44,048 nt of DNA from an uncultured Bermanella sp. (GTDB lineage: Bacteria; Pseudomonadota; Gammaproteobacteria; Pseudomonadales; Oceanobacteraceae): contig CAJXRF010000049.1 of the NCBI GenBank assembly GCA_913058575.1, positions 1 to 44,048 of the forward strand, written 5' to 3'. Shown here in pieces: positions 1 to 44,048 of the stretch (position 1 is its first letter; every line of letters starts with the position of its first letter). The notes beneath the pieces were generated by a model. It ran no database searches. It had not been told where the DNA came from and saw nothing but the letters and a program-made list of their open reading frames with translations. Position numbers and translations under genes: made by a program.

Positions 1-1
1 C

Positions 2-250
2 AATGCCGATTTAAGCATTGGCGATATGTTCACCTTTTTACACAGTATTAAAAGCATGAAAAAAATTAACGCTAAAGCCAGTGACTTTGTATTTCATGAC
101 CTATTCCCCCCGATTTATTCACGTATGGGGTTTCATGATAAGGTATTATGCGAAAGGTTTAATCAAGCGTTCAAAATCATTAGAAATAGTGGCGAGTATG
201 AAGCAATATACGATAAGTATCTAAGAAGCTTTGATTACTATAAAAATTAG
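2..250 (+). CDS. Periplasmic solute-binding protein, family-3-like, C-terminal part (5' end outside window)
   Basis: The reading frame is open from the window edge, so the gene starts upstream; only the last 82 residues are present. They match, almost position by position, the C-terminus of the binding protein at 2548-3297: both have a GDMF motif, a long helix, an IYSRMGF segment and a NSGEYE-x-(I/V)Y ending. The two are therefore paralogues. The family (PBPb/SBP_bac_3-like) binds small ligands in the periplasm. No permease or ATPase gene is nearby. A chemoreceptor gene follows 227 bases downstream, so a sensory role is as likely as transport. The full domain and signal peptide cannot be seen here. 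Confidence 0.8.
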   Translation, partial: NADLSIGDMFTFLHSIKSMKKINAKASDFVFHDLFPPIYSRMGFHDKVLCERFNQAFKIIRNSGEYEAIYDKYLRSFDYYKN

Positions 251-257
251 TTTATTC

Positions 258-290
258 CCCCCCATAAAACTCCCCCCATAAAACTCCCCC
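258..290. repeat. Short tandem repeat, 14-bp unit, about 2.4 copies
   Basis: The unit CCCCCCATAAAACT occurs twice in direct tandem and is followed by a third run of five C. It lies just after the stop of the truncated binding-protein gene. No stem can form, so it does not look like a terminator. Function unknown. Confidence 0.7.
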
Positions 291-477
291 TATCAGCACC
301 TCATTTGCCCAGCTCCGTGTACAACCTAGCTCACCCAATAAGATAACGGTATAAAGAAAATGAAAAGAAAAGTGCTCCATTTTTGCGCAACACATTTTTG
401 CCCTCTACACTGAACATAATCATTAGGGAAAAGGGCCTAAGGCATCCTTATATCACGGTTACAGCCTAGGAATGTAT

Positions 478-2484
478 ATGCTAACAGCACCAAGGATTAT
501 CAATGATCGCTCCACAGCCTTTAAAATAAGCTTATTAGTCATATTGCTGATTATTCCCATGCTTATCTTATTGCTCTTCTTTATCAAGTCAGAGAATCAT
601 CAAATTGATTTTGCCCAAAAGGAAATTAAAGGCAATCAATACTTAACACATATTTACCCATTACAAATAAGCATGGCCAAACATAGGGGGTTGATGGCGG
701 TCTACATTAATGGCGATACCAGCTTTAAAGGAGAAATAGCAAAATTAAAAGAGCAAATCACAGAGCAACTTAACAGCGTAACCGCACTACCAAAACAATT
801 TGGCACGCAGTCAATAATTGCTTCTATTGAAAGAGACTGGCGATCCATTAAAGATAACGCTAATTTATCACTTCAGGAATCGTTCAACTCCCACAGTGCA
901 TTGATTCAAAAAATACTCGCGTTAATTGTTCATGTGGCCGACCAATCTAACTTAATATTAGACCCAGACCTAGACAGTTATTACCTAATGGATTTAACCA
1001 TTATTGCCATACCAGAACTCATTGAAGCCATGGGTAAAGCGCGCGGTGGCGCCAGTGCCATCGTGGCTACAAAGGAAATGTCTCAAAAAAATATAATTGA
1101 CCTAAACATTTACTACAATGATATTTCTCGGATATTTACTCGCACACAATCCAGTTTAAAAACTGCACTTGAAAACACCCCAAATAATCAATTAGCCAAT
1201 GGTTTATTAGATTATGAGACTGCACTGAAAAATAATATCAATACGTTTTTATCACTGATTAAAAACGACATTGAATTAGCTGGAACTATAGAAATCGAAG
1301 CCAGCCAGGCATTTAATAGCGGAAGCCAAGCCATACAATCGGCAATTCAATTGTTAGAAAAAACACGCCCTGAATTAGAAACATTATTAACCATTCGAGT
1401 CAATAAAATAAGCCAAGCAAGAAACCGACAATTGGTCATCATTGCCATAGTGGCATCTATTGCGCTTTTACTGGGTTTGCTTATCGTCACCGGTATTCAA
1501 CAACAGGTTAAGCATATTAGTGACAGCATTACCAAAGTGATTAATGAAAAAAATCTCAGCATTAGAATTCGCTCCCAAAGTAAAGATGAATTGGGGGATA
1601 TCGCTAATAATATTAATGAATTGCTCAATTCATTTTCAAGTATCGTAAAAGAAATTAGCAGTTCCAGTATTCAACTGGCTACCGTTGCTCAACAAACCGC
1701 AACCACTTCAAATCAAAGTGCCACCAACCTTCACGTTCAGCAAGGGGAAACCACTCATCTGGCCACCGCCATTCAAGAAATGGCCAGTACCGCCAGTGAA
1801 GTGGCAAACAGTACCGTGCGCGCAGCAGATGCCGTAGGCCAAGTGGATAGCCAGGCCGATGAAGGCAACAGTTTGGTTAACAATGCGGTGAAATCTATAG
1901 AAGAACTGGATGTAGAAGTAAGCAAAATTGGCAACATACTGGCAAAACTGAAAAGCAGTAGCGAAAATATATCTAACATCCTTGATGTTATTATGAGCAT
2001 CGCATCGCAAACCAATTTATTGGCTTTAAACGCCGCCATTGAAGCCGCTAGAGCCGGAGAGTATGGCAGAGGGTTTGCGGTAGTCGCAGACGAAGTAAGA
2101 GGCCTTGCCCAGCGCACTCAAGAATCAGCCGTTGAAATTGAACAAATTATTTCTATTTTCCAACAAGATTCTGAAGATGCCTATAACGAAGTGGAAATTA
2201 CTAAATCAATGGTACAAGACAGTGTGGGGGTTGTTAAATCCGTAGAAAAAGCCCTAGTAAATATTGGTATTGCCATTGCGACTATTCGCGATATGAACCA
2301 CCAAATAGCCGCCGCTAGCGAAGAATATGTCATGGTGAATAATCAAATTAATGAAAGCGTCGTTAAAATAGATGAAATGAGTAAATCAACGGCCTCTAGT
2401 TCTAATGACATCTCAGAAGCCAGCGTTGAGCAAGAAAAGCTAGTGTCTCATTTAAAAGCGCTCACCGCCTCATATAATACGTAA
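478..2484 (+). CDS. Methyl-accepting chemotaxis protein
   Basis: This is a membrane chemoreceptor that signals to CheA/CheW. Transmembrane segment 1 is at about residues 18-37. A mostly helical periplasmic domain of about 285 residues follows, with a conserved [12 protein letters not shown] stretch. Transmembrane segment 2 is at about 320-342, then a HAMP linker and the signalling domain. The kinase-control hairpin carries the near-invariant [18 protein letters not shown] and FAVVADEVR motifs. Two in-frame ATGs are possible, at 472 and 478. The AGGA at 468-471 touches the first but is correctly spaced for the second, so I chose 478. The gene lies between two paralogous binding-protein genes, which suggests that ligand-loaded binding proteins dock on it. 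There is no C-terminal NWETF-type pentapeptide. Confidence 0.93.
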
Positions 2485-2547
2485 CATTTAATACAATGAA
2501 ACTAAATCCCCCTCCTTTCAAGGGCGTATAAAATTGAAAAGAAAATT

Positions 2548-3297
2548 ATGAAGGTATTGAAAGTACTATTCCTCTTTTTTCATTTTTATGGCTTCTTCAG
2601 TTGTGCCCATGCAAAAGAAATTAGTATTTCCATGGGCAATTTTGAACCCTACTATATTGAACATAATGAATCGGGAATTTTTACTGACATTATTAATAAA
2701 GTTTTTTCTAAAATCCCCCATTACCATCCCCAATATGCATGGGGGCGTTCGAATAATCGTTTGTGGGCTGATTTTTCCGAAGGAAAACTAGATGGAGTGT
2801 CAAACTTATTTGATAGTGTGGAATTAGATGCCTGCCGAACAGACCCAGTTTTCCGATTTCGAGACATAGCCATAAGCAACAAAAAAGACAACTTAACCAT
2901 AAAAACCATTAAGGATTTAAAAGAAAAAAATATCATCACCTTTCAAGGAGCTAAGGATTTTTTTGGCAAGCAGTTCACTTCCGTGATTAAAGCTGACTTG
3001 TATCGGGAAGTGGCAAGGCCTCACTTGCAAGCCAAAGCACTCTATACACGTCAAGCCGATGTTAGTGTCGGTGACATGTTTATTTTTTTAAACAGTATTA
3101 AAGCCGAAAAAAACATCACCCTAACACCACAAGACTTCTCTTATCATGATATTTTTCCAGCCATTTATTCACGCATGGGGTTTCGAGACAAGAAAGTATG
3201 CAAGGAATTTAACAAAGCTTTAAAAGTAATTAAAAATAGCGGTGAATACGAGCAGGTATATCACAAGTATTTAAAACAGCTTAATTATGTATTTTAA
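2548..3297 (+). CDS. Periplasmic solute-binding protein, family-3-like
   Basis: The product is 249 residues with a signal peptide (a hydrophobic run at about residues 4-20 ending in CAHA before KEISIS). The mature part begins with a beta strand and the pattern of extracellular family-3 binding proteins (YIEHNESGIFTDII). The C-terminus is paralogous to the truncated gene at 2-250. It lies 63 bases after the chemoreceptor on the same strand and could be cotranscribed with it. No ABC permease or ATPase is nearby. The ligand cannot be read from sequence; amino-acid-like compounds are usual for the family. I infer a sensory partner of the chemoreceptor. Confidence 0.83.
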   Translation: MKVLKVLFLFFHFYGFFSCAHAKEISISMGNFEPYYIEHNESGIFTDIINKVFSKIPHYHPQYAWGRSNNRLWADFSEGKLDGVSNLFDSVELDACRTDPVFRFRDIAISNKKDNLTIKTIKDLKEKNIITFQGAKDFFGKQFTSVIKADLYREVARPHLQAKALYTRQADVSVGDMFIFLNSIKAEKNITLTPQDFSYHDIFPAIYSRMGFRDKKVCKEFNKALKVIKNSGEYEQVYHKYLKQLNYVF

Positions 3298-3325
3298 TTA
3301 AGCCGATTTATTGTACACATTGCTA

Positions 3326-4036
3326 TTAAATAGACCGTGCGCACCACACCACTTTCCCTATTATTGTATTGTGTTCTAAATCCTTTGGGTAAATATCCCA
3401 TGATTCAAAATCAGAATTATCACTGATCACATTTAATAAGCCATCGGCATGCTGCTTTAACCTTTTAGTGACCAGCCCTTGAGGCGTATGCAGTAAATAC
3501 ACCCCTTCTTTGTGGACCATTTTTTGTGACATATCCACCAGCACGTCATCACCATTATTGAGCGTTGGCAACATGCTATCACCACTGACACACACCAATG
3601 CTAAATTATCCCCTGACACCCTTAATTGACTAGATAACCATTTTTTATTAAATGCAAAATAGTCACTGACGTCTTCCGTGATTACTTCTTGACCAAGACC
3701 AGCACTGGCTTGCACATCAAACATGGGGGTCATAACAAGGTCTTTATTTTCAATTCGCCCGGTAGGCGTTGCATGGTCGCTGCGTTCACCGGTTAACAAC
3801 CAATTAAGATCAATTTGAAATTCAGCGTATAAGTCTTGTAAATATCCCATGGAAGGACGGCTCATGCCGCGACAAATTTTATAAATGTGGGAAGCAGATT
3901 TACCGGTTAGTTGCGCAAATTGCTTTTTATTGCCCTTGGCCAATTGATCGACAATTAGCATAAAACGTTGTGCAAAGGCATTGGCCATAACGAAACTCTG
4001 TTGACTAAAAAAACGGCGCTTAGTATACGGATTCAT
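3326..4036 (-). CDS. XRE-type repressor with S24 (LexA/CI-like) peptidase domain
   Basis: The N-terminal part (about residues 27-80) is a helix-turn-helix of the lambda-repressor type (KKQFAQLTGKSASHIYKICRG). The C-terminal half is a LexA/CI-type self-cleaving domain. The nucleophile serine is in the GDSM motif, the general-base lysine is in VTKRL, and the expected Ala-Ser-Ala-Gly cleavage region lies just before it. Such proteins repress genes until RecA or another signal triggers autocleavage. Two starts are possible, the first ATG at 4036 and an internal ATG at 3988; the latter leaves the HTH intact. No phage genes surround it, so its targets are unclear. It converges with the binding-protein gene at 2548. 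Confidence 0.85.
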   Translation of the reverse strand: MNPYTKRRFFSQQSFVMANAFAQRFMLIVDQLAKGNKKQFAQLTGKSASHIYKICRGMSRPSMGYLQDLYAEFQIDLNWLLTGERSDHATPTGRIENKDLVMTPMFDVQASAGLGQEVITEDVSDYFAFNKKWLSSQLRVSGDNLALVCVSGDSMLPTLNNGDDVLVDMSQKMVHKEGVYLLHTPQGLVTKRLKQHADGLLNVISDNSDFESWDIYPKDLEHNTIIGKVVWCARSI

Positions 4037-4202
4037 ACGCTAATTAAAATCACCTAATTCAGAATATTAATTGTTTAAATAATGTACCGGAAACGTCTAA
4101 GCTTAATGAATAGTAAACGAAGCATGGCTTTATCAATCAATAATTTCTGACTTTGCCGCGCTGCTATGTTAAAACCTCTATTCTATTAATAGACCGCAAT
4201 AT

Positions 4203-4739
4203 ATGACCAAGATACTCATCATCTACGCCCATCCAAACCCACAAAAGTCTCGTTTGAATAAACAATTGGCTTTTGCTGCCAGAACATTGGATTTTGTCAC
4301 GGTTCACGACTTGTACCAGCACTACCCAGACTTTGATATTGACGTGGCGCACGAGCAGGCATTATTAGATAAAGCCGATGTGGTGGTTTTTCAACACCCT
4401 ATTTACTGGTATAGCTGCCCATCATTAATGAAAGAGTGGCTCGATTTAGTCCTGCACAATGGTTACGCCTATGGAAAAGGAGGTGATCAGCTAACCGGTA
4501 AGCGCTGGTTATCGGCCATTTCCACCGGAGCGGATCAAAGCGCTTATAAAAGTGATGGCAGTCATGGCCATGAATTAGATCAATTCCTATTGCCGTTTAA
4601 ACAAACGGCTCATTACTGCGCCATGACTTTCTTGCCACCCTTTATTAGTCATCAAGCTCGTCAATTAAATGATGCTGGCATTCAGCAGCAAGCTCAGCAA
4701 TACAAAACACTCTTAAATAACCTTTACGTTCAACTGTAA
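4203..4739 (+). CDS. kefF: Flavodoxin-fold NAD(P)H oxidoreductase, KefF-like ancillary protein
   Basis: The product is 178 residues, close to E. coli KefF. It begins with the flavodoxin_2 signature (ILIIYAHPNPQKSRLN) and contains the FMN-site segment VVFQHPIYWYSCPSLMKEWLD and a later STGADQSAY loop. Family members reduce quinones and electrophiles. KefF-type proteins also bind and activate the glutathione-gated potassium efflux system. The next gene, 24 bases on, is a KefB/KefC-like antiporter, the same order as in enteric bacteria, which supports the ancillary role. The ribosome-binding site is weak. Confidence 0.88.
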   Translation: MTKILIIYAHPNPQKSRLNKQLAFAARTLDFVTVHDLYQHYPDFDIDVAHEQALLDKADVVVFQHPIYWYSCPSLMKEWLDLVLHNGYAYGKGGDQLTGKRWLSAISTGADQSAYKSDGSHGHELDQFLLPFKQTAHYCAMTFLPPFISHQARQLNDAGIQQQAQQYKTLLNNLYVQL

Positions 4740-4763
4740 AGTTTTCAGGTAAAAGGCGGGTTA

Positions 4764-6581
4764 ATGTACCAAGCGTTTATTTTTTTATTAGCGGCAGTGG
4801 TATCGGTTCCCATCGCAAAGCGATTAGGTCTTGGCTCAGTATTGGGTTACCTATTGGCCGGTACGATTATCGGCCCTTACGCATTGGGACTGGTGGGTCA
4901 CAACGTAGAAGGCATTATGCATTTTGCCGAATTTGGCGTAGTGATGATGCTTTTTTTGGTGGGCCTAGAACTGCGTCCAGCTTTATTGTGGCAAATGCGG
5001 TTACCTATTTTAGGGTTAGGAGGGCTACAGGTCGTACTCACTACCGTGCTCTTCAGTGCCATTGGTCTGTTGTTAGGCTTTGCTTGGCAAACCTCATTAG
5101 CAGTGGGATTAATATTAGCCCTGTCTTCCACTGCCATTGTTTTGCAGTCCATGAATGAAAAAGGCCTCATGAATACAGAGGCAGGGCAAAATGCCTTTGC
5201 TGTGTTGTTGTTTCAAGATATTGCCGTCATTCCTATGTTGGCGCTTTTACCCCTTTTAGCCATGACACCCTCTTCTGACGTCGCCAGTTCAATAGGGTTA
5301 AGCGGCTGGCAACATGGTTTAGTGGTGTTATGCGCCATTAGCGCCATTATTATCGGGGGGCGCTTATTGTTAAGGCCTTTGTTTCGAATTATTGCCAGCA
5401 CAAAACTTCGTGAAATATTTACCGCCACCGCATTACTGCTGGTCATTGGCATCGCATTATTAATGGATTTAGTGGGGTTGTCTGCTGCTCTTGGCACCTT
5501 TATAGCGGGCGTGGTACTGGCTGATAACGAATACCGTCATGAACTAGAAGCAGAAATAGAACCCTTTAAAGGGTTACTACTGGGGTTATTTTTTATCTCG
5601 GTGGGGGCCAGTATTAATTTCGATCTACTCATGCAAGAACCCTTAGTTATTTTGGGCTTGGTGTTAGCGCTTATTTTGGTCAAATTTACCGTGCTTATTG
5701 CCTTAGCCAAATTGTTTAAATTACAAACCAGCCAGCAATGGACGTTCACTTTTGCATTAGCGCAAGGGGGGGAGTTTTGCTTTGTATTATTTTCTTTTAC
5801 TAGCCAACACCACATATTACCAGAGCACGTTACCGCTCCATTGGTGGTGGTAGTAGCATTGTCCATGGCGTTCACGCCACTCTTGATGATCATAAATGAG
5901 CGTTGGGTGCAGCCTATGTTTGTCTCCCAGCAAGATAACGACCAGCTACCCGATACCATAGATGATGGCGTCACTCAGGTGATCATTGCAGGGTTTGGTC
6001 GGTTTGGGCAAATTGTCGATCGCTCTTTAACGCTTAATGGTTTCTCAACCACGGTACTGGAACACAATGCGGCGCAAATAGAATACCTGCGAAAATTTGG
6101 TCATAAAGTTTTTTATGGCGATGCCTCCCGCCAAGAGCTATTGCATGCAGCAGGAGCCGACACGGCTAAGCTGCTGGTGGTGGCTATTGACGATCATGAA
6201 AAAGCATTAGAAATTGTGCGCATTTGTAAAGTTCACTACCCACATTTAAAGCTATTTGCACGGGCGTCTGGTCGTATTCAAGCCCATGAATTTCATAAGG
6301 CAGGTGTTGACGTATTTGTACGAGAGACGTTTCATTCCGCGCTAAATTTAAGTGAGCAAGTAATGACCAGCTTAGGGTTACATGCCTATGACGCTCATCG
6401 CGCTATTCGAAACTTTAGAAAATTAGATGAACGCCATGTACGAGATATTATTAAATTAGAAGGGGACACCAAGGATTATGTTTCCATGTCGCAAAAGAAT
6501 AGAAAAGAATTAGAAGAAGTATTGAAGTCAGATATTAATGATATTGAAGAACTTGAAGATATGCAGTGGGGTGAAAAGTGA
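4764..6581 (+). CDS. kefC: Glutathione-regulated potassium-efflux antiporter, KefB/KefC family
   Basis: This is a CPA2-family cation/proton antiporter of 605 residues, the usual Kef size. Residues 1 to about 385 are a multi-helix membrane domain with the family motifs LSSTAIVLQ, LLFQDIAVIPML and GGEFCFVLF. Residues about 402-520 form an RCK_N (TrkA-N) Rossmann domain with GFGRFGQIV and a following acidic residue for nucleotide binding. A charged helical tail ends the protein. Together with KefF it would release K+ and acidify the cytoplasm during electrophile stress. I cannot tell KefB from KefC by sequence alone; the upstream kefF favours KefC. Confidence 0.9.
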   Translation: MYQAFIFLLAAVVSVPIAKRLGLGSVLGYLLAGTIIGPYALGLVGHNVEGIMHFAEFGVVMMLFLVGLELRPALLWQMRLPILGLGGLQVVLTTVLFSAIGLLLGFAWQTSLAVGLILALSSTAIVLQSMNEKGLMNTEAGQNAFAVLLFQDIAVIPMLALLPLLAMTPSSDVASSIGLSGWQHGLVVLCAISAIIIGGRLLLRPLFRIIASTKLREIFTATALLLVIGIALLMDLVGLSAALGTFIAGVVLADNEYRHELEAEIEPFKGLLLGLFFISVGASINFDLLMQEPLVILGLVLALILVKFTVLIALAKLFKLQTSQQWTFTFALAQGGEFCFVLFSFTSQHHILPEHVTAPLVVVVALSMAFTPLLMIINERWVQPMFVSQQDNDQLPDTIDDGVTQVIIAGFGRFGQIVDRSLTLNGFSTTVLEHNAAQIEYLRKFGHKVFYGDASRQELLHAAGADTAKLLVVAIDDHEKALEIVRICKVHYPHLKLFARASGRIQAHEFHKAGVDVFVRETFHSALNLSEQVMTSLGLHAYDAHRAIRNFRKLDERHVRDIIKLEGDTKDYVSMSQKNRKELEEVLKSDINDIEELEDMQWGEK

Positions 6582-6812
6582 ATCAGCGCTACAAAGTCAG
6601 TGTGATTAGCCTTAATGATTGAGCGAAAACGTCATTGCACAATGAACAAGTTTTAATTCTTTATTTTATTAACCGTTAAATGCCAAGGTGATCATAAAAA
6701 CGCTTTATAAAAATTGAGCTCTCTATTTGTTCTGTTATGATTCCTACGTCTATTGGAGCAGCTCTTAATAACTTAAAGCTGAATTGAAAAATAACAACAA
6801 TAAATAAAAAAC

Positions 6813-7163
6813 ATGCACAAACACTACTCATTACTGGGCTTAGATAACGGAGCAGATAAGGAAGCCATAAAAAATGCTTTCCGCCGTTTGGCCATGGTGT
6901 TTCATCCTGATAGAGACCCTGCAAGCGGGCAAAGATTTCATGAAATTTGCCAAGCCTATGACTTATTAATGAAGCACATAGAGGCAGATCACTACCTGCA
7001 TGCTAATACCAATAACGCCGCAAAGTGTGTGAAATTCAATCAAACCAAGCCTATTTCTAATGCCAATAGGCGCTTGGGTAAACGTGGCTCCCCTGGTGAT
7101 AGACGCTTTGAAAGCGTAATGGAGCAAGAATACAAAGGTGTACATGTACGCCACCTCGTGTAA
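6813..7163 (+). CDS. Small J-domain (DnaJ-like) protein
   Basis: Residues 2-58 are a J domain (HYSLLGLDNGADKEAIKNAF) with an intact HPD tripeptide, the loop that stimulates the DnaK ATPase. The remaining 55 or so residues are basic and match nothing I recognise. There is no Gly/Phe-rich or zinc-finger region, so this is a type III J-protein that would recruit DnaK to a special client. It stands alone, with about 230 bases of non-coding sequence before it and about 125 after. The client is unknown. Confidence 0.82.
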   Translation: MHKHYSLLGLDNGADKEAIKNAFRRLAMVFHPDRDPASGQRFHEICQAYDLLMKHIEADHYLHANTNNAAKCVKFNQTKPISNANRRLGKRGSPGDRRFESVMEQEYKGVHVRHLV

Positions 7164-7289
7164 CTCTATCCTGACTTAGCATTCTCTTGTTTAAACCCCT
7201 TACAGATAGTATTTAAAAATTAAGAACATCCACTACACTTAAAATAGTTAACTGGTAGTTTTACGCCATTTCAATCATGAGAGCGCCCT

Positions 7290-8051
7290 ATTAATAAATT
7301 ACTCCCTAAATATCTGCTAATGCTAGGCGCAATGTGGTTAAGTCTGATGCCACTGGCTCATGGGCAAAGTAATACCGTCTATATGACATCCCTCGTATGG
7401 CCCCCCTATTCAGGAGAAAGCCTGCCTCAGCAAGGTGTGACGGTTGCCGCCACTCAAGCCATTTTTAAAGCCATGGGGTATCATTTAGTAGTAGATTTTT
7501 ACCCTTGGAGCCGTGCCGTTAAATTAGGCTTGGATAAAAACACCAAATATCTAGGTTACTTACCTGAATACTATTCAAAAGAACTGGATAAAGTATGCCA
7601 CTTCTCTGAATCTGTGGGCTCCGGTCCATTGGGCTTTGCCCAGCTTAAAAGCAAGCCGGTGAAATGGGATACCCTTGAGGATATCGCCCAGCTTTCTCGT
7701 GTCGGCATTGTTCAGGACTATGTAAACACACAAGAATTTGATCAGAGAATAAAAGATGGCAGCATAAAGGGCGATGTATCCACCAGCGATTTAGTAAACC
7801 TAAAAAAACTGGCCGCCAATCGTATTCCACTGGTCGTCATTGATAAATATGTACTTGAGTACCTGCTCAATAACACCCCTGAGCTGCAAGATATGAAAAC
7901 CGAAATAGAATTTAATGAAAAAATTCTTGAAGATAAATACCTGTATCTTTGCTTTAAAGACACACCACAAGCCAAAGAAATGAAAGATCTTTTTGATAAA
8001 AGCGCCCACCGTGTGGACATGAAGTCTTTCTTTAAAGAATCTCTTCGCTAA
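7290..8051 (+). CDS. Periplasmic solute-binding protein, family-3-like; possible ATT start
   Basis: The mature part (NTVYMTSLVWPPYSGESLPQ) is a classical family-3 binding-protein N-terminus, with the YPWSRAVKLGL segment common in this group. The first ATG, at 7320, gives an N-terminus with no positive charge before the hydrophobic core. Reading upstream, the frame stays open to a stop at 7278 and adds INKLLPKYLL, which turns the start into a normal signal peptide. An ATT at 7290 lies 6 bases after GAGAG (7279-7283), so I favour this rare start; 7320 is the conservative alternative. The gene is isolated, with no transport genes. The ligand is unknown. Confidence 0.78.
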   Translation: MNKLLPKYLLMLGAMWLSLMPLAHGQSNTVYMTSLVWPPYSGESLPQQGVTVAATQAIFKAMGYHLVVDFYPWSRAVKLGLDKNTKYLGYLPEYYSKELDKVCHFSESVGSGPLGFAQLKSKPVKWDTLEDIAQLSRVGIVQDYVNTQEFDQRIKDGSIKGDVSTSDLVNLKKLAANRIPLVVIDKYVLEYLLNNTPELQDMKTEIEFNEKILEDKYLYLCFKDTPQAKEMKDLFDKSAHRVDMKSFFKESLR

Positions 8052-8278
8052 CGACTTATTAAACATAGCCCCCTTCTTTTTAAACTTCTGTTGGTACCAT
8101 GTTACCGCTACATACAGGCATTTTTAAGAAAACCCTATTAGCAGTACAAATTAATCTCTAACCCAGTATTATAGGGCATCATTTAATCGGGCCCTTAAGT
8201 CAGTAGCAAAAGCCCTATTTAAAACCAAACAAAAATAAGGCAAGGAAACACCTTGCCAAAGATGTCTCCAGGGAAATC

Positions 8279-11200
8279 ATGTCTACATTTACCTCACCAA
8301 TTAAGCCCTTGATAATGGCCATGGCTTTGGGATTTTCTCAATATGGCTTGGCTATTGAACCTAACGATTGTTCCAATGACTTTATTGTCAGTGTTAATGT
8401 GCAGGATAGCACCGATGATTTAACCAGTTTTAAAGAAGCTTGGGACTTTATAAATAGTTGTCCAGCAGATAAAAGTTACGTCATTCAGTTTTATAGCATT
8501 CTAAATAACGATGCTAGCAGCCCTTTGCAATTAAGCAACGCTCCTTATACGTTAAGTGGAAATCGCACGGTTACCTTAAAAACAGATTCAAATTCCGATC
8601 CTGAAGGGTCTATTCATCTTGCCAGCAGCGATACCACTAAAAGCCTATTTATCATTAAAGATGGTTCAACTCTCATTAGAGAGGATGTCACTATTCCCAA
8701 AGAATCAGTGGCTTGTGATGCAACTTTTACAGTGGACACGCTCATCAGCAATGAATTCGACGGACAAACTTCGTTTGAAGAAGCTTGGGATAATATCAAC
8801 GAGAATTGCAATGCCACTGATGGCATCGATAACGATCCCTCCATCACTGACTTCAGCATTACCTTTAATTCCGTATTTAATGATCAAACTCTGGTATTAA
8901 GTCAGGCCCCTTATGAAATAAATGATGGCATTAACATTGAGGTTAAAACACTCGGGGCGGTTACTCTAAGTACCGTTATTGCAAATCAGGTTCTATTTTC
9001 GCAAGCCAGTAGTGCAGCATTAGACTCCAACTTTGAAGACAAAGCAGACGATGAAAAATTAATTCTAGTGGGCGAAAATAATTCCAATGTGACTTTTTCA
9101 GGAGTAACGATTCCAGAAGAAGACACGCAATGCGCTAGCGCGTTTACCATTGATACTCGCTTAATTGACCCCTACGATTTTGAAAGCTCCTTTCAAGAAG
9201 TGTGGAACCTTATAAGTTCGCAATGCCCAGGCAGCACTGAATACACCATTAATTTTTCTGCAAGTTTCAATTCACAAACTCTAGAACTCAGCAGTGCTCC
9301 CTATACAATCGATGACAATAGAATCGTCAACATAGCCGCTTCAACAATTGATCCACTGACGTTGGTGGATTTAGAAACCAATGCCACAACATCCTTAGCT
9401 AATAATAATTTTTTCACAGTGGAAAATAGTTCACAGCTGACATTAAGCGGCTTAATTTTAGATGGCGGCCAAGCAGCCGATCGCATAGACCCAGCCATAA
9501 TAAGTTCAGGCAGTGAAGCCAAATTAACCCTTAAAAGTGTCACTCTTAAAGGCTTTCATACCAACAGTGATACCAAGGGCTCGGCCATTTCCAGTAGCTC
9601 TCCCACGGTTATTAGCAATAGTCAATTTGAGGATAATCAGGCTGCGCTACAAGGAGGAGCCATACGGGTGTCCAGTGCAGATTTAACCATCACTAAAACC
9701 AGCTTCACAAACAACACCACCACTACCACCGGCCATAACCATTCAGACACCAGTGGTCAATCAGATGCTGGCGGTGCGGCCATCGCCTTTGTGAACCACA
9801 AAGGCGATACTGGCAATACCCTAACCATCAATGAAGGCACATTCACTGGTAACCAGTCACTAGGGTTTGGCGGGGCCATTTTATTACGAGGGGCCAAAAC
9901 CATGGCCATTAACGCATCTGAATTCGCCAACAACCAAGTAAATAACATTACCGCCAATACCCTAACACAAGCTTATGGCGGAGCCATTGCGCTAGATCGT
10001 CAAGCAGATGTGACGATTGTTGAGTCTATATTTAATGGAAACTCTGCTCAACGCTCAGGCGGTGCTATTTATGTGGGTAATCTTCATGCTGATGGGGCGC
10101 TTAGTATTACCGACAGCAACCTTATTAATAACAGCGCCACTGAACATGGCGCGGCTATTTATTTAGATGCCAGCCAGCCCTTTACTACCAATATTGCTAG
10201 AACCTCTTTAAATACTAACAACGCCACCGGTAATGGCGGCGCTTTATATGTCTATGAGCCATTTCTAAACCTCGCAATGGAAAACACCACCATCAGCGGC
10301 AATATAGCGAATAAAGGCGCGGGGGTGTATTTTGAAGACGCTGTGGTTGAAGGTTCAAGCATTCGTTATTCAAGCATCATCAATAATGTATCGAGCAATA
10401 CCAGTGATGCCGCTGGCGCCATTCAGGCTAGCAAGTCTCCTTTGGTGACCCTCAGTCATGCTGTTATTTCAGGTAATACAGGTTCGGTAAGACAAGCCTG
10501 TGCAGAAGATTCTCAAACAGGCTTTGATATTACCTATTCATTAATAAATGAAGTGCCAACAGAAGATGGCTGTGCCGCTTACATGGCCGATGGCAATAGC
10601 ATTCTGTCCGCCATTGACCCTTTATTAGGGGCATTAGCCAGCAATGGCGGCAAAGGGCAAACTTATTATCCCGCAGAAAATAGCCCTGTGATTGACTCAG
10701 GCGACAGCACTTTGGAAGACGCACCTGAATTTGACCAACGCGGTTCAGCCCGAGTTTCCCGCGGCATCATAGACATGGGGGCTGTTGAGTATGGCAACCT
10801 TGTACAAAACGGTGCCCAACAAATAGCCAATGTTATGCTTTCACCCATGAACGAATATTCTCAAGTCATTAGCGGCTTTTTCACTCAACCAGCAGAGGGC
10901 TCAAATGATACTATCAGTTATAGCATTCTGGGCGATTTGCCAGCTGGTTTAAGCTTTGACAGTACTAGCGCTACCATATCAGGCACCCCTGAATACAATG
11001 GCGATGGCACCACAGATTTTTACAGTACCATTACAGTGAGCTCTAACCTTATTAAAGTGAACTCTAACCTTAATGGCACCATCAGCCAAATTAGTCAAAG
11101 TACCTTCACCATGACTGTCGGTTATTCCGCCCCTGTGTATGAAGGCTTAACCAGTTTAGCGGTAAACATTAACAGCGGCTTAGGTTGGGATCTTGCCAAA

Positions 11201-11518
11201 TCCAGCGATGCAGATAATCAAACCATCGACTACACACTGAGTGGCTTACCAGCCGGATTAAGCTTTAATGAAAATAATGTTGTGGTAGGCCTCACTACCA
11301 TGGACATGGTAGCCAATTCCCCATACACATTAGAACTACAATCGAAAGATGTGTTTGATACTACCATCACGCAGCTCACCTTAAAAATTATTGACCCTAA
11401 TGATGTGGTGATTATCACCGACACCGAATCAGGTGCCGCCAGTTTAAATGCATGGCTATTAAGCGGCTTGGCGTTAATTGGATTAGGTGGCTTTAGGCGC
11501 CGAAAATTAAATGAGTAG
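8279..11518 (+). CDS. Large secreted surface protein: three N-terminal repeats, beta-helix with choice-of-anchor Q-like end, Ig-like domains, sorting-like tail
   Basis: The product is 1079 residues with a signal peptide (cleavage near residue 25) and a good AGGG ribosome-binding site. Three related modules start near residues 31, 145 and 284. Each opens with a cysteine, has a second cysteine after a (T)SF-(K/E/Q)-E-(A/V)-W helix, and contains an L-x-L-S-x-APY strand. Residues about 385-720 are a parallel beta-helix rich in GGAI/GGAL turns. The stretch around DPLLGALASNGGKGQTYYPA to DMGAVEYG is the signature of choice-of-anchor Q proteins. One or two He_PIG-like domains follow (LPAGLSFDSTSATISGTP). 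The C-terminus is a hydrophobic helix followed by GGFRRRK, like PEP-CTERM or GlyGly-CTERM sorting tails. It is probably displayed or released at the cell surface; its function is unknown. Confidence 0.85.
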   Translation: MSTFTSPIKPLIMAMALGFSQYGLAIEPNDCSNDFIVSVNVQDSTDDLTSFKEAWDFINSCPADKSYVIQFYSILNNDASSPLQLSNAPYTLSGNRTVTLKTDSNSDPEGSIHLASSDTTKSLFIIKDGSTLIREDVTIPKESVACDATFTVDTLISNEFDGQTSFEEAWDNINENCNATDGIDNDPSITDFSITFNSVFNDQTLVLSQAPYEINDGINIEVKTLGAVTLSTVIANQVLFSQASSAALDSNFEDKADDEKLILVGENNSNVTFSGVTIPEEDTQCASAFTIDTRLIDPYDFESSFQEVWNLISSQCPGSTEYTINFSASFNSQTLELSSAPYTIDDNRIVNIAASTIDPLTLVDLETNATTSLANNNFFTVENSSQLTLSGLILDGGQAADRIDPAIISSGSEAKLTLKSVTLKGFHTNSDTKGSAISSSSPTVISNSQFEDNQAALQGGAIRVSSADLTITKTSFTNNTTTTTGHNHSDTSGQSDAGGAAIAFVNHKGDTGNTLTINEGTFTGNQSLGFGGAILLRGAKTMAINASEFANNQVNNITANTLTQAYGGAIALDRQADVTIVESIFNGNSAQRSGGAIYVGNLHADGALSITDSNLINNSATEHGAAIYLDASQPFTTNIARTSLNTNNATGNGGALYVYEPFLNLAMENTTISGNIANKGAGVYFEDAVVEGSSIRYSSIINNVSSNTSDAAGAIQASKSPLVTLSHAVISGNTGSVRQACAEDSQTGFDITYSLINEVPTEDGCAAYMADGNSILSAIDPLLGALASNGGKGQTYYPAENSPVIDSGDSTLEDAPEFDQRGSARVSRGIIDMGAVEYGNLVQNGAQQIANVMLSPMNEYSQVISGFFTQPAEGSNDTISYSILGDLPAGLSFDSTSATISGTPEYNGDGTTDFYSTITVSSNLIKVNSNLNGTISQISQSTFTMTVGYSAPVYEGLTSLAVNINSGLGWDLAKSSDADNQTIDYTLSGLPAGLSFNENNVVVGLTTMDMVANSPYTLELQSKDVFDTTITQLTLKIIDPNDVVIITDTESGAASLNAWLLSGLALIGLGGFRRRKLNE

Positions 11519-11546
11519 CAGCTTACTTCCATCATAAGGTACAAAA

Positions 11547-11583
11547 GTCGTTAGGGTATTAGCGTTACCCACGCCCTAACGAC
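11547..11583 (-). terminator. Inverted repeat at convergent gene ends, likely terminator of the tetR gene
   Basis: The arms GTCGTTAGGG (11547-11556) and CCCTAACGAC (11574-11583) are perfect 10-bp complements around a 17-base loop. Read on the minus strand, the stem is followed by TTTT. The right arm overlaps the last bases of the minus-strand regulator gene. It may also slow plus-strand transcription from the 8279 gene. Confidence 0.55.
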
Positions 11584-12256
11584 ACTTAAGAGACTGCCAG
11601 GCAGCCTCGGCAAACACCTCTCTATGCTCCACTAACGACACCTTATATCGGCCCGCCAACCAATGGCGGGCATAAGTGTGTACTGGCCCAGTTACTACAC
11701 TGGCCAACACTTCCAAAGGTAATTCTTGAATAAGCCCCTTTTCCAAAAATGGGGCAAACCAGTCATTAATATGCTGGTAAAAGTGGCCGTGATCCCCTTC
11801 TAAACGCAGCTTTCCCGGCCCTTTTACGGCCGCGCGATGGTGAAATACGTAATTCGCCCAATCTGGTTGATTACTTATCCAATCTACATTGGCATACACC
11901 AAGGCTTTTACCCCTGCACACGCTTGCGTCTTTGTTAACACTGTATTATCTAAACCCGCCAAGTATTGCTTTAGTAACTCAGCAAAATCACGCATCCCTT
12001 CTATAAATAAGGCGCCAGCAATGGCATCTTTGTTTCCGAAATGATGATACAAACTGCCCACACTGGTTTGAGTGGCTTCTCGTATCATGTCGATGGTGGT
12101 GCCCTGCACGCCATGTTCAGAAAAACACAGCAAGGCTTGCTGCAAAATTTGTTGCTTTTTTTGCAGGCTGCGCGAACTGGGTTTAGGGGATAACGACACC
12201 TCTAGGGCTACATCCTCATTCATTTTTAATACAAATCCTTTATCAAGACCAATCAT
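11576..12256 (-). CDS. TetR/AcrR-family transcriptional regulator
   Basis: An N-terminal HTH of the TetR type is at about residues 33-80 (QQILQQALLCFSEHGVQGTT followed by SVGSLYHHFGNKDAIAGAL). An all-helical ligand-binding region follows. The product is 226 residues from the first ATG; an internal ATG at 12223, with AAGGA upstream, would give 215 residues and keeps the HTH. It is divergent from two hotdog-fold genes, and a large inverted repeat lies between them. This is the classic layout for a TetR repressor that controls its neighbour and itself. An acyl-CoA or fatty-acid ligand would fit the neighbours, but that is inference. Confidence 0.88.
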   Translation of the reverse strand: MIGLDKGFVLKMNEDVALEVSLSPKPSSRSLQKKQQILQQALLCFSEHGVQGTTIDMIREATQTSVGSLYHHFGNKDAIAGALFIEGMRDFAELLKQYLAGLDNTVLTKTQACAGVKALVYANVDWISNQPDWANYVFHHRAAVKGPGKLRLEGDHGHFYQHINDWFAPFLEKGLIQELPLEVLASVVTGPVHTYARHWLAGRYKVSLVEHREVFAEAAWQSLKCR

Positions 12257-12369
12257 GGGCCATTGGCAATGTAGGCGCGAAGCTTACCATAATCACTGTG
12301 GTTAGCGCTTTGAGCCAACACCTGAGCAATAAGAAAATGACTCTGTGGTTATGACTTTCACATCACTTC

Positions 12370-12419
12370 AAAGCACTAACTAGAACTTTATTCTAGAATT
12401 ATATTCTAGTTAGTGCTTT
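12370..12419. promoter_or_regulatory. Large inverted repeat, candidate TetR operator
   Basis: The left arm AAAGCACTAACTAGAA (12370-12385) and right arm TTCTAGTTAGTGCTTT (12404-12419) are perfect complements of 16 bp. The 18-base spacer contains a further palindrome, ATTCTAGAAT (12390-12399). The motif TTCTAG/CTAGAA thus recurs three times. It lies between the divergent tetR-like gene and the hotdog genes, 53 bases before the plus-strand start. A TetR binding region is the simplest reading. Confidence 0.6.
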
Positions 12420-12471
12420 AATTCACCTGAAACACCGTCACCGACTCATTTTTATCATCAAGGTTGTCTTT

Positions 12472-12921
12472 ATGAATACTCTGGCCACGTACCAACGCTT
12501 TAGTAAACTGCCCCTGGGAAAACGTATATTCAGCAAAGCGGTGTGCTTTGCTGCACCTTATTTTTCAAGTATTAAGCCGCAAATTAGCCAATTGAAACCA
12601 GGTCTGTGCCAAGTACACATGAAAAAGCGCCGAGCGGTTCAAAACCATATGAAAACCGTGCACGCCATTGCCATGTGCAATATGGCTGAATTAAGTGCCG
12701 GATTAGTGATGGATGTGTCTGTTCCGAAAGGGGCCCGATGGATTCCAGCGGGGATGGAAGTAAAATATTTGAAAAAAGCAAAAAGTCACCTAACCGCAGT
12801 AGCCGATGGGGAAGCGATAGATTGGACAGCCCAAGGTGATGTCATTGTTCCTGTACGAGTAACCGATACAGATAATCAACTGGTATTCACGGCTCAAGTA
12901 CGAATGAATATTAAGCATTAA
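12472..12921 (+). CDS. DUF4442-type hotdog-fold protein
   Basis: The product is 149 residues and matches the DUF4442 pattern: an N-terminal helix region (FSKLPLGKRIFSKAVCFAAPYF), a MKKRRAVQNHMKTVHAIAMCNMAE core, and a KYLKKAKSHLTAVAD strand pair. This family has the hotdog fold of acyl-CoA thioesterases, but no activity is established for most members. The start has AAGG upstream. The next gene, 24 bases on, is another hotdog protein, so the pair is probably an operon acting on acyl thioesters. It is likely controlled by the divergent TetR regulator. Confidence 0.83.
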   Translation: MNTLATYQRFSKLPLGKRIFSKAVCFAAPYFSSIKPQISQLKPGLCQVHMKKRRAVQNHMKTVHAIAMCNMAELSAGLVMDVSVPKGARWIPAGMEVKYLKKAKSHLTAVADGEAIDWTAQGDVIVPVRVTDTDNQLVFTAQVRMNIKH

Positions 12922-12945
12922 TTTATTAAGTATTGGCAGAATTCT

Positions 12946-13434
12946 ATGAATTTATATTGGCGACTTTTGTTAGTCGTGCTTTATGCCCTGCGCAGAAGCA
13001 TCATAACCGCACAACATTTAAAAACCGCCATTAGCATCCGAATCATGCCCAATGACCTAGATGTTAATATGCACGTTAATAATGGCCGTTACTTAACCTT
13101 ATGTGATTTAACCCGAGTGGATTTTTTTGTGCGCTCGGGTCTAGCAAGTCTCATGATAAAAAATAAATGGTCACCCATTGTCAGCGAACATACCATGACC
13201 TACCTGCGTCCAATTAAAGTCTTTAGCAAGGTAGACATACATATGGAAGTCACTCACTTTGATGAAAAATATTTTCACTGCACTCACCATTTTTACCTAG
13301 CCGGAAAATTAATGGCTCAGGGCACGTCAAAAGCCTTAGTTATCAGCCAAACTGGCTCGCTGCAACCTGCCTTTATCATAGATCAGGTTAATCTTTATCA
13401 AGAGAATAAAAACAGTCACTCCACTAGGGCCTGA
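12946..13434 (+). CDS. Acyl-CoA thioesterase-like hotdog protein (4HBT_2 / THEM6-like)
   Basis: The product is 162 residues. The N-terminal hydrophobic stretch (residues 3-14) may anchor it to the membrane. The core MPNDLDVNMHVNNGRYLTL is typical of thioesterase-superfamily proteins related to 4-hydroxybenzoyl-CoA thioesterase, with the acidic residue and MHVNN loop at the active site. Later strands (SEHTMTYLRPIK) fit as well. It follows the DUF4442 gene closely and should be cotranscribed with it. The substrate is unknown; long-chain acyl-CoA is a reasonable guess. Confidence 0.82.
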   Translation: MNLYWRLLLVVLYALRRSIITAQHLKTAISIRIMPNDLDVNMHVNNGRYLTLCDLTRVDFFVRSGLASLMIKNKWSPIVSEHTMTYLRPIKVFSKVDIHMEVTHFDEKYFHCTHHFYLAGKLMAQGTSKALVISQTGSLQPAFIIDQVNLYQENKNSHSTRA

Positions 13435-13529
13435 TAATTTTATTAGTAAAAAATAACTATACACAAACAAATAAGTGTCACTTCAATCCCATTAAATTAC
13501 CATTGGATGCCAATAACGGAATTTTCTAA

Positions 13530-13557
13530 AGACATGTTATAATCAACAAACATGTCT
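13530..13557 (+). promoter_or_regulatory. Inverted repeat around a TATAAT box
   Basis: The arms AGACATGT (13530-13537) and ACATGTCT (13550-13557) are perfect complements that flank TATAAT (13538-13543). The site is 14 bases before the outer-membrane protein gene. A -10 box inside an operator is a natural repressor layout. The -35 region is not convincing. Confidence 0.45.
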
Positions 13558-13570
13558 ATTAGGAAAAACC

Positions 13571-14476
13571 ATGAAGCCTCTGCTAACATTATTACTACTG
13601 GCTTTGTCCAACAATATATTGGCCGAGCCTGCAAGCAATGCCACAACCCAAACCGACCTTAATAACCAAGAATTACTTACTGTGCCTAGCGATATTGCCA
13701 TGGGGTTCAGCAGCCAACATATGGCGTTTTCATCCATTGAAGACTCCCCAGTAGATATAGCCCTTGATCGTACGTCGCTAAAAGTTCCTTTTGGAAAATT
13801 CGAAGCTTTTGACAATATATTTGTACCCGGCTTTTCCATTGAGCGTATGGGTTTTCGTTTTGATGATAATGACAGCAATCAAGCCCCACCTGACACCGAA
13901 CTTTATTCGGTTAAGCTGCCGCTTTTATACATAAAAAAACTCGATGAAAAATGGACGCGTATTATTAATGTTACCCCCAGTATCCACAGTGATTTAGAAG
14001 CCACTGACAGTGAAACGTTTTCACTCATGGGGCTGATGTTATGGAAGTATAATGCGGGTGGCCCCCACAGCTGGATCTTTGGGGCAGGGGCTAACCGTTT
14101 ATTTGGTGAGTACTTACCTATTCCCATGTTTTCTTACGCCTATAGCACTCAGGCCGATACACATTATGTACTGGGCTTTCCAGCCAGTAAGGCCGAACAT
14201 AGATTCAACCAAGACTGGAGCCTGTTTTCGAAGCTGGCACCTGAAGGGGGTAATTGGCGTTACAACGCTCAAGACGATAACAATGTGAACTTATCTTATA
14301 AAAGCTGGGTAGCAACAATTGGCTTACGTAAAAATTTAACCGGTAAGTTTTGGGCAAGTTTTGAAGTGGGTCAAAGTTTTGCACGCAAGTTAGAACTAAA
14401 TGATGATGCCAGCGACAGTGAATTTGACGTAGGTAACAGCAACCTGATTTTATTCAGCGTCGGACTTCACCCTTAA
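13571..14476 (+). CDS. Predicted outer-membrane beta-barrel protein (DUF6268-like)
   Basis: The product is 301 residues with a signal peptide (MKPLLTLLLLALSNNILAEP) and an AGGA ribosome-binding site. The mature protein is rich in alternating hydrophobic/polar strands with aromatic ends. The pattern (PLLYIKKLDEKWTRIINVTP, then WIFGAGANRLFGEYLPIPMF) resembles the DUF6268 barrel family, and I name that family only tentatively. There is no C-terminal phenylalanine. No function can be given. The promoter region carries a small inverted repeat. Confidence 0.7.
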   Translation: MKPLLTLLLLALSNNILAEPASNATTQTDLNNQELLTVPSDIAMGFSSQHMAFSSIEDSPVDIALDRTSLKVPFGKFEAFDNIFVPGFSIERMGFRFDDNDSNQAPPDTELYSVKLPLLYIKKLDEKWTRIINVTPSIHSDLEATDSETFSLMGLMLWKYNAGGPHSWIFGAGANRLFGEYLPIPMFSYAYSTQADTHYVLGFPASKAEHRFNQDWSLFSKLAPEGGNWRYNAQDDNNVNLSYKSWVATIGLRKNLTGKFWASFEVGQSFARKLELNDDASDSEFDVGNSNLILFSVGLHP

Positions 14477-14803
14477 CATTAACACTCTCAAACAACCCAT
14501 TAAATAACAGGGTAACAACCTTAGGTTTTTAAACCACGCCAACGGTAGAAGTTTAGTGGCCATCAATAGTGGTCACTATCATTCATTTTTAAGGTTATGG
14601 TTATTGTTATTGTAAAACCATAACCAGTTTACTATCTAATCTTGAAATTCACTTAATGTTTTGTATAAACATGTAAGTTAACAAACGTACAAAACCTCTA
14701 TGGTAAAGCTATGAAAATATTATGAAATGGCTTGGCACTGGCGAGAGTAACTTATCATGCGGTATTTCACCTAAACTATGGAAAAATTTAACTAAGGGCT
14801 TCT
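14477..14803. other. 327-base intergenic region with two stem-loops
   Basis: No gene is visible. Two hairpins can form. One is TAGTGGCCA (14554-14562) with TGGTCACTA (14570-14578), with one G-T pair. The other is GGTTATGGTT (14593-14602) with AACCATAACC (14616-14625), which is perfect. Neither is followed by a T run on the plus strand, so terminator calls are weak. The genes on both sides end here (convergent), so they may act in 3' processing. Confidence 0.4.
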
Positions 14804-15592
14804 TTAAAAATCAGTTTTCTTACCTGTGGGTAAACTTAACCCATATTGGTCTAATAAGGCTTGCCAATAATCATCCGTCTTAAAGTTATCAACAATTCCA
14901 GAGAGAAAGTCAAATACTTCCATATCGTGTTTAACTAAAATACTTCGCGTAAATGAAATAAGCGGTTTGGGCGAGTAATAAATTTTACCGCTTAAGTTTA
15001 ATTGTTGCTCGTAAAATCTCATGGCAGAGCGAGGAATAAGGAACGTATTTACACGCCTCTTTAGCAGCATACCGATATTCTGTTTTTCTTTATCTACATC
15101 GCTTCTAATAATTTTCCCCTCGTCTATTTGTTTTTGTATGCCCCCATATACATGGCCACGCATTCCCCCTAGCACAAAGTTAGGTTTCATAAGAGACTCA
15201 GGTCCAGTATACAAAAAAGGCGTTTGAACCCTTGAAATGAAGGCTTGCTCATCTTCCAATATGGTATTTGTCCACAGGTAACGCTTTCTTTTTAGATCAC
15301 CAAAAAACAGTGGATTCACCCATAATACCGCCCCCTTTTTAGCGCTACTCAAGTAGGAGTTCAGACGTTTTCGGGGCAATATTTCAACTTCAAATTGATA
15401 CTCTCCGGTTCCTTCGAATAAATTTAACATTTCGACAAAATCATAGGTTAGGCCTTTTTTCTCAGCCACACTAATCACAAAAGGAGGGAATTCGTAATAG
15501 CTCCAAAGTTTGATCACTTGCTTTGCGGTAGCCAGCGAGGACAGTGCAAGACTTGCTGAAAAAATGAAAAGTAAGACGCCAAGCCTAGTCAT
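14804..15592 (-). CDS. Periplasmic solute-binding protein, family-3-like
   Basis: The product is 262 residues with a clear signal peptide (hydrophobic residues 4-20, ending SLATA before KQVIKL). The mature start IKLWSYYEFPPFVI and the later LTYDFVEMLN match extracellular family-3 binding proteins. A segment IPRSAMRFYEQQLNL sits where the second lobe is expected. It is isolated, with no transporter partner. The 298 bases between it and the next gene hold nothing I can support. The ligand is unknown. Confidence 0.78.
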   Translation of the reverse strand: MTRLGVLLFIFSASLALSSLATAKQVIKLWSYYEFPPFVISVAEKKGLTYDFVEMLNLFEGTGEYQFEVEILPRKRLNSYLSSAKKGAVLWVNPLFFGDLKRKRYLWTNTILEDEQAFISRVQTPFLYTGPESLMKPNFVLGGMRGHVYGGIQKQIDEGKIIRSDVDKEKQNIGMLLKRRVNTFLIPRSAMRFYEQQLNLSGKIYYSPKPLISFTRSILVKHDMEVFDFLSGIVDNFKTDDYWQALLDQYGLSLPTGKKTDF

Positions 15593-15890
15593 GGGAATAC
15601 TCTACAAATTCAATATCGGCCAGAAAAATAATTTAACTCCCTAAATATAGAACATATTTGCCAAGCCCACCGTAAAGTCGCCACTAAACCCGTATTAATA
15701 GTGTCTTCTTTCCCAGCCTTAATCCGCAAGCTATGGCGATCCAAACCTGAATAAGGCACACTGGGCGCTTTTATACCCTTTTTAACTGTGTGCATAGTTA
15801 ATATAGATAATGCAGCTATTAAAATGCATCATCACTCAATCCTACGCCCCTTGATGAATCACCCATTAGCCTACTTAATAGAACCCAATT

Positions 15891-16628
15891 ATGTCTTTTG
15901 TATTTGAAGAAATTGATTACCAAGAAACCCCTTTAGGGGCCATTAGTCTTAGGCGTCGATCTGAGCCTAGATTGAACAATCAAATTTTATTTGAAGTGAA
16001 GCTCAATGAAGAGTTTTTAATGTCTAGCCTATTTACCGAGGCTGAAATTCAGCTTTCAAATTATGGATTAAAGGCATTCACAGAAGATTCAATTGATGTG
16101 GTGGTGGGAGGCTTAGGGTTAGGCTACACCGCTCAAGCGGCTTTGGCTTTTGACAATGTGACGTCTCTAAAAGTCATTGATGTCATGAAGCCTGTCATAG
16201 ACTGGCATCAAAAGCACCTTGTGCCACTGGGGGAAGAGCTTTCCAACAATCCTCGTTGTCAGCTTATTCATGCTGACTTCTTTGATGTAGCCACCTCCAC
16301 CACACATGGCTTTGATGGCAACATCATTAGCGAAGATGAAAGCAACAATAAAGTACATGCTATTCTATTGGATATTGATCATTCACCAAGCTACTGGTTA
16401 AACCCTGGAAACAGTGCGTTTTATACCAAGCAAGGTTTAACCGCCATGAAAGAAAAGTTACATCCTGGTGGAGTATTTGGCTTGTGGTCAGATGAGCCTC
16501 CGGCAGAGGACTTTATGGCTTTATTAAACAGCGTATTTGAATCAACCGATTCTTATGTTGTGCCTTTTCCTAATCCGTTCACAGGCGGTGAATCTACTAA
16601 TTCAGTTTATATTGCTCGTAAAGCATAA
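15891..16628 (+). CDS. Spermidine-synthase-like methyltransferase-fold protein
   Basis: The product is 245 residues. A Rossmann-type glycine motif (VVVGGLGLGYTAQAAL, about residues 67-82) is followed by an acidic strand end (KVIDVMKPVIDWH) and ILLDIDHSPSYWL, where spermidine synthases carry catalytic aspartates. The N-terminal beta domain of true spermidine synthases is short or altered. The family includes polyamine synthases and several uncharacterised SAM-fold proteins. I would not assign polyamine synthesis with confidence. It ends against a shared bidirectional hairpin. Confidence 0.72.
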   Translation: MSFVFEEIDYQETPLGAISLRRRSEPRLNNQILFEVKLNEEFLMSSLFTEAEIQLSNYGLKAFTEDSIDVVVGGLGLGYTAQAALAFDNVTSLKVIDVMKPVIDWHQKHLVPLGEELSNNPRCQLIHADFFDVATSTTHGFDGNIISEDESNNKVHAILLDIDHSPSYWLNPGNSAFYTKQGLTAMKEKLHPGGVFGLWSDEPPAEDFMALLNSVFESTDSYVVPFPNPFTGGESTNSVYIARKA

Positions 16629-16643
16629 GTCATATTTTCTTTT

Positions 16644-16692
16644 CACTTCTCTTATTTTTTACGTATAGATATTAAAAAAAATAACAGAAGTG
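16644..16692. terminator. Bidirectional terminator-like hairpin
   Basis: CACTTCT (16644-16650) pairs with AGAAGTG (16686-16692). Beyond one C-C mismatch the stem continues as TTATTTTTT against AAAAAATAA. The A and T tracts provide a U run in both directions. It sits exactly between two convergent genes. Confidence 0.6.
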
Positions 16693-16699
16693 GATTTTT

Positions 16700-17302
16700 C
16701 TATCCAATCTCTAGCTCTGCACCTAATATTTTTTCCACTTCTTCTATTAAGTGCTTTTTTTGAAAAGGCTTACTCACACAAGCATGGGCACCCGCATTCT
16801 TAGCTCGATTCAATTCATCATCATCTAAAGCACTGATCACTAACACTTTAACATTCTTAAATTGCTCTTTATACTTCATGTATTCCAGCACTTCAAAACC
16901 ATTCATATTGGGCATGCTTAAATCTAATGTCATTAGCGAAGGCTTGAAACTGGTGAGCAAAGAACCGGCTTGAAAACCATCATAGGCAATTTCAGTTTCA
17001 TAACCTGCATTTCTTAATACCCGTTGTATGGCCGCAGCCATGGGCCGTTCATCATCTACGATTAAAATCCGCTTATTTTCATCTAATAAACCATCGGGAA
17101 TGGGCATTTTATTGTCTTTTAGAAATGCAATAAAATCTTCTTCATCTATGCGATTATTGCCACGCCCAGGCAATTTATAGCCTTTAAGGCGGCCTTTTTC
17201 TATCCAGCGAATAACCGTTCTAAAGTGTACTCCGCAGTAACGCGCAACATCACCACTGCTTAATACACGCTTATTTTTTTCGGTTAAAGCACGGCTGGCC
17301 AT
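16700..17302 (-). CDS. Response regulator with N-terminal excisionase/BldC-like HTH and C-terminal receiver
   Basis: The product is 200 residues. Residues 12-62 are a MerR-like winged helix of the excisionase/HTH_17 type (VLSSGDVARYCGVHFRTVIR, then WIEKGRLKGYKLPGRGNNRI). Residues about 77-197 are a receiver with the acidic pair VDDE, phosphoacceptor Asp127 (TLDLSMP) and the conserved lysine in SKPF. The order HTH-then-receiver is the reverse of most response regulators. The start has a strong AGGGGAAG. A 9-bp iterated motif lies 19 bases before its start codon and recurs before two other units of the island, so it probably autoregulates. Its cognate kinase is not fixed, but several are within 13 kb. 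Confidence 0.87.
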   Translation of the reverse strand: MASRALTEKNKRVLSSGDVARYCGVHFRTVIRWIEKGRLKGYKLPGRGNNRIDEEDFIAFLKDNKMPIPDGLLDENKRILIVDDERPMAAAIQRVLRNAGYETEIAYDGFQAGSLLTSFKPSLMTLDLSMPNMNGFEVLEYMKYKEQFKNVKVLVISALDDDELNRAKNAGAHACVSKPFQKKHLIEEVEKILGAELEIG

Positions 17303-17321
17303 AGTGCTTCCCCTTGATTTA

Positions 17322-17348
17322 TGACTTTAGTGACAATCGTGACAAAGT
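17322..17348 (+). promoter_or_regulatory. Three direct 9-bp repeats (TGAC iterons), site 1
   Basis: TGAC occurs at 17322, 17331 and 17340, exactly 9 bp apart; the first unit is TGACTTTAG. The array lies 19 bases upstream of the HTH-receiver gene (minus strand). It is one of three related arrays and the first of two in the 340-base region 17303-17642. The rest of that region is AT-rich and shows no gene I can support. Confidence 0.65.
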
Positions 17349-17582
17349 TCAGTATAGACTATCTATTAACTAACAAGCTTCGTCAAAAGTCACTTACGAC
17401 TAGTCCCCCTCCAATTCAACTATTAGTTCATAATGAACATTTTTTAATTCCCATAAGTTTTAAAAGAATGGTTATTCTTATAAATAATATGATGAAAGGA
17501 CATTTCCACCCAAGTTCTCTGAAAAATCACCACACGAAATAAAGCAATAAAATTATAGATAAATTCGGTCTAACTACATTTA

Positions 17583-17618
17583 TGACATTAGTGACAATAA
17601 TGACTAAAGTGTAATCAC
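17583..17618 (+). promoter_or_regulatory. Three to four direct 9-bp repeats (TGAC iterons), site 2
   Basis: TGAC occurs at 17583, 17592 and 17601, and TGTA at 17610, all in 9-bp steps. The first unit is TGACATTAG. The array ends 24 bases before the start of the GGDEF-EAL gene. It has the same period and similar units as the arrays at 17322 and 23041. Confidence 0.65.
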
Positions 17619-17642
17619 TACTTATAAATTCACAGGTGCTTT

Positions 17643-19700
17643 ATGCTTAATTCACTATTGTTGGTTGACGATGAGCCCAATGTTTCAAAGTCTTTAGTGC
17701 GCCTACTACGAAAAGAAAACTACCAAATTTATGTGGCTAATTCTGGAGAGGAAGCCCTGTCATTATTACAGCAACACAAAATTAAAGTAATTATCAGTGA
17801 CCAACGCATGCCTAACATGACTGGCGCGCAATTATTTGCACAAGTAAAGCAGCAATACCCAGAAACCATACGAATTATTATCAGTGGCTACACCGATTTC
17901 CAATCGGTCAGTGATGCCATTAACAAAGGCTCTATATATAAATTTCTTGCCAAACCTTGGAATAATGAAATTTTGAGAGCTGAAATAAGAGAAGCCTTTA
18001 ATACTCAGGGTCTTATTCAACATAACCAACAACTGAGCCATCTATTTGATAGCACTATAGAAGCCATTGCCATTTGCAATGAAAAAGGGCTTATTGAAAG
18101 CGTAAACCCTGCTTTTTGTAATCTAAGTGAATTTAGTCCCAGCGAGGTGACCGGTAAACCTTTAATGGCGTTATTTTCCACCAGCAATGGAATGGATTTG
18201 CCTGAGGACTTATTAACGGTTAACCCAGAAGAAGAATGGCATGGTGAACTGGCTTGCCGGAAAGGCAGTGGTTATTCTTTTCCTGTTTGGCTAAGTTTAA
18301 TGGCCATTAAAGGCCCTTATAACGAGCTATATTACGCTGCGCTCTTTATTGATATTAGCGAACAAAAAAAGAAAGAAGCGCATATTGAATACCAAGCTTT
18401 TCATGACTCACTCACAGGCTTAGCCAATAGACGCCTTTTCAATGACCATTTAGAGCTCGTTATACACCAATGTAATCGGGATCAAAAAGAACTGGCCATT
18501 TTATTCATGGATTTAGATCGTTTTAAAATTATAAATGATAATTTAGGTCATACCGTGGGCGATGCATTATTAATAGAAGTGGCTAAACGCTTACGAAAAG
18601 CCATTCGTAAAGGCGAAACTCTTGCCCGATTTGGCGGAGATGAGTTTGTTATGATTTTAACCAGCAGCCAAGTGGTGCAAGATGCCGAACTGGTGGCTAA
18701 AAAAATACTAAATTTATTCACAGAGCCTTTCAAAATTGGCCGCCATAGTATTTATGCATCCCCCAGTATTGGCATTAACACCTCCCTAAGGGATCACAAA
18801 AACTCTGAACAATTACTTTGCCATGCCGATTCCGCTATGTATAAAGCAAAATCCATCGGCGGCAACACTTTTCAATTTTATGACAACAATCAAAACACCA
18901 CCACTAAGAATCAAATGCAGGTTGAAAATTCATTACATGATGCAGTTAAAAATGATGAATTTTTATTGCATTACCAACCTCAGGTTAATCCCATCAATGG
19001 CGATGTGGTAGGTAATGAAGCCTTAGTTCGCTGGCAACATCCAGAAAATGGCCTTCAAGGCCCAAATACCTTTATTGCACTAGTGGAACAAAATGGACTC
19101 ATTATCCCTATTGGCAAGCAAGTACTTCATCAAGCGTGTGCACAACTAGCTAAGTGGTGGCAACAAGAAGAAACCCGTTGTAAATTATCTGTTAATTTGT
19201 CCGCTCGTCAATTCAATGAAGCTAATTTATTGGAAGACATTTGCGAACTCATCCGAATTCACAAACTTCACCCTTCTTGGCTTGAAATAGAAGTGACTGA
19301 AAGTATCTTAATAAACGATTTACAAGGGGGCATAGACATCCTAAATGGGCTTCGTGAAATAGGTGTTGGTATTGCCTTGGATGATTTTGGCACCGGTTAT
19401 TCTTCACTAAGTTATCTACAACAATTACCCATTACCACCTTGAAAATAGATCAAAGCTTTATACAAGATCTACCCAATAATAAAAAGAGTTGCTCTATTA
19501 CTGCATTTCTTTTGGGTTTAGCAAGAGACTTAGATATGCAAGTGGTGGCTGAAGGGGTGGAAACTCAGGAGCAGTTTGAATTCCTTAGAGATGCAGGCTG
19601 TGATCTTATTCAGGGCTATTATGTCAGCCGTCCCATATGTGCTAGAAAATTTGAAAAATTTATAAAGGAAAAGCACTTAGCTAAAATGGCTATCGCCTAA
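17643..19700 (+). CDS. Response regulator with REC-PAS-GGDEF-EAL domains (c-di-GMP turnover)
   Basis: The product is 685 residues. The receiver is at 1-120 with Asp53 in ISDQRMPN and the lysine in AKPW. A PAS domain is at about 130-245. The GGDEF domain (about 255-415) has an intact GGDEF at 331-335; its inhibitory RxxD site is degenerate (RKGE at 322-325). The EAL domain (about 430-680) has EAL at 459-461 and the later DDFGTGYSSL and KIDQSFI motifs, so it looks able to hydrolyse c-di-GMP. Whether synthesis or hydrolysis wins cannot be told from sequence. The start has CAGGTG upstream and a 9-bp iteron array just before it. A likely target is the PilZ domain of the Alg44-like protein at 37964-39670. 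Confidence 0.93.
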   Translation: MLNSLLLVDDEPNVSKSLVRLLRKENYQIYVANSGEEALSLLQQHKIKVIISDQRMPNMTGAQLFAQVKQQYPETIRIIISGYTDFQSVSDAINKGSIYKFLAKPWNNEILRAEIREAFNTQGLIQHNQQLSHLFDSTIEAIAICNEKGLIESVNPAFCNLSEFSPSEVTGKPLMALFSTSNGMDLPEDLLTVNPEEEWHGELACRKGSGYSFPVWLSLMAIKGPYNELYYAALFIDISEQKKKEAHIEYQAFHDSLTGLANRRLFNDHLELVIHQCNRDQKELAILFMDLDRFKIINDNLGHTVGDALLIEVAKRLRKAIRKGETLARFGGDEFVMILTSSQVVQDAELVAKKILNLFTEPFKIGRHSIYASPSIGINTSLRDHKNSEQLLCHADSAMYKAKSIGGNTFQFYDNNQNTTTKNQMQVENSLHDAVKNDEFLLHYQPQVNPINGDVVGNEALVRWQHPENGLQGPNTFIALVEQNGLIIPIGKQVLHQACAQLAKWWQQEETRCKLSVNLSARQFNEANLLEDICELIRIHKLHPSWLEIEVTESILINDLQGGIDILNGLREIGVGIALDDFGTGYSSLSYLQQLPITTLKIDQSFIQDLPNNKKSCSITAFLLGLARDLDMQVVAEGVETQEQFEFLRDAGCDLIQGYYVSRPICARKFEKFIKEKHLAKMAIA

Positions 19701-19808
19701 TTATTTTTCAGGACTTTATGAGCCATATTAATCCAGACTTAACCATTTTATGTGATACAAAATAGTCTAGTCTTATAACAGTACAAATGAAGAAAAGGAG
19801 CCCTATTT

Positions 19809-21032
19809 ATGAGAGATCTTAAAAATATTTTTCTCGTAATAACAGCCCTTATGATAATGAGTAATACAGCCCACACTCAGCCTTCTTATCACCTATATTT
19901 AGATGCCGATCAAACCGGCGCTAAGGCCTCGGGGCAATCCATAGAACAAGGTATTAAAACCGCACTACACCAAGTTAACAACACACTTGGAGGCAAGACA
20001 GTTAAATTGATTATAAAAGATCATCATGGCAGCTCCCTGCGCAGTAAACGCCACCTTGAAGAATTCCTTAACGATCCACAAGCGCTTGCCATATTTAGTG
20101 GTTTACACTCCCCTCCACTATTAGATAACTTGACATTTATTAATGAAAATAAAATTCTGCTATTGGACCCATGGGCGGCCGCTGGCCCTATTACCCGTTA
20201 TTCTAAAGGTGAGAATTGGGTATACAGATTATCTATTGATGACAGTAAGGCGGGTAAGGTCATAGTTAACAGTGCCATTAAAGAAGGCTTTTCCAAACCC
20301 TTTTTGCTATTAGAAGAAACTGGCTGGGGTCGCTCCAATTTTAATACTATGAATAAAGCTTTAACACAGCAGGGATTAAAAGCAGCGGGCACCAAATGGT
20401 TTAACTGGAATTTAGGAGAAACCGGTGCCAAAATGATATTTAGAGAGATTTCTGAAACAAAGGCCGACTGTATTTTGATGGTGGCCAATGCTCATGAGGG
20501 AAAGACCTTTGCAAAAGCATTATTATCACTGCCTAAAACCATTAGATTGCCCATTCGCAGCCACTGGGGCATAACGGGTGGTGATTTTCCAAAAATCATT
20601 CATGCTCAGCACAGAAAAGGCATTGATTTAAAGTTTTTACAAACTCGCTTTTCATTTATTAGTTCGCCAGACACTCCTTTCAATAAAAATGTTTTTAAAG
20701 ACGCTAAGAATTTATTTCCAGTTGTTATTCAATCCAAACAAGATATTAAAGCCCCCACCGGTTTCATACACGCATACGATTTAACAAGATTACTCATCGA
20801 GGCTATTAAAAAAAGTCAATTAAATGGAGATATCACTCAAAAAAGACAGTCTATACGAAAAGCACTAGAATCTCTTAGCACTCCTATTAAAGGACTAATA
20901 AAAACTTATCAGTTACCTTTTACTTCATTCACAAAAAATTCACCCGATGCTCATGAAGCGCTTACCATGGAAGATTTTGTAATGGCTTTTTATGGTGACA
21001 ACAACCAGATCATTCTTGATGAAAGACTATAA
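19809..21032 (+). CDS. Periplasmic binding protein, Leu/Ile/Val-binding type (Peripla_BP_6), probably sensory
   Basis: The product is 407 residues with a signal peptide (hydrophobic 6-20, ending AHTQ) and a strong AAGGAG. The pattern of branched-chain amino-acid-type receptors is visible: SGQSIEQGIKTALHQVN, then AIFSGLHSPPLLDNLTFINE, then ILLLDPWAAAGPITRY. No permease genes are present. Its 3' end overlaps the start of a membrane histidine kinase gene, so it probably presents a ligand to that kinase. The ligand is unknown. Confidence 0.85.
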   Translation: MRDLKNIFLVITALMIMSNTAHTQPSYHLYLDADQTGAKASGQSIEQGIKTALHQVNNTLGGKTVKLIIKDHHGSSLRSKRHLEEFLNDPQALAIFSGLHSPPLLDNLTFINENKILLLDPWAAAGPITRYSKGENWVYRLSIDDSKAGKVIVNSAIKEGFSKPFLLLEETGWGRSNFNTMNKALTQQGLKAAGTKWFNWNLGETGAKMIFREISETKADCILMVANAHEGKTFAKALLSLPKTIRLPIRSHWGITGGDFPKIIHAQHRKGIDLKFLQTRFSFISSPDTPFNKNVFKDAKNLFPVVIQSKQDIKAPTGFIHAYDLTRLLIEAIKKSQLNGDITQKRQSIRKALESLSTPIKGLIKTYQLPFTSFTKNSPDAHEALTMEDFVMAFYGDNNQIILDERL

Positions 21033-22905
21033 TAATTTCGAACACACACAACCAAAGAAACCCAAAGGAATTTCCTTTCCAATGGCTTTCACTATCTTTA
21101 TATTTAGTTTATCTATTTTACTTGGACTATCTTTGTGCGTTTTAGTTTTCTTCAAGGTTGACTCCTTGGTTCGTGAAAATAGAGCCGATTATATTCAACA
21201 GGAAATGAACAGCATTGCCCGTGAATTCGAATCATATCTATTTTTAAGACAACAGGTGATCAGCGATTACGCAAATTTTCCCATTGTACTGCAAACGGTT
21301 ATGCATCCAAAAACTAATGAGGGTAGCATCCAAGACTTCATAAATGATTTAACAGTTTTAGGCAGTAAAGTCCCCTTAACCCTTAGGGATTACGAAGGCA
21401 ATATTCTGTATAGCACCCAAAATAAAGAAGAACAAATAGCCTTCCCAAAGCGAGCAAATGAAGAAAATGAAGAAAATGAAAAATATTTCATTAATATTTT
21501 TCCCACAAATAATCTTAAAACCATTTATATCAATCTAATTATGCCCATTTACTATCACAATCATGTTGAGGGCTATTTACAGGCAGATATTCCCATCTCT
21601 GATATTGCCTCATCATTAAACCTTAAAGAACGCAGCCAACACCATAGAATTCAATTTAAACATAAACACTTTATTTTTTTAGATTTAGGTGATCAAAAGC
21701 TTCACATTATGGAGCATATTGACATTGGTAATACCGGCGTGGCTTTAAGCTACCAAACACAAGATCAAGACCTCGTCAGTTCACGGAAATCTTTAATATT
21801 AGAAATGCTCATATGGTTATCGATAATTTGGTTTGTGGTCAACCTAATTTCCAATAAACTGGGGAAAAAATATTTAATTATGCCATTGGAGCGATTAAGG
21901 CAATTTTCCCATGAACTAGCCGAAGGTAAAATTAAAGAGATAGACTCAACCACTGACGCTGAACCCTACCAATTACTTGAAATAAATGATTTAGAGCATA
22001 ATTTTCAAGAAATGGCTAAAAAAGTCACTCAAAGAGAAATCTCTTTAAATCAGGCCAAAGACAGCTTGCAAGAGCTAAACGATCGATTAGTTGAACACCA
22101 ACAACAATTATTGCACAGTGAGAAACTCGCCTCGGTAGGGCAATTAGCAGCGGGCGTGGCACATGAAATAAACAATCCCACTGGATTTGTTATGGGTAAT
22201 ATAGAAGTACTAAAAGACTATAAAGAAGATTTACTCAGCCTCTTTGAACATTACCAATTACTAGAGAACTGCATACAAAATCAAGACATGAACGCCATAC
22301 TGGTTAAATATGAGGAAATACAATTATTCAAGGGAAAAAAGAACATACAATACATTTTAAGTGACATGGATGACTTAATTAAAGACTCATTAGATGGCAC
22401 AAATCGCATTAAAAATATCGTGCAAGATTTAAAGAACTTTTCACGAGTAGACAGCGTAAAAAAGAATTTAACTGACCTCAACGAAGATGTCATTGAAACA
22501 GCCCTTAGATTAGTATGGAATGAAATTAAATATAAATGCACCTTGGAAAAAGACTTAAACCCCTTACCACTTTATCCATGCAATTCAGGGGAGTTAAGCC
22601 AAGTCATTCTCAATCTATTAGTTAATGCATCTGATGCCGTCACTGAAAAAGGCATTATTTCCATCAGCAGCCGCTTAATGGAAGATTATATTGAAATTAA
22701 AATCAGCGACAATGGAAGTGGCATTAATGATAATGATCTTAACAAACTGTTTGATCCTTTTTTTACAACCAAAGAAATAGGAAAAGGCACAGGCCTTGGG
22801 TTATCTATTTCCCATCGAATCATTGAAAAACACGGCGGAATTTTAAGTGTGGCCAGCCGAATAAATGAAGGTACTGTGTTCACTATTATGCTTCCAATCG
22901 AATAA
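21019..22905 (+). CDS. Membrane sensor histidine kinase
   Basis: A start at 20992 is possible, but the ATG at 21019 overlaps the upstream gene by only 14 bases and keeps the whole protein, so I chose it (628 residues). Transmembrane helix 1 is at about 22-46, a periplasmic sensor of about 210 residues follows, helix 2 is at about 258-278, then a HAMP-like linker and coiled coil. The HisKA box is EKLASVGQLAAGVAHEINNP with His382. The ATPase domain has the N box (LSQVILNLLVNASDAV), DNGSGI and GTGLGLSISH. The gene overlap with the binding-protein gene implies coupled translation and a shared sensing task. Its catalytic core is very close to that of the REC-kinase at 26823. No receiver is attached. 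Confidence 0.9.
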   Translation: MKDYNNFEHTQPKKPKGISFPMAFTIFIFSLSILLGLSLCVLVFFKVDSLVRENRADYIQQEMNSIAREFESYLFLRQQVISDYANFPIVLQTVMHPKTNEGSIQDFINDLTVLGSKVPLTLRDYEGNILYSTQNKEEQIAFPKRANEENEENEKYFINIFPTNNLKTIYINLIMPIYYHNHVEGYLQADIPISDIASSLNLKERSQHHRIQFKHKHFIFLDLGDQKLHIMEHIDIGNTGVALSYQTQDQDLVSSRKSLILEMLIWLSIIWFVVNLISNKLGKKYLIMPLERLRQFSHELAEGKIKEIDSTTDAEPYQLLEINDLEHNFQEMAKKVTQREISLNQAKDSLQELNDRLVEHQQQLLHSEKLASVGQLAAGVAHEINNPTGFVMGNIEVLKDYKEDLLSLFEHYQLLENCIQNQDMNAILVKYEEIQLFKGKKNIQYILSDMDDLIKDSLDGTNRIKNIVQDLKNFSRVDSVKKNLTDLNEDVIETALRLVWNEIKYKCTLEKDLNPLPLYPCNSGELSQVILNLLVNASDAVTEKGIISISSRLMEDYIEIKISDNGSGINDNDLNKLFDPFFTTKEIGKGTGLGLSISHRIIEKHGGILSVASRINEGTVFTIMLPIE

Positions 22906-23040
22906 TCGACCTCCCTCGCCTAACCCCTATATTCCTCTAATTCATCTTAAACAGTTTTTAAAGAATTAATGGAAGTTAATAACTCCCCTGCATTCTTAAA
23001 GCCATACAAAGTATAAATAACCGGTATTTCCATGATGCCC

Positions 23041-23085
23041 GTACATATGAGACATTTGTGACATTAGTGTCTTATGTGTCATTAC
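23041..23085 (+). promoter_or_regulatory. Five-unit 9-bp direct repeat array, site 3
   Basis: Successive 9-mers read GTACATATG, AGACATTTG, TGACATTAG, TGTCTTATG and TGTCATTAC. The central unit is identical to the first unit at 17583. The array ends 11 bases before the ATG at 23097 and overlaps the region before its ribosome-binding site. A possible -10 (TATAAA near 23010) lies upstream, so a bound protein could block transcription. It precedes the five-gene operon 23097-28788. Confidence 0.65.
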
Positions 23086-23096
23086 AGGGATATTTC

Positions 23097-24104
23097 ATGA
23101 ATAATAACCCGTTCATTCGCACCCAGTTTTTTTTAGGTTTTGTTTTTAGCTGCCTAATTATGCCTTATGGTTTAGCAAGTTCATTTGATGAGCTTCAAGA
23201 CAACTTACGTTTTTCTATTGATGTAAGCGCGCGCAGTGTAAATTACCAAGATGTGGAGCAAGTGGGCTACACCCATATTGTAGGAATGGATTTACATAAA
23301 GTATTCACTAACCGAAATGGCGATGTGGGCACACTTATCTTACAAGCTTACATGACTAAGCTTGATAATCAGATTCAGCACCCAAGCTTTTTTGAAGACG
23401 AAAATGACTCTCAATTAGTTTACCGCATATTTACCTTTAACTTTACCCAAACCCAACCGTGGCAGCCTAACTTAAAATTGGGCCACTTAGAAATTCCCTA
23501 TGGCTTAGAGCACAGTATTAATACCAATGGCACTTTAAGAGATTATGCACAGGGTTCTAACCTTGGTATTAAAGCCGACTGGGGCGTCAGCCTAAATAAG
23601 CAGCATCAGCTGTTTGAATATGAAATAAGCACCTCCACAGGAGGTGGGCAATCTTTACAAGCAAACGATAGCAGTTATGTCTACTCCGCTCGAATCGGCA
23701 CCCCTAGGCACCTTAATCAAATCGTGGGCATATCCGTATATGAATCTAAGTTAGCCAATAATACACGTCGCCGTGTTGGTTTAGATGCTCAGCACTACTG
23801 GGGACTATTCGCCTTGTTCGGCCAGTTAGATCACGGTGAGAATAATGGCCAATATGTAAATCGTGGCCTTATGGAGTTCAATTGGCGCGATACACGAGAA
23901 TTCACCACAATTTATCTACAAAGCATTTATGCCCTTGAGGATAGCGAACTAGCTCAACAAAATAAATTGACTTTCGCCATAGGCGCCCAATTAGACTACC
24001 GACAGAGATGGGATTTCAGTGGCCAATTTAAATGGGATCATGACACCTTTAATGAGCAAAAAAAAACTGAACGTTTAAGTCTTCAACTTCGCTATCGATT
24101 TTAA
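23097..24104 (+). CDS. Predicted outer-membrane beta-barrel (porin-like) protein
   Basis: I chose ATG 23097, preceded by CAGGGA; the longer frame from GTG 23058 would read through the iteron array. The product is 335 residues with a signal peptide (hydrophobic QFFLGFVFSCLIMPYGLA). Many amphipathic strands follow, and the last residues (LSLQLRYRF) end in phenylalanine, as typical barrel proteins do. I do not recognise a specific family. It heads an operon with a small periplasmic protein, two kinases and a receiver, which is unusual for a porin and suggests a sensing or uptake module. Confidence 0.75.
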   Translation: MNNNPFIRTQFFLGFVFSCLIMPYGLASSFDELQDNLRFSIDVSARSVNYQDVEQVGYTHIVGMDLHKVFTNRNGDVGTLILQAYMTKLDNQIQHPSFFEDENDSQLVYRIFTFNFTQTQPWQPNLKLGHLEIPYGLEHSINTNGTLRDYAQGSNLGIKADWGVSLNKQHQLFEYEISTSTGGGQSLQANDSSYVYSARIGTPRHLNQIVGISVYESKLANNTRRRVGLDAQHYWGLFALFGQLDHGENNGQYVNRGLMEFNWRDTREFTTIYLQSIYALEDSELAQQNKLTFAIGAQLDYRQRWDFSGQFKWDHDTFNEQKKTERLSLQLRYRF

Positions 24105-24139
24105 AAGGGCTATCCGTTACTTCAAACAAGGGGAGTGCT

Positions 24140-24754
24140 ATGAGAATGATGACTAAATATTATTTAATAACCTTATTATGTGTTTTTGGAATAAATACTG
24201 TAAGCGCAGAAGCTTTTTGTGCACTACGAGACCCAGTCAACAGTATTTACCAGCTTTATCCTAATGCCACTAGCTATCAATCTATCGTGCGGACTGTTAA
24301 TCAACAAACCCGAGAACACATCATTACCCACTTGCCCAATTTCAACCTACACTTTTCAGAGATGGGACGTCATACCCTTTATGTAGCACTGCAAGATGGA
24401 CAGAAAATTGGCTATATCCATGTAAGATCTGAGCAAAGCCAATGGGGGCTTGTGGAAGTGGCTTGGGCACTAAATTTAGACCTTAGTGTAAAGGATTTTG
24501 TATTTCAACGGGCTCGAGATCCTAGTCGAAAATACTTAGAAACACCTGATTTTAAAGGCCAACTAATAGGCCGAGATTTTAATACTTTAAGGACTCTAAT
24601 TGACTCTCCATTTGCTGAGTTTTCCACCCCATTATTTACCAACAAAGATGCATTAAAGTTAGTGACCGTGGTGATCAAATCAGCCATGAAAACTGTATTA
24701 ATAACCGAGCAAGCCTGGAATGATGACCTACAAACAGTCAGTACAGTGAAATAA
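24140..24754 (+). CDS. Small periplasmic protein, possibly FMN-binding-like
   Basis: The product is 204 residues with a signal peptide (YYLITLLCVFGINTVSAEA) and a GGGGAG ribosome-binding site. The order of a GxxIGYIHVR strand, a WALNLDLSVKDFVFQRAR strand pair, and ETPDFKGQLIGRD recalls the FMN-binding domain found in RnfG/NqrC/NosR-type proteins. The covalent-FMN threonine motif is not evident, so this is tentative. One cysteine lies just after the signal peptide (FCALRDP). It is 35 bases after the barrel gene and 2 bases before a kinase gene, so it is clearly part of the operon. It may feed a redox or ligand signal to the kinase. Confidence 0.6.
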   Translation: MRMMTKYYLITLLCVFGINTVSAEAFCALRDPVNSIYQLYPNATSYQSIVRTVNQQTREHIITHLPNFNLHFSEMGRHTLYVALQDGQKIGYIHVRSEQSQWGLVEVAWALNLDLSVKDFVFQRARDPSRKYLETPDFKGQLIGRDFNTLRTLIDSPFAEFSTPLFTNKDALKLVTVVIKSAMKTVLITEQAWNDDLQTVSTVK

Positions 24755-24756
24755 CC

Positions 24757-26817
24757 ATGAAAATTTCCCAGCAATCTATGCTTGTGGTTTTGGTCTGTGT
24801 TTTAGGCGGTTTGTTTACGAGTGTAATTATTGGCATTAAGTCTTATCAAATCCAATATGCACAAGAAATTAATACCAAAAACATACTGCTTTTAAGAGAT
24901 GTAAAACACCAAAAACTTATGCTGTCACAATGGTTTATTACTATTGACTTGTATTTCAGCCAGCAAGACTCTTATTTACAAAATGGCATTAGTAGTCAAG
25001 CAAAACAACTGCTTAACATGCTAAGTTTAAATAATTCCAAGCCCATTCAGCCCGAACAATTTACCAATCCGAAAAAATTCCAAGATCTTTATAATGTAAT
25101 ACTACAATCCACCGAACTACTCTACACCGATATTAATCTTGTGGCATCACTTATAAAGGAATCTTCTGGTTATAATGTGCAAGGTTCAAAATGGCAAAAT
25201 AGCTTGGCTAAAGTAGACAAATTATCCAGCAACGTCATCGTTTTATTAAATAACCTGCAGTCTCAATATCAACAACTGAGCAATCACAGCCAACAAATAT
25301 TAGATAATAAAAAATCCAACATGCCCATCATTTCAGCCTTCACCATTTCAATGTATTTCTTATTAATATTTTGGGCGTGGCGGTTGGCCAATACATCTAT
25401 TATTAAACCTTTAGTTTCACTTAACAACAAAGCCAATGAAAGCCTACTTTTACAACAATCTGAAGATATTCATAATATTAACTTTCGCTTAAATAAAGGC
25501 CCAAAGGAAGTGGTAGAACTTAGCCATTCCTTACAACGCTATGCTCAAACACTACAACAACAAATAGAACAAGCCAATCAAGCGCGATTAAAATCTACCA
25601 GAGACAAAAATTACATATCAAGCATTATGAATTCTATTAGCGACTCAATCATTACATTAGATGAGCATGGGGTAGTTAAAAACTCTAACAGCGCTACTTA
25701 CGATTTATTCGATACTAGTATGGAAGAGCTGCATAATCTAAGCATCAACTCTATATTGCCAAGAATGTATATTACTTATAATGAAATAAGCAAACTAGTA
25801 GGCAGTCGCATCGAAAAAACCTTTAAAACCAAAAAAGGCACCAATCGATCAATTGAAATTTTCATCACCAAGGCGTTCCATAAGAATAGTAACTTTTTTA
25901 TCTTAGCAATACATGACACGAGCAAACGAATTGAAAATGAAAACAATGTCAAACGCTTAAATCAACGTTTAGTCAATGCTTCCCGAAAAGTAGGTGTGGC
26001 CGAAATGGCCACGTCAATATTACACAATGTGGGCAATATTCTTAATTCAGTTCATGTTTCCACCAACCTAATTACCGACACCCTACAAAACTCTCGAGTT
26101 AAAGGTATAAATAAATTAGCTAACATCATGTCGAACAAAGAAGACTTCTTTGATGATAAAGATAAAGTACAAATGATTCCCGAATATCTTTATAGTTTGT
26201 CCGACCGCATAGATGAAGAACGAGAGATCACCCTGCGTGAAGTTACTCTACTAAACAACAATATTAATCATATTGAAGAAATAATTTCATCTCAACAGAA
26301 ATTTTCGAGCACCTCCAGTGCCTACGAATGGGCCACTATATCTGACTTAATTGAAGATGCCATCAACATTAACAGAGAAATAATTGAACAGCATAATTTC
26401 AATATCATTAAGGAGTTTGAGAATATTAAAGACGTCAATATTGAAAAATTTAAGGTACTGCAAATACTGGTTAATCTCATTACCAATGCTAAAGATGCCA
26501 TAATAGAGAGCAAAATAACAAACCCAACCATAATATTAAGAGTTAGAAACCTTAATGACGACAACATAGAGCTCACCGTTCAGGATAATGGCATAGGCAT
26601 TAACGAGGATATACATAAGAAAATATTCAGCTATGGTTTCACCACTAAAAAAAGCGGTCATGGATTTGGATTACATAGCTGCGCTCTTACTGCAAAAGAA
26701 ATGGGAGGAAAACTTGTTATGCAAAGTAATGGACATAAATTAGGAGCCAAATTTGTTTTGGTAATTCCAAAAGACAATGCGCCTAAAAGTGCCACCGTTC
26801 ACCAAATCAGGAAGTAA
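24757..26817 (+). CDS. Membrane PAS histidine kinase with HNxGN-type phosphoacceptor box
   Basis: The product is 686 residues. Transmembrane helix 1 is at about 7-27, a periplasmic helical region follows, and helix 2 is at about 190-210. A PAS domain is at about 280-395 (SISDSIITLDEHGVVKNSNS). The phosphoacceptor box is of the VAEMATSILHNVGNILNSVH type, a known variant in which the histidine is followed by Asn-Val-Gly-Asn. The ATPase part has NLITNAKDAI, DNGIGI and GHGFGLHSCAL. The gene starts 2 bases after the upstream stop. The next genes encode a REC-kinase and a lone receiver, which are probable phosphotransfer partners. Confidence 0.9.
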   Translation: MKISQQSMLVVLVCVLGGLFTSVIIGIKSYQIQYAQEINTKNILLLRDVKHQKLMLSQWFITIDLYFSQQDSYLQNGISSQAKQLLNMLSLNNSKPIQPEQFTNPKKFQDLYNVILQSTELLYTDINLVASLIKESSGYNVQGSKWQNSLAKVDKLSSNVIVLLNNLQSQYQQLSNHSQQILDNKKSNMPIISAFTISMYFLLIFWAWRLANTSIIKPLVSLNNKANESLLLQQSEDIHNINFRLNKGPKEVVELSHSLQRYAQTLQQQIEQANQARLKSTRDKNYISSIMNSISDSIITLDEHGVVKNSNSATYDLFDTSMEELHNLSINSILPRMYITYNEISKLVGSRIEKTFKTKKGTNRSIEIFITKAFHKNSNFFILAIHDTSKRIENENNVKRLNQRLVNASRKVGVAEMATSILHNVGNILNSVHVSTNLITDTLQNSRVKGINKLANIMSNKEDFFDDKDKVQMIPEYLYSLSDRIDEEREITLREVTLLNNNINHIEEIISSQQKFSSTSSAYEWATISDLIEDAININREIIEQHNFNIIKEFENIKDVNIEKFKVLQILVNLITNAKDAIIESKITNPTIILRVRNLNDDNIELTVQDNGIGINEDIHKKIFSYGFTTKKSGHGFGLHSCALTAKEMGGKLVMQSNGHKLGAKFVLVIPKDNAPKSATVHQIRK

Positions 26818-26822
26818 TAGCC

Positions 26823-28301
26823 ATGGCCATAGATCAGGATCAAAACGCGAGTAAAGATACCCATGAAAACAAACGCATATTGATCATCGATGATAATAAA
26901 GCCATCCATGATGACTTTAAAAAAATACTCTGCGTAAACAACAATAAAAATAGTCACCTCGATGAACTAGAATCCAGTCTTTTTTCACAAAAAACGGCTA
27001 CCCCTACCCAATTAAATTTTGAACTCAGTTTTGCTCTACAAGGTGAGGAAGCTGTCGAACGGGTGAAAGAGGCTATACAATCAGGTAAACCCTTTGCCAT
27101 GGCCTTTGTTGATATTCGTATGCCTCCTGGTTGGGATGGGGTCGAGACCATACAACACTTATGGCAGGAAGATCCTAACTTGCAAACTATAATATGTTCG
27201 GCATATTCTGATTACTCTTGGCATGACATCAATCAAAAATTGGGGAATAACGACCGACTATTGATCCTTAAAAAACCTTTTGACTCCATTGAGGTGTTAC
27301 AAATGGCATGGGCCATGGTAAGCAAGTGGAATCTTGCAAAACAAGCGCAGTTAAAACTTGAAAACCTTGAAAATCTTGTAATGTTACGAACTCAAAAAAT
27401 TGAAGAAAAAAATACTTTGTTAGAAAAAAGTATCGTCGAACTTAATACCACACGCAGTCAACTTGTGCATTCTGAAAAGCTTTCTTCTATTGGTCAATTA
27501 GCGGCAGGAGTTGCCCATGAAATTAACAATCCCATTAGTTTTATATCAGGCAACATTGAGGTTTTAAAAGAGTATTGCCAAGATATTAGTAATATGATGA
27601 TGAGTTATCTGTCTCTTGAGAGTGATGTAATTAAAGGAAAAAAAGACGATATAACCAATAGATGTAAGCAACTTAAAGCCAAACGAGAAGCCATTAGATT
27701 AATGGACATCCTAAGCGACTTAGACAAACTCATTGATGATTCACTAAGTGGCTCTTTGCGCATACAAAATATTGTGAATGACTTAAAAAGCTTCTCAAGA
27801 GTTGATAGTAAAAAGGCCTCTCAGATGGATTTAATAGCTCAGGTAATTGACCCAGCCCTTAGATTAGCTGCAAATAACATTAAATATAAGTGCCGTGTTA
27901 ATAAGTCATTGTCTCCCCTGCCTCTATATTTGGGTCACCCTGGCGAGTTATCACAAGTTATAATGAACCTATTGGTAAATGCCAGTGATGCCATAGAAAA
28001 TCAAGGGGACATCACCATCACCTGTGATGTGATTGATTCACACATACACATTAACATCTCGGATAATGGTTCAGGCATGGATCAAGAACAGCGCTTAAAA
28101 ATATTTGATCCTTTCTACACCACAAAAGAACCAGGCAAGGGCACCGGCTTAGGGCTTTCCATATCCCATGGCATTATTCAAAAATACGCAGGAGAATTAA
28201 ACGTTGAAAGTCAACTGGGAAAAGGCACAACCTTTAATATACGGCTGCCTATTCCCAGCGTAATGGAAAACCACATATCGGATGGTAGCGATGAAGATTA
28301 A
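26823..28301 (+). CDS. Hybrid protein: N-terminal receiver followed by histidine kinase (no membrane segment)
   Basis: The product is 492 residues and soluble. The receiver (about 15-165) begins RILIIDDNKAIHDDFKKIL and has an insertion of about 30 residues before the second strand. The phosphoacceptor is in FVDIRMPPGWDG and the lysine in LKKPFD. This long receiver type is a recognised variant. A coiled coil leads to the HisKA box (EKLSSIGQLAAGVAHEINNP), followed by an ATPase domain with NLLVNASDAI, DNGSGM and GTGLGLSISHG. The kinase core is a clear paralogue of the one at 21019. It lies 5 bases after the membrane kinase gene and overlaps the next receiver gene, consistent with a phosphorelay. 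Confidence 0.9.
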   Translation: MAIDQDQNASKDTHENKRILIIDDNKAIHDDFKKILCVNNNKNSHLDELESSLFSQKTATPTQLNFELSFALQGEEAVERVKEAIQSGKPFAMAFVDIRMPPGWDGVETIQHLWQEDPNLQTIICSAYSDYSWHDINQKLGNNDRLLILKKPFDSIEVLQMAWAMVSKWNLAKQAQLKLENLENLVMLRTQKIEEKNTLLEKSIVELNTTRSQLVHSEKLSSIGQLAAGVAHEINNPISFISGNIEVLKEYCQDISNMMMSYLSLESDVIKGKKDDITNRCKQLKAKREAIRLMDILSDLDKLIDDSLSGSLRIQNIVNDLKSFSRVDSKKASQMDLIAQVIDPALRLAANNIKYKCRVNKSLSPLPLYLGHPGELSQVIMNLLVNASDAIENQGDITITCDVIDSHIHINISDNGSGMDQEQRLKIFDPFYTTKEPGKGTGLGLSISHGIIQKYAGELNVESQLGKGTTFNIRLPIPSVMENHISDGSDED

Positions 28302-28788
28302 AACGGTATTATTCGTTGATGATGAAGTCAGTATTCTCAATACCCTTAAGCGACTATTACGCAACGAAAACTATCATTTACTCACTGCCACCAGTGCTCA
28401 ACAAGCACTTGAATTACTTAACCAGTACTGCGTAAATATCGTGGTTTCTGATATGCGTATGCCCCATGTCGGTGGCGCTGAATTTTTAGAACAAGTCAAA
28501 TTAAAACACCCCGCCGTAAGTCGCATGATAATGTCAGGCGATGCTGATTTAGAGTCTGTTGTTAATACTATTAATCATGAGGATATCAAGCAAATTATTA
28601 GTAAGCCTTGGGATAACGACACATTAAAAAAAACAATAGCAAGCCATCTCACCTCCAATCAAAATACTATTGGGGATTCCCATGAGGATTCTATAACGAC
28701 TCACAAGTTAAAACAGGCAATTAATGTACAAAAAAGAGAAATTAACGAATTACAAAAAAAGCTAGAAGAATTCATACATAAAATTTAG
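28291..28788 (+). CDS. Single-domain response regulator with coiled-coil tail
   Basis: ATG 28282 is possible, but GGATGG at 28279-28284 is well spaced for ATG 28291 and puts the start directly at the receiver (MKIKTVLFVDDEVSIL). The product is then 165 residues. The receiver has the phosphoacceptor in VVSDMRMPH and the lysine in SKPW. The last 30 or so residues form a charged helix. It has no output domain. Its receiver resembles those of the GGDEF-EAL protein and the sigma-54 activator. It overlaps the REC-kinase gene by 11 bases and ends the operon. Confidence 0.87.
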   Translation: MKIKTVLFVDDEVSILNTLKRLLRNENYHLLTATSAQQALELLNQYCVNIVVSDMRMPHVGGAEFLEQVKLKHPAVSRMIMSGDADLESVVNTINHEDIKQIISKPWDNDTLKKTIASHLTSNQNTIGDSHEDSITTHKLKQAINVQKREINELQKKLEEFIHKI

Positions 28789-28797
28789 CTAAAGCAT

Positions 28798-30231
28798 TTA
28801 CTTATTCCAGGATTGTTGCTTCCTATAAATGGTCGACGGACTTATCTCTAATAACACCGCAGCCTTTGTAATATTCCCCTCACAAGCCTCTATGGCATAT
28901 TCGATAAATTCCTTTTCCATAAGCCATAGGGGTTTTATTTCCATATTGGATGGTAAAGCGCTCTGCCCCTGAGCAGAATCATTTACCTTACCTATCACCC
29001 CATTGGCGTTATTTAAAGGGGGATTACTTTCAAACAATTCCTCGCCCTGTTTACCTGAACCGGGCATAGATGTGTTAATTCTTTGAATGCCAGAATTCAG
29101 CATACTGGCTGTAACCTCAGGACCATCATTAAGAATAACTAAACTGTGTACTAAATTTTCAAGCTGTCGGATATTTCCCGGCCAGCGATATTCATGCATC
29201 AGTTCTATGGCGTCTTTTGAAAAATGACTGAATATTTTATTACCTTCTTTATTGTATTTATCTAAATAAAATTTTGAAATCAGCTCTATGTCATTACCCC
29301 TTTCTCTTAATGGAGGTAAATGAATATAAATAACATTCAGCCGGTAAAATAAATCTTCTCTGAACTCACCCTTTTCTACGGCATCACTCAGGGCCAATGA
29401 GCTGGCTGAGATAATTTGAGCGTGAAACTTTTCCACTTTATGACTGCCAATGGGCGTGTATTCCCGCTCTTGAATAACTCGTAATAACTTAGATTGAAGC
29501 GACATGGGTATGGTGGTCACTTCGTCTAAGAATAACGTCCCTCCTTGGGCTGCATTAAATAAACCTGCTTGATCACCTACAGCTCCTGTGAATGCGCCCT
29601 TTTTATGGCCAAATAATTGGGACTCCATGAGGTTTTCACTAAAATTTGCACAGTTAACAGCAATAAAGGGCTCTTCGTTACGTAGGCTTTCAGCATGACA
29701 TGCCTTGGCAATGAGTTCCTTACCGGTTCCTGTTTCACCGTGAATAAAAATGGGCACATTACTGCTGGCCGCACGGCTTACATAATCGAACACCTCAAAC
29801 ATTTTTTTAGATTCAGAGATAATATTGTGAAAAAGCTCTTTATGAGATTGACTCGTTTTTTTATTAGCTTGCGCCAACACTTCATTTACGTGGTAGCGAA
29901 TTTCTTTAATATCCCAAGGTTTCGCAATATAACGGTCAATCACACCTTGGTTAAACGCCACAGTAATGTCGTCAAAGTCATGAAATGCCGACAATAAAAT
30001 GCAATAGCACTGTTTGTTAAACTGCTTAATTTCTGAGAATAATTCAGAACCCTGCAATAGCGGCATACGCTGGTCGGATATCACCAACATGGGTTTATTT
30101 TCTTGGCAGTATTGAAGCGCTTCAATAGGGGAGCTAAAGCAGACGATATGGGCATCAACCGATCGAAGGCAACGTTTGAGAGATTCAAGAATGCTTACTT
30201 CGTCGTCCACCAGCACTAGGGTTGGTTTCAT
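28798..30231 (-). CDS. NtrC-family sigma-54-dependent response regulator
   Basis: The product is 477 residues. The receiver has Asp53 in ISDQRMP and a lysine in AKPWD. The AAA+ domain has Walker A GETGTGKE at 165-172, the sigma-54-contacting loop GAFTGA at 212-217, Walker B LFLDEV at 233-238 and a later RWPGNIRQLEN motif. A Fis-type HTH (EGNITKAAVLLEISPSTIYRK) is at the C-terminus. It should therefore activate sigma-54 promoters from an upstream enhancer when phosphorylated. Such promoter sequences occur in this window before the Alg44-like operon and, less well, before algD. It converges with the receiver gene at 28291, 9 bases apart. Confidence 0.94.
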   Translation of the reverse strand: MKPTLVLVDDEVSILESLKRCLRSVDAHIVCFSSPIEALQYCQENKPMLVISDQRMPLLQGSELFSEIKQFNKQCYCILLSAFHDFDDITVAFNQGVIDRYIAKPWDIKEIRYHVNEVLAQANKKTSQSHKELFHNIISESKKMFEVFDYVSRAASSNVPIFIHGETGTGKELIAKACHAESLRNEEPFIAVNCANFSENLMESQLFGHKKGAFTGAVGDQAGLFNAAQGGTLFLDEVTTIPMSLQSKLLRVIQEREYTPIGSHKVEKFHAQIISASSLALSDAVEKGEFREDLFYRLNVIYIHLPPLRERGNDIELISKFYLDKYNKEGNKIFSHFSKDAIELMHEYRWPGNIRQLENLVHSLVILNDGPEVTASMLNSGIQRINTSMPGSGKQGEELFESNPPLNNANGVIGKVNDSAQGQSALPSNMEIKPLWLMEKEFIEYAIEACEGNITKAAVLLEISPSTIYRKQQSWNK

Positions 30232-30360
30232 ATTATTCCATCAATTCAATCAAGTCCCATATTAAGTTTAGCCAAGTTTGACAGCATATGTAGCTCATCC
30301 ATACTGGTAAATAGCGTCTAATCTATGTTGTAGATAAATCAATATAAAATAGGGAAATAT

Positions 30361-30894
30361 ATGCGCTGGCTATTAATGCTTTTACTTATAAGCCCTGCAC
30401 TCTTAGCACAACCACCTTTACCATTACTAAAAGACCGTTTAGATGTTCAACCAGTTGTTCCGACCCTAGTCTTTAGTGACAAGACAGGGCCTGTTTTTAC
30501 GCTAAAAAATGTTAGAATTGAAGGGAAGCGCAATCAAATTCGCATTCAGCGTGGCACCATGGTTAACATGGAGTTTGAATATAAGTTTCACTGCAATCAC
30601 TGTAAGCGACCTTACAACCAGTTGTTAATTGGGCTAGATTTCCAACACAGCGCCCAATTGTGCCTACATAACAGCAAGGGAAAATCCAACTGGAAAAAAG
30701 CAAAAGTTTCCTTAAGCATTCCTGACCTAGAAGGAAACTACTATATTAGAGCCCGAAATAGCGATGCATTCAACTGCAAAGATGCGCTAGATTGGTGGCG
30801 CCTTGACCTACCACTGGGCCCTAATAAACGAGCCAACATTGGCATGGTACAGGTCATTAAGCCAAAATTAAATTTTACTCAAACGACCCTTTAA
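30361..30894 (+). CDS. Secreted protein of unknown function
   Basis: The product is 177 residues with a short signal peptide (MRWLLMLLLISPALLAQ) and a TAGGGA ribosome-binding site. The mature part has four cysteines, including a CNHC pair, which could form disulfides or bind a metal. No family is recognised. It is convergent with the type I secretion genes (7 bases between the stops) and divergent from the sigma-54 activator gene, so neighbours give only weak hints. Confidence 0.68.
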   Translation: MRWLLMLLLISPALLAQPPLPLLKDRLDVQPVVPTLVFSDKTGPVFTLKNVRIEGKRNQIRIQRGTMVNMEFEYKFHCNHCKRPYNQLLIGLDFQHSAQLCLHNSKGKSNWKKAKVSLSIPDLEGNYYIRARNSDAFNCKDALDWWRLDLPLGPNKRANIGMVQVIKPKLNFTQTTL

Positions 30895-30901
30895 TTTTAC
30901 T

Positions 30902-32182
30902 CTACTCTCTTAATGATTTTTCCATTCCTAAAATAATAGGTGACAGCAAGTAATCTAGTACAGTGCGTTTTTCACCTAATATTAATGCTTCCACTGGCAT
31001 ACCAGGATAAAGATGAATATGGCTATTGCTGGCCAAAGCCTGCTCATCTACTTTTAATAGTAGCTTGTACACACCGTTTCCACCTTCAGTCATAAACCGA
31101 TCAGCTGATACTTGAATTACTTTTGCATCTAAAGGATTGTTTTGTCGCTGATTATAATTGTGTAATCGAATTCTGGCGGCATTGCCTGGTTTTACCAGTT
31201 CAATATCCTGTGCTGCCAAATCAGCTTCGATTACCAGTTGTGCTTGTCGAGGTACAATATCCATAAGGTAAGCACCACTGGCAATGGCTTCCCCTTCTGT
31301 ATGGGTTTGTAAGTTAATCACTGTGCCACTCACAGGGGCTAAAACACTGGTTCGGGCTAATTTTTGATTCACAAAATTTATTCTGCTTTCTAAACCCCAC
31401 TTTTCACTTCTTAGCAGGTTAATTTCATTAAGATTTCGACTGGTAAATTCATTCACAAGTGCTTTTTTATTAAGGCTAATAGATTCAAGTGCCATCTTTT
31501 GATTACTTATACTAGCCTCTTTAACAATACTGTCTTCATTCATGTCACTTATCCGAATATCTAATTGATTCAGTTCTCGCTTAGAAGAAAAATTCCGACC
31601 CATAAGTATTTGTAGACGGCTACGTTCAGCCAGTAACAGTTCCAGCTTTCTATGATCATGGACCAATGCAGCTTCTTCCCACATAATGTTATTAGATTGT
31701 TTCTTAAAATCTTGATTAATTATTTCTATTTTTTGAATGTGCTGATTCAATTGTGCGTGTTGTAATTTTTGAGTATTTTTCATCAGGGATAAAGTCTCCT
31801 GATCGATTGAGTATTGACGTTCATAATCATTTATATCTAATTTTTTATTTTCGCTAAGGCCAGTAAAACGCCAAATATCTAAATTAACTTTAAATAGTTG
31901 TTTATTTAATTCCTCAAGTTTATCAACCGACTCTTGGCTATCAAATGCAATTAGAACTTCCCCTTTTACTACCTCTTTATTCTCCGTCACAAAAATCGAT
32001 TGGATTACACCACCATCCAATGGCACTATTTTTTTACGAAAACCGTCTACACGTACATGCCCTTGAGCTTGAGTGGCTGATGAAACAGGTGCTAAATAAC
32101 CCCATGTCAATAAAATAGAAATTAACAAAAGCATTATCACTATCACTTCCACAAATAACTTACGACTCGAATACGTTTTCAT
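30902..32182 (-). CDS. HlyD/PrtE-type periplasmic adaptor of a type I secretion system
   Basis: The product is 426 residues. A single N-terminal membrane helix (about 9-27) is followed by the lipoyl-type segment VRVDGFRKKIVPLDGGVIQ, then a long coiled-coil hairpin (about 90-270). The return segment has VLAPVSGTVINLQTHTEGE. The C-terminal barrel ends with GMPVEALI. It would bridge the inner-membrane ABC exporter to an outer-membrane TolC-like channel, which is not encoded in the window. Its start overlaps the ABC gene stop by 4 bases (ATGA), so translation is coupled. Confidence 0.92.
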   Translation of the reverse strand: MKTYSSRKLFVEVIVIMLLLISILLTWGYLAPVSSATQAQGHVRVDGFRKKIVPLDGGVIQSIFVTENKEVVKGEVLIAFDSQESVDKLEELNKQLFKVNLDIWRFTGLSENKKLDINDYERQYSIDQETLSLMKNTQKLQHAQLNQHIQKIEIINQDFKKQSNNIMWEEAALVHDHRKLELLLAERSRLQILMGRNFSSKRELNQLDIRISDMNEDSIVKEASISNQKMALESISLNKKALVNEFTSRNLNEINLLRSEKWGLESRINFVNQKLARTSVLAPVSGTVINLQTHTEGEAIASGAYLMDIVPRQAQLVIEADLAAQDIELVKPGNAARIRLHNYNQRQNNPLDAKVIQVSADRFMTEGGNGVYKLLLKVDEQALASNSHIHLYPGMPVEALILGEKRTVLDYLLSPIILGMEKSLRE

Positions 32183-33816
32183 GCTCCCCCCCTAATCACA
32201 CTCAGGTTTAAGCCATCGATTTCAGCAGCATTACAAGCTTTTCCTTTATCCATTAAAATAACCCCATCGGCTAAATCAACTAATGAACGTTTTTGTGTAG
32301 AATATATAACCGTACAACCCTGGTCTTTCATAGACAAAATAAGTCTTTTAAATATCTGCTGACCCTCTTGATCTAAAAAGGCATCCGCTTCATCAAAAAA
32401 CAAATACTTTGGATTTCCATATATTGCACTGGCAATAATAATACGCTGTAGAATTCCAGGAGGAATGCTTTCCCCATGAAGGCCCACTGTTGTGTCATAA
32501 CCATTACGTAGCGATAGTATAAATTTATGTATGCCCAATTGCTCTGCCACTTCTACTACACGTTGCGGATTCAACTCTCCCTGTAAGTAGTGAGCAATTA
32601 TTTGCTGAATAGTATCGGTTGCCACTAACAAATTTTGAGGAACATAGCCTATTTGAGATCCTAACCATTGCTCATTTACATTTTCCCTATTATATTCGTC
32701 AAAATATACGTTACCTTCATATTTCACAGACACCCCTGCCATAGCATCAATCAATAAAGTTTTACCACTGCCATTGGCGCCAATAATGGCAATGGCTTCC
32801 CCTCTATTGATATTAACATTTACATTACAAAGTAATTCACGATAACCATCAATGCTAATACTTAGGGTTTCTACTTTTAATTGCCCCTCTAATATCGTTA
32901 ACGGCATGGGTTTATTAGCTGAGTTTTGATTGGCTTTTTGATAGATTTTGAACCTCTTATAAATATCTATCAAACGAGCCGACAATTGCCATTGACCTAA
33001 CAACACTTCAAAGGGAATCAAGCCACGATATCCAATAATTAGAGCGGCCAATAAAGTACCAGTGGTGATATCATTATTGAGCAATAAAATACCTCCTATT
33101 GTGGGAAGGCTTAGTTGTAACGCCCATTTAATAAATTGAAATAAGCACTTAAAACCATTTTCTTTTGTTTTTGAGACTAGTACCGATTCATTTAAATTAT
33201 TAGCGATATTATTGTTCGCCCAATTTACAATTCGATTATCCGCTCTTAGAAATTTGGCACCTCTCAGTAATTCATCCATTGATTGAAAATGCTTAGTTTG
33301 ATCTTTTTTAAGAATCTCCTGACTGTCCCCTAACGATTTTTGCTGATATAAAAACACAAGCAACAGTAATATATTGGCACCACCCACTAACGCGGCAAAG
33401 GCAGGGTGCAATAAATACAGAACCACCAAGAATAGAGGGCAAAAACATGCATCAATAGCTGCCAATAGAACACTATTGATATTACTTGAAAGTAATTTGC
33501 TTAAGTCTTTATAAATAAATGAATCGCCAACTTTACAACTGCTATTAATCAACGACTTTTGTGAATGAGAAAATATTAATTTTAATACCTGGGTAGGTAA
33601 ATATTGACGACGATATTCAAAGTAGCAATGGAACAATCCAACTATGGCGGCAGCAGCCAGTAACATATAAAGCGTTTCAAAACTGCCACTGCCCAGCACT
33701 CGATCAAAGATTTGTAGACTAAATAATGGAATCACTAATAAGGAGGTATTCGTGACTAAGCTGATGCCTAATAACAAAGCAACGCTAACCTTAATCGTAT
33801 GATGAATTTTATTCAT
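32179..33816 (-). CDS. Type I secretion ABC transporter (PrtD/HlyB-like) with degenerate ATPase motifs
   Basis: The product is 545 residues, the PrtD size, with no N-terminal C39 peptidase domain. The membrane part opens with the family motif VIPLFSLQIFDRVLGSGS. The nucleotide-binding domain has a normal Walker A (GANGSGKT) and Walker B (YLFFDEAD). The signature motif, normally LSGGQ, reads SIPPGILQR here. The switch-histidine segment reads YSTQKRS instead of the usual THR. Both changes would be expected to lower ATP hydrolysis. It lies between the RTX gene upstream and the HlyD gene downstream, so its cargo is almost certainly the RTX protein. Confidence 0.9.
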   Translation of the reverse strand: MNKIHHTIKVSVALLLGISLVTNTSLLVIPLFSLQIFDRVLGSGSFETLYMLLAAAAIVGLFHCYFEYRRQYLPTQVLKLIFSHSQKSLINSSCKVGDSFIYKDLSKLLSSNINSVLLAAIDACFCPLFLVVLYLLHPAFAALVGGANILLLLVFLYQQKSLGDSQEILKKDQTKHFQSMDELLRGAKFLRADNRIVNWANNNIANNLNESVLVSKTKENGFKCLFQFIKWALQLSLPTIGGILLLNNDITTGTLLAALIIGYRGLIPFEVLLGQWQLSARLIDIYKRFKIYQKANQNSANKPMPLTILEGQLKVETLSISIDGYRELLCNVNVNINRGEAIAIIGANGSGKTLLIDAMAGVSVKYEGNVYFDEYNRENVNEQWLGSQIGYVPQNLLVATDTIQQIIAHYLQGELNPQRVVEVAEQLGIHKFILSLRNGYDTTVGLHGESIPPGILQRIIIASAIYGNPKYLFFDEADAFLDQEGQQIFKRLILSMKDQGCTVIYSTQKRSLVDLADGVILMDKGKACNAAEIDGLNLSVIRGGA

Positions 33817-33839
33817 AAACTCTTCTCCTACTTGGATTA

Positions 33840-33868
33840 GACTATTTTAAAATCCCTTTAAAATAGTC
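33840..33868 (-). other. Perfect 12-bp stem-loop between the RTX and ABC transporter genes
   Basis: GACTATTTTAAA (33840-33851) and TTTAAAATAGTC (33857-33868) are perfect complements around a 5-base loop. It lies 24 bases before the ABC gene in the operon direction. No T run follows, so it is more likely an mRNA-processing or stabilising hairpin, or a leaky attenuator, than a full terminator. Confidence 0.6.
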
Positions 33869-33911
33869 ACCATTAATTTAAGGTGTTTCCTTATAAGGAT
33901 CAGCGTTTCAT

Positions 33912-36305
33912 CTATGCAAGCACTGTAATATCCGTGACATCTAAACCCGTAACATTCGATAGCTGCACAAATGGGTCAAATACGTTATCACCATCTAAAT
34001 CAATAGAAAGTGTTGTATGGGTGCCATTGTCGTTTAAAGTTAACCAATCACTCACATTACTGCTTGCTTGATCGCCATTAAATTCAAAACTGAACGTGTC
34101 ACTAGTACTATCAAAATCGGTAATGAAGTCGGATGCGTTAAAGTCACTTTGCTTAAAGTAAAAGGTATCATCGCCACTTCCACCGGTTAGAATATCTTCT
34201 CCCTGACCCCCTCTAATAACGTCATCACCCGCCCCCCCTTCTAGGGTATTTTGTGCACCATTACCATAAAGGTAATCGTCATAGTCGGAGCCCACTGCAT
34301 TTTCAATGGAACTCAACGTATCTGAATCTCCCTTAGTGGTTTTATTATTTAATAAATCCACTTGGACAAATCCGTTTGCCTGGGAATAGTTAACAGTGTC
34401 GCTGCCCGAGCCGCCGCTGACCGTGTCAGTGCCTGTTCCCGAATAAAAGATGTCATTGCCTGACCCTCCTTCTAAGTCATCATTGCCCGAGCCTCCATCT
34501 AAAATATCGTTACCGGATCCACCATTGACATCATCCCTGCCTGTGCCGCCATACAAGACGTCATTACCCGAGCCGCCACTTAACTCATCCTGACCACTGC
34601 CTCCAATAATTTCATCAGCGCCACTACCACCTGTGACCATGTCACTGCTTGAACCTGCATCTATGGAATCATCACCTGAACCACCATGCAGCGTGTCCTG
34701 GCCAGAACCGCCATTAATGTCATCATCTCCAGAGCCGCCATTCACAATATCTTGGCCACTGCCTCCGATAATGGTGTCGTTGTCAGAGCCTCCATTAATC
34801 ACGTCGTTTCCGCTATTTCCTTCTAGCAGATCCTCACCACTGCCCCCTTCTAACGTATCGTGACCATTTCCTCCTTTAAGAATGTCATTACCGCTGCCAC
34901 CATCTAAGACATCATGACTCTTACCGCCGGACAATGTATCAATGCCCGAGCCACCATTTAAAACATCAATACCATCATTGCCGTTTAAGGTGTCGTCACC
35001 AGAGCCGCCATTTAAGGTATCGGCGCCTTTACCACCACTTAAAAAGTCATCATCACTGCCGCCGTTTAAAGTGTCGTTACCAGCACCACCGTCTAAGTCA
35101 TCAGCACCCGATCCGCCTTCCAGTGTGTCATTCCCACCTCCACCGTTAATGTCATCAGCGCCCGAGCCGCCATTGATAATGTCATTCCCTCTATCTCCAT
35201 TAATTTCATCAGAACCCGCGCCCCCCGTCATAGCATCGTTACCGGTGCCACCATAGAGCGTATCGCTACCCTCACCGCCATTAATGGTATCGTTCCCTTT
35301 GCCGCCGTGGGCTACGTCCGCCCCTGAATCAGCTTCAATATGGTCATCGCCATCATCGCCAAATAACAGATCATCGCCAGCACGACCATAAATAAAATCA
35401 TTACTGCCTCCACCGTGTATTTCATCATCTTCATCTATAGATACCCCCATACCGGATGAGTCATCAGTACTGCCACTTGAGGTGGAGCCATCTAACACCT
35501 GCGCGTTACTGGTACCAATATCCACCGTGAAAACACAGTCATCAAAGTCTAAATCACCTCCGTTATACAGATCTTCAAACCCTAACGTAACTTGTCCTGC
35601 TAATGGGTTTAATATGCCCACGGTATGGTCAAAGTTGTCTGGGTTTAAACTGAAGTCTTCCCCATCACTTCCTGCTGCACTGTGATAGATATTGGTATAA
35701 ATTTGTGTGGTAGTGCCATTGCTTGCGGTGTAAAACAACGAAGGGTTGCTGTCATTAATATTGGCATCATTACCAGATGAATCGATAAAACTCAGACTAC
35801 CTTCGGTAAAGTTCATTCCACTATAGCCACCATTAATTCCGTAGCCATTCGAGATAATAAAAAAACCAACTTGATCACCCGCATTTAATTCAATCGCGCT
35901 ACTGCTAACCCCTGCCACTAAGTTTCCGCCACTGCCTTGTAAACTGGCATTTTCAAAGTGCATTTGAATATCAGTAATAGTGCCATCTTCAGATACTTTA
36001 TAACTGCCTAATGTATTGCGATACCCAGCCCCTTCATTTTCAAATATCACAGACCCTGAATAACTTTCACTAACAGTGAATGTACTCATATTTAATACTG
36101 TGGGCCCTCCTCCACCGTATAAAATATCTTCTCCTGATTCTCCCTTTATTAAATCGCCACCAGATCCCCCCCATACTGTATCGTCCCCTCCACTGCCTTG
36201 AAGGGTATCGTCTTGGCCTTTGCCTGAAATAACTTCGTGCTCATAGGTACCTGTAATGGTGTCTTCACCATCTGTACCAATTAAGGTTTTTACTGCCTGT
36301 GACAT
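33912..36305 (-). CDS. RTX calcium-binding repeat protein with DUF4114-like domain, type I secreted
   Basis: The product is 797 residues with no signal peptide. A short RTX block is at about 25-68. A beta domain at about 70-275 contains LGFEDLYNGGDLDFDDCVF, the mark of DUF4114. About 300-655 is a long array of GGSGNDxLxGG nonapeptides (roughly 38), which form Ca2+-binding beta rolls. A second block at about 695-735 leads into a serralysin-like tail (DTFYFKQSDF, then ITDFDSTSDTFSF) ending in DITVLA, a type I secretion signal. There is no lyase, epimerase or protease catalytic domain, so a matrix or adhesive role is inferred. AGGAG precedes the start. It follows the Alg8-like gene in the same operon. 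Confidence 0.92.
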   Translation of the reverse strand: MSQAVKTLIGTDGEDTITGTYEHEVISGKGQDDTLQGSGGDDTVWGGSGGDLIKGESGEDILYGGGGPTVLNMSTFTVSESYSGSVIFENEGAGYRNTLGSYKVSEDGTITDIQMHFENASLQGSGGNLVAGVSSSAIELNAGDQVGFFIISNGYGINGGYSGMNFTEGSLSFIDSSGNDANINDSNPSLFYTASNGTTTQIYTNIYHSAAGSDGEDFSLNPDNFDHTVGILNPLAGQVTLGFEDLYNGGDLDFDDCVFTVDIGTSNAQVLDGSTSSGSTDDSSGMGVSIDEDDEIHGGGSNDFIYGRAGDDLLFGDDGDDHIEADSGADVAHGGKGNDTINGGEGSDTLYGGTGNDAMTGGAGSDEINGDRGNDIINGGSGADDINGGGGNDTLEGGSGADDLDGGAGNDTLNGGSDDDFLSGGKGADTLNGGSGDDTLNGNDGIDVLNGGSGIDTLSGGKSHDVLDGGSGNDILKGGNGHDTLEGGSGEDLLEGNSGNDVINGGSDNDTIIGGSGQDIVNGGSGDDDINGGSGQDTLHGGSGDDSIDAGSSSDMVTGGSGADEIIGGSGQDELSGGSGNDVLYGGTGRDDVNGGSGNDILDGGSGNDDLEGGSGNDIFYSGTGTDTVSGGSGSDTVNYSQANGFVQVDLLNNKTTKGDSDTLSSIENAVGSDYDDYLYGNGAQNTLEGGAGDDVIRGGQGEDILTGGSGDDTFYFKQSDFNASDFITDFDSTSDTFSFEFNGDQASSNVSDWLTLNDNGTHTTLSIDLDGDNVFDPFVQLSNVTGLDVTDITVLA
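34340..35410 (-). repeat. RTX nonapeptide array (27-bp periodic coding repeat)
   Basis: This part of the RTX gene repeats with a period of 27 bases (9 residues), and the units differ mainly at third codon positions. The most regular stretch has runs of NGGSGNDxL and EGGSGNDxL. Such arrays can change length by recombination. The antisense proline-rich reading frames here are by-products of the repeat. Confidence 0.8.
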
Positions 36306-36393
36306 ATGAATGTCTCCTAATTAATATCATCCTTAATAATTTTCCTCTGATTTAAATTATTGTTTACGGGTGGCCTTTGTTGGTACATGAAGT

Positions 36394-37980
36394 TTAAAAT
36401 GAAAAATACGATAAAAGATTTTGATAAGAGGGCATATGAAGTATTTGACAATACAAACCCACAAATATAACTAACGCCCCCACCCAAACTGCCGTTACCC
36501 AAGAAGCAATCCAGTTGCGCATTCGCTCTCTCCAACCTTCGCCCATGCCTGCCGATTGGTTGCCTCGATTGCTCCAACGCTGTTTTGATAATCTAAATAT
36601 GCAATACACTTTTACTGAAGCGTTAAGCAATTGATTAGCGTATAAAATTATTGGAAATGTTATATACACTTCATTGCTATAGCGATATAAGAATAAAGAT
36701 AACGCCATACGAGAACATAAAATCCAAACAAAGTAAGATAAAATATAAGCTGGTTGTAAAACAAAACTTGCACTAACAGCCACAATAGGACTGACCAGCA
36801 TAGTCCACATAGCAATACGCTGATCCAATACACACCACCAAATAAAAAAGCCTACTTTTCTCGGGCCTAACGCAAGTGCGCGCGAACCATTACGCAACAT
36901 ATTACCCGACCAACGCCTAAAGTTTTGCGTCATGCGATCTAGGCCAGAGCCATCTATTTCTTCTACCGTGTACACCATGGCATCAGGGATATACAACATC
37001 TTGGCATCTTGGGTTAACATGTAATACCAAGTGCTTTTGTCATCGCCAGATAAAAACCGAAAATTCCCCCACAACCAATGATATAAATGATCAGCTTCAA
37101 GCTTACGTATAAACTCATGACGGGTAAGGTGCTTGGCGCGAAATACAGACATGCGCCCTGTAAGGGTCAGAACCTTGTCGCTCATGGCATGGGACTGCAT
37201 GGCAAGGCGGCGTTGTGCAAAACGCATGGTAAGCCAAATTCCTACCCACTTAGGCCCAAAACATAACACTTCTTCATTCGTGGTCACCGCCTGTAGCTCT
37301 GGATCCATGGCAAAGACAGATGTGCACTTTTGAATTATTCCAGGGGCTAAAATGGCATCCCCGTCCATGAAGCAAATCATGTCGTCTTTCCCTATGCCTC
37401 TGCGAGACATGGCTCTTAGCACCAAGCCAATGGCCATGCGTTTTCCTGAAACATTTTGACGAACAAAAATAAGTTCAATGGGTAAGTCTCGTCCATATTG
37501 ACGAAGATATTGAGACATAATATTTTCATCATAAATATCGCCAGAGCCAAGCCATACAGTAGTGGGTAATTTGGTTTCGCGTACTTCTCGTAAAATACTT
37601 TTTAGCACTAGTTCTGTCGTGTCTCGACGCTCCATAAATGTGGTCATCATGAAATGCATGTGTGGTGGGCGCCAGCCGTCACTCCAAACTTTATCGGCTT
37701 TCATGCGAATAAGTGGATAACGAAGTCGACCATAAATTTCAGCTCTGACCAAGTGTACGAACCACCATGAATAACGCCAAATACCAATACTGCCCACCAC
37801 AAGACTGACCTGCATTAATACTGGATCCCAAATTATATTTGGGATATTCAAAACCAATACATAGCAGGTGCCAATATAAAGAAATACCTTATAAAATGCC
37901 GTGAAGTCCCACTTCTTGGGTTGATCAATAATCAAAGAACCGCTTTTCAAGCAATGTGGACGCTCAGATAGTAGGGGCAT
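36394..37980 (-). CDS. alg8: Alg8-like polysaccharide synthase (family 2 glycosyltransferase)
   Basis: I chose ATG 37980, preceded by GGAGGAAATT, over a GTG 12 bases upstream; the product is 528 residues. N-terminal membrane helices lie at about 28-46 and 54-72, and more follow the catalytic domain. Processive-synthase motifs are present: DGD at about 206-208, GDDK at about 312-315 and QNFRRW at about 352-357. The overall pattern is that of Alg8, which polymerises mannuronate from GDP-mannuronate. The start overlaps the Alg44-like gene by 17 bases. With algD and algA divergent next door, a mannuronate polymer is the likely product, but no epimerase, acetylase, lyase or export porin gene is here. 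Confidence 0.87.
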   Translation of the reverse strand: MPLLSERPHCLKSGSLIIDQPKKWDFTAFYKVFLYIGTCYVLVLNIPNIIWDPVLMQVSLVVGSIGIWRYSWWFVHLVRAEIYGRLRYPLIRMKADKVWSDGWRPPHMHFMMTTFMERRDTTELVLKSILREVRETKLPTTVWLGSGDIYDENIMSQYLRQYGRDLPIELIFVRQNVSGKRMAIGLVLRAMSRRGIGKDDMICFMDGDAILAPGIIQKCTSVFAMDPELQAVTTNEEVLCFGPKWVGIWLTMRFAQRRLAMQSHAMSDKVLTLTGRMSVFRAKHLTRHEFIRKLEADHLYHWLWGNFRFLSGDDKSTWYYMLTQDAKMLYIPDAMVYTVEEIDGSGLDRMTQNFRRWSGNMLRNGSRALALGPRKVGFFIWWCVLDQRIAMWTMLVSPIVAVSASFVLQPAYILSYFVWILCSRMALSLFLYRYSNEVYITFPIILYANQLLNASVKVYCIFRLSKQRWSNRGNQSAGMGEGWRERMRNWIASWVTAVWVGALVIFVGLYCQILHMPSYQNLLSYFSF

Positions 37981-39670
37981 AATTTCCTCCACTATTTTTA
38001 GGCTTCATTAATTGAGGCGTTGGTTGTAATGGCGCTGTGGTTTGTGGTAACCCAGTATTTTGATTCACATGCGAATGAGGTGCTTGCGTTTGAATTCTAA
38101 AGGAGCGAAAGAAATCACCTAAAGTGCCGACACTGGCACTGGGAAAATTCACCACGGCTGGTAATCCGACTTTTACCCTGTCCTTGTTCATGCTGCCTTC
38201 AAGACCTATAAACTCTAACGTTACCTTACTATTACGCTTGGTATTATCATGCCAAGTAAAACTAGTGGCATTTGAATCTACAGAGTCATAAGAGCGGTCT
38301 ATCTCGGTGACCATGGCATTCACTGACATATCAATCGATGTAAAATACACCCGTGCCATTTGATTAATTTTTATGGCTAATATCTCTTCTTGGGTTAAGA
38401 ACACCTCTAACTTTCGTTCTTCATTACGCTCAAATACCGCAATGGTTTCGCCACGTTTAGTGGCACTGCCAGGGCTTTTCAACATTTCAACCAATCGACC
38501 ATCAGAAGGTGCGTACAGGTGTAAATCTTCTTTATGCTCATATAAGGCCAATAGTTCTTGGGTGTCCATGGTGATATTTTGTTTTACTTGGTCTATTTTT
38601 ACATTGAGATTATTCATATCTATCTCAAATTTATCATTAGTGTAATATCGGCCATTCTTTAAACTTTCCATAGCGCGACTTTGTTCGTTTAATTCATTGA
38701 CGGCCGATAACACTTCTCGCTTTAAACTTGCATGTTCTGCCGCTGCAATATCAGAGTCACGTTTAGAGGCGTATCCGTAATAAAATAACTCTTGAATTCG
38801 GTTATCTTGTAAGTGTGCCATGCGCTCTTGTTTTCTAAGAGTTTCCACATGCAATTCAATTTTTTCAAATTTAAGTTTTGAGTAGCCGTGATAGTCTTCC
38901 ATTTGTTCAATGGCCACTTCTCTTTCTTGTCTTAAACGCTCTAACAATAATTTATTGCGACTTATTTTAATTTTTGCACGCTCTAAATTTTCTTCTATTG
39001 AAGGATTTTCAATATTTATTAAAGGAGAGCCTTGACTCACCAATTGATTTAAACTCGCAGTCACTTTACGAATTTTTCCATCAGTAGGAGACACCACAGA
39101 TTCAATTGGTGCCGTAACGACACCTGTTTCCACTTCCAATGACAAAAAATTAGACCAAAGTGTAAAAAATATATAAGTAAATAAAATAACCCCAACGCAT
39201 GCATACATACACGTCATTGCAATAAGTTTTGTGGGCCAGCGCTTAATAGGCACTTCACCTTTAGGGTTAGGGTCAGGTTCTGTAGAGACAGGTGTTACTG
39301 GAGAATCGATACGCAAGATGGTATCCCCAACTGACGTCATATTACCGCGTACTAACTCTTCTATAAAATGTTCAAGTAATTCAGTTTGGCGTTCATTTAG
39401 CTCTATGAATTTAGCGGCTAACACTCCACTGTCTGCACGTATTGCAATTAGATCAATATTAAAAGCAACAAAGAAACCCTGAAATGGCAATGAAAAATGA
39501 CATTCAAATTCATCACCTGGTTTTAAATTATTATCCGTGAAGTTATCAATTTTAAAGCCACCTAAACTCCAATCAGACACATTATAAAGTTCATCATTGA
39601 TTGTAATATCAATAGGCGTACTGACACGATGATGACGTCTTTGTGAGGGTTTTTCCCTAGAGATTTTCAT
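37964..39670 (-). CDS. alg44: Alg44-like c-di-GMP-binding PilZ protein with membrane-fusion domain
   Basis: The product is 568 residues, longer than Pseudomonas Alg44 (389). The PilZ domain (about 9-105) has RRHHR as the RxxxR motif and DWSLGG as the (D/N)xSxxG motif, so c-di-GMP binding should be intact. A membrane helix at about 150-173 follows. The periplasmic part is HlyD-like: VVSPTDGKIRKVTASLNQLV, a long coiled-coil hairpin (about 225-375), and LYAPSDGRLVEML on the return. The extra length is mostly coiled coil. Alg44 activates Alg8 when c-di-GMP binds. It is the first gene of the operon; a sigma-54-type promoter ends about 38 bases upstream. Confidence 0.88.
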   Translation of the reverse strand: MKISREKPSQRRHHRVSTPIDITINDELYNVSDWSLGGFKIDNFTDNNLKPGDEFECHFSLPFQGFFVAFNIDLIAIRADSGVLAAKFIELNERQTELLEHFIEELVRGNMTSVGDTILRIDSPVTPVSTEPDPNPKGEVPIKRWPTKLIAMTCMYACVGVILFTYIFFTLWSNFLSLEVETGVVTAPIESVVSPTDGKIRKVTASLNQLVSQGSPLINIENPSIEENLERAKIKISRNKLLLERLRQEREVAIEQMEDYHGYSKLKFEKIELHVETLRKQERMAHLQDNRIQELFYYGYASKRDSDIAAAEHASLKREVLSAVNELNEQSRAMESLKNGRYYTNDKFEIDMNNLNVKIDQVKQNITMDTQELLALYEHKEDLHLYAPSDGRLVEMLKSPGSATKRGETIAVFERNEERKLEVFLTQEEILAIKINQMARVYFTSIDMSVNAMVTEIDRSYDSVDSNATSFTWHDNTKRNSKVTLEFIGLEGSMNKDRVKVGLPAVVNFPSASVGTLGDFFRSFRIQTQAPHSHVNQNTGLPQTTAPLQPTPQLMKPKNSGGNYAPTI

Positions 39671-39707
39671 ATTCTCTATCCGTGTCGATTGTTGATCTCA
39701 GTGATAC

Positions 39708-39723
39708 AGCAATAGCGATGCCA
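39708..39723 (-). promoter_or_regulatory. Sigma-54 (-24/-12) promoter of the Alg44-like operon
   Basis: The minus strand reads TGGCATCGCTATTGCT. Against the consensus TGGCAYR-N4-TTGCW it differs only at the R position. The GG and GC dinucleotides have the exact required spacing. Transcription would start near 39697, giving a leader of about 27 bases. Confidence 0.72.
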
Positions 39724-39821
39724 TGCCTTATTTAATCCTGTAAGTTATTGATTTTTAAGTCTTTTAAATTTTCGATGTAAGTTATCGATCTCATTATAAA
39801 AGTCGTATATAAGCAAAGGTA

Positions 39822-39853
39822 TGCAGAATGCAACAACGTATTTGCATTCTGCA
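39822..39853. promoter_or_regulatory. Perfect 12-bp inverted repeat, candidate enhancer (UAS) between divergent operons
   Basis: TGCAGAATGCAA (39822-39833) and TTGCATTCTGCA (39842-39853) are perfect complements with an 8-base spacer. The centre is about 115 bp upstream of the minus-strand -24 element and about 127 bp upstream of the plus-strand one, the normal distance for a sigma-54 activator site. The 345-base region 39671-40015 shows no gene. Confidence 0.62.
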
Positions 39854-39859
39854 ATTCAA

Positions 39860-39874
39860 TTAGCAATTTGCTAA
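39860..39874. promoter_or_regulatory. Second palindrome in the alg intergenic region
   Basis: TTAGCAA and TTGCTAA are perfect complements around a single T. The site lies 6 bases after the larger inverted repeat and shares its TTGC core, so it may be a second binding site. Confidence 0.45.
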
Positions 39875-39962
39875 AAAATAGTCCATTTATTTTCCACTTC
39901 AAAAACTTACCCAATCCCTTAAGTTACTGAAATACCTCATTAATGAATTAATTTGAATGCTC

Positions 39963-39978
39963 TGGCATGCAAATTGAG
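39963..39978 (+). promoter_or_regulatory. Sigma-54-like promoter of algD-algA (imperfect -12)
   Basis: The plus strand reads TGGCATGCAAATTGAG. The -24 part matches TGGCAYR fully. The -12 part is TTGAG rather than TTGCW, so one highly conserved base is wrong. A start near 39989 would give a leader of about 27 bases, the same geometry as the divergent promoter. Confidence 0.42.
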
Positions 39979-40015
39979 ATAGCCATTACACAATTACAAA
40001 ACCAGAGGCAACATC

Positions 40016-41410
40016 ATGAACGAATCAAACCTTCAGTCGGTTAGCGTAAATAATCACAAACAAGATTATTTCAATTTCAATGCGAATAGAAAGCTTATGG
40101 AACAAAGGCCCGCCATCAGTATCATTGGTTTAGGCTATGTAGGCGCGGTTACTTCTGCGTGTTTTTCAAAAATGGGATTTTCTGTTATTGGCGTTGACAC
40201 CGATAAGAAAAAAGTCAAAATCATTAACTCTGGTCACTCCCCTATTTTTGAAGATGGACTAGAGTCGGCTATACAAAGTGGTGTAAACAATCACACGCTA
40301 TCAGCCACAGACAATATTTTAGAAGCCGTTTTAAACAGTCAAATCACCATCATCAGTGTCGGCACTCCCAGTGATGAAAATGGTGGATGTAGCTTGGTTT
40401 ACTTGGTGAATGTTTGTAAACGCATTGGTTTAGCATTACGTCGTAAAAAGGATTTTCATACGGTTATTTTTAAATCCACAGTACCTCCTGGTACCACTGA
40501 AGAAAAATTACTTCCAATAATTGAAATGTATTCACAGATGAAACGAGGGGAAGATTTTGGAGTTTGCTTCAACCCAGAGTTCCTACGTGAAAGTACGGCT
40601 CTTGAAGATTTTAATCACCCCCCCCTTACATTAATTGGTGCAATAGACAAACGCAGTGCTGATGTGGCTCGTAATATATTCAAAGATGTTGACGCCGAAA
40701 TACATATTACCAATATTGCAGCGGCTGAATTTGTAAAATACATAGACAACACTTGGCATGCAACTAAAGTATGCTTCGCAAATGAAATTGGAAGACTATG
40801 TCAAGCTTTAAACGTTGATAGCCATGAGGTGATGGATATATTCGTTAAGGATACCAAACTAAATATCTCACCTTACTATTTAAAACCTGGGTTTGCCTTT
40901 GGAGGTTCCTGCTTACCCAAAGACACTCGTGGCATAAAACATTTAGCTCAGTCACTGCAGGTAGATACACCTCTTATTAACGGACTTAATGGCTCCAACA
41001 ACGCACATATAGATCATGTGGTCGAGATGGTCATTAAATCAGGAAATAAAAAAGTGGGAATATGTGGCTTAACTTTTAAAGCCGGCACCGATGATATGCG
41101 TGAGAGCCCAAATGAAGAGCTGATGCATCGTTTAGCTGAACATGGTTTGCACATTACCTTTTTTGATCCACTAGTGAACGGCCATTATAGATTTCACAAC
41201 GATGATAAAACTAATTCAGCGATTCATGGGAAACGCAGTTTGAATCTCAACGAATTCGTTGAAAAAAGTGAGTTGATCATTCTGGCTCATGACGATGAAT
41301 ACAGTCACCTGGCCTGCCAGTTAGCAACAGCAGACCACAACATCATTGATCTGGTTAGAGTTCAGCCTAGCTCAGATTGTAAAGCACAGTATCAAGGCAT
41401 TTGCTGGTAG
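40016..41410 (+). CDS. algD: GDP-mannose 6-dehydrogenase
   Basis: The product is 464 residues. It oxidises GDP-mannose to GDP-mannuronate, the precursor of alginate. The NAD-binding motif ISIIGLGYVGAVTSACFSKM is followed by GVD. FNPEFLRESTALEDF and the catalytic cysteine in FAFGGSCLPKD are present. The ending QGICW matches the EGICW end of Pseudomonas AlgD, which supports this over UDP-glucose dehydrogenase. There are about 34 extra residues before the Rossmann fold; AGAGG before ATG 40016 supports them, and an internal ATG at 40097 is the alternative. It is followed 11 bases later by algA. Confidence 0.92.
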   Translation: MNESNLQSVSVNNHKQDYFNFNANRKLMEQRPAISIIGLGYVGAVTSACFSKMGFSVIGVDTDKKKVKIINSGHSPIFEDGLESAIQSGVNNHTLSATDNILEAVLNSQITIISVGTPSDENGGCSLVYLVNVCKRIGLALRRKKDFHTVIFKSTVPPGTTEEKLLPIIEMYSQMKRGEDFGVCFNPEFLRESTALEDFNHPPLTLIGAIDKRSADVARNIFKDVDAEIHITNIAAAEFVKYIDNTWHATKVCFANEIGRLCQALNVDSHEVMDIFVKDTKLNISPYYLKPGFAFGGSCLPKDTRGIKHLAQSLQVDTPLINGLNGSNNAHIDHVVEMVIKSGNKKVGICGLTFKAGTDDMRESPNEELMHRLAEHGLHITFFDPLVNGHYRFHNDDKTNSAIHGKRSLNLNEFVEKSELIILAHDDEYSHLACQLATADHNIIDLVRVQPSSDCKAQYQGICW

Positions 41411-41421
41411 GAGCACAGATC

Positions 41422-42843
41422 ATGAATAAATTAGTCCCTGTTGTATTATGTGGTGGTAGCGGTACTCGCATGTGGCCTCTATCACGTTCTAACTATCCCA
41501 AACAATTCTTAAATTTAATTGAAGAGGGGAAGTCAACATTTCAAACTACATTAACTCGTATGCCAGAACACAGTTCTCCAGCTATATTGGTGTGCAATGA
41601 AAGTCACCGTTTTATTTTGGCAGATCAGATAAGTAAATTAGTTCAGCAGACACAAACTATTATACTAGAGCCCACCGGGAAGAATACCGCAGCAGCCATT
41701 ACATTAGCAGCCTTAACAGCCAGCCAAAATGGTGAGAATCCAATTCTATTGGTAACCCCTGCTGACCATCAAATAAAAGACGAGGCGACTTTTCATCGCA
41801 CCGTTGATAAAGGAATGAAATTAGCTGAGGACAATCAATTGGTAACCATAGGCATTCAGCCTGATCATCCAGAAACTGGGTATGGTTATATCCAAATGGG
41901 TGAAGAAATTGCCAATGATTGTCATGAAGTGAAGTACTTTGTTGAAAAGCCAGATTACCAAACCGCTAAAGCATTTTTAGAGGAAGGTAATTATCTTTGG
42001 AATAGCGGTATGTTTATCTTTAAAGCATCGGTATTTCTTGAAGAAATATCTAAGTTTGCCCCAGATATTCTTGATTGCTGCGCCAGTGCGTTGCTTGATA
42101 AAGCAGAAGACACCATTTTTACTCGAGTAGATGAAGCCAAGTTTGCACAGTGCCCTTCAGATTCGATTGATTATGTCGTCATGGAAAAAACTCAAAAAGC
42201 CTCCGTAGTCACCATGAATTCACAATGGTCAGACATTGGGTCTTGGTCTTCGGTATGGGAGCTTGCCGATAAAGACGACAATGGCAATCGCTTACAAGGA
42301 GATGTGATTTGTCAAAGTAGCAATAATAATTTTGTTCACAGTAGCAATCGACTGGTGTCATTGGTTGGTATGAATGACACCATTGTAGTGGAAACCGACG
42401 ATGCTATTTTGGTCGCTCACCGTGATGAGGTTCAAAATATCAAGGGCATTGTGAGCGAGCTAAAATTAAAACACCGAAAAGAACATGAGTCTCATCGTAA
42501 AGTACATCGTCCATGGGGGAAATACGATTCTATAGACACGGGAAATCGCTTTCAAGTTAAGCACATTACCGTTGACCCAGGACAAAAACTCTCTGTGCAA
42601 AAACATCATCACAGAGCTGAGCATTGGATTGTTGTATCCGGTACTGCCAAAATCACTATTAATGAGGACACTTGGTTTTTAACAGAGAATCAATCTACCT
42701 ATATTCCAATTGGTGCTGTTCATTGCCTGGAAAACCCAGGTAGCATTTCATTGGAGCTTATTGAAGTACAATCAGGAGCTTATTTAGGCGAAGATGATAT
42801 CGTACGCTTGTCGGATGATTATGGTCGAGTGGAGAACGCTTAG
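41422..42843 (+). CDS. algA: Mannose-1-phosphate guanylyltransferase / mannose-6-phosphate isomerase
   Basis: The start at 41422 has GGAG 8 bases upstream; a TTG start at 41401 would overlap algD and has no better site. The product is 473 residues, the usual length for bifunctional AlgA/ManC. The N-terminal nucleotidyltransferase has GGSGTRMWPLSR, TPADHQI and FVEKPD. The C-terminal cupin isomerase domain has WGKYDSIDTG and HHHRAEHWIVVSGTA with metal-binding histidines. It makes GDP-mannose for AlgD. The general polysaccharide pathway also uses this enzyme, but the pairing with algD points to the mannuronate polymer. A terminator follows. Confidence 0.93.
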   Translation: MNKLVPVVLCGGSGTRMWPLSRSNYPKQFLNLIEEGKSTFQTTLTRMPEHSSPAILVCNESHRFILADQISKLVQQTQTIILEPTGKNTAAAITLAALTASQNGENPILLVTPADHQIKDEATFHRTVDKGMKLAEDNQLVTIGIQPDHPETGYGYIQMGEEIANDCHEVKYFVEKPDYQTAKAFLEEGNYLWNSGMFIFKASVFLEEISKFAPDILDCCASALLDKAEDTIFTRVDEAKFAQCPSDSIDYVVMEKTQKASVVTMNSQWSDIGSWSSVWELADKDDNGNRLQGDVICQSSNNNFVHSSNRLVSLVGMNDTIVVETDDAILVAHRDEVQNIKGIVSELKLKHRKEHESHRKVHRPWGKYDSIDTGNRFQVKHITVDPGQKLSVQKHHHRAEHWIVVSGTAKITINEDTWFLTENQSTYIPIGAVHCLENPGSISLELIEVQSGAYLGEDDIVRLSDDYGRVENA

Positions 42844-42913
42844 CTGATCTATTTCAAAAAAACTCAATGGCAAGGAAGCCCACATCTAAAGATAGATAAA
42901 AGATTCGTTGCAT

Positions 42914-42954
42914 GATGCACCTTATAGAACATCCTTTATGGTGTATCTTTTTTT
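42914..42954 (+). terminator. Rho-independent terminator after algA
   Basis: GATGCACC (42914-42921) pairs with GGTGTATC (42940-42947), with one G-T pair, and is followed by seven T. It sits 70 bases after the algA stop and just before the convergent chaperone gene. Confidence 0.6.
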
Positions 42955-42966
42955 ACCATTTATAAC

Positions 42967-43971
42967 TTACAAACTGCTATCTAAAGCCTTAACTCTTAAC
43001 CCTTCTCGAGCACTAAAATTGTTTTCTATTAAGTCTGATATAGCCATTTTAGCATCCACATCACTTAGGCCTGATGCCAAAATAGCATTACGTTCTATGG
43101 CATAATGCTGTAAACGATTTTTCCATTGATCTCTTTTTTTATCTAAAATCGCTAGATTTTGTGCTGCACTCTCCCCTAATAATTGAGCCCTGTGCTGAAA
43201 CACTTTTTCGTCAGAGTCACCTGCACTGCGCATCTCTTTTACCTGTGCACTAATGTCGCTATGTTGACTGACTTTTTTTCTAAGAAGTTGCTCTTCTTCT
43301 GGCAGGGTATTTTGTAAGGCTTCAATTTCTTGTTGTTTTTGCTCTTTAGTTAACAATGGATTATTAACAATATCTAATTGAGACAGCATATACTCATCCA
43401 TTTGGTCTTCTTTCTCAAAAAAAGCTTGGTAAGTTTCACTATTAAAATATTTATTTCTTAGCTGCGCTATATCATTTTTTTGTATTTTAAGAAGCGCCAC
43501 CTGACTAAGACCATTAACATCGATAAGTTCAGTACCTTCATTTACAGTGACCAGCTCAATTCGATAATCTACATAGTTTTTTAAAAGTGATTTTGCCTGA
43601 AATATAGCGTCACCCGATAATTGAGCATAAAACTGAGATTGAATTCGTTTTAGAATAATATCCAGTGATTCTTCACCCATGGCTGATAGGTAAAACTCAA
43701 ACAAGTCTCGAATATGTCGGTCAATAATAAGATTGCCGTTTTTATCTACTCTTAATACAACACCATGATCAAGACCGCTTAATGATTCAGGAATAGGGCT
43801 GTCAATTTTCGAGTTAGCATTTAATAAGGCACTATCATTAAGACTTTTAGCATTGGTTATTAAAGCTTGGTTGTTGTTAATTAGTGCAGGCGTTTTAGTT
43901 AAAAAGTAGCCCAGTAACATAAACCCCACAGATAACAGAACAACATATATTTTCACATTACTAGTTTTCAA
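42967..43971 (-). CDS. lifO: Lipase-specific foldase (lipase chaperone)
   Basis: The product is 334 residues with an N-terminal membrane anchor (about 8-24) and a low-complexity linker. The motif at 88-100, RDLFEFYLSAMGE, is the foldase signature RxxFDYxLSAxGE, with FEF in place of FDY. The rest is helical and charged, as in steric foldases that fold a secreted family I lipase in the periplasm. The start codon is TTG, with AAGG 7 bases before it. The cognate lipase normally lies directly upstream, which here is beyond the window end (above 44048). Confidence 0.88.
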   Translation of the reverse strand: MKTSNVKIYVVLLSVGFMLLGYFLTKTPALINNNQALITNAKSLNDSALLNANSKIDSPIPESLSGLDHGVVLRVDKNGNLIIDRHIRDLFEFYLSAMGEESLDIILKRIQSQFYAQLSGDAIFQAKSLLKNYVDYRIELVTVNEGTELIDVNGLSQVALLKIQKNDIAQLRNKYFNSETYQAFFEKEDQMDEYMLSQLDIVNNPLLTKEQKQQEIEALQNTLPEEEQLLRKKVSQHSDISAQVKEMRSAGDSDEKVFQHRAQLLGESAAQNLAILDKKRDQWKNRLQHYAIERNAILASGLSDVDAKMAISDLIENNFSAREGLRVKALDSSL

Positions 43972-43987
43972 TCTCTTGCCTTTTGAA

Positions 43988-44048
43988 ATTTACATTTACA
44001 TTTACATTTACATTTACATTTACATTTACATTTACATTTACATTTACA
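43988..44048. repeat. Hexanucleotide tandem repeat (ATTTAC), at least 10 copies, running off the window
   Basis: The plus strand carries perfect ATTTAC units from 43988 to the window end (61 bases). The minus strand reads (ATGTAA)n in the reading frame of the chaperone. The repeat ends 16 bases before the chaperone TTG start. The full length is unknown. Confidence 0.9.

Follow-up and report, generated by a model that had tools for sequence, protein, structure and literature searches.

BldC of Streptomyces (PDB 6AMA, 6AMK) is a 68-residue, stand-alone protein with a MerR-like winged helix-turn-helix (wHTH) and no coiled coil, and it binds 9-bp direct repeats head to tail (PMC5859096). Its sites are built on the unit AATTxxxxC, with an A/T-rich part and a G-C pair in the unit and a variable number of units, and it controls development in actinomycetes (PMC5859096). 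Classical MerR proteins share the wHTH fold but bind palindromes as symmetric coiled-coil dimers, and in 2018 the authors of the BldC study knew of no other MerR-like regulator that recognizes direct repeats by using the wHTH alone for both DNA contact and oligomerization (PMC5859096). Head-to-tail oligomers on DNA are also formed by Xis and RdfS, which are wHTH proteins of the HTH_17 type and act in mobile-element excision, RdfS without a clear consensus site; no receiver domain is mentioned for them (PMC11963761). Here, we describe a 200-amino acid protein with an HTH_17 domain and a receiver (assigned from Pfam, orthologues, and fold), encoded at 16700..17302 on the minus strand of a 44,048-nt window, i.e., the whole stretch of DNA that was analyzed. 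We propose, with a probability of roughly 0.78, that three nearby 9-bp arrays are operators of this HTH-receiver protein, which would bind them as a BldC-like head-to-tail filament and most likely repress.

The protein resembles BldC in having a MerR-like wHTH without a coiled coil and differs from it in size and in carrying a receiver, which BldC lacks (PMC5859096). The arrays likewise share with BldC sites the 9-bp direct repeats, the variable unit number, and the A/T-rich part with a G-C pair, although the unit here is xxTGWCWWW; the role of BldC in actinomycete development is a further difference (PMC5859096). Oligomerization head to tail would be common to the protein and Xis/RdfS, which belong to excision systems; no integrase family was found by Pfam/NCBIfam among the scanned proteins, which cover part of the window.

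A search with the full-length structural model returned receivers as matches, so the HTH part was modeled separately. In Foldseek against the PDB, the best match of this HTH model was BldC on DNA (E 3.6e-3, TM 0.70/0.78), with no match under 0.001; Xis (4J2N, rank 7) and RdfS (8DGL, rank 36) were also among the structural matches. The profile match to BldC (E 0.0015) ranked second after a cobalamin-binding MerR-like protein. In an alignment whose offset was worked out manually, Val23, Arg30, Trp31, and Gly44 of BldC have the invariant counterparts V25, R32, W33, and G46, and the BldC oligomer-interface residues Phe21 and Arg22 are not kept. In the place after the HTH where the dimerization helix of classical MerR would lie, no coiled coil is present and the receiver follows, with its phosphorylation residues intact: the acidic pair D83 and D84, the phospho-acceptor D127, S157, and K178. 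By fold, the best receiver matches were 3LTE from Bermanella marisrubri (42% identity) and 3CNB from Colwellia (~32%). Both are receiver domains only; the title of 3CNB, "DNA binding response regulator merR", suggests the same architecture as that of our protein.

Array A (17322..17348) consists of three 9-bp units, TGACTTTAG, TGACAATCG, and TGACAAAGT, whose plus-strand TGAC reads as GTCA on the coding strand of the HTH-receiver gene, and it lies 19 nt from the start codon of that gene at 17302(-). Array B (17583..17618; TGACATTAG, TGACAATAA, TGACTAAAG, and TGTAATCAC, three strong units and a weak fourth) is 24 nt from the start codon at 17643(+) of a receiver-PAS-GGDEF-EAL gene; both A and B are direct repeats. 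Array C (23041..23085) reads GTACATATG, AGACATTTG, TGACATTAG, TGTCTTATG, and TGTCATTAC, i.e., four GWC-bearing units and one degenerate unit, the first being without the core. The middle base of its GAC/GTC core varies and its flanks hold one direction throughout; it adjoins the ribosome-binding site and is 11 nt from the start codon, 23097(+), of a five-gene operon. The exact 9-bp steps, an identical unit in B and C, and these start-codon distances had all been claimed in the original prediction, and direct reading of the sequence bears them out, the shared unit being TGACATTAG.

As plain repeats the arrays are weak, with a lag-9 identity of 12/18 (A), 13/18 (B), and 17/27 (C); TRF, among its 21 rows in the window, scores B at 32 and C at 33 and does not list A. 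Because each array is weak alone by these measures, repetitiveness was dropped as evidence; the case is built instead on how rare and how conserved the arrays are and on the GWC core that all of them repeat exactly every 9 bp. A search of the window for three TGWC units with at most one mismatch gave 11 matches, a count in which one site may be read more than once, in overlapping frames or on the opposite strand, and every match overlaps A, B, or C; shuffled windows gave a mean of 0.78, and none of 100 shuffles reached 11. Exact three-unit arrays occur three times in 11 intergenic stretches (2407 nt), against a Markov-null mean of 0.0015 and a maximum of 1 in 2000; please note that these stretches were hand-picked and that the core was selected after the sites were known.

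In the whole genome (5.72 Mb), the exact pattern TGAC(N5)TGAC(N5)TGAC is found at three places: A, B, and C21:49780. The last is flanked by two convergent genes, whose 3' ends face it from either side, and was not accepted as a target. With at most one mismatch there were 57 matches versus 64 for the reversed pattern, so the mismatched matches were treated as background. A longer pattern with at most one mismatch recovered A, B, C, and C19:39552, which is situated ~100 nt upstream of a 72-amino acid minus-strand ORF and is a candidate target; with at most two mismatches it gave 11 matches against 9 for a reversed control pooled over mismatch classes. Since these mismatch scans show no excess over reversed patterns, a wider regulon is not claimed. 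Many random genome-wide matches of equal quality, named beforehand as an argument against the sites, were not seen, exact sites being rare in the genome. A match in a second genome of the genus (G003:C234:7685) is inside a kinase ORF and was taken as chance.

Lack of conservation in relatives was the other outcome that would speak against the arrays, and they are in fact kept at A and B and before family members. Across three genomes (our own and two of the same genus, G003 and G006), invariant columns number 21/27 in array A versus 13/68 in its flanks, and 20/27 in array B versus 15/70. The HTH-receiver and receiver-GGDEF-EAL genes keep their arrays even where 6 kb separates the two, and in G006 the array remains at the HTH-receiver gene although the neighbor has moved. 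For array C, four of seven homologues of the downstream gene were examined (L213, L215, L217, and L219; L214, L216, and L218 were left out), and none has a convincing array: one pair each upstream of L213 and L219 was judged chance, and no 9-bp pair was found upstream of L215 and L217. The assignment of C as a putative site comes only from its resemblance to the other two arrays and from how rarely such a sequence occurs in its own genome.

Similar 9-bp repeats precede related HTH-receiver genes in many other bacteria, across many genomes with differing neighbors. Of the non-redundant relatives, 52/68 (76%) carry two GWC cores 9 bp apart in the 160 nt before the gene, versus 12% of 186 control segments; the remaining 16 loci had no run within that distance. 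Runs are of only two units in 33/68 loci and of three or four in a row in 19/68. Independently of any motif, 5-mers recur at lag 9 in the family upstreams 128 times, against a mean of 17.6 and a maximum of 41 in 100 control draws. In the divergent intergenic regions of the family, 49/52 have a lag-9 pair, whereas other lags, multiples of 9 aside, give 5 to 16 regions. The register tends to persist past neighboring units: it is also enriched at 18 and 27 bp, more weakly at 36, and also across missing units. A paralogue has its own variant array at its own promoter, once per genome in all three genomes searched. The arrays are not universal: all 19 homologues whose receiver region has diverged lack a run within 190 nt, 10/11 rows of one tree clade have none, and 6/22 of an order-wide set have none within 200 nt. 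Some GTC/GAC pairs in relatives are readable as inverted repeats too. Computation supports the existence and conservation of the arrays, the 9-bp register throughout the family, and the likeness of the fold to BldC.

A probable -10 of the HTH-receiver gene, TATACT (17351..17356, minus strand, read from the sequence), is just upstream of array A, and G003 and G006 have similar hexamers in the corresponding position; a sigma-70 scan proposes GATAGT instead, and such scans gave 4 matches versus 1.8 expected and 2 versus 1.1 expected. After array B, all on the plus strand and by Pfam, come the receiver-PAS-GGDEF-EAL gene (17643..19700), a periplasmic binding protein (Peripla_BP_6; 19809..21032), and a histidine kinase (HisKA, HATPase_c, and a weak dCache match; 20992..22905). 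The plus-strand operon after array C opens with a predicted exported protein (23097..24104) for which no Pfam/NCBIfam match was found, perhaps, as a guess, an outer-membrane protein; by BLASTP, P0003 shows no relationship with the porin that neighbors the L089 regulator. It continues with a 204-amino acid protein, also without a Pfam/NCBIfam match (24140..24754), a sensor kinase (HATPase_c; 24757..26817), a receiver-histidine kinase (26823..28301, Pfam), and a 168-amino acid receiver protein (28282..28788, Pfam).

In our proposed mechanism, one protomer would occupy each 9-bp unit, contacting the GWC core with its recognition helix and covering the A/T-rich flank with its wing, and neighboring protomers would touch head to tail in the BldC manner to give a short filament. 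Because A is just downstream of the probable -10 and C adjoins the ribosome-binding site, the filament would most likely block transcription, so that the HTH-receiver protein is probably autorepressive and would also repress the sensory operons after B and C. A kinase, perhaps of the island, may phosphorylate D127 and thereby strengthen or loosen the filament. We infer binding by this protein, the filament, repression, and any phosphorylation effect, all four. The original prediction of sites for one protein polymerising along DNA fits the BldC-like fold, the 9-bp head-to-tail binding of BldC, and a register reaching beyond neighboring units; polymerization itself and the role of the receiver stay inferred.

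The same operators might serve activation instead of repression: in other family members the arrays lie some way upstream of the probable -10, over the -35, as those of an activator may, but the positions of A, downstream of its probable -10, and of C, beside the ribosome-binding site, make this fairly unlikely. Receivers commonly dimerize, and the HTH-receiver protein could sit on unit pairs, direct or inverted, as separate receiver-made dimers without a filament. The 33/68 loci with only two units and the palindromic look of GTC(N6)GAC pairs agree with such dimers; we nevertheless hold them unlikely given the 19 loci with three or four consecutive units, the enrichment at 18 and 27 bp even across missing units, the flanks of array C, which are unidirectional though the core base changes, and the BldC-like fold of the HTH model.

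It is quite improbable that another regulator, e.g., an OmpR/PhoB-type protein or the NtrC/LuxO-like protein at 28798-30231, owns the arrays and happens to control the gene pair. Several regulators are indeed encoded nearby, and direct repeats are also bound by other response regulators, namely PhoP, PmrA, and AgrA (PMC5859096), but in many genomes the arrays accompany the HTH-receiver gene though its neighbors vary, the G006 array stays with it despite the moved neighbor, and BldC, the closest relative by fold, uses 9 bp (PMC5859096). Functionless repeats, arisen by chance or left behind by replication slippage, would suit the weakness of each array taken singly and the mismatched matches at background level; given that A and B are conserved and that the family upstreams peak at lag 9, this seems exceedingly improbable for the arrays as a whole, and such an origin is conceivable for array C and C19:39552.

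Returning to the HTH-receiver protein as a filament-forming repressor, a literature search of titles and abstract openings found, among the matches listed, neither a fusion of a BldC-like domain with a receiver nor the DNA sites of such a protein. Here, a phosphorylatable receiver carries a domain of the BldC kind, comparative genomics makes the DNA code of this domain (GWC every 9 bp) readable, and the family reaches several phyla. We give an even chance to a broader view, that of a multi-phylum class of response regulators whose N-terminal BldC-type domain forms a head-to-tail filament on 9-bp GWC arrays, with receiver phosphorylation switching its growth and, in this genome, sensing tied to c-di-GMP turnover. 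The receiver-borne domain and its code would provide a rule for the operators of a class of response regulators and a filament on DNA under possible kinase control, as well as a testable link from the HTH-receiver family to the c-di-GMP enzymes, which recur as divergent neighbors of its genes.

Direct reading of the sequence found the three arrays of 9-bp units where the original prediction had placed them, i.e., array A at 17322-17348, array B at 17583-17618 and array C at 23041-23085, lying 19, 24 and 11 bases from the start codons of the HTH-receiver gene (16700-17302, minus strand), the receiver-PAS-GGDEF-EAL gene (17643-19700, plus strand) and the five-gene operon C (from 23097, plus strand). 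Array A has three strong units, array B three strong units and a weak fourth, and array C four units bearing the GWC core (TGAC/TGWC type) and one degenerate unit. Each array alone is unremarkable as a repeat. All 11 overlapping matches to the TGWC core in the window fall at A, B or C (0.78 in shuffles). The refuting outcome of numerous equally good hits across the genome did not arise: the 5.72-Mb own genome has just three exact three-unit TGAC arrays, A and B being two of these. Mismatch-tolerant matches are at background level with no excess, so the case depends on the strongest sites and on comparative evidence. An array of the window type that ranks fourth in this genome, TGTAATTAGTGACTTTAGTGACATT, lies on another contig (C19:39552-39576, i.e., L187:7553-7577), about 100 nt upstream of a minus-strand 72-aa ORF, with a CheY-like gene nearby. 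At the contig end (43988-44048) there is a perfect hexamer tandem repeat, ATTTAC, of about 10 copies.

Conservation in relatives, which the original prediction required, is borne out for A and B. In a set of 54 related genomes (the own genome not counted), the nearest HTH-receiver orthologues are in G006 (66%) and G003 (54%); in each, an array stands immediately before the HTH-receiver gene, and the receiver-PAS-GGDEF-EAL orthologue has a second one in front of it. Apart from the own genome, only G006 and G003 have matches to the receiver-PAS-GGDEF-EAL gene across all 250 searched residues (63-70% identity); in 19 further genomes the matches are weaker or shorter. In G006 the two genes are about 6 kb apart, and the arrays are kept at both. 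Across the three genomes, invariant columns number 21/27 in array A versus 13/68 in its flanks, and 20/27 in array B versus 15/70.

The 9-bp register extends well beyond the genus. When 84,980 species were scanned, with one genome each, 197 relatives of the HTH-receiver gene were confirmed. The top 80 were retained, and 68 loci were left once similar upstream sequences had been removed. In these 68, motif-free recurrence of exact 5-mers within 160 nt upstream peaks at lag 9 (128; distant segments from the same loci, drawn 100 times, give a mean of 17.6, sd 6.2, and at most 41), with lesser peaks at lags 18 and 27. With the GWC core, which was picked after inspecting the family upstream sequences, two cores in exact 9-bp step (a lag-9 pair) were found within the 160 nt at 52 of the 68 loci versus 12% of 186 control segments upstream of other ORFs at the same loci, and at least three successive units at 19/68 versus 1/186. 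When four same-genus or earlier-seen loci are removed, the pair is present in 49/64 (lags other than 9, 18 and 27: mean 5.8, maximum 11). By phylum, among the 68 loci, it is found in Pseudomonadota (44/51), Planctomycetota (6/11) and Latescibacterota (2/2), and in none of Bacillota (0/1), Melainabacteria (0/1) or unplaced loci (0/2). GWC pairs at 18 and 27 bp number 61 and 42 versus 12.5 (sd 4.5), and enrichment at 36 bp is weak (31; top lag outside the 9-bp register, 28). The unit in between is absent in 29 pairs at 18 bp and 37 at 27 bp; such a register across missing units, in which related loci count more than once, would be the trace expected of a filament running over weak units.

A divergent ORF (ATG, at least 100 aa, at most 500 nt away) is present at 52 loci; 49 of these intergenic regions hold a lag-9 pair, versus 5 to 16 at lags not multiples of 9. 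By a simple pattern, 21 of the 52 ORFs have a receiver-like start. Ten of 19 divergent ORFs at 23 loci, a non-random choice, were domain-scanned, giving four receiver-EAL proteins (three with GGDEF), one receiver-HD_5, two receiver-kinases, one lone receiver and two porins. At L087 (labelled Kangiellaceae), a three-unit array separates the regulator from a receiver-PAS-GGDEF-EAL gene, although the 160-nt test scored this locus as negative. Within the same order (293 genomes), 20 genomes have 22 HTH-receiver matches; for 16 of these, several of them at loci already examined, there is a GWC run no more than 200 nt away. The own genome also carries a paralogous HTH-receiver gene (C92:14735-15280), divergent from a receiver gene, with a variant array at 14625-14643. 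This paralogue and its same-genus kin have a different unit, CCTGTCTAA. A search of three genomes found it once in each, at the paralogue promoter (control 0). The paralogues thus seem to share one code, each with a variant of its own.

Several results go the other way. Same-family homologues with a nearly identical HTH and a diverged receiver region (19 loci, L057 to L076) have no run within 190 nt (0/19). One 11-row clade, mostly labelled as planctomycetes, lacks runs in 10/11; the run of the eleventh row, L140, appears to be a chance match in GC-rich DNA. For the first gene behind array C, four of seven homologues were examined, with no convincing array at any of them. In G003 (L077:8632-11974), the kinase gene and the NtrC/LuxO-like gene that flank operon C adjoin and the operon is absent, so array C is not traceable there by synteny; operon C (23097-28788) may have been gained here or lost in G003. 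Elsewhere in the window (30902-37992), a type I secretion adaptor (HlyD) and an ABC permease precede large tandem-repeat ORFs, a gene order kept in G003, where the last gene encodes a repeat protein rich in glycine and aspartate and resembling an RTX adhesin; our guess is that the window codes for an adhesin under c-di-GMP control.

The neighbour that would explain the arrays, and their predicted binder, is the HTH-receiver protein. It has 200 residues, is read away from array A, and contains HTH_17 (Pfam E 8.3e-10) and a receiver domain (1.4e-24) retaining D83, D84, D127, S157 and K178. The HTH part modelled alone (63 residues, pLDDT 91.8) has BldC, a Streptomyces regulator, with smeA-ssfA DNA as its top solved structure (E 3.6e-3, TM 0.70/0.78), no solved structure falling below E 0.001; in the sequence profile, BldC (E 0.0015) is second to a cobalamin-binding MerR-like protein (6.4e-4). 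PMC5859096 describes BldC as binding head to tail, one protomer per 9-bp direct repeat, with longer filaments also forming. By alignment, Val23, Arg30, Trp31 and Gly44 of BldC match V25, R32, W33 and G46, which are invariant across 34 aligned rows, whereas Phe21 and Arg22 of BldC are not conserved. A BldC-like mode of action is predicted. Strict membership of the BldC family was rejected, because one of its defining features is to be a small stand-alone winged HTH; the protein is a response regulator whose DNA-binding domain resembles BldC. Among the titles and abstracts found in the literature search, none described response regulators with such a domain or their DNA sites.

Array A starts a few bases past a probable -10, TATACT (comparable hexamers occur in G003 and G006), so a filament on it would cover the transcription start, and array C adjoins the ribosome-binding site. 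For these two reasons, repression is favoured, with autorepression at A. If D127 is phosphorylated, cooperativity should change, the phosphate donor perhaps being the kinase at 20992-22905 or the kinases of operon C. In other family members the array lies upstream of the probable -10, and activation would be possible there.
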